From IMG/VR virus record IMGVR_UViG_3300035701_000100, positions 1 through 40,269 of that record: DNA of 40,269 nucleotides. One strand, 5' to 3'. The DNA is from a virus. Below, one piece after another: positions 1 through 40,269 of this stretch (position 1 is the stretch's first letter; each line of letters begins with the position of its first letter). The translations under genes were made by a program, and so were the position numbers. The notes below the pieces were generated by a model. The model saw only the letters and a list, made by a program, of their open reading frames with translations, was not told the DNA's origin and did no database searches.

Positions 1-155
1 ATGCTTGGCTTAACATAATAGCGTCTTTCCTTAACTTCTCGTATTATTTCTTCTGATTCTCTTTTGAATTTTTTTAACATACTTTCAAAAATAGAATCTA
101 TTGGAACATTTTCTGGTAATTGAATTGATTTTTTAAATTCTTTGTTTTCTTCCAT
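1..155 (-). CDS. rpsU-like: Ribosomal protein bS21-like, partial (runs off the left edge)
   Basis: The 51 visible residues read in from an ATG at 155 and continue past base 1 without a stop. The last 30 residues follow the bS21 pattern: a basic helix (LKKFKRESEEII) and then the signature REVKERRYYVKPS, equivalent to the RRRxYYEKPS end of bacterial S21. bS21 sits on the small ribosomal subunit near the anti-Shine-Dalgarno end of 16S rRNA. Phage copies are known, mostly from metagenomes, and are thought to bias host ribosomes toward phage mRNA. The gene is last in the visible operon, 2 bases after the RuvC-like gene. The assignment rests on the motif; the C-terminus is not seen. Confidence 0.78.
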   Translation of the reverse strand, partial: MEENKEFKKSIQLPENVPIDSIFESMLKKFKRESEEIIREVKERRYYVKPS

Positions 156-157
156 TG

Positions 158-730
158 TTACTCCTTTTTCAATCCTGCAAAAGCTAATAATAAAGCATCT
201 GCAATATTATCATCTATTATTTTTTCTTCTACTACATTACTTATCCATCTCATAATTTCTTTTTTCTTATCTTTTCCTTTACTTCCTTTAGGTAAATGAG
301 ATTGAAATCCTACTAATTTACGTGCAGTTGTAGGAAAGATAATTTTTATTTCATTAAATTTATCGCATAGTTTAGCATAAAGAATTCCTTGTAAACATCT
401 GAGGAAACCGAAAGTAACAACATTTATTTTAAGAAAGGAATTTTCAAGTATCAAAATAGAATTATTAGAAATAGAAATATTAGGAATTAATTCTTTATCT
501 ACAAGATTTACAAAATCAGAAAGATGTTGAGAATATTTCTCTGATTTTTCTTCTAAATCTTTGGGTAGCGGAGGAAGTGCTAAAATAAAAGTTTTAATTC
601 TTATTTTTCCTTTTAAAATAGAAATCATCGCAATTCCAGATTTAGTAGCAGTATCAATAGCAAGACAAAATATATTATCCTGAAGTTTAAATCCAAGATT
701 CTTTTCAAGTTTCTTTAATGATTTAATCAT
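158..730 (-). CDS. RuvC-like Holliday junction resolvase (RNase H fold)
   Basis: A 190-residue protein with the acidic pattern of RuvC-type resolvases: LAIDTATKSG in the first strand (catalytic Asp), LILENS in the middle (catalytic Glu), and DDNIADALLLA at the C-terminus (the Asp pair). A basic KGSKGKDKKK stretch precedes the last helix. It should cleave four-way junctions made during phage recombination or before packaging. Its start overlaps the stop of the 51-residue gene upstream. A RuvB-type helicase is encoded near 30 kb in the same window. Another RNase H-fold nuclease role is possible, but the resolvase call fits best. Confidence 0.82.
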   Translation of the reverse strand: MIKSLKKLEKNLGFKLQDNIFCLAIDTATKSGIAMISILKGKIRIKTFILALPPLPKDLEEKSEKYSQHLSDFVNLVDKELIPNISISNNSILILENSFLKINVVTFGFLRCLQGILYAKLCDKFNEIKIIFPTTARKLVGFQSHLPKGSKGKDKKKEIMRWISNVVEEKIIDDNIADALLLAFAGLKKE

Positions 731-878
731 TTTCTATTTGATTTAAAAATCTTTCTATTAATTGTAATTTATTTCCTATTTCTATTAAAATATAACATAA
801 ATATCCATTAATTGTATATGTATCTTTTTCCCAAGAATCCCAAATTTTTACTTCTATTGTATAATTATTTTGTGCCAT
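723..878 (-). CDS. Small hypothetical protein (51 aa)
   Basis: An ATG at 878 opens 51 codons ending at a TAA that overlaps the resolvase start by 8 bases. The protein (MAQNNYTIEVKIWDSWEKD...) looks like a short beta-rich segment followed by an amphipathic helix. No known family is recognised. Tight coupling to the next gene supports it being translated. Confidence 0.6.
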   Translation of the reverse strand: MAQNNYTIEVKIWDSWEKDTYTINGYLCYILIEIGNKLQLIERFLNQIEND

Positions 879-920
879 CTATCTTCCTTCTCTCTTTTGG
901 ATTTAATATTCATTTTTTTA

Positions 921-1760
921 TTATTGTGCTTTTCCTTTTTTGTTTATATTTAATCCTTTAATTTCGTAAGAAGCATCATAATTAATATTATCTCCTTTTG
1001 GATAGGGCAATATTTTCCATTTAAGTGCTGCTCTCATTTCTTTCTTTTGTTTATAATTGCCAAGAAACATCAAATATCGGTGTTTTGGTGTAACTTTTAT
1101 CGGTTCATAACCATTTTTTATAGCATTTTCTATACTTCCAGTACCTAATCTATTAAATATTACTTTCCTATGATACATTTTTCCATCTTTTCTAAATTCA
1201 ATATCCCCACAACCCATTCCAGTATATAACCAATTAAGTGCCTGATAAATATAACCATGATGTCCTTGTCCACTATCAGAATAAGAAATAACTGTTATTG
1301 GTTGGGGCAATAACTTTAAACAAGAACTAACAAAAAAAGACAAAGTGTTTTTTGGTAATAATTCGTTTACAATTAATCGGTTAAGTTCTATACACCGATA
1401 ATTTCCTAGTAAATTATTTAAAGAATTATTTGCACTCATTCCAAAGGTACAAACTCCTTGCAAAATATTATTTTTATTATAAAGACCATAAGAATAAATG
1501 ATAATAGCAGGAATTCTATGTGCATAGTGTTTATTTAAAAACCACTCATAAGTTAATTTCTTATCAATATTTTTAACAGAAAAATCTAATTTATTAAAAT
1601 CATATACTTCTTCTTTACGTTCTTTTTTAATTGGAGCGGAGTTAGCGACTTGCACGCTACTCTCGGAACTGGAAGTTCCGCATGTCTTTTTCGACACTTC
1701 CCCTGCGAATTTAGTTTTAAGTTTTAATAATTCTTCATCACTTAATTTAGATAAATCCAT
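921..1760 (-). CDS. mom-like: Mom-like DNA modification protein (GNAT-fold adenine modification)
   Basis: A 279-residue protein whose residues from about 70 on match the Mom family of phage Mu: NKHYAHRIP near the start of the domain, then YSYGLY, GVCTFG, CIELNRLIV, SFFVSSCLKLL, SYSDSGQGHHGYIYQA, KHRYLMFLG and the terminal PYPKGDN. Mu Mom converts adenine to methylcarbamoyl-adenine and protects phage DNA from restriction. The N-terminal 60 residues are not part of the family: a short helix and then a Ser-rich linker encoded by an unusually GC-rich, hairpin-rich stretch. The gene overlaps the polymerase stop as TAATG, so it is translated with the replication genes. The exact base modification made here cannot be told from sequence. 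Confidence 0.88.
   Translation of the reverse strand: MDLSKLSDEELLKLKTKFAGEVSKKTCGTSSSESSVQVANSAPIKKERKEEVYDFNKLDFSVKNIDKKLTYEWFLNKHYAHRIPAIIIYSYGLYNKNNILQGVCTFGMSANNSLNNLLGNYRCIELNRLIVNELLPKNTLSFFVSSCLKLLPQPITVISYSDSGQGHHGYIYQALNWLYTGMGCGDIEFRKDGKMYHRKVIFNRLGTGSIENAIKNGYEPIKVTPKHRYLMFLGNYKQKKEMRAALKWKILPYPKGDNINYDASYEIKGLNINKKGKAQ
1643..1696. repeat. GC-rich cluster of three hairpins inside the mom-like gene
   Basis: Three consecutive inverted repeats lie in 54 bases: TAGCG/CGCTA (1643-1647 with 1655-1659), CGGAACT/AGTTCCG (1664-1670 with 1674-1680, 3-base loop) and TGTC/GACA (1683-1686 with 1693-1696). The block is clearly richer in G+C than the rest of the gene and codes for a low-complexity Ser/Thr/Val/Ala linker ahead of the conserved domain. 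It resembles an in-frame palindromic insertion rather than conserved protein sequence. Confidence 0.5.
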
Positions 1761-4186
1761 TAAATTAATCCTCTTCTTTTAAGTTCTTCATTAATTTCTT
1801 TTTCGGTAAGATTATCCTGTTTCTTTGTTTTCTTTACTTTAATTTCTTTAATCAATCCCAAATCCCATCCTAATGCTTCAAAAATATTCTCACACTTTCC
1901 TATTATAGTCTTATCAACCATTTTCTTCCAGTTTACAGTAACTTTTTGGTCTATTTGATTTTCATTTAATTGTATATCGAAAGCATCTCTTTTAATATGG
2001 TCGAAAATCTCCTCATCAAATGCCATTACATTTTTATCTATTTCTTTTTCACTTGATTTTTCTTCTTTTTCTCCAGTTTCTTTATTCTTCATACTTCTTG
2101 TTGCTTTTCTAATTGCTTTTCCGAAAGGTTCTACATAAATATAATAAAAAGTATCTCCTGCAACTTTAGTAAATCCACATAATTCTTTAGAATATTCTAA
2201 TGCTCTTGTAAAAATTGGAGGAGATTTATAAACTGTAATATTATTAATTTTACAGGGAAACCCAATGTCTATTAGAGGTACTATTTTAATTCTTTCTTTT
2301 TCTGTATTAATAAATTCTATAATTTGTGATTGGGTCTCCCTATCAAGTATTTTGTCTATTAATTTAGTCTGGAATTCTTGCATGAATTTGCTGCTATCTT
2401 TGCGTTTGGCTTCTACTCCTTTGATTTCTTTTTTAATCTTTCCATCTTTCTTTTTTAAATATCCTACATAATGACAAAGAGCTACTATTAAAATTTTTTC
2501 ATAAATTCCTTCTAAATCAAATTCTATTCCTATGTTATCTTTATTATATTTTTCTTTAGCCCATTGTTTTACTAAATTATTACATAAACTTAAAATATCT
2601 AATCCCAAATCAGTTGATTTAATAAAAACAGAATCGGTATCCAAATAAATAACTTCTGCTCCATTTTCTTTTAATTTTATTTCAACATAATGAAGTAAAT
2701 CCCTAATAATTGAAGTAATCGCACTTGCTATGTTTACATTATAAAGTCTAAAAACTTTCAATGCAGTAACTCCAAATAAAGAATTAACTAATGCTTTTAC
2801 TGCATCGTATTTCATTTGGAGGTCTTTTGCTTCAGGAGTTTCGGGGTCTAATAATTTAAGTTGTTTCTTTAAATAATCTTTTTTGATTATTAACTTCCTG
2901 GCTAATGTAGGTAATAAAGCATTTGAATTTTGTTTAAAATAAACAGGATACTTTATTTCATTAGTTTCTCGGTCAGTAATATCAATTTTTAATTCGTTTT
3001 TATTTTGAGTAAGATTTGCAATATCTAAACAAAAATCAATAATAGCCATGGGGTATGCGCTACTCAAATCGAGCTTATACAAACCTTCAAAACGACCTAG
3101 TTCGGCTCTCCTGTAGGCTCCTTCGAACTCAATTTCTTCAATAAAATCTTCTCCATAATGTTTGGAAGGAAGTACTATTCCTTTTGATTTAGCTTCTGAT
3201 AATAACATCATATCTAATACTTTCGAATTCCAAACAATATCTTCCCAAAGACATTTTCCCATTCTACGAATTTCATCATAATAAGGGATAATCTTTTTTT
3301 CTTTCTCAATTCCAACCATTTTCTTGATGTCTTCTATGTTCTTCTCTTTTATTTCTTCAGTAATTTGACTAAAATCTGCTTTTTTATTTAAAGGAGTATT
3401 TAAGTATTTATGAGCAATAGAATCCAAAGCATAAGATACTTCTCCTTTATAAATTTTCTTAAATAAATCCAAATAATCTAATATACTTATTCCTGTAGGA
3501 TAAGGAATCTCGTCTTCTTTCCTACCGTATCTCATCTTACTTATTGGAGAAATTAATTCTGCTAATTCTAAATTCCATAATCTTTTTATCCGAGCAACCA
3601 AATAAGGATAATCAAATTGGACAAAATTCCAACCTAAAATAAGGTCGGGTTGAGTATCTTTAATATAACGAATTGCATTTTTTAATAAATCATCTTCAGC
3701 CATTTCTAATTTATCTTGTTTGTAATCCAATTTTTCAAATATTAAATCTTCAAGATAATCTTTAATAAACCAATTTCGGATGGTTTTTTCTAATGAATTA
3801 TAAATAGAAATTGAAGTAATTGTTTTATCGGGATTAAGATAAGAAGGCAATTCTTTTGTTTGAATTTCAATATCAATAAATAAATATTTAGTTGGAGAAG
3901 GAAGAATTTCACTTACCTTATCAATCATGTAACGTTTTGGATAAATAACATCTGCCTCATAAGAAGTATCTGTTTTCCGTCTTTTTATTTCTCCAGGTTC
4001 TCTGCAAGTAATTTTCGATACTTTTTTTCCGTCGATTGTTTGATAAATTCCTTTCGGGTCCTCTTCATAAAAATAAGGTTTAAAAATAGTATCCTGCATA
4101 ATAGTAAGAGAACCATCCTTCTGTCTATTAAAAAGATATATCTTATTTCCTATATTGGCTATATTTTTTAAAGGATAATTAAGCAT
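1760..4186 (-). CDS. polB: Family B DNA polymerase with 3'-5' exonuclease domain
   Basis: An 808-residue replicative polymerase. Exonuclease: Exo I FIDIE (about 103-107), Exo II NFVQFD (about 187-192), YALDSIAHKYL (about 252-262) between Exo II and III. Polymerase: motif A DLSSAYP (about 373-379), motif B KALVNSLFG (about 464-472), motif C YLDTDS (about 514-519), then a KGVEAKRKD segment matching the KxY/thumb region. Motif A has SAYP where SLYP is usual, and motif B has Phe for Tyr. Exo III is atypical: an Asp is present (VLD, about 325) but the Tyr normally four residues before it is Ser. It is the phage's DNA replicase, coupled to the mom-like gene and to a small zinc protein by TAATG overlaps. 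Confidence 0.96.
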   Translation of the reverse strand: MLNYPLKNIANIGNKIYLFNRQKDGSLTIMQDTIFKPYFYEEDPKGIYQTIDGKKVSKITCREPGEIKRRKTDTSYEADVIYPKRYMIDKVSEILPSPTKYLFIDIEIQTKELPSYLNPDKTITSISIYNSLEKTIRNWFIKDYLEDLIFEKLDYKQDKLEMAEDDLLKNAIRYIKDTQPDLILGWNFVQFDYPYLVARIKRLWNLELAELISPISKMRYGRKEDEIPYPTGISILDYLDLFKKIYKGEVSYALDSIAHKYLNTPLNKKADFSQITEEIKEKNIEDIKKMVGIEKEKKIIPYYDEIRRMGKCLWEDIVWNSKVLDMMLLSEAKSKGIVLPSKHYGEDFIEEIEFEGAYRRAELGRFEGLYKLDLSSAYPMAIIDFCLDIANLTQNKNELKIDITDRETNEIKYPVYFKQNSNALLPTLARKLIIKKDYLKKQLKLLDPETPEAKDLQMKYDAVKALVNSLFGVTALKVFRLYNVNIASAITSIIRDLLHYVEIKLKENGAEVIYLDTDSVFIKSTDLGLDILSLCNNLVKQWAKEKYNKDNIGIEFDLEGIYEKILIVALCHYVGYLKKKDGKIKKEIKGVEAKRKDSSKFMQEFQTKLIDKILDRETQSQIIEFINTEKERIKIVPLIDIGFPCKINNITVYKSPPIFTRALEYSKELCGFTKVAGDTFYYIYVEPFGKAIRKATRSMKNKETGEKEEKSSEKEIDKNVMAFDEEIFDHIKRDAFDIQLNENQIDQKVTVNWKKMVDKTIIGKCENIFEALGWDLGLIKEIKVKKTKKQDNLTEKEINEELKRRGLI

Positions 4187-4410
4187 TATTTCCCTTTATT
4201 GTATTCTTCAAACGCTTTATATAATCTTCCTTCTTTAGGTAATTTAGTCCAATCATTATTTATACTTAATAATAATTGTTTGCATTTATTATCACAATGT
4301 AAAGTTTCTTTAATCCCTTTCATTGAAAAACAATTAACCAATTCATTTGGGTCTATCGGTAAAATATACTTCCCACAAACATCACAAATTGCTCCTGAAC
4401 TTGTTATCAT
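4186..4410 (-). CDS. Small zinc-finger protein (74 aa)
   Basis: The protein has CDVCGKYI near the N-terminus and HCDNKC about 27 residues later, a likely four-ligand zinc site. It ends in the polymerase start codon (TAATG), so the two are translationally coupled. Such treble-clef-like microproteins recur across this window. Function unknown. Confidence 0.7.
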   Translation of the reverse strand: MITSSGAICDVCGKYILPIDPNELVNCFSMKGIKETLHCDNKCKQLLLSINNDWTKLPKEGRLYKAFEEYNKGK

Positions 4411-4419
4411 TCTATCTCC

Positions 4420-4782
4420 TTATTTATAATCAATAATTAAATGAGCAGGAATCCAAATTGCATCCCTCCCATTATCTATTAATAAATTCATCATTTTATT
4501 TGCTCCAACGGGGTTCATGCTATGAATATAACAAAGTGTATCTACTTGTAAATTATTTTCAATAAGTTTTTTTATAAATTGATAACCTGTATTTTCTTCT
4601 GAAGAATCAACCCAATGACGACTATCCAAATCATGGTCAAGCATCATTACTTTAAATTCATTAAGCAAACATGATTCATACGCATCCTTAACATTATCAA
4701 AAATAAATAATTCTTGATTTTTAAATAATTGTTTAAATTTTTCTATTCTTTCAAAATTATCTTCGAGTATTAAAATTTTCAT
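4420..4782 (-). CDS. Cyclic-phosphate-processing receiver domain protein (cREC-like)
   Basis: The ATG at 4782 overlaps the upstream TGA as ATGA and gives 120 residues; an in-frame TTG six codons earlier is less likely. The receiver-like fold shows LILEDN (acidic pair after strand 1), MLDHDLD (about 48-53), NTGYQFIKKLI and YIHSMNPVG (about 85-93). The LDHDL...TG...HSxNP pattern marks the predicted cyclic-phosphate processing receiver family found with RNA-repair genes, rather than a two-component response regulator; no histidine kinase is nearby. The gene lies directly after an HD-domain hydrolase. The activity is a family prediction. Confidence 0.75.
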   Translation of the reverse strand: MKILILEDNFERIEKFKQLFKNQELFIFDNVKDAYESCLLNEFKVMMLDHDLDSRHWVDSSEENTGYQFIKKLIENNLQVDTLCYIHSMNPVGANKMMNLLIDNGRDAIWIPAHLIIDYK

Positions 4783-5411
4783 TTTAATTCTAATCCACAA
4801 TTACCACATTGAGTTGATAAATTATTTTTTAGTGGACCATCACATTGACATGGAATCCCATCAGTATTATCTACAGGAGTTATTAAATCTTTAGTAGTTG
4901 CAATATAATCTGCGGTATAAACACAAAGTTCTAATAAGGTATAATCTTTTATCTCTTTTTTTATTATTTGAGGAGTCCACAATCCCATGTGAAAACAAAT
5001 ACAATTATTTATTTTTTGTAGTATTTCATCATTAAATTCGTCGCTAATTATAAAATAATTATGAGCATATACAGGATGATTTTCATAATCGGCATAAGTT
5101 ATTTTAGGGTCTTCTTTTGGAGAAGGAACTTTAGCAATATCATGTAAAATAGTTGCAGATAAAACAATATCTCTATCTATTCCTTTTATTCCCCATCCAT
5201 CGCACAATCTATTGGCAATATAAATAGTTCTTTTTACATGAATTAATAATCCACTTTTTATGCAAGTACATGTTGGATGATATTTTCCTGTAGAAGAAGC
5301 CATTCCAATAAAAAAATAATTTGGAGTATTATTTAAAGTTGATTTGGTAAAATTTTTAATTTCTTGATTTTGAATTAAATTAATTTCTTGTTCTAATACA
5401 TTCTTATTCAT
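4779..5411 (-). CDS. HD-domain phosphohydrolase
   Basis: A 210-residue protein with the HD metal site: LLIHVKRT (His58), TILHDIAKVP (His90-Asp91), ENHPVYAHNYF (His112/117), CFHMGLW (His141) and YTADYIA (Asp168). HD enzymes hydrolyse phosphomonoesters, phosphodiesters or nucleotides. The C-terminus carries a separate cysteine cluster (CQCDG...CGNCG), likely a small zinc ribbon. It overlaps the cREC-like gene by 4 bases, so the pair is probably made in step. The substrate is unknown; nucleotide or 2',3'-cyclic phosphate processing is an inference from the neighbour. Confidence 0.82.
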   Translation of the reverse strand: MNKNVLEQEINLIQNQEIKNFTKSTLNNTPNYFFIGMASSTGKYHPTCTCIKSGLLIHVKRTIYIANRLCDGWGIKGIDRDIVLSATILHDIAKVPSPKEDPKITYADYENHPVYAHNYFIISDEFNDEILQKINNCICFHMGLWTPQIIKKEIKDYTLLELCVYTADYIATTKDLITPVDNTDGIPCQCDGPLKNNLSTQCGNCGLELK

Positions 5412-5653
5412 TTTATTTCTTTATCCTCTTTAAAATAATAATCATATAAACTATACTTAATATTAGAATATACACTATCAAAAGTTTGTTTATTTAATTG
5501 ACAGAACTTATGTAAATTTTCAAAAGGAATAGTCATAGTTTCCTTCCCATAAGTAATTTGTAATGGTTTTTTCTCATCAATACATTTTTGAATAATATAA
5601 CTACGAACAGAGGCAAATCCTTTATAAAGTTTTTTGATTTTAACTTTTTTCAT
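5408..5653 (-). CDS. Hypothetical protein (81 aa)
   Basis: A basic N-terminus (KKVKIKKLYKG) is followed by mixed alpha/beta sequence. No family recognised. It overlaps the HD gene by 4 bases and the preceding endonuclease gene by 14 bases, so it belongs to the same transcript. Confidence 0.7.
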   Translation of the reverse strand: MKKVKIKKLYKGFASVRSYIIQKCIDEKKPLQITYGKETMTIPFENLHKFCQLNKQTFDSVYSNIKYSLYDYYFKEDKEIK

Positions 5654-6116
5654 TTAAATATTTTATTGCTTTCAATAATATTTTAGAATTATCATGAACT
5701 AATCCTAATAATAAATTACAGCCATGACATAACAATCCTCTAACTTTACCTGTGTAGTGGTCATGGTCTATATTTAATTTAGATAATTTTTTGTTGCATA
5801 TCAAACATTTTTTATTTTGATTTTCATACATTTTATAATAATTTTCTAAAGTAAGATTATATTTTAATTTTAAATGCGATTTCCTACTTGACAACTTGTT
5901 TAATTTTTTTTCCCCTATATCATAACATTCTTTAGAACAATATATTTGATTGGATGCAGATACAATAACTTCTTTATTGCATATTATGCATTTAATTAAT
6001 CTTTTAATTCTCTCTTTTGGACGTTTTTCCCATTTGCCACCACAGTCTGCATTACAAAATTCAGATTCTTCGTGAAGAGGTAAAAATTCATGTTTACAAA
6101 ATTTACAAATTTTCAT
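5640..6116 (-). CDS. Endonuclease VII-like (treble-clef HNH) endonuclease
   Basis: A 158-residue protein. Two N-terminal zinc knuckles (CKFCKHEF and CIICNKEV, each with a second Cys pair further on) precede a C-terminal recombination endonuclease VII domain: YYKMYENQNKKCLIC, LNIDHDHYTGKVRG with the catalytic Asp-His, LLCHGCN and a final helix. In free-standing form with DNA-binding fingers this is typical of mobile homing-type nucleases in phages. A role in junction resolution is possible, but a RuvC-like enzyme is also present. Confidence 0.85.
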   Translation of the reverse strand: MKICKFCKHEFLPLHEESEFCNADCGGKWEKRPKERIKRLIKCIICNKEVIVSASNQIYCSKECYDIGEKKLNKLSSRKSHLKLKYNLTLENYYKMYENQNKKCLICNKKLSKLNIDHDHYTGKVRGLLCHGCNLLLGLVHDNSKILLKAIKYLNEKS

Positions 6117-6118
6117 TT

Positions 6119-6328
6119 TTAATCTTGCTCCATTTCAATCCAGTCTGAATATAATTTTTTAATCTTATCTACTTGATTTTTATAAATTTTAACAGTTACA
6201 TTTAATTGTCCATTTTTTATTTCTGAATTTACTATTTTTCCAATGTTACCAGTATGGTATTTGACTTTTTTATTTTTAAGTTCTACTTTTAATGATACAG
6301 GAATTAAATTATTAAATTTTAAATACAT
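6119..6328 (-). CDS. Small beta-domain protein with a RecA-like C-terminal peptide (69 aa)
   Basis: Start at ATG 6328, just after the recombinase stop; an in-frame TTG 21 bases upstream lies inside the recombinase gene and is less likely. The core reads IGKIVNSEIKNGQLNV...KKLY and is matched by the 65-residue protein at 20531-20728 (IGKITDSYIKDGKLWA...KKL), so the two are paralogues. The last residues, WIEMEQD, copy the end of the adjacent recombinase (WIEMEQE). Function unknown; see findings. Confidence 0.72.
   Translation of the reverse strand: MYLKFNNLIPVSLKVELKNKKVKYHTGNIGKIVNSEIKNGQLNVTVKIYKNQVDKIKKLYSDWIEMEQD
6123..6142. repeat. 20-bp direct repeat, copy 1 (end of small gene)
   Basis: TCTTGCTCCATTTCAATCCA is identical to 6334-6353. 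Both copies encode the same C-terminal peptide (WIEMEQ) in the same frame at the ends of two adjacent genes. Confidence 0.85.
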
Positions 6329-6329
6329 C

Positions 6330-7346
6330 TTATTCTTGCTCCATTTCAATCCACTCTTTATACAGAGTTTCTATTTCTTTATCTGTGGGTTTTTTAAATC
6401 CAAATTCATTATAAAAATTAGTCCTTACTTCCGTTTCTTCTGGAGCTGTACCACTAATTTTTTTCTTTTCTAATCTATAACAAATTTCAAATCCTATTGG
6501 AAATGATTTATTTTTATCTCCTACTTTGAATTTATAGTGGGGAGCATCTGCCTTAGTTGCTCGATAAGCCTTAATAATAAGAGTAGCCCAATGAGCAAGT
6601 GCCTTACCACCACTTAATTTTTCTAATTTAATGTATCCACCTAAATCCATTCTTGATTGCCCTATTAAAATGAAAGTTACCTTACCTTTATAATTTCCTG
6701 AAGCATCCATTCTAAAAAATTGACTTAAACGTCTTGCCAATAATGCCATTGTATCATCGCCTGTGCTTTTTTCTTCGCCTTTCTTGGTTTCCTGTTCACC
6801 TTCAGGAGAAAGAGATTGTACTGAATCCAAAATTATTACATCAATTACTTTTTCTCTACTCATCTTAATTGCAGTATCCAATCCTTCTTCAGCATTATCA
6901 AAATGCCCAATTAATAATTTACTTCTATCTATTCCACATTTATCTGCCCAAGAATTATCAAATGAAGTTTCCAAATCTAAATAAAGACAAGTCTTCCCTA
7001 ATTTTTGAGCTTGAGCAATCAAATAAAGTGCTGTAGTACTCTTTGTTGAACCTTTGTTTCCCCAAATAACAGAAAATGCTCCTGCAGGGAATCCAGTAAT
7101 CATTTTATCTAATTCAGGTATGCCTGTTGGGATTCTTTCTCTTTCAGGTTCCTCCGAAGCAAAATGTATGATTTCATGCCCGAATTGCTTAGATAGTTCG
7201 TTCACTACCTTCTTGAGGTTTGGGTTGATTGGTATTTCTTCTTTTTTATTATCTGGATTGGATTCTATTTCTTCTTGTTTTTTAACTATTTCTAAAGCAA
7301 CCATCGCTTTATTCTTTTTTCCTTTTGACCCTTTAGTCCTACTCAT
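6330..7346 (-). CDS. recA-like: RecA/UvsX-like recombinase
   Basis: 338 residues with a RecA core: TGIPELDKMITG, a Walker A-like GNKGSTKST (96-104, lacking the usual GKT ending), LYLDLETSF, Walker B VIILDSVQSLSP (170-181), LLARRLSQFFR and LIGQSR...SGGKALAHWAT, matching the second DNA-binding loop region of RecA-type proteins. It should form filaments on ssDNA for recombination-dependent replication and repair. The N-terminus is Lys-rich (RTKGSKGKKNK) and the C-terminus ends WIEMEQE. It overlaps the preceding 47-residue zinc protein by one base (TAATG). Confidence 0.92.
   Translation of the reverse strand: MSRTKGSKGKKNKAMVALEIVKKQEEIESNPDNKKEEIPINPNLKKVVNELSKQFGHEIIHFASEEPERERIPTGIPELDKMITGFPAGAFSVIWGNKGSTKSTTALYLIAQAQKLGKTCLYLDLETSFDNSWADKCGIDRSKLLIGHFDNAEEGLDTAIKMSREKVIDVIILDSVQSLSPEGEQETKKGEEKSTGDDTMALLARRLSQFFRMDASGNYKGKVTFILIGQSRMDLGGYIKLEKLSGGKALAHWATLIIKAYRATKADAPHYKFKVGDKNKSFPIGFEICYRLEKKKISGTAPEETEVRTNFYNEFGFKKPTDKEIETLYKEWIEMEQE
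6334..6353. repeat. 20-bp direct repeat, copy 2 (end of recombinase gene)
   Basis: Identical to 6123-6142, 211 bases away start to start. It covers the last codons of the recombinase gene. Confidence 0.85.
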
Positions 7347-7489
7347 TATTTCTCCTTTTCAAATAAATCCTTTAAAAAATCAGGCATATCTCCTACTTCT
7401 TTATTACATTCAGAGCAAATATTATTTTTTGTTGCTTTATACTTACCACAAATCATACATTTATCAAATTTATAAATATCTTCAATCAT
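7346..7489 (-). CDS. Zinc-ribbon microprotein (47 aa)
   Basis: ATG at 7489, stop sharing a base with the recombinase start. CMICGKYK and CSECNKEV form a single four-cysteine zinc ribbon, followed by an acidic helix (DMPDFLKDLFEKEK). It overlaps the upstream gene by 8 bases. Likely a protein- or nucleic-acid-binding adaptor; no specific function can be assigned. Confidence 0.7.
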   Translation of the reverse strand: MIEDIYKFDKCMICGKYKATKNNICSECNKEVGDMPDFLKDLFEKEK

Positions 7490-7901
7490 TAGATTTCTTC
7501 TCTTCTGTAAATTTATAATTAAAAATTAACCATAATCCTAAAATCTCATGAATGAAATATTCCGCAGCATGTACCATGTCTTCTTTTGTTATTGGTTTGA
7601 ATTTATTTAAAGTAATTGTTTGGTCTAAATAAAGAGGAGTACAACTTGCTTTTACTCCATCCCAGGTATAGATTAATTCGCACTTTGGTTCTTTAAAATA
7701 AGATTTATTAACTATTCTAACATCTGTAAATCCATTTAAATTTTGAATTGTAAAAAGATAAGTTTTAGAATCTGCTAAAACAACATCAAATAAGCAATCC
7801 CTATCATTCCCTTCTATCATTTCCCAAGTATCTAGAATGATATGTTGTCCATTTGCCCAATAATGTTTTTCAATTTCTTTGATTAATTTTTTCCTATTCA
7901 T
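7482..7901 (-). CDS. Hypothetical protein (139 aa)
   Basis: An alpha/beta protein starting MNRKKLIKEIEKHYW, with a QHIILDTWEMI strand, a beta-rich middle and a C-terminal helix (MVHAAEYFIHEILG). SAM decarboxylase was considered because of the first strand, but its processing and catalytic motifs are absent. Coupled to both neighbours by 8-base overlaps. Confidence 0.75.
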   Translation of the reverse strand: MNRKKLIKEIEKHYWANGQHIILDTWEMIEGNDRDCLFDVVLADSKTYLFTIQNLNGFTDVRIVNKSYFKEPKCELIYTWDGVKASCTPLYLDQTITLNKFKPITKEDMVHAAEYFIHEILGLWLIFNYKFTEEKKSND

Positions 7902-8070
7902 TTTTCTCCTTTAATAATAATACTTTTATAAATCTATAGCAATCTTTACATAAAGTTATTCCATGTTCGGAAATATGTTCCTCATTTTTTCCTATTATAA
8001 AATGAACTTCATAATGTTCTCCATTTTTATTCTCAATATCTCTTTTACAACTATAACATTTATAAAACAT
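7894..8070 (-). CDS. Zinc-binding microprotein (58 aa)
   Basis: ATG at 8070 joins the upstream nuclease stop as TAATG, and the TAG end overlaps the next start by 8 bases. CYSCKRDI and, 30 residues later, CKDCYRF make one zinc site around a short beta insert with several His residues. Unknown role. Confidence 0.7.
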   Translation of the reverse strand: MFYKCYSCKRDIENKNGEHYEVHFIIGKNEEHISEHGITLCKDCYRFIKVLLLKEKNE

Positions 8071-8402
8071 TATTTCTTCTCCTTAAATAATCTACAAAAA
8101 TCGGCAAAAGTTAAACAAACTAACTTCCCTTCCACTTCGTTCTCAATAATATACAATGGGATTTTTGTGCTATTCAAAGGAACTTGATTTAATAAATCTT
8201 GCCAAACTTTCTTACTAAAGAATTTTCCTTTATGATTCTTACATTCTACAAAAAAATCCTTAGACATAATATCTCCTATCTCCGTATTGTGCGAACCACC
8301 AGAAGAAGCCTTTGTGGGGCGAATAGTTTGGTCTCCTGTGAGTTCTTTAAGCTTTTCAGCTACATAAAGTTCTAATTGTTTACCTTTTTCTCTAGAGGTC
8401 AT
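8070..8402 (-). CDS. PD-(D/E)xK nuclease (VRR-NUC or resolvase-like)
   Basis: 110 residues with a restriction-enzyme-like core: KGKQLELYVAEKL (helix with Glu), GSHNTEIGDIM (GD motif) and FFVECKNHKG (ExK). The length and the Ser/Gly loop resemble phage Hjc- or VRR-type single-domain nucleases. It lies between the helicase and recombinase genes, so DNA repair or recombination intermediates are the likely substrates. The precise subfamily is uncertain. Confidence 0.75.
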   Translation of the reverse strand: MTSREKGKQLELYVAEKLKELTGDQTIRPTKASSGGSHNTEIGDIMSKDFFVECKNHKGKFFSKKVWQDLLNQVPLNSTKIPLYIIENEVEGKLVCLTFADFCRLFKEKK

Positions 8403-8407
8403 TTTAT

Positions 8408-8929
8408 TTATATTCGGTTTTTTGTTAAATTATTTGAATGTATTTTTCCATGCTCCATTTTTAAAATCCATTCGCAATTTTTTGGAGAATAATCTAAATT
8501 ATTGTTTTTCCTGTGGATACAATAATCTTCTGAAGGGCGATTTCCCATATCTTTAACAAAATTAGCAAAAATTCTCCATCTTTTACAAACTTTAATACCT
8601 CTACCACCATAATCATTATATGAAGTATTTCTAAAATTCTCACATCTTTGGAATATTCCCATCCAAGTTTTATAAGCTAAATTAAAGGATTTTTTAAATC
8701 CACTAGATATAACATTATTTTTACTCCATAAATAACTCCAAATATCTTTAATTTCTTCCACTTCTTTTATATCTTTTGGATTAAACTTTTTTATATAACG
8801 ATAAAAACAACCTTCCCACCCAAAACCTTTACTATTTAAATAATCTTTAATCTCAATACAGCCTTGTCCAGATAAAACTATTCTAGAATATGAACCAAAC
8901 TCCTGCATATCTACTATAATATTTTTCAT
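8408..8929 (-). CDS. HNH/AP2-type homing endonuclease-like protein
   Basis: Residues about 80-165 follow a family common in phage free-standing endonucleases: YKTWMGIFQRCEN, YNDYGGRGIKVCKRW, FVKDMGNRPSEDY, then RKNNNLDYSPKNCEW, which replaces the DRIDNxGxYxPxNCRW of active HNH members. The first Asp of that motif is Arg, so catalysis may be weakened. The N-terminal 70 residues are unrelated and unrecognised. It sits next to another endonuclease gene, which suggests a mobile insertion. Confidence 0.72.
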   Translation of the reverse strand: MKNIIVDMQEFGSYSRIVLSGQGCIEIKDYLNSKGFGWEGCFYRYIKKFNPKDIKEVEEIKDIWSYLWSKNNVISSGFKKSFNLAYKTWMGIFQRCENFRNTSYNDYGGRGIKVCKRWRIFANFVKDMGNRPSEDYCIHRKNNNLDYSPKNCEWILKMEHGKIHSNNLTKNRI

Positions 8930-8931
8930 TT

Positions 8932-9549
8932 TTAGTATTTATTTTTTCTTAAATTTTCTTCAGCCCAAAGGGGTTGTAAATTGGTGTAATGAAAACATTT
9001 GCGTTGTTCTTCGGGTTTAGATAAGTCAAACGAAGCACAAGGTCTAATATGGTCAATGTGCCACAAACCATAATTTGACCAAGACATACCTGACTGGAAC
9101 TGATTTTCTAAATGCTTTTTTAAAAATTCTACAGGGCAACCTATTAATTTAATAGTAGAAGTAGATTTATTAATTCCTTTTAAAACTTTATTTATTCTTG
9201 TTCTTAAATAATGGGCGACTTTAAAATTTATATCAGTTTTTCTCCTATCAATACCATATTTGTTGTTATATTCTGATATTTCTTTTTCATGAATCTTGCG
9301 ATATTGCTTCATATATTCATTATATTTTTCTCTATGACTTTGTCGATATTTTTTTTCTTCTTTGGCAATGTGTTCACGATTTAAAATATTATATTTTTTC
9401 CTCCATTTTTTTAATTCTTCTTTATGAGTATTTTTCCATATCCGAGTTAATTTTTTCTTATTAACTTTCCCACAAAGAATACAATAAATTTGATTGTTGG
9501 TATTCTGAATAAATTCTTTCTTACAATTGGGGCAAAATTTAGTATTCAT
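8932..9549 (-). CDS. HNH homing endonuclease, copy A (right after the primase-helicase)
   Basis: 205 residues: an N-terminal zinc ribbon (CPNCKKEF...CILCGKV), a long basic helical linker (about 35-100), then an HNH domain with KLIGCPVEFLKKHLE, GLWHIDHIRPCASFDL (HNH core) and NLQPLWAEENLRK. Very similar to the gene at 11410-12072 on the other side of the primase-helicase. It overlaps the helicase end by 11 bases. Confidence 0.88.
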   Translation of the reverse strand: MNTKFCPNCKKEFIQNTNNQIYCILCGKVNKKKLTRIWKNTHKEELKKWRKKYNILNREHIAKEEKKYRQSHREKYNEYMKQYRKIHEKEISEYNNKYGIDRRKTDINFKVAHYLRTRINKVLKGINKSTSTIKLIGCPVEFLKKHLENQFQSGMSWSNYGLWHIDHIRPCASFDLSKPEEQRKCFHYTNLQPLWAEENLRKNKY

Positions 9550-11410
9550 TAGTATCTTTTTCTAATATCTTGGTTTCGAAGTCAAATTTACAATTTACTC
9601 TACTTTCGGGATAATTGCCAATTGGGTCTCTTATCTTATCTATCAGCCAAAATGATTTATCTCTTTTATCTCTGTCTTTATACATAAACCTTGCAGCAAA
9701 AGAGGCAAATGATTTAATTAGATTTACTGCAAACCATTGGCTTTCTTCTTTAAGTTGAGTAAATACAATTAAAATACCACCTTTTCTTGCTATTTCATCA
9801 TTTAAATGCTTAAATACTGCTTGAGTTTGAGCAAAATCTTCTCCCAAATATATCCAGTCAATTATGGTAACTGCATCTTTTATTAATTCTATTTGAATAG
9901 GATTGTCTATGGGTTCTTTTGAAATAAAATAATTTTTTTGTTCCAGGTGTAATTTTTTTGCTATTTCGCTATGTCGAGAACCGCTTTCTAAAGAAATATA
10001 ATATGGTTTAATCCCTTGCTTTTGTAATTGTGCAATAATATTCATAGCTATATGAGTTTTCCCTCCTCCAGTAGGAGCACCTAAAAGTAGAATATCTCCA
10101 GTATGAAAAATAGCTACTTTATCAAAATAAGGCATATCAAAATTTATTTCTTTATCTAAAATTATATCTTCATCTGTCCATTCCACCTGTTGTTTTAGTT
10201 CATACCTACCTCTTCCTTTTCTTACTAATTTACCTTCTTTATGAAGTTTAGCTAAATATTTATCTACAATTGCTCTTTTTAAATTAGTATGTTCCATCAC
10301 ATCTTTTGCCGAAATATCACATTGCAATAATTTACAACATTCAAGAACTGCCTTTGCTTGAGTTTGTTCCTCAGACATTTTATAACCTTCCAAACTTCCT
10401 ATCATACTTTTTATAGCAGAAGTAGGCATAGGATGTTCCCACCATTCTCTATTTAAATATAATCCTTGGGATTCAATTTTCTCTATTGGAACTCCTATAG
10501 ATAACGAGAATCCCAGAAATTTTATAAAAGAATCATTACCTTGACCTTGTAAGTTATTATTTTTCAATTTGGGTAATTCTCCTTCTTGTTGTGGCAAATC
10601 TTTTGACAAAGTTTCTGTCTCACTTGTACTTATCTTTTTATTTTCCAATAACTTAGATTTGACAATTTCTGGGACAACTTTAATGTCAGAACCAAGATTT
10701 ACCCAAGTATAATTAAGATTATTAATCTTTGAAGGAGAACATAAAATTTGCCCTCCATCATTCCTAATATCAATAGTAACTCCAGCAATTTTTGAGGTTT
10801 GTTTTATTTCTTTATCATACTTAAAAATAAAATGCTTTCCATGTGGGGTATTTTGAATTAATGTTTTTGATGCAGTTAATTCTTTATAAATTTCTTCGTA
10901 TTCTCCCGAAGGAGCAACTTTTAAATCAGCATCTATTACAGTAATTCCACTAACTTCTCCTGTTCTAATACCTAAATTAAGACCACCTTCTATCCACTTT
11001 AAAATCTCCGATTTATCTTTATGAGTTTTATTGGTCCAATCTTTTTCTAAAGGAATTTTTCCATTTTTAGCAATTGGAAGGAAAGACCAACCATATTTTT
11101 GATATAATTCTAACTCTGGATAATTATCTAATTTTAAAGAATTAATTAAAAAATCCATAACTTCTCCATCAGTCATTGGTTTATTTTCTAATAATCTAAC
11201 AATATCGTATACATTTCCTTTCCAATTACATTGAAGACAATAAATCTTATTATCAGTTCCTGGAATAGTTGTGGCAGTTGGTGATTTTCCTTTATATTTA
11301 TGTTGACCAATATTAGGACAAGTAAATAGGATTTGTCCTTTCTTTTGGGTCTTCTCAAATTCAGGAAGTTTAATTTTTAAATATTCTAAAAATTTAGTAA
11401 AATCAATCAT
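9539..11410 (-). CDS. Primase-polymerase / replicative helicase fusion
   Basis: 623 residues. A CHC2-type zinc finger (Cys31, His37, Cys58, Cys61; CLQCNWKGN) leads into a bifunctional primase-polymerase domain (YGWSFLPIAKNGKIP, LGIRTGEVSGITVIDADLK with the Asp-x-Asp at about 160-162, HGKHFIFKY). A winged-helix-like linker (about 360-410) follows, then a RecA/DnaB-type ATPase with Walker A GAPTGGGKTH at about 440, YISLESG and FTQLKEES. It would prime and unwind the fork for the family B polymerase. Bounded on both sides by related HNH endonuclease genes. Confidence 0.9.
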   Translation of the reverse strand: MIDFTKFLEYLKIKLPEFEKTQKKGQILFTCPNIGQHKYKGKSPTATTIPGTDNKIYCLQCNWKGNVYDIVRLLENKPMTDGEVMDFLINSLKLDNYPELELYQKYGWSFLPIAKNGKIPLEKDWTNKTHKDKSEILKWIEGGLNLGIRTGEVSGITVIDADLKVAPSGEYEEIYKELTASKTLIQNTPHGKHFIFKYDKEIKQTSKIAGVTIDIRNDGGQILCSPSKINNLNYTWVNLGSDIKVVPEIVKSKLLENKKISTSETETLSKDLPQQEGELPKLKNNNLQGQGNDSFIKFLGFSLSIGVPIEKIESQGLYLNREWWEHPMPTSAIKSMIGSLEGYKMSEEQTQAKAVLECCKLLQCDISAKDVMEHTNLKRAIVDKYLAKLHKEGKLVRKGRGRYELKQQVEWTDEDIILDKEINFDMPYFDKVAIFHTGDILLLGAPTGGGKTHIAMNIIAQLQKQGIKPYYISLESGSRHSEIAKKLHLEQKNYFISKEPIDNPIQIELIKDAVTIIDWIYLGEDFAQTQAVFKHLNDEIARKGGILIVFTQLKEESQWFAVNLIKSFASFAARFMYKDRDKRDKSFWLIDKIRDPIGNYPESRVNCKFDFETKILEKDTNEY

Positions 11411-12072
11411 TATTTTGCTCCTTTACTCATATTTTCTTCAGCCCATAAGGGTTGGAGATTTTTCCAATTAAAACATTTATGCTGTTCGCTTAATTTAAAT
11501 AAATCAAATAAAGCACATGGTTTAATATGGTCTATGTGCCATTTACCCATGTTCTCCCACGTCATTCCTGTCTTAAATAGTTTCTGTAAATGTTGTTTTA
11601 AATGGTCAATAGAACAACCAATTAATTTCATAGTAACTTCAGATTTAATATTTCTTTTTAATGCATACCAAATTCTACTTCTTAAAACACGTCTTAATTT
11701 AAAATTAATATCGGTTTTCATTCTATTTTTTATATAACGATTAAATTCTTTTTTATGTTTATTTTGATAAATTTTTTGTTGTTCTAAAAGTTTTTTTCTA
11801 TGAATTTTATAATATAATTTACTTCGTTTTTTATTATATTCTTTTCTGTATTCATTAAAACATTCCTCAGAACAAAATTTTTGATTACCATTGTAAAGAA
11901 TGAATTCTTTTTTGCAAATTAAACAAAATTTAAATTGTTTGGGTCTTGGTAAATATTGTTGTTTTATACATTCTCTACATCGACAAGTTAATCTATCTTT
12001 CTGATTTTTATCGCAATAGAATTCTTCTATAGATTTTATAATTTTACATTTACTACAAATTTTATTTTTCAT
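11410..12072 (-). CDS. HNH homing endonuclease, copy B (just before the primase-helicase)
   Basis: 220 residues with two N-terminal Cys clusters (CSKCKIIKSIEEF and CLICKKEF), a basic coiled linker and an HNH core: KLIGCSIDHLKQHLQ, GKWHIDHIKPCALFDL, NLQPLWAEENMSK. Clearly a paralogue of copy A; both share the TDINFK segment before the nuclease domain. It joins the helicase start as TAATG. Confidence 0.88.
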   Translation of the reverse strand: MKNKICSKCKIIKSIEEFYCDKNQKDRLTCRCRECIKQQYLPRPKQFKFCLICKKEFILYNGNQKFCSEECFNEYRKEYNKKRSKLYYKIHRKKLLEQQKIYQNKHKKEFNRYIKNRMKTDINFKLRRVLRSRIWYALKRNIKSEVTMKLIGCSIDHLKQHLQKLFKTGMTWENMGKWHIDHIKPCALFDLFKLSEQHKCFNWKNLQPLWAEENMSKGAK

Positions 12073-12078
12073 GTTACC

Positions 12079-12645
12079 TTATTCTGCTCTTAACCAGTCT
12101 AAAAATAAATCTGCAATTAATTTAGTAACTTCTGCCAATGCCTCTGGAGATTTATCTTCTAATTGAATAGTTGAATTGCTTACTACCGCAGCAGCAGCAT
12201 TTAAAGCATTACCACGTTGAATTTGTGCAGTTTTCTCAGGATTATTATAATTTCCAGGAGTCCAAGTTGTTCTTTCTTTGCCTGTATCTTTTTCATCAAT
12301 TACTTGTGTTTGTGCAGGATTCTTTTTATTACACATAAAACATTTTTTATACTTCCCATCTTTTAATTCTGCACCGCAATCTGTACAATTAAATCCAGTT
12401 GCAGTTTTAGTTTCTTCTTTTTTCTGTTCGAATTTAACTTTTTCTATTTTAGAAACATTACGAAATACTCCATTCTTCACAAAAGTAATTTCAACTGTAT
12501 CTCCTTTTTCTACCTTAGCCAAATCATCAAGAATTTCCTTATTAGTAGTATACCATTGGTCTTTGTCTCCTGCAATTTTGAATCCTTTTTTATTTGTTGC
12601 TTTGTAATCTATTACTACTGTAAGTGTTTCTGTTTTTTTCTCCAT
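12079..12645 (-). CDS. Putative single-stranded DNA-binding protein with zinc ribbon
   Basis: 188 residues. The N-terminal 75 look like an OB-type barrel (TLTVVIDYKATNKKGF, KGDTVEITFVKNG), followed by a zinc ribbon (CTDCGAEL...CFMCNKK), a flexible linker and a C-terminal helical unit (RGNALNAAAAVV...IADLFLDWLRAE) seen in phage OB-fold replication proteins. It lies directly upstream of the primase-helicase block, where an SSB would be expected. Inferred, not certain. Confidence 0.55.
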   Translation of the reverse strand: MEKKTETLTVVIDYKATNKKGFKIAGDKDQWYTTNKEILDDLAKVEKGDTVEITFVKNGVFRNVSKIEKVKFEQKKEETKTATGFNCTDCGAELKDGKYKKCFMCNKKNPAQTQVIDEKDTGKERTTWTPGNYNNPEKTAQIQRGNALNAAAAVVSNSTIQLEDKSPEALAEVTKLIADLFLDWLRAE

Positions 12646-12816
12646 TTATTCCTCCCTTAAATTAATATCAAATTCTTTTGACAATTTAACTATCTTACCT
12701 ACTACCTCTGTAGTAAATTCATCTATATGGAAATAAATTTCTCCATCTAAAGGTTTACCAGAAATAACCAGATAAACTTCATTATCATTATCTTTTACTA
12801 TCTTTGCTTTGTTCAT
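12646..12816 (-). CDS. Small hypothetical protein (56 aa)
   Basis: ATG at 12816 with a strong GGAGGAATTT site upstream; the TAA abuts the next gene's ATG. The sequence reads as two beta strands (AKIVKDNDNEVYLVI) and a helix (TTEVVGKIVKLSKEF). No family recognised. Confidence 0.7.
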   Translation of the reverse strand: MNKAKIVKDNDNEVYLVISGKPLDGEIYFHIDEFTTEVVGKIVKLSKEFDINLREE

Positions 12817-12825
12817 AAATTCCTC

Positions 12826-13008
12826 CTATTTAATTGTATCACATCCAAAAGCCATTCCTTTATAAATATGATAATAATAATTTTCTTTATAAATTCCAGT
12901 TCCTCCACAAATCTTACATTCACTTTGAGGAATAGGTTTACCTCCAATCTTAGAACAACAATAACAAGAATATTTTAACACTTTTTTAATTACTTTTAAT
13001 TTATTCAT
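12826..13008 (-). CDS. DnaJ-like zinc-knuckle protein (60 aa)
   Basis: Four-cysteine site CYCCSK...CKICGGTG, the second half matching the CxxCxGxG zinc repeat of DnaJ-type proteins, without any J domain. Overlaps the flap nuclease end by 8 bases. Function unknown. Confidence 0.7.
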   Translation of the reverse strand: MNKLKVIKKVLKYSCYCCSKIGGKPIPQSECKICGGTGIYKENYYYHIYKGMAFGCDTIK

Positions 13009-13747
13009 TTAATTTATAAAGTTTTCTAATTTCCTCTCTTATTGAATTAAAAGGTATCTTACTAATATAGAGATTCTTCGGCATCAATTTATCCAATTCT
13101 TCTTTAATTGGTTGTTCAATTTCCTGTGGTAATTGAGTGAGGTCAACTATTCTTTTTCTTATCTCAAATTCTGCTTCAGACGAAGGTTTAGTAAGTAAAT
13201 TATCTGAAATATCCCCATTAATTTTTTCCATAAGGACTTTCATTGGTGCTGGAATAACTTTAAATTTCTTAGAAATAGGACTAAAGATTTTTACATTAGG
13301 AAAAGTTGCCAACATCTCCCAGTCTTTATCTGAGGAAATAAGTATAACTTCCTTATCTTTATAATATCTCGCAGCAACTGAGGCAATGTCATCCGCTTCC
13401 CAACCCCATAATGCTATTCTCTGCCAATTCATTGCCTTATCTAATTTTTCAAATAATGAATCAAATTCTGCATATCTTGATTTCCACCATTCAGGAGATT
13501 CTTTACTTTCTCTAAAATCTTTTCGTTGTGCTTTATAATTTTTATCAAGTCCTTTTCTCCAACTTCTGCCATAATCACAAGCTAAAATAACTAAATCATC
13601 AATATTAGTTTCCACATTTTTTAAATTAGAAATTACCATCCTACAATAAGTATAAGTGCAAGGAACTTGTGAATTAGTACGAAATGCAAAGATTGCCCTA
13701 TGCATTAAATTTCCTGAATCGATTACTATTACTTTTTCTTTAAACAT
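13001..13747 (-). CDS. 5'-3' exonuclease / flap endonuclease
   Basis: 248 residues with a PIN/FEN nuclease layout: VIVIDSGNLMHRA at the N-terminus, ACDYGRSWRK...YKAQRK (basic arch helix), WGWEADDIASVAARY and LISSDKDWEML carrying the acidic metal ligands. This class removes RNA primers and flaps (T4 RNase H and T5 exonuclease are models). The usual C-terminal helix-hairpin-helix is not obvious and the end is divergent. It sits in the replication operon upstream of the SSB-like gene. Confidence 0.88.
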   Translation of the reverse strand: MFKEKVIVIDSGNLMHRAIFAFRTNSQVPCTYTYCRMVISNLKNVETNIDDLVILACDYGRSWRKGLDKNYKAQRKDFRESKESPEWWKSRYAEFDSLFEKLDKAMNWQRIALWGWEADDIASVAARYYKDKEVILISSDKDWEMLATFPNVKIFSPISKKFKVIPAPMKVLMEKINGDISDNLLTKPSSEAEFEIRKRIVDLTQLPQEIEQPIKEELDKLMPKNLYISKIPFNSIREEIRKLYKLNE

Positions 13748-13838
13748 TTAAGTATAGAAAATAAGTTATTCCTAATATAATTAATAATAAAAGTAATAAA
13801 TAAGCAATCATTTCTTCACAAAATAATAAATATCTCAT
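13740..13838 (-). CDS. Single-span membrane microprotein (32 aa)
   Basis: ATG at 13838 preceded by AAGGATAAA. One hydrophobic span (MIAYLLLLLLIILGITYF) makes up most of the peptide. It overlaps the nuclease start by 8 bases and begins 2 bases after the upstream stop. One of several such peptides in the window. Confidence 0.55.
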   Translation of the reverse strand: MRYLLFCEEMIAYLLLLLLIILGITYFLYLNV

Positions 13839-13839
13839 T

Positions 13840-14298
13840 TTATCCTTGTGGCGGTATCGGTTTCTTCAAATAATTTAATTGTGATTGAACTGTCATGATT
13901 TTTTGTCCACAAACTTTACTATAAGCAGCAAATAAATTCGCAGTCCTTAAATAATCTAAATTATTTACTTTGGACATAGCTTTTGCTACTTCATCTGTCG
14001 GAGATTTCTTTCCACCTTTACCGTCATCTACTAAATTATTTTTGGCATTTAATAATTCCCTTGCTTCATTTACTTCTGAATAAGCATCTGCAATCAATGA
14101 AATGATAGTTACTTCACTATGTAGCCCCGTTAATACATTTAGGGCGACTTTTAAATCTGCTTCTTCGGTTAATTGATTTCCTTTAAATTGTGATTGATAA
14201 TCTTCGATAGTATCGATGGTATCTTTAATTGTAATCATCAATTTATTAATTCCTTCAATTCCTTCTTCAAAATAATTTTTTAGGTCTTCATAACGCAT
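13840..14298 (-). CDS. Helical hypothetical phage protein (152 aa)
   Basis: Almost entirely helical, with a hydrophilic loop (VDDGKGGKKSP) in the middle and a C-terminal NLDYLRTANLFAAYSKV helix. Coupled to the diphosphohydrolase gene by a one-base TAATG overlap. Probably a replication-module accessory protein; no specific role can be named. Confidence 0.75.
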   Translation of the reverse strand: MRYEDLKNYFEEGIEGINKLMITIKDTIDTIEDYQSQFKGNQLTEEADLKVALNVLTGLHSEVTIISLIADAYSEVNEARELLNAKNNLVDDGKGGKKSPTDEVAKAMSKVNNLDYLRTANLFAAYSKVCGQKIMTVQSQLNYLKKPIPPQG

Positions 14299-14702
14299 TA
14301 TTTACCTCCTGTAATTATAAAATCTCTTTCTTCTTTTTTTAAATAATTAGGTAAATCATTTAATTCTTTAGGAAGTAATCCTCGTTCAATTAATTCTTCT
14401 GTATGTATCATTGCTCCTACATTCCAAATCGCAGCAGCCAAATGGTCTTCATCTCTCTGTCCTTCTAAATGCTTATAAAGATGTCTTACTGCACTATCAA
14501 AATAACGAGATAATGGTTGACCTTTTTCCCAATTTCTATCTCCATACTTAACTGCTCCATTCTCAAAATGTTTAGCTAATCTTTGAAGCATAAGAGGACT
14601 AATTAAATCATATCTACCTTTTCCAATATTGGTATCCCTCACGCTACCAGTCTTGAATTCTTGCCTTTTTCCTGAATCTTTTACTTTATCAAATTTAGGC
14701 AT
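14298..14702 (-). CDS. dATP/dGTP diphosphohydrolase-like protein (MazG-type fold)
   Basis: The ATG at 14702 has an ideal AAGGAG site 5 bases upstream and is preferred over one 7 codons earlier. 134 residues match the phage dATP/dGTP diphosphohydrolase N-terminal family: GRYDLISPLMLQRLAKHFE, GAVKYGDRNWEKG, YFDSAVRHLYKHL and DHLAAAIWNVGAM. The helices carry the Glu/Asp/His metal ligands of all-alpha NTP pyrophosphatases. Likely tunes the dNTP pool during replication. The family name is a prediction; the substrate is untested. Confidence 0.8.
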   Translation of the reverse strand: MPKFDKVKDSGKRQEFKTGSVRDTNIGKGRYDLISPLMLQRLAKHFENGAVKYGDRNWEKGQPLSRYFDSAVRHLYKHLEGQRDEDHLAAAIWNVGAMIHTEELIERGLLPKELNDLPNYLKKEERDFIITGGK

Positions 14703-14868
14703 GTGTCTCCTTATATTTTTCACAATTTTTGCATAATATTATAATATTTCTATCAAATTTATCTTTTCTTATTCTTAATAATTTTTTAAATTTCATACAC
14801 TTCCGATTTAAAGAATTAAAAAATCTACAAAATGAACTTGGGTCTCCTTCAATAGCACAAAATAACAT
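14695..14868 (-). CDS. Small basic Cys-containing protein (57 aa)
   Basis: ATG at 14868 shares a base with the upstream stop (TAATG), and its end overlaps the diphosphohydrolase start, supplying that gene's ribosome site. Two Cys pairs (CAIEGDPSSFC...C and CKNC) frame a basic helix (MKFKKLLRIRKDKF). Unknown. Confidence 0.6.
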   Translation of the reverse strand: MLFCAIEGDPSSFCRFFNSLNRKCMKFKKLLRIRKDKFDRNIIILCKNCEKYKETHA

Positions 14869-15512
14869 TATTTTTTCTCCTCTATTTTTTCTTCTTTAAT
14901 TTCTTTTAATTTATACTTATCTCGAATGAACGTACATGCCTCATTAATACTGTAGAAAATTTCGCCCCCAGATTTCATAACTTCATCAATTAATGTAGAA
15001 TTTTCTTCTGTTTTAGGATGGTCTGGAAGAATTAAATAAATTGGTATATTAAATAGATAACATGTATGCACTTCATTTAATGTTCCTACGGTTTTTACAT
15101 CTTTCGGATAATAAACAATAATAAAATCTGACCTAACTGTTGCCTCATAATCTCCCCAATACTGAAAATCAGTTAAATAATTTCCTTCTAATCTTGCTTT
15201 TTCATAAAGATAAATAAGTAATCTAATTTTATCTAATTTAAGAGTATCTATTTTTCCCCACCAAATCTTACTCATTTCTGTTGCAAAAATATCCCAATGT
15301 CCACCCTGTTTTAATCCAGTAATGTATTCAACTTGTTTACCTGATTCTTTACCTACTTTATTGGATTCCTGGTCAACAGGGTCATAGATTCCTAAATCAA
15401 AGGAAGTCAATTTTTCTGCAACTTCTTTTCTCCAAGATTTCATTTCTTTATTAGAAACAGATTCAATTGCTCCAGCCAAGTACGAAGTATATTTTAATCT
15501 TTTATTTTCCAT
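14868..15512 (-). CDS. Nucleoside 2-deoxyribosyltransferase-like protein
   Basis: 214 residues with a Rossmann-type start YTSYLAGAIE, SWRKEVAEKL, IYDPVDQE, then SDFIIVYYPKDVKTVGTLNEV and CYLFNIPIYLILP. The pattern (xLAGxI near the start, a DP segment, GTxNEV with the nucleophile-type Glu late on) matches the deoxyribosyltransferase fold. Such enzymes swap or hydrolyse bases on deoxynucleosides. The long inserted helix (about 80-120) is unusual, so the true substrate may differ, possibly modified nucleotides. Next to the diphosphohydrolase-like gene. Confidence 0.72.
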   Translation of the reverse strand: MENKRLKYTSYLAGAIESVSNKEMKSWRKEVAEKLTSFDLGIYDPVDQESNKVGKESGKQVEYITGLKQGGHWDIFATEMSKIWWGKIDTLKLDKIRLLIYLYEKARLEGNYLTDFQYWGDYEATVRSDFIIVYYPKDVKTVGTLNEVHTCYLFNIPIYLILPDHPKTEENSTLIDEVMKSGGEIFYSINEACTFIRDKYKLKEIKEEKIEEKK

Positions 15513-15515
15513 TTT

Positions 15516-15716
15516 TTATCCTATTTTTGTTTTAATTTTGATAGTATCTCTAAATTTTTTATAATGTAATTGTTTTCTTCTAATCCAAAGACCACATATA
15601 TCATTAGGAGAGGTATAAATATCTGTATTTCCTCTACTGTGTATTTGACATAAACAATTATCTTCTAATTTCTTATATTTTTTCCAGTATTTGCAGGTAT
15701 TGCAAGTTTTTCTCAT
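15516..15716 (-). CDS. Small Cys-rich protein (66 aa)
   Basis: CNTCKYWKKYK...CLCQIH...CGLW, a single zinc or disulphide-type knuckle common in phage accessory proteins. The basic C-terminus (YKKFRDTIKIKTKIG) suggests nucleic-acid contact. Shares a TAATG junction with the protease gene. Confidence 0.7.
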   Translation of the reverse strand: MRKTCNTCKYWKKYKKLEDNCLCQIHSRGNTDIYTSPNDICGLWIRRKQLHYKKFRDTIKIKTKIG

Positions 15717-16591
15717 TAATAATTAACTCCTTCTAAAAAATTTCTAATAGTAAGTAAATCTATTGCTAATCCTAATGAACTTTCGGGAACAAATTTTGGT
15801 TCGGGAATAGGTTCTGGTTTTTTCTTTGCTACACTATAACCCATTACATTACTTGGTACTCCAATTAATTCTCCTTTTGAATTATAAAGTCCACCCCCTG
15901 AATTTCCGTAGGTAGTCGTGTTATCACTAATATAATATCCATCTTGTTTATTGCAAATTATTCCTTTTGAAATCGTTCTCCAAATTCCTAATGGACTTCC
16001 TATGGAATAAACTGTATCTCCTTTTTGTGGTTCTATTTCTGCTAAATTAACTACGGTTAAATTCTCATCTACTATAAAAATTTCTAATAATGCTAAATCA
16101 TGTTCTTCATCTGTTTTTATGATTTGAGCACCATAAGCGGTCATTCCTGCAATAGAATTTCTTTCGTCTTTTTTAGAATAAGCAACTGTAACCCCCAATG
16201 ATATTCCAATTTTATTTAATTTATCTATTTCAGCAATTACATGATAACACGTTAGAATATACATTCTATTTTCTGTTTTCTTTATTACTGTTCCTGCGCC
16301 TTCTCCACGAAAAGTACTTACAGATACATCGCTATTTAATAATTTAATTAGGTCGGGTTGTTCGATTTTATTGGTTTGAATTTGACCTAATAATTCAGTC
16401 TCATTATTAATAAGTTGATTATAACTATAATTTAAAAAAGTAATTTCACTTTCCAAAGAACTAACAGTATTAATCATATCCAATCTTAAACTTACCAATC
16501 CAATAACTAACCCAATTAAAGTACCAACTAAAACTACTCCTAATGTTATTCTTATTACTATTCTTGCTATTTTCAATAATAATTTAATCAT
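15716..16591 (-). CDS. Membrane-anchored trypsin-like serine protease
   Basis: 291 residues. One strong transmembrane helix near residues 8-35, a short coiled stretch, then an S1/DegP-like protease domain: GAGTVI, TCYHVIA (His117), EEHDLALLE (Asp165), YSIGSPLG and TYGNSGGGLYN (Ser231). All three catalytic residues are present; no PDZ domain follows. The basic residues before the span would keep the N-terminus inside and put the protease in the periplasm or outside the cell. Coupled to the zinc protein upstream by a TAATG overlap. Rare in phage early regions. Confidence 0.88.
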   Translation of the reverse strand: MIKLLLKIARIVIRITLGVVLVGTLIGLVIGLVSLRLDMINTVSSLESEITFLNYSYNQLINNETELLGQIQTNKIEQPDLIKLLNSDVSVSTFRGEGAGTVIKKTENRMYILTCYHVIAEIDKLNKIGISLGVTVAYSKKDERNSIAGMTAYGAQIIKTDEEHDLALLEIFIVDENLTVVNLAEIEPQKGDTVYSIGSPLGIWRTISKGIICNKQDGYYISDNTTTYGNSGGGLYNSKGELIGVPSNVMGYSVAKKKPEPIPEPKFVPESSLGLAIDLLTIRNFLEGVNY

Positions 16592-16794
16592 TACTTTCCT
16601 CCTGTAATTATATCATTTCTTGGATTTTCTTTTGCATATTCTGAAACTACAAATCTTAATAAACATTTTAATTCACAAAAATGATAGACTTCATTATCAA
16701 GTTCACTACCAAATCCAAAAGAAATAGTAATGGGAATTCCTAGATGTTTAGTGATAAGATTATCACCACAGGTATCACATTTAAATATTTTCAT
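16591..16794 (-). CDS. Zinc-binding microprotein (67 aa)
   Basis: CDTCGDNL and HFCELKCLLRF form one zinc site. The C-terminal RNDIITGGK resembles the end of the protein at 14298-14702 (RDFIITGGK), both encoded just ahead of a TAATG junction. Role unknown. Confidence 0.7.
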   Translation of the reverse strand: MKIFKCDTCGDNLITKHLGIPITISFGFGSELDNEVYHFCELKCLLRFVVSEYAKENPRNDIITGGK

Positions 16795-16900
16795 TTCTTC
16801 TCCTCTACTTTACAACTATCAGTTTCCTTATCATAACCTTTACATAATACACAAACTCATTTTGTTCCACATAACAATCTCTTATCCAGCAGTATATCAT
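16791..16900 (-). pseudogene. Frameshifted zinc-knuckle microprotein
   Basis: ATG at 16900 follows AAGGAAATAAA. Frame 1 reads MIYCWIRDCYVEQNEF and then runs to a TAG at 16805. In the next frame, just after that point, CVLCKGYDKETDSCKVEEKK runs to a TGA overlapping the following start as ATGA, the normal junction here. One extra base in the A run at 16853-16855 would join them into a plausible 37-residue zinc protein. Either a real mutation, an assembly error or a recoding site. Confidence 0.55.
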
Positions 16901-17634
16901 TTTATTTCCTTGAAATTTTTTAAAATACTATTTATAATTGCAATTCCCCCCTGTACCATCTTCTGCCCTTCCATTTTCTTAGGTAATTCCAAAGCTAAAG
17001 AATATTTTATTCCTAATTTTTCTAAAAATCCTTCTACTCCAATATCATACTTGGGAGGAATAATAACTCCATTTTTTAATGGTGTTTTATAAATTGTTTT
17101 TGATTTAAGATAAGGAATAATATTATCATTTTCTATTAATGCTTTTTCTGCTATCAAAGGAAGATTTTCAGATTTATGTTCATAACAATAAACTTCACTC
17201 TTTCCTGTATCTCCATGTATATCTAAAATTAAATCCGCAGTTCGTGGAAATTCTTCAAATAAAATAGCGAGTTCAGGTACTTTTGAATTTTTCATAAAAT
17301 GAGTATCATTGTTTGTTTCTTGTCTATTACCATTATTTCTATAATTTTTTTCATAACCATAAGGATTGCAAATTGGAAATACATAATAATTAAAATCAGG
17401 AAACATTACAGGTTGTTTTAACCAATGTAATAAAACATTAATTGCATAATATTCTTCTCCATGATGCCCACCTGTTAAGATTACAGTTTTCTGTGCCATC
17501 TTAGAAACTAATTTCAATACTAACATTGGATAAATTTTATCATAAGAAACATATCCCATAATCTCAATTTTATATGGAAGATTAAGGTTGATTATTTCAG
17601 TTACGAGTTTGTTATATGACCTTACTGTTTTCAT
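16897..17634 (-). CDS. M14-type zinc carboxypeptidase / amidohydrolase-like
   Basis: 245 residues with the M14 zinc site: TGGHHGEEYYA (His58 and Glu61), PICNPYGYEKNYRNNG (substrate Arg/Asn region), LILDIHGDTG (third zinc ligand His140) and a late ALELPKK whose Glu would be the catalytic base. No signal peptide, so it acts in the cytoplasm or after lysis. The family removes C-terminal residues or cleaves amide side groups, including on peptidoglycan peptides. The adjacent amidoligase makes such bonds. Confidence 0.82.
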   Translation of the reverse strand: MKTVRSYNKLVTEIINLNLPYKIEIMGYVSYDKIYPMLVLKLVSKMAQKTVILTGGHHGEEYYAINVLLHWLKQPVMFPDFNYYVFPICNPYGYEKNYRNNGNRQETNNDTHFMKNSKVPELAILFEEFPRTADLILDIHGDTGKSEVYCYEHKSENLPLIAEKALIENDNIIPYLKSKTIYKTPLKNGVIIPPKYDIGVEGFLEKLGIKYSLALELPKKMEGQKMVQGGIAIINSILKNFKEIK

Positions 17635-18311
17635 AATATCTTTAACGATTGTAATTTTATTTTATTTAATATATCTATTTTTATTTTTGGATATAATTTT
17701 CTAAATAAATTGAATTTATTTTGTGCGTCATCTCTCCAATAACCTTTTATCTCAATATAAGTATTTATTTTCGGAAGATAAAAATCTGGAGTATAAGTAC
17801 AGTTACCTAAATCAAAGGTTTTAGATTCGTATTGCCATTTAATTTTGTTTTTATCTAACCACTTGGCATAAGCAACTTCCCATGTACTGCGCATTAAAAT
17901 ATTCTTATATTTAATTCTTTTTCCATGAGTGGCAACTCTGCCAAACATTGTAGCATTTTTTCCTACTGCAAATTTATACCAACATTCCTGACATCTCGTA
18001 TATTGGGTTGCAATTATTTTTTTACAATCTATACAATGATTAATAAGATGTTTTCTTCTTTTTTGATTCCGTAATGTTAAATCGGGTCTTTTTTTACCTT
18101 TCATAGGATTTTCATCTATTTCATAAGCACATTGTCGGCATCTTTGTTTTCCATATAAAAATGTACCCAAACTTATTTCATTTTTATGACAAATAATACA
18201 ATAATGTTTTGTTTTTCCTCTTTTATGAGCAAATTTATTAGAACAAATTTTACAATATCCTAATATAGACCATTTAGTTATTTCTTTTTTACAAATTTTA
18301 CATTTTTTCAT
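17631..18311 (-). CDS. Vsr-like (PD-(D/E)xK) homing endonuclease, short form
   Basis: 226 residues. N-terminal zinc knuckles (CKICKKEI, CIICHKNE, CIDCKKII with RCQECW) and a NUMOD3-like NPMKGKKRPD segment bind DNA. The C-terminal nuclease reads MRSTWEVAYAKWL, YTPDFYLP and TYIEIKGYWRDDA, the layout of the Vsr-like EDxHD homing family. Its C-terminal 100 residues are strongly similar to 25271-26464. It is wedged between the amidoligase and M14 genes with ATGA overlaps on both sides. Confidence 0.85.
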   Translation of the reverse strand: MKKCKICKKEITKWSILGYCKICSNKFAHKRGKTKHYCIICHKNEISLGTFLYGKQRCRQCAYEIDENPMKGKKRPDLTLRNQKRRKHLINHCIDCKKIIATQYTRCQECWYKFAVGKNATMFGRVATHGKRIKYKNILMRSTWEVAYAKWLDKNKIKWQYESKTFDLGNCTYTPDFYLPKINTYIEIKGYWRDDAQNKFNLFRKLYPKIKIDILNKIKLQSLKIL

Positions 18312-19006
18312 TCTCGTTCCAATGATTCTTTTACAAAATTAAGAGTAAAATAAATTCTATCTTTTAGTTCTTTATAATTAAGTGTTGCTGTATATAGTCG
18401 AAATTCAAGAGTTCCATAATCAGACTTTTTTAAATGTGAAGCATTTAAACTCATATATTTTTCGTCAAGATAAGAATATCCACTAAAAGACCAATCTTCA
18501 GTATTAGTACGGAAATCATGTATTTGTTTTTCTGTTAATTTGGTAAGATTTTCTCTTGGTAGTAATTTACATGTCGATTCCATTCTATTTTTATCTATTT
18601 TAAATCTTTTAATAAAAAATCTTTGCTTATGTACAAATTCTTTTATAATTTCTAATATTTGTTTATCGGTTAAATTTTTAACATTCACATGAATATGTAA
18701 ACCACATGTTTTTCCAATTTTAGCTCGATGTACTCGCAAAAGAGCCAATATTTCTTTAAGTTGAAGTAAAGTTTCTTCATTATAATAAAGTTTGTTACTA
18801 TCTTTTGGTTTTATTTCCAAACCATTTTCTAAACTTCCATCAAAATCTGTCCACCAACCCCGAAGGGTTCTGTTTCTTTCAATAAGTTTTTGACTATCTT
18901 TACTTATAGGTAATTCCACTTCGATTTCTGGAGCAAATCTAATAGATTCAATTTTAATTAATTTAATTTTATCTTTTTTATTTATTTTATTCTGTTTTCT
19001 TTTCAT
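18308..19006 (-). CDS. Putative amidoligase (COOH-NH2 ligase)
   Basis: 232 residues with the amidoligase pattern: RFAPEIEVELP (metal-binding Glu pair), GWWTDFDGSLENGLEIKP, KTCGLHIHVNV and MSLNASHL...GTLEFRLYTATLN near the C-terminus. The family has a glutamine-synthetase-like fold and is predicted to form peptide or isopeptide bonds with ATP. In phages its substrate is unknown; cell-wall peptides or a protein tag have been proposed. The M14 peptidase nearby could reverse or trim the product. Confidence 0.85.
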   Translation of the reverse strand: MKRKQNKINKKDKIKLIKIESIRFAPEIEVELPISKDSQKLIERNRTLRGWWTDFDGSLENGLEIKPKDSNKLYYNEETLLQLKEILALLRVHRAKIGKTCGLHIHVNVKNLTDKQILEIIKEFVHKQRFFIKRFKIDKNRMESTCKLLPRENLTKLTEKQIHDFRTNTEDWSFSGYSYLDEKYMSLNASHLKKSDYGTLEFRLYTATLNYKELKDRIYFTLNFVKESLERE

Positions 19007-19248
19007 TATTTTTCCTGTCTTACTCTAAGAAAATTTCCCAAAGCACACGCTAAAGCGTAATCCATAATCATTATATTTGAATTTTTATCCTTAAATGCCA
19101 CATCCAAAATTAATAAATAAATAGTCATGTAAATAAACATAAGAAGGGAAGATAAATATTTTTGTTTTTTATTGGCAGAAAGATTCCATCCAGTATAAAG
19201 ATAAGTTTCTATAGTGCCAAAAATAAATATTCCTAATATTTTAATCAT
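19006..19248 (-). CDS. Small membrane protein (80 aa, two or three spans)
   Basis: Hydrophobic segments at about 2-18 (IKILGIFIFGTIETYLY), 34-52 (LLMFIYMTIYLLILDVA) and a weaker one near 60-73. The C-terminus is short and basic. TAATG junction with the amidoligase gene, so possibly its membrane partner. No family recognised. Confidence 0.7.
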   Translation of the reverse strand: MIKILGIFIFGTIETYLYTGWNLSANKKQKYLSSLLMFIYMTIYLLILDVAFKDKNSNIMIMDYALACALGNFLRVRQEK

Positions 19249-19525
19249 TTTCTTTCTTTATTTTCTGTGCCAAGTTAATCAAGTCGTGGTCTATTCTGTG
19301 TAATTCTTGTAAATCTTCTTCTATTTGATTTTTAGTAAAACTTTGTACTTTATGTCTTATAAGAATACAATCCAATTCATCAATTAATCCTTCTACTTCC
19401 ATTACAATTTCTCCTATTCTTTTAGCATCATTATAAAATTCAACATAATTAGGATTGCAAGATTGATAAGGTATTCCTAATTTTTTACAAATTTCGACAA
19501 TAGTAGCACTAATATTTTTATCCAT
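19241..19525 (-). CDS. Helical hypothetical protein (94 aa)
   Basis: Short N-terminal helix (SATIVEICKKLGIPY) followed by two long amphipathic helices (VMEVEGLIDELDCILIRH, QIEEDLQELHRIDHDLINL). Looks like a small helical bundle. Overlaps the membrane protein start by 8 bases. Unknown. Confidence 0.65.
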   Translation of the reverse strand: MDKNISATIVEICKKLGIPYQSCNPNYVEFYNDAKRIGEIVMEVEGLIDELDCILIRHKVQSFTKNQIEEDLQELHRIDHDLINLAQKIKKEND

Positions 19526-19867
19526 CTATTCCACATCCCCATTTTGGTCGCATTTGAGGTCTTCATACTTCGCAATTTCATCATTATAACTTGCACAAAT
19601 ATCTAACAAATCGTCGACTTCAATATTTAATCTTCTTTTAATTTCTACATAACATCTTATTAGTGCACCTGTCATGTCATTGTATTTTTGATAGTTTATT
19701 TTCTCTCCAGCAAAAAATTGACCTATAAAACATTCAATTACACTTTTATCAACTCCACAATGTTTAACATAAAAAAATATCTGATAATTAAGTTCCCCTG
19801 CTGTTAATGCAGGTTCTCCATTTCTTAATTTCTCACGTCTATCTGATTTAGATTCAATGTAAGGCAA
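19526..19867 (-). CDS. Conserved phage protein of the DUF6899 type (113 aa)
   Basis: Starts MPYIESKSDRREKL, has AGELNYQIF early, INYQKYNDMTGAL in the middle and YEDLKCDQNGDVE at the end. These anchor points match a widespread phage family (GELNYxI, YxxxNDxxGAL, NGDVY). The family is often found near nucleotide-metabolism genes, but its function is unknown. Confidence 0.7.
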   Translation of the reverse strand: MPYIESKSDRREKLRNGEPALTAGELNYQIFFYVKHCGVDKSVIECFIGQFFAGEKINYQKYNDMTGALIRCYVEIKRRLNIEVDDLLDICASYNDEIAKYEDLKCDQNGDVE

Positions 19868-19868
19868 T

Positions 19869-20249
19869 TTACTTTCCTCCTAATTCTTTTAATAAATCAT
19901 CAAAAGTTTCTTTTCTTATTTGACCATCTTTATAAAAATTTTGCCAAAAATGTCTCCTCATTTGTCGAGAAATTCCTTGCTTCTGCATTTTGGTATCTAA
20001 ATATTGTAACATTTTTAGGCATCGTTGGAGGTCTTTTTTAATTTGATTATAATTATCGTATTGTTTTTTTTGTTTTTGAAATTCAGGGTCAAATTGTCTA
20101 AATAATTCTTTATAGAGTTTTAATAATTCCAAAAAATATGATTTCCCTAATGCTTGAAAAAATCTCACCCATTCATTAGGTTTTCGGGATTTTTTTAGTT
20201 CGCTACGCAGATAATTTATCAATCCTAAATGTAATTTAATTATTCGCAT
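19869..20249 (-). CDS. Basic helical hypothetical protein (126 aa)
   Basis: Strongly basic and helical: LINYLRSELKKSRKP, a central KQKKQYDNYNQIKKDLQ helix and QGISRQMRRHFWQNFYKDG. May bind nucleic acid. No family recognised. Confidence 0.65.
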   Translation of the reverse strand: MRIIKLHLGLINYLRSELKKSRKPNEWVRFFQALGKSYFLELLKLYKELFRQFDPEFQKQKKQYDNYNQIKKDLQRCLKMLQYLDTKMQKQGISRQMRRHFWQNFYKDGQIRKETFDDLLKELGGK

Positions 20250-20397
20250 TTTTCTCCTTTGCCTCTAATTCTTTAATTTCTCTGCACCTATCACAAATTC
20301 CTACAGTAATTATTTTCCCTTGATGTTTGACCTGAATTGGTCTCATTACATTAATAGGAAGTGATAATCCACAAACTACGCATTGTTTAAATTGCAT
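20236..20397 (-). CDS. Zinc-ribbon microprotein (53 aa)
   Basis: CVVCGLSLPINVMRP...GICDRCREI, a compact treble-clef-like ribbon with an intervening beta hairpin. ATG at 20397 lies inside the upstream gene's last codons; its own end overlaps the next gene by 14 bases. Confidence 0.65.
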   Translation of the reverse strand: MQFKQCVVCGLSLPINVMRPIQVKHQGKIITVGICDRCREIKELEAKEKNANN

Positions 20398-20534
20398 TTC
20401 TTCTCCTTACAATTATCGCACTTATTTTTTTCTCTATACATACAAGGATTTAAAATATTCTGAGGTTTATAAAATAAGCAATCCTCGCACAATTGTTCAC
20501 TTACTTCTCTCTTCTTTTCTGAACAGTATCTCAT
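20376..20534 (-). CDS. Cys-rich microprotein (52 aa)
   Basis: Seven cysteines in 52 residues (CEDC, C, CDNCKEKKC among them). The start overlaps the upstream stop by 4 bases and the end overlaps the next gene by 22 bases. Likely zinc-binding; no family recognised. Confidence 0.6.
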   Translation of the reverse strand: MRYCSEKKREVSEQLCEDCLFYKPQNILNPCMYREKNKCDNCKEKKCNLNNA

Positions 20535-20728
20535 TTTAATTCTTTTAAAGTTTTTAATAATTTCTTAAATTGTTTTAATTTTTTAGAATCAAATGTAATA
20601 ATAGCCCATAATTTACCGTCTTTAATATAACTATCTGTAATTTTTCCAATTTGTATGTTTTCATTATAAATAGATTTACCTAAAATTTCAACCCCGATTG
20701 GTATTTTTAATTCTGTAGTTATTCTCAT
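20531..20728 (-). CDS. Small beta-domain protein, paralogue of 6119-6328 (65 aa)
   Basis: Core IPIGVEILGKSIY then IGKITDSYIKDGKLWAIITF and a basic helix (KLKQFKKLLKTLKELK). It shares the IGKI-[ND]S-x-IK-[ND]G-[QK]L pattern and helix with the protein after the recombinase gene, but not the WIEMEQ end. Probably a small barrel domain; role unknown. Confidence 0.68.
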   Translation of the reverse strand: MRITTELKIPIGVEILGKSIYNENIQIGKITDSYIKDGKLWAIITFDSKKLKQFKKLLKTLKELK

Positions 20729-20729
20729 C

Positions 20730-21551
20730 TTAAAATCTCCACTTATAATAAAGTATAACTCTTTTATCTCCCTTATATCCTATTCCTGCACCAATACCTA
20801 CTCCAGAATTATCTGTGATTCCATAACTAAATCCCAATGGGTATAATCCTCTATTTGTTATAAAAGAATCTATTTTTGCTTTAAACCATTTAAACCAAGA
20901 TAATCCTGCTCCTGCCTCAAATCCTGCTCCTGTTTCTCCTAAACTTCCTCCAGCAACAAAAATCGGTTCAAATACAAAACCATAGGATTTTAATTTTTTT
21001 GCGAGTTCAGGAATATCTTTTACTTTAACAATGGAAATTACTTTGCCTGTTTCTAAATTAATCCATTGTAATTCAGTAGAATGTTTTGGATGATACAAAG
21101 CCAAATTACTATTAGGTACAGGAATAGTAAATTCGACTGCTTCATCGATAACTAATTGAACTGGTTTATTTATTTTTCCTTTATAATATCCATAACCAAA
21201 AATAATACCAATTATAACTCCTATTATAATTAACTTTCTTAAATTAAAAATAGAAGCAATATCTTTAGCCCACAATACTCCATTATTTATTTTTAACATT
21301 CCTGTCGTTAATTTTTGACCGCTAAATGCCTCTATTTTTGTTTCTTCTTTTTTTTCCAATAGTCCATATTGTTCCATAACTTTTGCGGAAATCAAATTAG
21401 CATTAAATAATTCATTTAGTTTTTTCTTTTCTTCATCAGAAAGAATTTTCGGTACTTCTTTCTTTAATTTATTAATAATAAAATTCCTTAAATACATTAT
21501 AATCATTCCTGCGATTAATCCACCACTTAACATTAAAATTGTTTCTTTCAT
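20730..21551 (-). CDS. Membrane protein with Gly-rich C-terminal domain (273 aa)
   Basis: Two hydrophobic segments: residues about 5-25 (MLSGGLIAGMIIMYL) and about 105-125 (LIIIGVIIGIIFGYGYY). Between them is an 80-residue charged region, presumably cytoplasmic. The C-terminal 140 residues are soluble with glycine-rich strands (GGSLGETGAGFEAGAG, NSGVGIGAGIGYKGD) ending in an aromatic strand (VILYYKWRF). No family recognised; a host-envelope interaction is possible. Confidence 0.65.
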   Translation of the reverse strand: MKETILMLSGGLIAGMIIMYLRNFIINKLKKEVPKILSDEEKKKLNELFNANLISAKVMEQYGLLEKKEETKIEAFSGQKLTTGMLKINNGVLWAKDIASIFNLRKLIIIGVIIGIIFGYGYYKGKINKPVQLVIDEAVEFTIPVPNSNLALYHPKHSTELQWINLETGKVISIVKVKDIPELAKKLKSYGFVFEPIFVAGGSLGETGAGFEAGAGLSWFKWFKAKIDSFITNRGLYPLGFSYGITDNSGVGIGAGIGYKGDKRVILYYKWRF

Positions 21552-21563
21552 TTCTCCTCCTGA

Positions 21564-21842
21564 TTAATCAAAATAAGTAGTTTTTCCTTCATAGAGAACA
21601 TCAGTAAATCTTTCTACATCATGTCTATACATTAAAGTAATTTTTTTATATCCTTCTTGTATAGTTGCCTCCGTATTACATCCTGCAATTTGGCAAAACT
21701 TATTCCAAATTGCATTATTAATTTTTTTAATGGGTTTTCCTCTCCAAGAAAGTATTTCGTTATATCTTAATTTCAGCCATTCTTTTATTTCTTCCGTAGT
21801 TAAACCCAATCTATATTTCCCAAATTCATTAATATCTAACAT
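21564..21842 (-). CDS. Hypothetical protein (92 aa)
   Basis: Contains a helix (TTEEIKEWLKLRYNEILSW), GKPIKKINNAIWNKFCQIAG and a beta-rich end (RFTDVLYEGKTTYFD). No family recognised. Confidence 0.65.
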   Translation of the reverse strand: MLDINEFGKYRLGLTTEEIKEWLKLRYNEILSWRGKPIKKINNAIWNKFCQIAGCNTEATIQEGYKKITLMYRHDVERFTDVLYEGKTTYFD

Positions 21843-21918
21843 TTATTTTTCTCCTAACTAAATAAATTAAATACCCTATACAAAATATTACTATCACTAC
21901 TTCGTACCATTTAATCAT
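21829..21918 (-). CDS. Single-span membrane microprotein (29 aa)
   Basis: ATG at 21918 with AAAGGAGTAAA directly upstream. One span (VVIVIFCIGYLIYLV) followed by RRK, giving an N-out or N-in anchor with positive charges after it. Overlaps the next gene by 14 bases. Confidence 0.55.
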   Translation of the reverse strand: MIKWYEVVIVIFCIGYLIYLVRRKINVRY

Positions 21919-21919
21919 T

Positions 21920-22126
21920 TTACTCCTTTGATTTTTTTATTAATTCAATATAATAATTTAAAGGTTTCAATTCATTTCTTTTTACTTCTTGTTTAGTATT
22001 AGGATTAATTTTATTTGGATTATCTTCTCTTTCTAATAAAAGTTTTTCATACCATTCGGTTAATTTATTTACTTTATTTTGATAACAAGATAAACTTCTT
22101 TTTTTACCTATTCCTCGTTCAGCCAT
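21920..22126 (-). CDS. Small basic hypothetical protein (68 aa)
   Basis: Mostly helical and basic: KVNKLTEWYEKLLLERED, then a hydrophilic NPNKINPNTKQE loop and a final helix. No family recognised. Confidence 0.65.
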   Translation of the reverse strand: MAERGIGKKRSLSCYQNKVNKLTEWYEKLLLEREDNPNKINPNTKQEVKRNELKPLNYYIELIKKSKE

Positions 22127-22133
22127 TTTGCTC

Positions 22134-22832
22134 CTAATTTAAAAGTGAGGCGTAAAGGTTCTTTTTTGAATTACCTTTATTATTAACATTATTTTGGTAA
22201 AGAACGACATCTACGCCTCGATTAATTTTATTCCTTATTAGATTAGTATAAAATTCTTGCCAATGTTCTTTATTAAAATTTGCTCTTACATTACACGAAT
22301 TACATAAAGTAATTAAATTTTCTTTATTATTATTTTCTTTATTTCCATCAATATGATGAATATCTAAAATTCTTTCTCTAACTATTAAGTGTTCTCCCTC
22401 AGTCATAGAACAATTTTGGCAAGTATAGTTGTCTCGTTTGCGAATTATTTCTCTGAGTTCATCATTAAATTCTACAGGATATGATTCATATCCCTTTCCA
22501 TGAATATAACCAGGGGCTAATTTTCCTATCCTTTGTTTTTCAGCACAAGAATGACATCTAACTCCATAAAAAGTTATATGCTTTCCGCAATCAATACAAA
22601 TATTATTCCTGGTTTTTCCATGTTTATAATTATAATGATTTTCACCTGCAATACTTTTTCCATAACATTCTTGACAATGTTTCGTATTTTTAGTTATTTC
22701 TTTTCCACATTCACAAAAATATTTTTTAAAATTTTGTTTACGACACAAATCAGAACAATATTTCTTATTAGATGAAATAAAAGATTTAAATTCCTTATTG
22801 CATTTGGGATTTTTACAAATTTTAATATTCAT
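22134..22832 (-). CDS. HNH homing endonuclease with zinc knuckles (232 aa)
   Basis: Three N-terminal knuckles (CKNPKC...C, CECGKEI...CQECY, CIDCGKHI...CHSCAEK) precede a classical HNH domain: IIRKRDNYTCQNC, ILDIHHIDGNKENN, NLITLCNSCN. Metal-dependent double-strand cutter of the mobile type. It lies directly after the phosphoesterase gene, whose own zinc finger resembles these knuckles. Confidence 0.88.
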   Translation of the reverse strand: MNIKICKNPKCNKEFKSFISSNKKYCSDLCRKQNFKKYFCECGKEITKNTKHCQECYGKSIAGENHYNYKHGKTRNNICIDCGKHITFYGVRCHSCAEKQRIGKLAPGYIHGKGYESYPVEFNDELREIIRKRDNYTCQNCSMTEGEHLIVRERILDIHHIDGNKENNNKENLITLCNSCNVRANFNKEHWQEFYTNLIRNKINRGVDVVLYQNNVNNKGNSKKNLYASLLN

Positions 22833-22833
22833 T

Positions 22834-23850
22834 TTATTTTTTGTTAGCTAAATCTACAAAATATATAAATGTAGATACCCTTTGTTCATTCACTCCCCAT
22901 ATTAATTGTATTGGTTCGCTATGTTTTGCCATAGAATCTGATAAACTATCTCCTCCAACAGTAGAACCACCACGAAATACTCTTACAGAATCACAATCAC
23001 TAATTCCTGCATGATGATAATGACCATAGACAATTCCTTCTACACCATATTGTCTTGCCCATTCATTAATTTTTACACGACCAGCAGGAGTATCAGGTTG
23101 TTCTGGAGCAATATGTCGCATCATAAATTTGTGTCCTCTAATTTCAAATACCATATGTTCTGTCTCTGCAAATTTGATTTGTAATTTCGGATTTTTTAAA
23201 ACAAATTTTTGCCAAAAGGCAAGAATTTCGTAAACCATAATATCCCAATTACTTGCAACATCAGTATCTTTTCCTGTTCTACCATGATTACCTCTAATTC
23301 CAAATACCCTAACTGGTAAATTTCTTTTTAATAAAGATATTATTAATTTTGTAAGAACATCAATAACTAACATTGTTTGAGCAGGAGGGGCAATTTCTTG
23401 CTCATACGCTTGGGTCAAATAAATCCCTTCCCCATTTGCTAAATCTCCACTTAATAATATTACTACATCAGTAATAGGAACTCCTTTACTAATATTATTA
23501 TCCAACAACTTTAAGGTTTGCTCGCATAAACGATTCATTCTACTTCTAAAAATTTCTTCATTATAAATTAATTTCCCTTCTTGGTCTTTGACAATTTTTC
23601 CTGCATGTAAATCAGTTATATGCAAAACTAAACTATCTCCTTTAACATCTATTTTACTTTGAGCAGATGCTTTATAAGGAATTACCTTTGTTAATTCTTC
23701 TTTTAAAGATTGAATAATTAATTTAGATAAATCCACTTTTTCTTTTTTATTAGGTTTAATTTCTTTACTTTCTGTAAATTTAGAATAACAAGGTCTACAT
23801 CTCATTGCTTGAGGATGAATTTTAACTCCACAATCAATACATTTATTCAT
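22834..23850 (-). CDS. Calcineurin-like metallophosphoesterase with zinc finger
   Basis: Start at ATG 23850, nine bases after GGAG; an ATG three codons earlier abuts that site and is less likely. All metallophosphatase motifs are present: ITDLHAG, LLSGDLANG, GIRGNHGR, MMRH and YGHYHHAG. An N-terminal finger (CIDCGVKI...RCRPCY) precedes a 60-residue linker. Family members hydrolyse nucleic-acid ends, cyclic nucleotides or other phosphoesters. With a DNA-binding-type finger a nucleic-acid substrate is likely, but this is inference. Confidence 0.87.
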   Translation of the reverse strand: MNKCIDCGVKIHPQAMRCRPCYSKFTESKEIKPNKKEKVDLSKLIIQSLKEELTKVIPYKASAQSKIDVKGDSLVLHITDLHAGKIVKDQEGKLIYNEEIFRSRMNRLCEQTLKLLDNNISKGVPITDVVILLSGDLANGEGIYLTQAYEQEIAPPAQTMLVIDVLTKLIISLLKRNLPVRVFGIRGNHGRTGKDTDVASNWDIMVYEILAFWQKFVLKNPKLQIKFAETEHMVFEIRGHKFMMRHIAPEQPDTPAGRVKINEWARQYGVEGIVYGHYHHAGISDCDSVRVFRGGSTVGGDSLSDSMAKHSEPIQLIWGVNEQRVSTFIYFVDLANKK

Positions 23851-23870
23851 CTTAATCATCTCCTCTAATT

Positions 23871-24065
23871 TTATTTGAAAATCTTTGCTCCATAAAAAAT
23901 AAATGTATTTACTAATGCTAATCCTAAATTAATAATTGTTAGGCTCCACATACTTGGATTTTTTAAAGATAATATCAAACAACAAATCCCTGCAATTAAA
24001 AATCCTAAAACTGTTATAGGTTGAACAAAAGTTAAAATAGTTTGTATCATTTTATTCTTCTCCAA
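23871..24065 (-). CDS. Two-span membrane protein (64 aa)
   Basis: Two hydrophobic helices (LTFVQPITVLGFLIAGICCLILS and LTIINLGLALVNTFIFYG region) joined by a short KNPSMW loop. Holin-like in size and topology, but no lysis genes are nearby. Overlaps the XRE gene end by 14 bases. Confidence 0.65.
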   Translation of the reverse strand: MEKNKMIQTILTFVQPITVLGFLIAGICCLILSLKNPSMWSLTIINLGLALVNTFIFYGAKIFK

Positions 24066-24252
24066 AAAGTGAAGGATACAATTTCTTTATTCCAATTCCA
24101 TAGATTTCACTTAATTTAACTAATTCTTCGTTAGTAGGCATAATCTTTCCAGTCTCCCATTTAGAAATTAAAGTATCAGATACTTTCATCATAGAAGCAA
24201 CATCCCATTGAGTTAATTTTTTTGATTTTCTATAAACTGATAAAAAATTCAT
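24052..24252 (-). CDS. XRE-family helix-turn-helix regulator
   Basis: Start at ATG 24252 with GAGGAGTAAC upstream; the open frame extends to a TTG but the ATG is better. 66 residues containing the HTH: KLTQWDVASMMKVSDTLISK, then WETGKIMPTNEELVKL. Cro/CI-type DNA binder. First gene after the 166-base gap, with its own promoter, downstream of the sigma-like gene. A repressor or antirepressor of a gene class is likely. Confidence 0.88.
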   Translation of the reverse strand: MNFLSVYRKSKKLTQWDVASMMKVSDTLISKWETGKIMPTNEELVKLSEIYGIGIKKLYPSLFGEE

Positions 24253-24418
24253 GTTACTCCTCAAAAAATCTTATTTGAATAAATTTGATTATAAAAAAAC
24301 TTACAATCTTTAACATTTATCATTATCTTATTTTATTACTTCAAGCCTTTTTTGGCTCATCTTCATTCTCTTTGTCCTTCTATATACTATTAACGGAATT
24401 TTTGGCATTTTGTAACAT
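24253..24418 (-). promoter_or_regulatory. Intergenic region between sigma-like and XRE genes
   Basis: One of the two longest gene-free stretches. It holds the promoter at 24288-24316, an AGCC/GGCT hairpin near 24340-24355 without a T tract, and an unconvincing 26-codon frame (ATG at 24408, no ribosome site). Probably the control region for the XRE gene. Confidence 0.45.
24288..24316 (-). promoter_or_regulatory. Candidate promoter for the XRE gene
   Basis: A perfect TATAAT (24293-24288) sits about 36 bases before the ATG, after a T run. The -35 is weak (TGTTAA at 16-base spacing). An activator or the phage sigma factor could be needed. Confidence 0.5.
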
Positions 24419-25015
24419 TTATTTTTGTATCTTTTCTCTAATCCTTGCAACTATTCGAGATATAGTCATTTTTGTAACACCTAATTCTTCACCTATTTCC
24501 TCGTAACTAAGATTTAAGTTGCCTTGCTTTAAATTCCAAACTTCTTGTTCAATTTCTGTTAATTCAGGATAAAATTCTATTTTTACTTCTTCAGGAGTAG
24601 GTATATTGTCTGCAATATTTACTTCTTCTTCTCCTTCATCATTTTCTACTGTCTTATAAATTGATTGTGTTTTAAAATGTTTATAAAATTCCATATCCAT
24701 AAATTTTGGTTGCCAATGTTGTTGTTCAAATCGACTATTTAGATAATGAGAAAATGGTGCTTTTGGTTTGAAATCATTTATCCATTCAATTATTTCTAAA
24801 CTTAATTGTTGAATTACATCATCTAATTCAACTTGTTTGGTATCTACTAATCTAAATTCAATACCTTGATATTTAAAACTTTGTTCAAAAAATACATACT
24901 TTGCTTTTTCCACAATAGTTGGATAAAGTATTTTAAAAATCTGGTCTAAAATCTTTTTATCCTTTTTCTTTTTATATTGTTTTACTAATTGGTCTAATTC
25001 ATTCAGTTTTTCCAT
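24419..25015 (-). CDS. Sigma-70-family RNA polymerase sigma factor, phage type
   Basis: 198 residues. Region 2-like part: ELDDVIQQLSLEIIEWI and APFSHYLNSRFEQQHW. An acidic linker (ENDEGEEEVNIADN) leads to region 4: ELTEIEQEVWNLKQG, SYEEIGEELGVTKMTISRIV. Likely redirects host RNA polymerase to later phage genes such as the replication block downstream. Lies immediately before the XRE regulator. Confidence 0.85.
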   Translation of the reverse strand: MEKLNELDQLVKQYKKKKDKKILDQIFKILYPTIVEKAKYVFFEQSFKYQGIEFRLVDTKQVELDDVIQQLSLEIIEWINDFKPKAPFSHYLNSRFEQQHWQPKFMDMEFYKHFKTQSIYKTVENDEGEEEVNIADNIPTPEEVKIEFYPELTEIEQEVWNLKQGNLNLSYEEIGEELGVTKMTISRIVARIREKIQK

Positions 25016-25274
25016 TTTGTTCCTCCTTTAGTTTTTTTTGCCTTTCTATTTCATCTAAATTTAGGATTTTAAGTCCATTTTCTCTTAAATCTCCAACTAT
25101 CAAATCTTTATCTTTTTCAGTTTCACCAAGATAGATAACTTCTTCCTTATGTTTTTGTATGATTGTAATTAATTCTTTTTCTATACTATCTCCTGCTTTC
25201 TTTCCATTCTTCTGTGCGAGTTCTATCGCTTCTAAATAAATATCTATGGACATCATAAACATTTTATTTTTCAT
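24999..25274 (-). CDS. Hypothetical protein (91 aa)
   Basis: Two helices (IDIYLEAIELAQKNGKKA, KELITIIQKHKEEV) and a central strand pair (VIYLGETEKDKDLIVGDL). The C-terminal 5 codons overlap the sigma-like start. No family recognised. Confidence 0.68.
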   Translation of the reverse strand: MKNKMFMMSIDIYLEAIELAQKNGKKAGDSIEKELITIIQKHKEEVIYLGETEKDKDLIVGDLRENGLKILNLDEIERQKKLKEEQNGKTE

Positions 25275-26464
25275 TTGATTACTCCTAATTTTTTTAATCT
25301 TTGTTCATTTAATAATATTATGTTTCCAAATTTTCTTCTAAATTTAAGATATTTAAATTTAGCATCATCTCTCCACCAACCTTTAACCTCTACATAAGTA
25401 TCGCTTTCTGGTAAGTAAAAATCGGGAGTATAAGTAGTGTTTCCTAAATCAAATGTTTTTGGTTCATACTGCCATTTAATATGGTTTTTGGTTAAATATT
25501 TGGCATAAGTAACTTCCCAAGAAGAACGAAACTTAATATTTTTGTAAAGAAAAATTTTGCCTGTATTTGCTTTTTTTCCAAACATATTACTATTTCTGCC
25601 TCTTTTATGAATTGAAAGCCATTTGGAATAACATTTATGTGAACAAAAATTATGTTTTGTTTTTTTAATTAAACAAGGATGTTTAAAGAATAATTTCTTG
25701 CAATTTTCATTATCACATTTTACTTGTTTTTTCCCTCCTTTCCAATTATAACTATTTTTACCTTTACGGTATTTACCTAAACAACTTATACATAATCCCA
25801 ACGATTCTCCTTTTATATAGTTACGGAATGTTCTACAACATACTTTTTTTCCACAATTGATACAATGAAAAATACGATGGGCGTTACCATTAATATAACT
25901 ATTTGCTTGTTTTCCTATTCTGTGAACAGAATCCCATTTTCCTCGACATTTTCGTGAACAAAAATGATGTTTACTGTTTTGAATTCTAGATGGTAGTAGC
26001 AATAATTCTTTATTACAAGTTTCACAATTTACTTTAATTTTTTCTTTATACATATAATTATTTTTACCCCTATTTTCTATACCCATGCACTCCCGACATC
26101 TACCTTTTCCATAAAGAGCAGTGTTTAAACATATTTTTTTACCACATATTTTACAATAATATTTCTTATTTGTCCTACCATCTATATAATTGGGGTGGTT
26201 TTTCCCTTTCCTTCCAAAAGATGTTAATCCTAATTTTACCTTTCTTTTTGCTGCACAACTCAAACATCTTTTAACTCTATAATCACTAACTTCTTTTTTA
26301 CAATCAACACAATAGTGTTTTTTTAAACTTCTCCCGTCTTTATAACTATGATGATTTTTTCCTTTATAATATTTCCATCCACAAGATATACAAAATTTTG
26401 ATTCGTTAGTTATTAATTTACCACATTTACAATGCTTATTTTGAGAATAATGATTAGTTTTCAT
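25271..26464 (-). CDS. Vsr-like homing endonuclease with a long array of zinc modules
   Basis: 397 residues. The C-terminal 110 match the nuclease of 17631-18311 (FRSSWEVTYAKYL, YTPDFYLP, TYVEVKGWWRDDA). The first 280 are a chain of repeated modules, each a Cys-x2-Cys pair plus a GKNxxxYxxG linker (GKNHHSYKDG, GKNHPNYIDG, GKNNYMYKEK, GKQANSYING, GKNSYNWKGG). This should read an unusually long DNA site. ATGA overlap with the upstream side of the next gene; probably a selfish insertion. Confidence 0.85.
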   Translation of the reverse strand: MKTNHYSQNKHCKCGKLITNESKFCISCGWKYYKGKNHHSYKDGRSLKKHYCVDCKKEVSDYRVKRCLSCAAKRKVKLGLTSFGRKGKNHPNYIDGRTNKKYYCKICGKKICLNTALYGKGRCRECMGIENRGKNNYMYKEKIKVNCETCNKELLLLPSRIQNSKHHFCSRKCRGKWDSVHRIGKQANSYINGNAHRIFHCINCGKKVCCRTFRNYIKGESLGLCISCLGKYRKGKNSYNWKGGKKQVKCDNENCKKLFFKHPCLIKKTKHNFCSHKCYSKWLSIHKRGRNSNMFGKKANTGKIFLYKNIKFRSSWEVTYAKYLTKNHIKWQYEPKTFDLGNTTYTPDFYLPESDTYVEVKGWWRDDAKFKYLKFRRKFGNIILLNEQRLKKLGVIK

Positions 26465-26663
26465 TTAAATTCCTCAAATAATTATGTTTCTTATAACTTT
26501 TTTTAGGAAATCCTTTATAATAATAAATATTATAAGTTCCTCTGCGATTCTTCTTAGCTCCTATCCAACCATTTTTAACTTTCATAAAATAACAATAATC
26601 TTTCGTTACTCTATCTATATTTTTAACTACCAATTCACCTAAATAAGTAAATAATTTAGTCAT
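26454..26663 (-). CDS. Small hypothetical protein (69 aa)
   Basis: Basic protein with strands VVKNIDRVTKDYCYFMKV and a KKNRRGTYNIYYYKGF region. No family recognised. The end overlaps the endonuclease start by 11 bases. Confidence 0.65.
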   Translation of the reverse strand: MTKLFTYLGELVVKNIDRVTKDYCYFMKVKNGWIGAKKNRRGTYNIYYYKGFPKKSYKKHNYLRNLNEN

Positions 26664-26664
26664 T

Positions 26665-26838
26665 TTATTCCCTCCAAAATTCTACCCAAGTTTTATCCCA
26701 AGTCATTCCAACCACATTATCACATTCCAAACAACAAATCCTTCCTTCTTCCCCATCAAATAAATAAATTTCAGTATAGGGGTCTAAGTATTTTTTACAA
26801 TGAAAACAATAAATTCCTAACAAATGATTAAATAACAC
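26665..26838 (-). CDS. Zinc-binding microprotein, GTG start (57 aa)
   Basis: GTG at 26838 directly follows the upstream TAG and has GGGAGGAATAG before it. CFHCKKYLDPY and CCLECDNVV make one zinc site, ending in a Trp-rich tail (WDKTWVEFWRE). The GTG choice rests on the strong ribosome site. Confidence 0.62.
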   Translation of the reverse strand: MLFNHLLGIYCFHCKKYLDPYTEIYLFDGEEGRICCLECDNVVGMTWDKTWVEFWRE

Positions 26839-27003
26839 CTATTCCTCCCGATAACTTTGTATGCACTTATGACAAGTGAAAGCCAAATAAGAAATATTAG
26901 GGTCATCTCGCCATCTCAATACTTTTCCTAAAAAGAATAATTTATACTTTCCACACATAATACAATATCTTAATCCGATTAGGGTAAGTAATTTATTTTT
27001 CAT
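26839..27003 (-). CDS. Zinc-binding microprotein (54 aa)
   Basis: ATG at 27003. CIMCGKYKL and, 28 residues on, CHKCIQSY form one zinc site around a basic hairpin. Sits directly after the recombinase gene. Confidence 0.65.
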   Translation of the reverse strand: MKNKLLTLIGLRYCIMCGKYKLFFLGKVLRWRDDPNISYLAFTCHKCIQSYREE

Positions 27004-27013
27004 CTTTTATCTC

Positions 27014-27838
27014 CTATCCTACCAGTTTTTTGTAATTTTCTTTAATAGTTTTTTCATCTGGATTAATATAAATCATTGTGGTGGTTAAACTTGCGTGCCC
27101 AAGCAATTTACTTACCGTATTAATATCTACTCCTTTATTATAAATTAAATTACGGGCGAAGGAATGTCTTATTAAATGACTGTAAATATTTTTTCCTAAA
27201 TATTTCTTTAATAATTTCATAATATAATGCACTTTTCCCAAGGTCAAATTAAAAGCATTTATTCCTTCTTCATTCTCACTAATAAAATAATCTTGTATTT
27301 CTTTTTTGACTTTTTCTGGATAACAAATTATTCGTTCTTTATCCCCTTTCCCATAAAGTTTAGCTGAATTTTCCTCTAAATTAAAACTACTTCTTTTAAT
27401 AGTAAGTAATTCATTCTTCCTACAACCAGAATAATACATAAAATCTATTACTGCCCTTATCTTTGTCGGTGTCATTTTATTACTAAAATAAGTAATTAAA
27501 TATTTTTTTGCTTCTTCAATATCTTTTTCGGTTAAATACTCTGGTATCTTTTGTTCAGTTTTTATTAATTTAATTTTATACCACTCGTTTTGTTCTTTTG
27601 GAATTTGTAAAAAACCAGAATAATAACTTCTTCCTGCCAAAATAAATTGATTTCGGGATTTCAAAGAATACTTACTATTAGTTATAAAAAAATTAGTAAT
27701 AACATCCTGCGATACTATTTCAATTTTCTGTTCTTCCATATAAGATAACCAAATTCTTATAATATTAAAATAATTTTTGCTCTGACCTCTTGCAGTAAGA
27801 TAATCTAAATATTTATTTAATTGCTCTTGATTAGTCAT
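27014..27838 (-). CDS. Tyrosine recombinase (integrase/Xer-like)
   Basis: 274 residues. N-terminal SAM-like core-binding domain, then the catalytic domain with YSGCRKNELL (Arg), YGKGDKERI (Lys), SHLIRHSFARNL (His-x-x-Arg), LLGHASLTTTMIYI (His and nucleophile Tyr). Complete active site. Could integrate the phage or resolve genome multimers; no att site is evident here. Coupled to the HExxH gene. Confidence 0.92.
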   Translation of the reverse strand: MTNQEQLNKYLDYLTARGQSKNYFNIIRIWLSYMEEQKIEIVSQDVITNFFITNSKYSLKSRNQFILAGRSYYSGFLQIPKEQNEWYKIKLIKTEQKIPEYLTEKDIEEAKKYLITYFSNKMTPTKIRAVIDFMYYSGCRKNELLTIKRSSFNLEENSAKLYGKGDKERIICYPEKVKKEIQDYFISENEEGINAFNLTLGKVHYIMKLLKKYLGKNIYSHLIRHSFARNLIYNKGVDINTVSKLLGHASLTTTMIYINPDEKTIKENYKKLVG

Positions 27839-28232
27839 TTATACCTCTTTTTTCTATCATTTTTAAAGCGAATTTATCTGCTCTATTTTGAAAGTAATCA
27901 TATTTATTTACAAAATTATTGGAGGTCATATATCCTTTAGTATAATCAATAGCGTGTCTTAATTCGTGCAATAATACAAAACTATAAATTTGCCCCCTAT
28001 TTTTAAAACTAAACTTTTCATTTCCCCAAGCAAGATGAATTAGTAATTCTTTAATTTTTTTAGTATTTATAAGATGATTTGAAATTTTGCTTTTTTTAAA
28101 TAATGTTATTTTATTATTATCCAAATTAAATTTCCCATCGTCGTCTCCCAATTCCTGAATAACTAATTTAGTTTTTAATTTATATCTTTTCTTATAATAC
28201 TTAAATAATTTCATTAAATTTTCTTTATTCAT
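27831..28232 (-). CDS. HExxH zinc metalloprotease-like protein (133 aa)
   Basis: Contains VLLHELRHAIDY (HExxH) with a downstream YFQNRADKFALKM helix resembling the end of IrrE/ImmA-type or SprT-like domains. The third zinc ligand is not certain. ImmA-type proteases cleave phage repressors, which would fit the nearby XRE protein, but this is inference. Overlaps both neighbours by 4-8 bases. Confidence 0.7.
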   Translation of the reverse strand: MNKENLMKLFKYYKKRYKLKTKLVIQELGDDDGKFNLDNNKITLFKKSKISNHLINTKKIKELLIHLAWGNEKFSFKNRGQIYSFVLLHELRHAIDYTKGYMTSNNFVNKYDYFQNRADKFALKMIEKRGIND

Positions 28233-28453
28233 TCTTTATCTCCCGACGGTATATCTTTTTCAGAAAGTCCTAACATAATCATCAATTCCCCAATATAAAT
28301 TGACATAGACAATACAAACATTCTCAAATATTGTGCATTGGTATCAGTATAATGTAAAATAAGAGTATTTAATAAATGGTCTATTGATTCCACTACTTTA
28401 TTAAAATCATCTAAATCAGAAATATGAATTGAAAGTGATTTTTTTTCCATCAT
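28229..28453 (-). CDS. Hypothetical protein (74 aa)
   Basis: Amphipathic helices with some hydrophobic character (LRMFVLSMSIYIGELMIMLG); likely soluble. Two Met codons open the frame. No family recognised. Confidence 0.65.
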   Translation of the reverse strand: MMEKKSLSIHISDLDDFNKVVESIDHLLNTLILHYTDTNAQYLRMFVLSMSIYIGELMIMLGLSEKDIPSGDKE

Positions 28454-28471
28454 TTTATTTCAAATTTTCCT

Positions 28472-28645
28472 TTATTTTATCAAATGTTCTTCAATTTTAC
28501 ATTCAACTCCAATATCTAAAATATGTTTACCTAATTTTATATCTATTTTTCTTTTTAATTTTCCTGCTTTTATTTTAGATTTATAAACTCCTATAATTTT
28601 TTCTTCATCAAAATTTATTGGTTCTAATACTATATAAACTTTCAT
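28472..28645 (-). CDS. Small hypothetical protein (57 aa)
   Basis: ATG at 28645 has AGGAGGTAAA directly upstream; an in-frame TTG 5 codons earlier is unlikely. Reads MKVYIVLEPINFDEEK, KIKAGKLKRKIDIKL: a beta-alpha unit like other small early phage proteins. Confidence 0.65.
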   Translation of the reverse strand: MKVYIVLEPINFDEEKIIGVYKSKIKAGKLKRKIDIKLGKHILDIGVECKIEEHLIK

Positions 28646-28653
28646 TTTACCTC

Positions 28654-28941
28654 CTAACAATTTACAAACCCATCTTCGTCTTGGTTTTCTTCCACAATAT
28701 CCCTCAAATCATTCAACAATGCTCTACAAGTATAAATATCTCCATAAGCCCCCATTGTGCTTATATCCTCGCCAATTATTGAACAATCATCACCGCAATC
28801 TTCGCATTTGTGAGTGGGGTCTTTTCGGAAACCAATAAAACTATATACAAAAGTTACATTATTCTTATTAGCACCAGCATATCTTTTTATCATTTCGATA
28901 ATATCGGATAGTTCAGGACTTAATTTATTTTCTTCTTCCAT
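28654..28941 (-). CDS. Hypothetical acidic Cys-containing protein (95 aa)
   Basis: Helix SDIIEMIKRYAGANKNN, strand VTFVYSFIGF, CEDCGDDC cluster and an acidic tail (VEENQDEDGFVNC). Possible metal site. No family recognised. Confidence 0.65.
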   Translation of the reverse strand: MEEENKLSPELSDIIEMIKRYAGANKNNVTFVYSFIGFRKDPTHKCEDCGDDCSIIGEDISTMGAYGDIYTCRALLNDLRDIVEENQDEDGFVNC

Positions 28942-28944
28942 TTT

Positions 28945-29355
28945 CTACCTCCTTTTCCTCCAAAAACTAATTATGCTTCCATAAGTTTTTAAACTATTTT
29001 TTAATTTATATTCATATATAGACCATTGTCCAAATTTTGCTCTCACAATGGTTTCTCCAATCAATTTTCCTTTTTTCCATACTTTAGCACTATGTTTAAT
29101 TATATTTCTTTTATCAGAAAATAAAATAATATCCCTTCTTTTAATATCTTTAAATTTAATGGGAAAATAATAATTTATAATATTTTCCATTATTTTGTTA
29201 ACATCTTTAGTATATTCTTTATTAAAAACATAATTATAACAATAATGCCAATGTTTATCTTTTTTAATATACCTAAATTTATTACTATATTTAGTAAGTA
29301 AATCCATTTCACCCCAATAAGTATCATTAAATAATTGTTTTAATTCATAAATCAT
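28945..29355 (-). CDS. Hypothetical protein (136 aa)
   Basis: Aromatic- and lysine-rich (KDKHWHYCYNYVFNKEY, YELKNSL..., FWRKRR end). Mixed alpha/beta. ATGA overlap with the RuvB-like gene. No family recognised. Confidence 0.68.
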   Translation of the reverse strand: MIYELKQLFNDTYWGEMDLLTKYSNKFRYIKKDKHWHYCYNYVFNKEYTKDVNKIMENIINYYFPIKFKDIKRRDIILFSDKRNIIKHSAKVWKKGKLIGETIVRAKFGQWSIYEYKLKNSLKTYGSIISFWRKRR

Positions 29356-30368
29356 TTTATCTCCTGTAAAAATAATTTTGCTTTTTCTGTTATAACTCTT
29401 CCTCTCGCAGTTCTACTTATATAACCTTGCTGAATTAAAAATGGTTCTAATAATGCTTGGTAATCTTGTCTTGTTTGCTGAATTATAATAGCCAAAGTTT
29501 CCACCCCAACAGGTTTATTAATTTCTTGCAAATGTTCCAAAATCAAAATATCGTCTGTCGTAAGGGAATTTTTCACAATTCTATGGGCTTGTAAAACCTG
29601 ATTGATATTTTTACATACCATATAATCGTCAAATAAAGAAATAGAATTTCTTGGATTAAATCTGGTATTAACAGAAAGAATATCATAAATTTCTTCGGGA
29701 ACATCTGCTTTATAAGTTTGAGAATTATATTGTTTTAAAATTAATTTTATATCTTCTTTTTGATAATGCTCTAAATTTATTTGGCAACCACATCTATCTA
29801 CCAAAGGACTGAATTTCTTTTGAAGTGTATTTTTTTCTGTCGTTGCGCCTACAAAAATAAACGCCCTAACTTTAATATCTCCTAAAGGTAAAAGATAATC
29901 TTCCAATAAAGGATACATAAATTCTGCCATTTCTTTTGGTAAAGAATGAATTTCATCAATAAATAAAATATGGTTTCCCCCTTCCTCATTTTCAATAAGA
30001 AAATCTTTTAAATTTTCCATAGTAAAACTTCCACCAATATAAGTATGAATTTTAAAATCCAAATGATTAGCAAGTATATAAGCAAGGGTTGACTTACCTG
30101 TGCCTTGAGTTCCAGAAATAATAAAATGGACAAATTTTGTGGTCATTATCTTTTGAAGATTTAATCTTACCAATTCCTTTGCCCTATCTTGACCTATGTA
30201 TTGTTCTAAATTTTGCGGTCTAAATTGATAGGTCATAGGTTTCACTTGATTAGAATGATAAATTTCCTTATCTTTTTCTTCTGATATAAGGTCTTTGTCG
30301 GTATCTTTTTTCTTCCCCCAAATCAAATCACCCATTCCAAAAATAAATGCTAATGCTTCGTCAAACAT
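29352..30368 (-). CDS. ruvB-like: RuvB-type Holliday junction helicase
   Basis: 338 residues. After a phage-specific 45-residue N-terminus comes a RuvB AAA+ core: RPQNLEQYIGQDRAK, Walker A GTQGTGKST (86-94), Walker B ILFIDEIHSLP (134-144), FVGATTEKNTLQKKFSPLVDRC (sensor and Arg finger region), RFNPRNSISLFDD. The winged helix PVGVETLAIIIQQTR...EPFLIQQGYISRTARGRV closely follows cellular RuvB. No RuvA is visible. It would drive branch migration for the RuvC-like nuclease at the left end. Confidence 0.93.
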   Translation of the reverse strand: MFDEALAFIFGMGDLIWGKKKDTDKDLISEEKDKEIYHSNQVKPMTYQFRPQNLEQYIGQDRAKELVRLNLQKIMTTKFVHFIISGTQGTGKSTLAYILANHLDFKIHTYIGGSFTMENLKDFLIENEEGGNHILFIDEIHSLPKEMAEFMYPLLEDYLLPLGDIKVRAFIFVGATTEKNTLQKKFSPLVDRCGCQINLEHYQKEDIKLILKQYNSQTYKADVPEEIYDILSVNTRFNPRNSISLFDDYMVCKNINQVLQAHRIVKNSLTTDDILILEHLQEINKPVGVETLAIIIQQTRQDYQALLEPFLIQQGYISRTARGRVITEKAKLFLQEIK

Positions 30369-30385
30369 ATTATTTACTCCTTTTT

Positions 30386-30487
30386 TTATTTGATTATTTT
30401 TTGAAGCAAATCAATAATTATAGATAATTTAGAAGAAATTTCTATCAATCCTAATATAATCATTAACCAACCAATAAATTTTATCAT
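30386..30487 (-). CDS. Single-span membrane microprotein (33 aa)
   Basis: ATG at 30487 with AAAGGAGATGA upstream. One hydrophobic stretch (MIKFIGWLMIILGLIEI) and an amphipathic end. Confidence 0.55.
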   Translation of the reverse strand: MIKFIGWLMIILGLIEISSKLSIIIDLLQKIIK

Positions 30488-30500
30488 TTCATCTCCTTTA

Positions 30501-30629
30501 TTAAATTCTATATTTTTTTATAACTTCTTGAATTTCTTTTTCTAATTTAGATTTATCTTCATAACTTATTATAAATTTTTCATTTAATTCTATTTCTGCT
30601 TCAAAATAGTCTAATCTTTTTATTTTCAT
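30501..30629 (-). CDS. Small hypothetical protein (42 aa)
   Basis: ATG at 30629 after AAGGAGATAAA. Reads as a strand (FEAEIELNEKFIISY) and a charged helix (KSKLEKEIQEVIKKY). No family recognised. Confidence 0.55.
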   Translation of the reverse strand: MKIKRLDYFEAEIELNEKFIISYEDKSKLEKEIQEVIKKYRI

Positions 30630-30638
30630 TTTATCTCC

Positions 30639-30839
30639 TTATGGCATTTGTGGTTGTTTTTCATAATCATAAATTAAACATTTTTGTTCGTCATTAACTT
30701 TATAACCTACATCATAATCACTCATTCTTACCCAAATATCCCTGTTCTTATATCTTATTGATATTACTTTTATATCTTTAATAAATGTAACATTAAAATC
30801 CCCAAATTTTTTTCTTATTATCATTCTATCTTTTTTCAT
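30639..30839 (-). CDS. Small hypothetical protein (66 aa)
   Basis: Beta-rich basic sequence (KKFGDFNVTFIKDIKVISI, RYKNRDIWVRMSDYDVGY). Start overlaps the upstream gene by 14 bases. No family recognised. Confidence 0.65.
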   Translation of the reverse strand: MKKDRMIIRKKFGDFNVTFIKDIKVISIRYKNRDIWVRMSDYDVGYKVNDEQKCLIYDYEKQPQMP

Positions 30840-31098
30840 AATCTTCTCCTTTTAGCTCTATAAATATATCTTTTTTAATTTCTATGGGTATTCCACGATA
30901 ATTATTTTTTGTATTACACCACGAATTATCCATAATCGGCTCAAATTCCAATTCAGTAAATAATTTATCTTTTGTTTCTTTACTCATCAGAATTAGGTTA
31001 GGGTAATTATTATTTTTTTGATAAAATCCATTAATACTATCATCTAAATAATCTAAAATAGTTCCTATACCCTTATTTCCTGCCTTAATTTTGGTCAT
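30826..31098 (-). CDS. Hypothetical protein (90 aa) downstream of a terminator
   Basis: The frame opens at a TTG inside a terminator, but ATG 31098 lies after it and is the better start. Reads GNKGIGTILDYLDD, PNLILMSKETKDKLF, FEPIMDNSWCN and RGIPIEIKKDI. The last part resembles the tail end of HK97-type capsid or 'YRGIPIE' phage modules found in small proteins, but too little is present to call it structural. First gene after the terminator. Confidence 0.65.
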   Translation of the reverse strand: MTKIKAGNKGIGTILDYLDDSINGFYQKNNNYPNLILMSKETKDKLFTELEFEPIMDNSWCNTKNNYRGIPIEIKKDIFIELKGEDYEKR

Positions 31099-31125
31099 TG
31101 TAGCCTTTTCCTTGCCTTTATTAAT

Positions 31126-31163
31126 AAAAAAACCTATTCCGACCTCATTGGTCAAAATAGGTT
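31126..31163 (-). terminator. Intrinsic terminator
   Basis: On the minus strand an 8-bp stem (31163-31156 with 31138-31131), an internal 2x2 loop, a second 4-bp stem (GACC/GGTC) with a 5-base loop, then seven Ts (31132-31126). Strongest terminator seen. It should end or reduce transcription from the right-hand early genes before the RuvB-like block. Confidence 0.82.
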
Positions 31164-31234
31164 CTTGAATGAATGAGTTTTATTACACTCTTATCGTGTC
31201 TTTAAAAATTTTTAAAGAGGTTATAAGAGGTTTT

Positions 31235-31435
31235 TTATTCTAATTTTTTTAAATCTTCTCTAATATCTCCTAAAAGTCTTTTTATATGAGTTATAATTTC
31301 TTTATTATAATGAAAATTATCATCTAAAATTTCTCCCAATAAATTATGTAACCCACTTTTTGTATCTTCATCTAAATTACTTTCTAATAAGGCATTTATT
31401 TGTTTTTTTAATAATTCCTTATCTACTTTTATCAT
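31235..31435 (-). CDS. Small helical hypothetical protein (66 aa)
   Basis: Fully helical, acidic and basic repeats (DKELLKKQINALLESN, ITHIKRLLGDIREDLKKL). Coiled-coil-like. Last gene before the terminator. Confidence 0.62.
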   Translation of the reverse strand: MIKVDKELLKKQINALLESNLDEDTKSGLHNLLGEILDDNFHYNKEIITHIKRLLGDIREDLKKLE

Positions 31436-31450
31436 TTTACAGTCCTTTCT

Positions 31451-31600
31451 TTACCAAACTAAATTTTCTTTATCCGCTTTATCCATTAATTCATTTAATT
31501 TATTTACTTGTTTAATTGTCATTAATTTTTGGTTGTTTCCGTCTAATGCTTCTGATAAATCGTATAATGCGTTTAAAAGTCTTAAATCATAATTGCTCAT
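31451..31600 (-). CDS. Small helical hypothetical protein (49 aa)
   Basis: ATG at 31600 with AAAGGAGATAATAA upstream. Helices LRLLNALYDLSEALDG and TIKQVNKLNELMDKAD. No family recognised. Confidence 0.6.
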   Translation of the reverse strand: MSNYDLRLLNALYDLSEALDGNNQKLMTIKQVNKLNELMDKADKENLVW

Positions 31601-31616
31601 TTATTATCTCCTTTTC

Positions 31617-31850
31617 TTAATTTGATACATAACTTAATCCTAATCTTTCTACTATCTTTGCTTCTTCTAAAGTAATTTCTTCTATTCCTCTCATTCTAAT
31701 TTCCCGATAATCATTAAATCCTAATATTTTATCTTTAATTTTTAATGCTATTTTTTCTGAATTATCTAAATTTTTTGCTTTAACAATAAAACTATCAGCA
31801 TAATCCGTTTCGCCATCTCTAATATCTGCTTTTACTAAAAAGTATTTCAT
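31617..31850 (-). CDS. Hypothetical protein (77 aa)
   Basis: MKYFLVKADIRDGETDY followed by FIVKAKNLDNSEKIALK and EITLEEAKIVERLGL. A ferredoxin-like beta-alpha-beta unit common among small phage early proteins. Function unknown. Confidence 0.68.
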   Translation of the reverse strand: MKYFLVKADIRDGETDYADSFIVKAKNLDNSEKIALKIKDKILGFNDYREIRMRGIEEITLEEAKIVERLGLSYVSN

Positions 31851-31868
31851 CTTACTCTCCTTTTAATT

Positions 31869-32009
31869 TTAGCCCTCTCTTATCTGATTGATTTTTTCCT
31901 GCATTTTATCTCGCATTTTAATAACATCTTCATCTGGCATAATTAAAGCATAAGTCCCTAATATTCCAACCAATACATTCCTAAAATTCTTAATCTGTTC
32001 TGGTGTCAT
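31869..32009 (-). CDS. Small helical hypothetical protein (46 aa)
   Basis: ATG at 32009 overlaps the upstream TGA as ATGA. Reads MTPEQIKNFRNVLVGILG, then a hydrophilic helix. Unknown. Confidence 0.6.
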   Translation of the reverse strand: MTPEQIKNFRNVLVGILGTYALIMPDEDVIKMRDKMQEKINQIREG

Positions 32010-32299
32010 TTTATCTTAAACCCCCTTTTTTCTAATTCTTCCACATATAATCTACCTACTGCATAATAATCTTTATATTTCTTTACTAAATCAATTACAT
32101 AATCCCAACCAAATTGTTTTTGCCATTTATCTATATTATTTTTTATTTGAGTTTCTACATCAAATTTAACCAATTCATCTAAATTTTTTACTTCCATTTT
32201 CCCATTACATAAAGGACAGATTTTATGATTTTCGTTTAATTCTTTATCATCTATTTCTAAAAATCCACCACAAATCCTACACTCTAATTTTATAAGCAT
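32006..32299 (-). CDS. Zinc-ribbon protein (97 aa)
   Basis: Start at ATG 32299; the open frame reaches back to a TTG inside the upstream gene, which is less likely. CRICGGFL and CPLCNGKM form a zinc ribbon, followed by a helical part (IDKWQKQFGWDYVIDLVKKY). Unknown role. Confidence 0.65.
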   Translation of the reverse strand: MLIKLECRICGGFLEIDDKELNENHKICPLCNGKMEVKNLDELVKFDVETQIKNNIDKWQKQFGWDYVIDLVKKYKDYYAVGRLYVEELEKRGFKIK

Positions 32300-32309
32300 T
32301 TTATTTATT

Positions 32310-32516
32310 TTATCCTCTAAAAAATACTTCTCTTGCCAATGCCAATGCCTCAACTCTTTTTATAGGGTCTTTTAATTCTTTAATGTTCAAATCGTCAATA
32401 ACTTCTCCTAAAATAACATTTATCTTTTCTTCTATATATTCTATTACATTTTCTACTGCATTTTTTAATTCTTGTTTTATTTCAGAAGATAATTCAATAT
32501 CTTTATACTTTTTCAT
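32310..32516 (-). CDS. Helical hypothetical protein (68 aa)
   Basis: Charged helices (SSEIKQELKNAVENVIEYI, KRVEALALAREVFFRG). No family recognised. Confidence 0.65.
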   Translation of the reverse strand: MKKYKDIELSSEIKQELKNAVENVIEYIEEKINVILGEVIDDLNIKELKDPIKRVEALALAREVFFRG

Positions 32517-32519
32517 CTT

Positions 32520-32834
32520 TTACTCCTTTTCTTCTAATACATCATCTAAATACATACCATTTTTAGAAGTATAACCGCTTATTTCTTGCACTAAAATTTC
32601 GTATGCTTCTTCTGTTATAGGTTCGTTACATTTAATAATAAAAGTGGGTTTAATCATTATTATTTTTAAAATCTTATTAGTAATAGGTTTAATAGTATCT
32701 TCCATTCCCATATCGTATGCCTTATTTTCTATTTCACAACAAAAACTTGCTACTTTATCTAATATCTTTTTATATCTTGTAATTTCAGTTTTTGCTAATG
32801 TTAATAATTCATCTTTCGTGCTTGGTCTAATCAT
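32520..32834 (-). CDS. Hypothetical protein (104 aa)
   Basis: Helical start (KDELLTLAKTEITRYKKIL) with a Cys-bearing segment, then alternating strands (IIMIKPTFIIKCNEP) and an acidic end. No family recognised. Confidence 0.65.
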   Translation of the reverse strand: MIRPSTKDELLTLAKTEITRYKKILDKVASFCCEIENKAYDMGMEDTIKPITNKILKIIMIKPTFIIKCNEPITEEAYEILVQEISGYTSKNGMYLDDVLEEKE

Positions 32835-32845
32835 TTTACTCTCCT

Positions 32846-33082
32846 TTATTTTCTTTCTAATACTGCTATTATATCCCCTTTATAATTTCCTGTATTCTTC
32901 GCATTATGCTTTACATAAATATCTCTATAACCTTGTCCAAATTGATTTACCATAGATAATACTTTAACATTTTCTTGTCCATAAGATAATAGATAACATC
33001 TAATCGCTTTATATTCATCATAAGCATTATCGCTATTTCTATATCTTTCTTTAAAATCATATCCTTTAATTTTTCTTGCCAT
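32846..33082 (-). CDS. Small basic hypothetical protein (78 aa)
   Basis: Rich in Tyr and Lys; strands VKVLSMVNQFGQGYRDIYV and GDIIAVLERK. May bind nucleic acid. Unknown. Confidence 0.65.
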   Translation of the reverse strand: MARKIKGYDFKERYRNSDNAYDEYKAIRCYLLSYGQENVKVLSMVNQFGQGYRDIYVKHNAKNTGNYKGDIIAVLERK

Positions 33083-33084
33083 TT

Positions 33085-33240
33085 TTATTCCTCTCTTAAA
33101 GTTAATTCTCTTTCTATTTCTAATAATTCCAATAAAGCCCGATGTTTTTCTTTTGGTAAATAATCTAAAATTATTTTTCCTATCTTTTCGTGCATTTTTA
33201 GTAAATAATCAGTCTTTACTTTATCATAAATTCTTTTCAT
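33085..33240 (-). CDS. Small helical hypothetical protein (51 aa)
   Basis: ATG at 33240 after AAGGAGTAAGAA. Basic N-terminus, then YLPKEKHRALLELLEIE. Unknown. Confidence 0.6.
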   Translation of the reverse strand: MKRIYDKVKTDYLLKMHEKIGKIILDYLPKEKHRALLELLEIERELTLREE

Positions 33241-33250
33241 TTCTTACTCC

Positions 33251-33394
33251 TTATTCTTCTGTAACTTCTGTATTCATTTCATCTGGTCTTGGGTTTATTT
33301 CTTCCCATACTTCTAATGCCTTTGCTTCTGCTTCTTGTTTATCTTTTGCTTTTACTTGAATGTTATAACTAAATTCTACATTATAATTTTTCAT
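33251..33394 (-). CDS. Small beta-alpha protein (47 aa)
   Basis: ATG at 33394 after GAGGAGTAGAAA. MKNYNVEFSYNIQVKAKD followed by QEAEAKALEVWEEI: a strand-strand-helix unit of the kind found in DpnD/PcfM-like short proteins. Similarity is only suggestive. Confidence 0.58.
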   Translation of the reverse strand: MKNYNVEFSYNIQVKAKDKQEAEAKALEVWEEINPRPDEMNTEVTEE

Positions 33395-33414
33395 TTTTCT
33401 ACTCCTCTTTTAAA

Positions 33415-34407
33415 TTAAAATTCTCCATTAACCGATAAACCATTCGCACTTATTGAAATTGACTTTGTATTTCCTTTAGTATCTACCACTTTAGTTATAA
33501 CAGGAGAATTACCAATGCTCTTTTCTAAATTGGTGAGTCTTGAATTTGTCTTTTCAATTAATTTTTCTTCGTATGATTTACCAATTTTAACTACAACCCT
33601 AACTCCCATTTCATCTACGCAACCTCTGGTAAAATTTTGGCTTACATAAGGCAATATTGTTAATCTTTTAGTATCTAAAATCCTAACCTCTACCTGCGCC
33701 TTAAATTGTGTTCTCTCAAGTTTTCCTACTCTATCGTTTAGGTTATTAATTTTATTTTCGTGGTCATTTAAAATTTGAGAATGATTATTCACTATAACAT
33801 TGGTATTATTTACTCTATTATTTAAATAATTGTCGCCTACTATCCTATTATCTGTTTCTGTATTAATATTATTTTGTAAAATAGTATCCCTGCCTTTACT
33901 ATTAATATTTACTTCATTAATATTCCCCTGTAACTGATTATCTCCTGTTATTCTTTCGACTCTTTCATTATTATCTGCGGTCTGCCTATCAGTAGTTTCT
34001 GCGCCTAATAAATTAAATAAATTATTATCTCCTAAAATCCTATTACTAACCTCATCTATTAAAGAATTATTTAATTGTGTATCCGCATTTTGTAAATTAA
34101 TAACTGTTTGTGGGTCAACATCTAATCCTCTATCGCCTTTATCCCCTTTGTCGCCCTTTTCTCCTTGTATGCCTTGAATACCTTGATTTCCTGTATCGCC
34201 TTTATCTCCCTTTTCGCCTTTTAGTTCAGGCACATCATTAATATCTGTCCAATGCCCTACATCACTATTGCCATTTTGTTTTCCTGTGTTAATTAAGATG
34301 TAACCTTTATTTCCGTCATTATCATCTTTTACTGTTTCTACGCCATAACCATACGCCAAAGATGTAAATAAAAGTATTCCAATTACTACAAAAATTAACT
34401 TTTTCAT
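33415..34407 (-). CDS. Secreted collagen-like repeat protein
   Basis: 330 residues. An N-terminal signal peptide (KKLIFVVIGILLFTSLAYG) is followed by a WTDINDVPELKG lead-in, eleven or so Gly-x-y triplets (GEKGDKGDTGNQGIQG, then GEKGDKGDKGDRG), and a long Asn-rich helical or beta-helical region with repeated NRIxGDN units (RILGDNN, RITGDNQ, RIVGDNY). The C-terminus looks like a compact beta domain. Tail fibres share this repeat style, but a Sec signal means export by the host. Possibly a cell-surface or biofilm-modifying protein. Confidence 0.82.
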   Translation of the reverse strand: MKKLIFVVIGILLFTSLAYGYGVETVKDDNDGNKGYILINTGKQNGNSDVGHWTDINDVPELKGEKGDKGDTGNQGIQGIQGEKGDKGDKGDRGLDVDPQTVINLQNADTQLNNSLIDEVSNRILGDNNLFNLLGAETTDRQTADNNERVERITGDNQLQGNINEVNINSKGRDTILQNNINTETDNRIVGDNYLNNRVNNTNVIVNNHSQILNDHENKINNLNDRVGKLERTQFKAQVEVRILDTKRLTILPYVSQNFTRGCVDEMGVRVVVKIGKSYEEKLIEKTNSRLTNLEKSIGNSPVITKVVDTKGNTKSISISANGLSVNGEF

Positions 34408-34421
34408 TATTCCTCCTTATT

Positions 34422-34619
34422 TTATAAATCTGCAAATGCCTGTAAAATTTCTTCGGTTATTTTTTCGTCTGCTTCTTTATTTCCCTCAATATCATAAATA
34501 GTATTATCAAAATAATCAGGGTTCGTATTATGCGTATGCTGTAAAGTATATTCTTTTCCTTTGTATTCTACTGCATAAAATTCTTCTCTACTCATTAATT
34601 CAAAAATAGGTTTTTCCAT
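34422..34619 (-). CDS. Small acidic hypothetical protein (65 aa)
   Basis: Contains EEFYAVEYKGKEYTLQHTHN, then an acidic helix (KEADEKITEEILQAFADL). No family recognised. Confidence 0.65.
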   Translation of the reverse strand: MEKPIFELMSREEFYAVEYKGKEYTLQHTHNTNPDYFDNTIYDIEGNKEADEKITEEILQAFADL

Positions 34620-34714
34620 TATCCTCTCCTTTTTATAATATCAGTTATTAAATCTTCCAAATCATACCAAACTGTATTACCATTTTTACAGTCAAACATT
34701 TTTTCGTTACCCAT
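34619..34714 (-). CDS. Small hypothetical protein (31 aa)
   Basis: ATG at 34714 after AGGTAATAT; TAATG junction with the next gene. MGNEKMFDCKNGNTVWYDL then a basic end. Unknown. Confidence 0.5.
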   Translation of the reverse strand: MGNEKMFDCKNGNTVWYDLEDLITDIIKRRG

Positions 34715-34741
34715 ATTACCTCCTTACTTTCTATACTCTTT

Positions 34742-34858
34742 CTATCTACAAATTAAATTAAGAAGTGGCACTAAAATAAATCTTGTAATTAAACCAATAA
34801 GGAAAAATAATATAATAAAAGCCCCAACAAAAATGCTTATTACTAAAAATATCTTCAT
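34742..34858 (-). CDS. Single-span membrane microprotein (38 aa)
   Basis: ATG at 34858 after AAGGAGAGAAA. A long hydrophobic span (IFLVISIFVGAFIILFFLIG) and a second short hydrophobic end. First gene behind the promoter at 34878-34907. Confidence 0.6.
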   Translation of the reverse strand: MKIFLVISIFVGAFIILFFLIGLITRFILVPLLNLICR

Positions 34859-34877
34859 TTTCTCTCCTTGTAATATA

Positions 34878-34917
34878 AGTATAGCATATTCTTCTTAATT
34901 GCCTCAAAAATAAGAAG
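34878..34917 (-). promoter_or_regulatory. Promoter with operator-like inverted repeat
   Basis: TTGAGG (34907-34902), 18-base spacer and extended TGC-TATACT (34883-34878), TSS near 34871, with AAGGAG following. A 7-bp inverted repeat (CTTCTTA/TAAGAAG, 34891-34897 and 34911-34917) brackets the -35, as an operator would. Confidence 0.72.
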
Positions 34918-35094
34918 TTATACAACTTTTGTTATATTGTTTAAATCCCAAATCTTAATACAAGAAAAATCTCTCTCTGTTATTCTTTCTGCAATAAATA
35001 AATCACTTCCACAATTACATTTCTCGCCATATTTTGCCATTAAATTATTATATTCTGCCTTACACTCTTTACAATAGGCAATTCTTTCTTTCAT
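34918..35094 (-). CDS. Zinc-binding microprotein (58 aa)
   Basis: ATG at 35094. CKECKAEYNNLMAKYGEKCNCGS makes a zinc ribbon of four cysteines, then a beta/helix end. Its tail abuts the promoter at 34878-34917. Confidence 0.65.
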   Translation of the reverse strand: MKERIAYCKECKAEYNNLMAKYGEKCNCGSDLFIAERITERDFSCIKIWDLNNITKVV

Positions 35095-35096
35095 TT

Positions 35097-35273
35097 TTAA
35101 TCTCCTTTTTTAAATTGAGTTTTTTTAATTTTCTCTCTTTGTTTTTCTTTTTCGTCTAAATAATGTCTAATCTTAATTGCCCTATCCAAAGTGGCTAACA
35201 TAGGATTTTTAAATGTTTTACCTGCCCTTTTTTCTTTTAAAACCTGTATATATGCTAACTCAAATAAGTTCAT
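35097..35273 (-). CDS. Small early protein, paralogue of 38349-38510 (58 aa)
   Basis: ATG at 35273, after the upstream stop, is preferred over the TTG/ATG cluster inside it. MNLFELAYIQVL and LDRAIKIRHYLD line up with MNLFDLAELEL and IDRAIKIRKWLD of the right-hand copy. A basic helical tail follows. Unknown function, but clearly duplicated. Confidence 0.7.
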   Translation of the reverse strand: MNLFELAYIQVLKEKRAGKTFKNPMLATLDRAIKIRHYLDEKEKQREKIKKTQFKKGD

Positions 35274-35274
35274 T

Positions 35275-35442
35275 TTATCTTTTTCCTTTTTCATCTTCAA
35301 TAATTTCATTAGTTTCCTTATCCATTATCCTATATCGTTTAGGGTCATTTAATAATATATAATCATCTACCTCTTTTAAGGTTTCAAAATCCTTTGCTTC
35401 TGGTTTTCCGTCCTGTAATAAAATAGCAACCCGAAATTTCAT
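35275..35442 (-). CDS. Small hypothetical protein (54 aa)
   Basis: Start at ATG 35442, two bases after the upstream stop; an earlier in-frame start overlaps it. KFRVAILLQDGKPEAKDF then KEVDDYILLNDPKRYRI. A ferredoxin-like beta-alpha-beta pattern. Unknown. Confidence 0.62.
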   Translation of the reverse strand: MKFRVAILLQDGKPEAKDFETLKEVDDYILLNDPKRYRIMDKETNEIIEDEKGKR

Positions 35443-35443
35443 T

Positions 35444-35566
35444 TTATTCACTCCAATTAGATAATTCAAATCTAATACAAAATTTCCAATTTAACCTATA
35501 AAAACTAAATCTAAACCACCCTATATGATAAATTTCGTGTATGTAAACTTTCTTTTTTATTTTCAT
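35444..35566 (-). CDS. Small basic protein (40 aa)
   Basis: ATG at 35566. Rich in Lys, Phe, Tyr and Trp (KIKKKVYIHEIYHIGWF). Coupled to both neighbours. Unknown. Confidence 0.5.
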   Translation of the reverse strand: MKIKKKVYIHEIYHIGWFRFSFYRLNWKFCIRFELSNWSE

Positions 35567-35568
35567 TT

Positions 35569-35730
35569 TTATAATTCTTTTGCTATTTCTTTTACTTCGT
35601 TTACTAATTCTGTATAAGTCATTGTATCTGTAATTTCTTTGCCATTATGGTCTATATCATTAAAAAACGGGCTAAATTCCTTAACAAATTCTCTTAATAC
35701 TTTCATTTCGTTAGTATCTTTTTTTAACAT
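35569..35730 (-). CDS. Small acidic helical protein (53 aa)
   Basis: ATG at 35730 after GGAGAGAGAA. Helices MKVLREFVKEFSPFFND and ELVNEVKEIAKEL around an EF-hand-like DIDHNGKE loop; a single such loop is not enough to call calcium binding. Confidence 0.58.
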   Translation of the reverse strand: MLKKDTNEMKVLREFVKEFSPFFNDIDHNGKEITDTMTYTELVNEVKEIAKEL

Positions 35731-35745
35731 TTCTCTCTCCTTTTT

Positions 35746-36102
35746 TTATTCTGTTACAGTTTCAAACATTTTACCACATTTACTACACTCTAAATGATAA
35801 TTTCTTGTAATTAAATCTATTATATCATATCCATTATTGATAATTTCAGCATTACAACATTCACTTTTTAATTCCTCAACTCTCCATTCACCATACTGCA
35901 ATAGATACTCTAATTGTTTCTTGGTAGTATCTATTTTCCAAAATTTAAAATAATCCCATATACTCAATTCATTATCTTTATCGTCTGTGCCTGTAAAATC
36001 AATATCGTGATAATCTGCTAATTCCTCTACTATATCTTCTAAAGTTTCAAATATTCTATTTTCTTTCGTGCCTACGCCCTGCAAATCAATTATTTTATAC
36101 AT
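35746..36102 (-). CDS. Hypothetical zinc-binding protein (118 aa)
   Basis: Helical start (IFETLEDIVEELADYHDI), central KFWKIDTTKKQLEYLLQYG helix and a C-terminal CCNAEIINNG...CSKCGKMF zinc ribbon. No family recognised. Confidence 0.68.
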   Translation of the reverse strand: MYKIIDLQGVGTKENRIFETLEDIVEELADYHDIDFTGTDDKDNELSIWDYFKFWKIDTTKKQLEYLLQYGEWRVEELKSECCNAEIINNGYDIIDLITRNYHLECSKCGKMFETVTE

Positions 36103-36105
36103 ATT

Positions 36106-36294
36106 TTACTCCTTTTTATTTCCATTATAAAAGTTTAATAACTCTGCATTATTAAAAATATGGTCAGCATAATCCGTTCCAGAAGAAATATTAAAATCTT
36201 CTAATAATTCTTGATGTTTTTTTGAAGAAAACTCTCTATATAAATTTACTAATTCTTGATATAATAAATTTAATTTAAACCATAATTCTTTCAT
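36106..36294 (-). CDS. Small hypothetical protein (62 aa)
   Basis: Mostly helical (LWFKLNLLYQELVNLYREF), Ser/Asn-rich end. Unknown. Confidence 0.62.
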   Translation of the reverse strand: MKELWFKLNLLYQELVNLYREFSSKKHQELLEDFNISSGTDYADHIFNNAELLNFYNGNKKE

Positions 36295-36308
36295 TTTATC
36301 CTCTCCTT

Positions 36309-36971
36309 TTATATTTCTGTTTCTAATGCTTTCTTGGCTTCTAAATATCCAAAATATCCACCTGTTTCTTGTTCTATCTGCTCTTTATCTTTATTATAAA
36401 TTTCTTTTACAATACAATAACAATCTCCCTCTAAATATTGACTGTAAATTTCTACTTCTTGCATTAAATATTTTTCTGCTTGAGATTTCTTAATTCCCCA
36501 TTTTTTTAAATTCTCTTTTGTCAAATAAATAAACCCTACTTGTCCGCAATCCCAATCTTTATGCTGTCCAAATCTAAATGTTTTCATACTAATTCCGCTA
36601 TGGTCATATAAATATAAAGGTAATATACATACTAATCCCATTTCAATTTCTTCAAATAATTCTTGTATTGTATAGTTTCCGTCATTATCTTTACTTGATA
36701 TTATATTTAATTCTTCTGCAAGAGATAAAACAAAATCTTCATAACTACTATAATTATGCTTATCTCCTAAAGAATATCTGCTATGAAAACATATCATAGT
36801 AGAATAATTCTCATCTTCTCTTGGGTCTATCGGGTCATTATCAAGAGTTAAATATCGTGCTTCAAATCCTGTTTTAGTCTTAACAATTTTTAAACTACTT
36901 TCAATAGGTTCAAAAGTAAATTCAAATCCTTGCTCATCTGTATATTGTGTAGTTACTGTTTTTTTTATCAT
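36309..36971 (-). CDS. Conserved mobile-element family protein of unknown function (220 aa)
   Basis: The central and C-terminal parts match a family seen on plasmids and phages: RYSLGDKHNYSSYEDFV, ILPLYLYDHSGISMKTF, DCGQVGFIYLTKE, VEIYSQYLEGDCY and GGYFGY. The family travels with conjugative and phage early genes but has no assigned function; it is not a known antirestriction protein. Highest-confidence ordinary-sized gene of the early block. Confidence 0.75.
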   Translation of the reverse strand: MIKKTVTTQYTDEQGFEFTFEPIESSLKIVKTKTGFEARYLTLDNDPIDPREDENYSTMICFHSRYSLGDKHNYSSYEDFVLSLAEELNIISSKDNDGNYTIQELFEEIEMGLVCILPLYLYDHSGISMKTFRFGQHKDWDCGQVGFIYLTKENLKKWGIKKSQAEKYLMQEVEIYSQYLEGDCYCIVKEIYNKDKEQIEQETGGYFGYLEAKKALETEI

Positions 36972-37075
36972 TTAATCTCTCCTTTTTTAGTTATTTTATT
37001 TAAGTGGTATTCTAATTCTTTTATAGTAAATTTATTAAGGTCAATTTCTAATCTCTCAAATCCATTATCTATCAT
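36968..37075 (-). CDS. Small helical hypothetical protein (35 aa)
   Basis: ATG at 37075 overlaps the AT-hook gene's TGA as ATGA, and its own TGA overlaps the next start the same way. LEIDLNKFTIKELEYHLNKI. The two ATGA junctions support translation. Unknown. Confidence 0.55.
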   Translation of the reverse strand: MIDNGFERLEIDLNKFTIKELEYHLNKITKKGEIK

Positions 37076-37467
37076 TTAATACCTCTCTTTCTTTTTATGC
37101 ACTCAATATGCTTTTGTAATTCTTTTATATTATATCTATATAAATCAATTCCCAATACCTCAAATGTCGGGATTATGTTATATTGCTCTTGTAAACTCAA
37201 AATCTCGGCAACAAGTGGCTCTTTCTCGGTATTAGATTGTGTTATTTCTATTATTTTTTCTTCTTTGATTTCTTTTTTCTCGGTTAATAATAGTTTCATT
37301 TCCTTAATCTTTCTGTGTAATTCAATTCTTTTTTTATCCCCTGCAAGTAAAGATAACTTTTCGGCTCGCAAATCTTTTATCTCTTTTTTAATCCGTTTAA
37401 TCTCTAAAGAAGTTTCTTTAATTTCTTTAGGTTTATTCTTGCTTCCCTTTGGTCTGCCTCTACCCAT
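37072..37467 (-). CDS. AT-hook DNA-binding protein (131 aa)
   Basis: The first 12 residues, GRGRPKGSKNKP, are an AT-hook (core GRP), which binds the minor groove of AT-rich DNA. A long charged coiled region (IKRIKKEIKDLRAEKLSLL) and a terminal helix follow. In this AT-rich genome it could bind widely, perhaps protecting or silencing. Controlled by the promoter at 37490-37518. Confidence 0.75.
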   Translation of the reverse strand: MGRGRPKGSKNKPKEIKETSLEIKRIKKEIKDLRAEKLSLLAGDKKRIELHRKIKEMKLLLTEKKEIKEEKIIEITQSNTEKEPLVAEILSLQEQYNIIPTFEVLGIDLYRYNIKELQKHIECIKRKRGIK

Positions 37468-37489
37468 TATATATACTCCTTTTAGTATA

Positions 37490-37518
37490 ATTATAACATA
37501 AAATAGTTACCAGAGCAA
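37490..37518 (-). promoter_or_regulatory. Sigma70-type promoter for the AT-hook gene
   Basis: TTGCTC (37518-37513), 17-base spacer ending TGT, TATAAT (37495-37490). About 23 bases to the ATG at 37467, with AAAGGAG between. Confidence 0.68.
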
Positions 37519-37522
37519 GTCT

Positions 37523-37699
37523 TTATTGACAATGCTTGGTTATAATTGCTATTTCGTTTTTATGTATTCTGCCATAACAACCACAATTCATTTCGGCTTT
37601 ATGTCCACAATTCTGATATTTTCCGTCTTTTATCCAAACTTGTTTTTCATAATCATAATTTAATTTTTCTTTATCTTTACTATAATAATTTCGGCTCAT
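37523..37699 (-). CDS. Small Cys-rich protein (58 aa)
   Basis: ATG at 37699 behind GAGGGGGTGAG. CGHKAEMNCGCYGRIHK and a final CQ form a possible metal site. First gene of the promoter at 37734-37762. Confidence 0.62.
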   Translation of the reverse strand: MSRNYYSKDKEKLNYDYEKQVWIKDGKYQNCGHKAEMNCGCYGRIHKNEIAIITKHCQ

Positions 37700-37733
37700 T
37701 TTCTCTCACCCCCTCTCTTTTAGTTTCTAATTA

Positions 37734-37762
37734 AGTATAACATATATCTTGTTAATTGTCAA
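37734..37762 (-). promoter_or_regulatory. Strong sigma70-type promoter
   Basis: TTGACA (37762-37757), 17-base spacer ending TGT, TATACT (37739-37734): consensus -35, extended -10. The 20 bases TATGTTATACTTAATTAGAA are identical to those at the promoter near 39966. Confidence 0.85.
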
Positions 37763-37814
37763 GTTTATTTTTTCTTTATAACTTATTGTCTTACAATAAC
37801 TTACAAGATTTAGA

Positions 37815-37838
37815 AAAAATAATTTTTTAATTATTTTT
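37815..37838 (-). repeat. AT-only inverted repeat, possible weak terminator
   Basis: A perfect 10-bp palindrome (AAAAATAATT/AATTATTTTT) with a 4-base loop. It covers the last codons of the 25-residue gene, between two transcription units. Made of A and T only, so termination would be weak. Confidence 0.35.
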
Positions 37839-37904
37839 AATTTTTCTGGTCTGCTCATAAATTATAAAACTATAAATATAAAACCCTAATATAAGTAAAA
37901 TCAT
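37827..37904 (-). CDS. Tiny membrane peptide (25 aa)
   Basis: ATG at 37904, just after the upstream stop. One hydrophobic span (MILLILGFYIYSFIIY) with a basic tail. Very small; supported mainly by position and resemblance to the other peptides. Confidence 0.42.
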   Translation of the reverse strand: MILLILGFYIYSFIIYEQTRKIKNN

Positions 37905-37905
37905 T

Positions 37906-38277
37906 TTAACCTTTACAATATAATTCTTTTTTTAATGTTTCGTGTCCGTCATCTTTAGAGTTTATATATATAGTAACTAAATTTTTTGTATTACTAACTA
38001 CTAATATAAGGTCAATATCCTCGCTATAATTTAACCTATAACAAATCTTTTCAGGTTCTTTAGTATCGGTTAAATAATATTCAAAAATCTGCTCTATCTC
38101 TAATTTTACGCCCTTAATAAATCTTAAAATTGCCTCAATGCCAATGGTTCTATATTTTAAATTGTCTAAACTGTGAGAAGTCCACCGCCAATTTAATTCG
38201 TTTAATTGCTCGGTTATGGTTTTTAAACTGCGCCAATGTTCTGGTTCAGTATATACTTTTTTATGGTATCTTAACAT
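37906..38277 (-). CDS. Paralogous pair member A (123 aa), BECR/DUF4258-like?
   Basis: Shares most of its plan with 39226-39603: LTEQLN-type helix, SHSLDNLKYRTIGIEAIL, RFIKGVKLE, ICYRLNY, DLILVVSNTKNLVTIYINS, LKKELY. The order 'His...Arg...helix, RxxY, then vVxxx.IvTxYxN' is reminiscent of small RelE/BECR-fold nucleases such as DUF4258 proteins. That fold call is a guess; the duplication is certain. No toxin-antitoxin partner is evident. Ribosome site GAGAGG lies 9 bases upstream. Confidence 0.68.
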   Translation of the reverse strand: MLRYHKKVYTEPEHWRSLKTITEQLNELNWRWTSHSLDNLKYRTIGIEAILRFIKGVKLEIEQIFEYYLTDTKEPEKICYRLNYSEDIDLILVVSNTKNLVTIYINSKDDGHETLKKELYCKG

Positions 38278-38348
38278 CTTGCTTTACCTCTCTTAAAATA
38301 TCCCCTCTAACTGCCTCGCCTTGCGCTTATCTCTGGTCTGGTCAATAG

Positions 38349-38510
38349 TTATTGCCTATCCTTACTATATCGGCTCTTGGCAACTTTTTTATTCCTTGCC
38401 TGTATATCTAACCATTTCCTTATTTTAATTGCTCGGTCAATAATTAAGGTCTGGCTCGGCTCTCGGTTCTCTCGCCTTAATTCCAATTCTGCTAAATCAA
38501 ATAGGTTCAT
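38349..38510 (-). CDS. Small early protein, paralogue of 35097-35273 (53 aa)
   Basis: ATG at 38510. MNLFDLAELEL...IDRAIKIRKWLD matches the left copy over its conserved ends, with a basic tail. Codons here are richer in G+C than in the left copy (CGA, CCG, GCC), suggesting separate origins. Confidence 0.68.
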   Translation of the reverse strand: MNLFDLAELELRRENREPSQTLIIDRAIKIRKWLDIQARNKKVAKSRYSKDRQ

Positions 38511-38527
38511 ATTATAACTCTCTTTTT

Positions 38528-38728
38528 TTATATAGTTTTTAATATCTTACCCTTAACTGATAAATAACCTCTATCAATTAAATTCTGTGCCTGTCGCCCA
38601 TAACTGCCCTGTAACGCCCACGCCTTGCCTGTTTTAATTAAGTGGCTAAATAATTCTAATATCTTATCCCCTCTTAATTCCCCTGCCTCGTAACTTATAA
38701 TATAATCTACTAAATTAAACTTTGTCAT
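38528..38728 (-). CDS. Small conserved phage protein (66 aa)
   Basis: Matches a phage family of unknown function seen near early genes: VDYIISYEAGEL, ELFSHLIKTGKAWALQGSYG, RQAQNLIDRGYL. The GxAWxLQGxYGRxAxxLIxxG core is distinctive. Confidence 0.7.
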   Translation of the reverse strand: MTKFNLVDYIISYEAGELRGDKILELFSHLIKTGKAWALQGSYGRQAQNLIDRGYLSVKGKILKTI

Positions 38729-38745
38729 TATATCACCGCCTTTTT

Positions 38746-38907
38746 TTAATATAAATCTATCTGTAAAATACTTTCAATAGTCGCAACCAAACCCTCAAAA
38801 GTTTTTTTACCCCATAAAGTTTTATAAAATCCTTTACGGTCTTTTTTAACTTGTAAAATCTCAATTAAATTTCTTGCCTTGACTTCGCCTTTTGATAAAT
38901 TTCTCAT
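38746..38907 (-). CDS. Small basic hypothetical protein (53 aa)
   Basis: ATG at 38907 behind AAGGGGGTGAT. Basic and mostly helical (GEVKARNLIEILQVKKDRK). Unknown. Confidence 0.62.
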   Translation of the reverse strand: MRNLSKGEVKARNLIEILQVKKDRKGFYKTLWGKKTFEGLVATIESILQIDLY

Positions 38908-38925
38908 CTTAAATCACCCCCTTAT

Positions 38926-38954
38926 ATTGTATCACTTGTTTAAAAATAGTTTAA
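38926..38954 (-). promoter_or_regulatory. Probable promoter
   Basis: TTAAAC (38954-38949), 17-base spacer, TACAAT (38931-38926). Weaker match, but well placed before the ATG at 38907. Confidence 0.5.
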
Positions 38955-38983
38955 CCTTGTCCTTGCTATGCCTTAAATTTTTA

Positions 38984-39160
38984 TTATTTATAAACTGCCT
39001 CAAAAAATTTCTCTTTATTAAATCTCTCATTGTCGGCTTTTAATATCTCGCATAAATAACTAAAAGCTAAATATACTCCGCTTTTAATTGCTTTATTAGT
39101 CGCTGATTTCTCGGCAGTATTTAGTGCCTCTGCTATCGCTTTATAGTCTTTTCTTGTCAT
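38984..39160 (-). CDS. Small helical phage protein (58 aa)
   Basis: Start ATG 39160 with GGGGGTG seven bases upstream; the GTG in that site opens the frame but is part of the ribosome site. MTRKDYKAIAEALN opens many short phage proteins. Helical, unknown role. First gene of promoter 39209-39237. Confidence 0.65.
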   Translation of the reverse strand: MTRKDYKAIAEALNTAEKSATNKAIKSGVYLAFSYLCEILKADNERFNKEKFFEAVYK

Positions 39161-39208
39161 TATTTTCACCCCCTTTATTTAAAATTTTAAATCCCCCAAT
39201 CATACTAA

Positions 39209-39237
39209 AGTATAACATATATTTCTTACTTTGTCAA
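39209..39237 (-). promoter_or_regulatory. Strong sigma70-type promoter
   Basis: TTGACA (39237-39232), 17-base spacer ending TGT, TATACT (39214-39209). The -35 is inside the last codons of the upstream gene. A palindrome ATACT-TT-AGTAT overlaps the -10 and start point, a possible operator. Confidence 0.85.
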
Positions 39238-39603
39238 GGTAGTATTATATAATTCTTTTTTAAGTGTAAAATGCAAATCCTCTTTACTATTCATATATAT
39301 AGTAATTATTTTTTTGTCTGGCGTAATTACTAAAATTAAATCTTGTAAATTATTGTAACCTATTCTATAACAAACCTTTACAATAATATCGCTATCGGTA
39401 TAAAATTCAAAAATCTGGCTCAGAATTAGTTCTATTCCTTTAATAAATAATAAAATGCCCTCTAAATCTACCGCCCTAAATTTTAAGTTATCTATACAAT
39501 GATTAGAATATAACCAATTTTTATAATTTAATTGCTCGGTCAATTCTTTTAATTGGCTTATATGCTTTGGCTCAAATCCTATTTTAATATGATATCGGTT
39601 CAT
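39226..39603 (-). CDS. Paralogous pair member B (125 aa), BECR/DUF4258-like?
   Basis: Aligns throughout with 37906-38277: LTEQLNYKNW, NHCIDNLKFRAVDLEGIL, LFIKGIEL, VCYRIGYN, DLILVITPDKKIITIYMNS, LKKELY. The His and Arg of the middle helix and the C-terminal strands are conserved in both. The same caution about fold applies. TAATG junction with the next gene upstream. Confidence 0.68.
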   Translation of the reverse strand: MNRYHIKIGFEPKHISQLKELTEQLNYKNWLYSNHCIDNLKFRAVDLEGILLFIKGIELILSQIFEFYTDSDIIVKVCYRIGYNNLQDLILVITPDKKIITIYMNSKEDLHFTLKKELYNTTLTK

Positions 39604-39938
39604 TAGTCGCCCTCTTTTAAAATTCCTAACGGTCTTTTAGAATAATATAATTGGCTCTCTAATTCTCTACCTTTTAACCAATTAACCGCTAATTTATTAA
39701 GTGCTGTATTCTCTGCCTCTTTATCATTTAAAATGTTACCTAAATAAACAGACTTATGTTTTAATAAATGCGCTTGATTAGTTCCCTCTAAAATAAATAA
39801 TTGACTGTCAATAAATAATCCTGCTTCAATAATATCTTGCGGATTATAACCTCTTGCCCTTGCAAGTTCCCAATGGTGTAGAGTATCGCTTTTAAAATGT
39901 TTTAGGTCTTTAGTTATAATGTATTTTAATTCTCTCAT
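39603..39938 (-). CDS. Hypothetical protein (111 aa)
   Basis: First gene of the rightmost promoter. Contains HHWELARARGYNPQDIIE, SQLFILEGTNQAHLL and NKLAVNWLKGRELES. No family recognised. Confidence 0.68.
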   Translation of the reverse strand: MRELKYIITKDLKHFKSDTLHHWELARARGYNPQDIIEAGLFIDSQLFILEGTNQAHLLKHKSVYLGNILNDKEAENTALNKLAVNWLKGRELESQLYYSKRPLGILKEGD

Positions 39939-39965
39939 TTTATCCCCTCTCTTAACTTCTAATTA

Positions 39966-39994
39966 AGTATAACATAAATAAAACCAAATGTCAA
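39966..39994 (-). promoter_or_regulatory. Strong sigma70-type promoter at the right edge
   Basis: TTGACA (39994-39989), 17-base spacer ending TGT, TATACT (39971-39966). Same extended layout and same 20 bases through the -10 as the promoter at 37734-37762. About 28 bases to the ATG at 39938. Confidence 0.85.
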
Positions 39995-40062
39995 GGTAAA
40001 ATAATAAAATAAATTAACCTCTATAACTAATAAAAAATCTATGGTATAATACTATAAATAAA

Positions 40063-40176
40063 ATGCCTATAATAAAAAATAAATACTTGCTTGCTGGCGC
40101 AATTTATAAACGCCAAAAATATACCTTAAAAAACCGCTTTAGTATAATACTAAATTATAAAACTACTACCTCATAA
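40063..40176 (+). CDS. Doubtful plus-strand frame (37 aa)
   Basis: The only plus-strand frame with a plausible promoter: TATAAT at 40045-40050 with TGG before it, but no -35 and no ribosome site ahead of the ATG. The peptide is basic (KNKYLLAGAIYKRQKY). It could be leaderless or not translated. Confidence 0.22.
   Translation: MPIIKNKYLLAGAIYKRQKYTLKNRFSIILNYKTTTS
40138..40154. promoter_or_regulatory. Operator-like palindrome
   Basis: TTTAGTAT-A-ATACTAAA, a perfect 8-bp dyad around one base. It shares ATACT/AGTAT with the palindrome overlapping the promoter at 39209. Candidate repressor site. Confidence 0.4.
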
Positions 40177-40181
40177 ATAAC

Positions 40182-40210
40182 TATAACTTATTATAAATAA
40201 ATAAGTTATA
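40182..40210. repeat. 11-bp inverted repeat
   Basis: TATAACTTATT and its reverse complement separated by 7 bases. The half-site AACTTATT also occurs near 37783-37790 beside an early promoter. Possible protein-binding site; A+T only in most positions, so no terminator role. Confidence 0.5.
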
Positions 40211-40269
40211 ATCAACGGGTGGGGTTAGGATTAGCAAAAAAGGTCTTTTTGGCTCGGAAGATACCGACT

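Follow-up and report, generated by a model that had tools for sequence, protein, structure and literature searches.

The gene cut off by the left end of a 40,269-base virus record of IMG/VR (class linear; hereafter, the window) is a phage copy of the ribosomal protein bS21. It is likely a working protein, co-transcribed with the replication genes and swapped onto the 30S subunits of a host which is, with moderate confidence, a member of the Omnitrophota. Among ribosomal proteins, bS21 is the one that phages carry most frequently, and the host bS21 is bound loosely on 30S subunits. Phage bS21 as such is already known; added here are its location in the replication arm, a deletion in its hinge, and an unusual host lead. 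A phage family in which bS21 moves within the replication arm but never leaves it would speak against an exclusively late role of the protein. A lead to phages of the uncultivated phylum Omnitrophota is offered as well.

Identity of the Gene

The gene fragment (Table 1) reads MEENKEFKKSIQLPENVPIDSIFESMLKKFKRESEEIIREVKERRYYVKPS, i.e., it has an ATG start and 51 codons, stop-free up to the contig edge. Its translation exceeds the cut-offs of PF01165 (27.7 vs. 27 bits, E 2.2e-6) and of TIGR00030 from NCBIfam (35.2 vs. 28.95 bits). An intact homolog was found at the corresponding position in a sister phage retrieved by a scan of viral contigs (IMGVR_UViG_3300031772_004865, 77,390 bp; hereafter, G001), sharing long blocks of 83–99% nucleotide identity with the window throughout the latter. 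This homolog, 90% identical to the fragment across 51 residues, scores 38.8 bits with PF01165 and 47.5 bits with TIGR00030; it is a small basic protein of 65 amino acids possessing the R-R-aromatic-Y-x-K-P-S/T core and a Lys/Arg-rich C-terminal end (...KPSTKKRLAQKESRRKK).

The assignment to bS21 made in the sequence-only reading is thus borne out by the Pfam and NCBIfam cut-offs for both the fragment and the intact homolog. The RRRxYYxKPS-like end it mentioned was essentially correct, the actual residues being ERRYYVKPS. The profile is present in the G001 protein and no further domain follows it; the 3′ end of the window's own gene lies outside the contig. The gene also belongs, as was supposed, to a known kind, reported mainly from phages without isolates (PMC6375957, PMC9723584). 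With bS21 of pelagiphage HTVC008M and uncultivated viruses (Mizuno et al. 2019, PMC6375957) it shares the bS21 domain, the phage origin, signs of purifying selection (see below), and a probable exchange with the host bS21; it differs from them in the phages concerned, the host lead, and an N-terminal tail (LPENVPID) that precedes the domain. Like the bS21 proteins that Chen et al. 2022 (PMC9723584) described from jumbo phages of Bacteroidetes, it keeps the conserved aromatic core residue.

The comparison of the window and G001 genes over 51 codons revealed 12 synonymous and 7 nonsynonymous changes (dN 0.058, dS 0.62, dN/dS ~0.095 in this one short comparison). All five amino acid changes fall within residues 10–25. 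The dN/dS of ~0.10, together with residues 26–51 remaining unchanged in spite of seven synonymous codon differences, clearly points to purifying selection. The window holds only a fragment of the gene, as a non-functional piece of a host gene picked up by the phage would appear; such an origin is extremely improbable and is contradicted by the intact gene in G001, by the presence of bS21 in seven of seven related contigs, and by the low dN/dS.

Hinge Deletion and Predicted Structure

Where the first helix passes into the second, the bS21 of the window and G001 is two residues shorter, one of the lost residues being a Gly that most other aligned sequences retain; this also sets it apart from the proteins of Mizuno et al. 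The hinge spacing is normal in four more distant relatives (G004, G005, G009, and G010). AlphaFold2 predicted helices at residues 21–45 and 50–64 in the G001 protein, the first one unbroken, and at 21–37, 39–47, and 52–65 in that of G009, with a break at residue 38 (models of moderate confidence: mean pLDDT 80, pTM 0.44 and 0.41). The models are thus all-helical, with two main helices joined by coil, as expected of bS21, and the predicted unbroken first helix goes with the two-residue loss in the window/G001 lineage. A Foldseek search with the 65-residue helical model returned zero matches of any kind and was uninformative; the sequence search of PDB chains does find bS21.

The altered hinge is relevant to a quite unlikely possibility, namely that bS21 of the window and G001 acts as a regulator outside the ribosome or as a ribosome inhibitor, shutting down host initiation instead of serving phage translation. 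One predicted continuous helix (21–45) in place of two would accord with it, and so would the report that E. coli ribosomes carrying HTVC008M bS21 had lost nearly all activity in vitro (~5% active; PMC6375957), so that incorporation need not help translation and may even inhibit it. At the same time, the core motif is unchanged and under purifying selection, the four relatives retain the normal hinge, and the helix models are of moderate confidence. Overall, a functional ribosomal bS21 is preferred.

Gene Neighborhood and the Replication Arm

The genes next to bS21 encode proteins for DNA replication, recombination, and modification (Table 1). The RuvC-like gene, 73–78% identical to its homologs in three other phages, stops two bases before the bS21 start, and the Mom-like protein is identical in G001.

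Table 1. Features of the window (40,269 bases)
Feature	Position	Strand	Basis
bS21 (rpsU-like) gene, 5′ part of 51 codons, truncated at the left contig end	3–155	minus	PF01165, TIGR00030, G001 homolog
Shine–Dalgarno site of bS21, AAGGAG within AAAAAGGAGTAACAATG, located in the 3′-terminal codons of the RuvC-like gene	161–166	minus	sequence and G001 comparison
RuvC-like Holliday junction resolvase, immediately upstream of bS21	158–730	minus	phrog_159, E 0.0023 (weak)
Mom-like DNA-modification protein	921–1760	minus	PF25680, 123.7 bits
Family B DNA polymerase	1760–4186	minus	PF00136, 102 bits; PF03104, 57 bits
RecA/UvsX-like recombinase	6330–7346	minus	PF00154, 114 bits; phrog_97
Primase-helicase	9539–11410	minus	phrog_1156, E 7.5e-18; phrog_19, E 7.3e-8
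Alternative bS21 slot of G004, G005, G009, and G010, empty in the window	13840–14723	minus	contig comparison; PF18909 on 14298–14723
Trypsin-like protease, hydrophobic N-terminal segment	15716–16591	minus	
HNH, endonuclease VII or homing-endonuclease-like genes	5640–6116, 8408–8929, 8932–9549, 11410–12072, 17631–18311, 22134–22832, 25271–26464	minus	profile-tested: 5640–6116 only; G004 relatives at other positions
Sigma factor, phage-encoded	24419–25015	minus	phrog_351, E 7.2e-12
Tyrosine recombinase	27014–27838	minus	phrog_1, E 5.9e-29

In the sequence-only reading, bS21 closed the replication operon, which turned out to be an artefact of the contig edge. In G001, genes on the same strand continue past bS21, i.e., small genes, a metallophosphoesterase (SbcD-like by motifs, with no Pfam match), an RNA ligase (PF09414), and an SbcC-like ATPase. 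Since these co-directional recombination and repair genes lie beyond it, bS21 is, by gene order, inside the replication/recombination cluster and not at its end. The structural arm was assigned by two genes on the opposite strand of G004, a tape-measure-like gene (phrog_58, E 1.8e-6) and one with a weak match to a virion protein, as well as by layout; most other putative structural genes lack a family match.

The G001 polymerase (17200–20520, minus strand) comprises 1106 amino acids vs. 808 in the window. Its extra stretch (~18430–19400) starts with CYSEDTEILSIDGWKKYNEL and ends with FISGN before SAYPMAI, so its ends are intein-like; Pfam and NCBIfam searches of the stretch gave no match.

In the 293–331-kb phages of Chen et al. 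2022, bS21 resides among terminase, portal, and capsid genes, unlike here; the same paper also mentions bS21 of some phages in the vicinity of DNA-processing genes (PMC9723584). It is conceivable, if unlikely, that the present bS21 is likewise a late protein, its position in the replication arm telling nothing about when it is expressed. Published phage bS21 genes are often found near structural genes, and transcripts of bS21 were abundant late in infection (PMC9723584). Moreover, bS21 in the phages studied by Chen et al. is opposite in strand to its structural neighbors, which means that timing cannot be read from the strand alone, and the sigma factor encoded in the window could redirect transcription. 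Nevertheless, the gene is co-directional with the replication genes and starts directly after the RuvC-like stop; no terminase, portal, prohead protease, or capsid gene was found near it, its neighbors being of the replication/repair type, and the recognizable structural genes are distant and on the other strand. It is also inside the same arm in the four relatives with readable context. Expression with the replication genes is the favored reading.

Probable Relocation of bS21 within the Arm

Exactly one bS21 gene was found in each of seven related contigs (the window, G001, G004, G005, G009, G010, and G011), but six of the seven were recovered via bS21 or its neighbor, which makes its occurrence throughout the family in part a consequence of how the contigs were chosen. 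In G004 and G005, more distant relatives where both genes are measurable, bS21 lies ~12 kb upstream of the RuvC-like gene in the same arm, flanked by a small membrane-protein-like gene on one side and an HNH gene or a 149-amino-acid gene on the other. The same slot is occupied in G009 and G010; the G011 protein gives matches like those of the G005 one. The slot, bounded by a dATP/dGTP diphosphohydrolase-like gene and a small gene on one side and a gene for 147–152 amino acids on the other, is closed up in the window.

All these bS21 proteins have the N-terminal LPEN(V/I) tail and retain the RRYYxKPS core. Because the tail is common to all copies, the simplest reading of the gene order is that bS21 relocated within the arm in the window/G001 lineage, the gene being retained throughout. 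Genes for HNH and homing-type endonucleases abound in these phages, and one directly follows bS21 in G004; that they drove the relocation is speculation. The proposal that translation takeover is tied to replication is supported only in part: bS21 stays in the replication arm across the phage family, co-directional with its genes, but its exact neighbors are not conserved.

A few genes upstream of the alternative slot, the window encodes a trypsin-like protease. The action of phage proteases against host bS21 has been a matter of speculation by McNutt et al. (PMC9976891).

Candidate Host

A tblastn search of 50,697 records of phage isolates with the intact bS21 gave no match, and the phage polymerase matched known phages only at <60% identity. 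Four phage bS21 sequences were used as the query in a scan of 84,980 species genomes, which yielded three bS21 genes, all on Omnitrophota/Omnitrophica contigs and beside housekeeping genes; the scan required exact short motifs, so other phyla may be missed. A profile of the phage bS21 matched 241 of 285 Omnitrophota genomes with up to 48.6 bits, as compared with a maximum of 31.7 bits among bS21 chains in the PDB, a set covering far fewer species. The chromosomal rpsU of Omnitrophota, the top-scoring cellular sequences found, share the EVKERRYY.KPS core with the phage protein but lack its LPENVPID tail, keep the Gly hinge, and are situated beside housekeeping genes.

Another lead comes from the Omnitrophota MAG G203, whose contig C94:1-4089 (4,089 bases) belongs to this phage family; on it, the phage exonuclease, the 158-amino-acid protein, and the primase (the last with E 5.3e-99) follow one another as in the phage, subject to possible binning error. 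Taken together, these findings moderately favor a member of the Omnitrophota as the host, leaning on short patterns, on MAG binning, and on Omnitrophota as the one phylum sampled at this depth.

The comparison of window positions 1–20000 with the 285 Omnitrophota genomes at the DNA level gave mostly short AT-rich matches near E 1e-4. The strongest one (G206, E 1e-8) falls within a gene resembling those of homing endonucleases and is hardly informative on the host, and a CRISPR link was dropped as array-type repeats were absent from the six of the best DNA matches that were checked.

Translation Signals and Proposed Function

Shine–Dalgarno matches of at least 5 bases precede 41–61% of the phage genes in both arms vs. 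6–9% at any ATG. With this excess over the background, it is very likely that the host uses Shine–Dalgarno pairing. In this respect, Bacteroidetes genes, and thus the Bacteroidetes hosts of Chen et al. 2022, differ (PMC9723584, PMC9976891). Of 14 Omnitrophota genomes, three yielded the canonical anti-Shine–Dalgarno end GGATCACCTCCTTT; in the others, the 16S end may be missing from the assembly. No special phage leader for bS21 to favor was seen in the phage genomes, and Shine–Dalgarno use is equal in both arms; as the arms share this ordinary signal, nothing indicates selective translation.

Under the preferred reading, bS21 would probably be transcribed with the replication/recombination genes of the minus-strand arm and translated from its own Shine–Dalgarno site. 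The product would then probably be exchanged for host bS21 on 30S subunits, keeping initiation efficient, or tilting it to phage mRNA, during phage replication; early expression, incorporation, and benefit are all what we infer. Incorporation is suggested by analogy, because HTVC008M bS21 enters E. coli 70S ribosomes and bS21 is one of the exchangeable ribosomal proteins (PMC6375957). The most economical account is that, in early expression, the phage simply supplies or replaces a protein that ribosomes can exchange. A bolder and improbable version is that an Omnitrophota phage makes the hinge-deleted bS21 along with its replication proteins, forming a specialized ribosome early, before the late use proposed elsewhere.

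The window also encodes a tyrosine recombinase (54% identical to its G004 counterpart), which deserves mention since phages with bS21 have been reported as almost all lytic, temperate signature genes being present in only 0.23% of the bS21 viruses of Mizuno et al. (PMC6375957).
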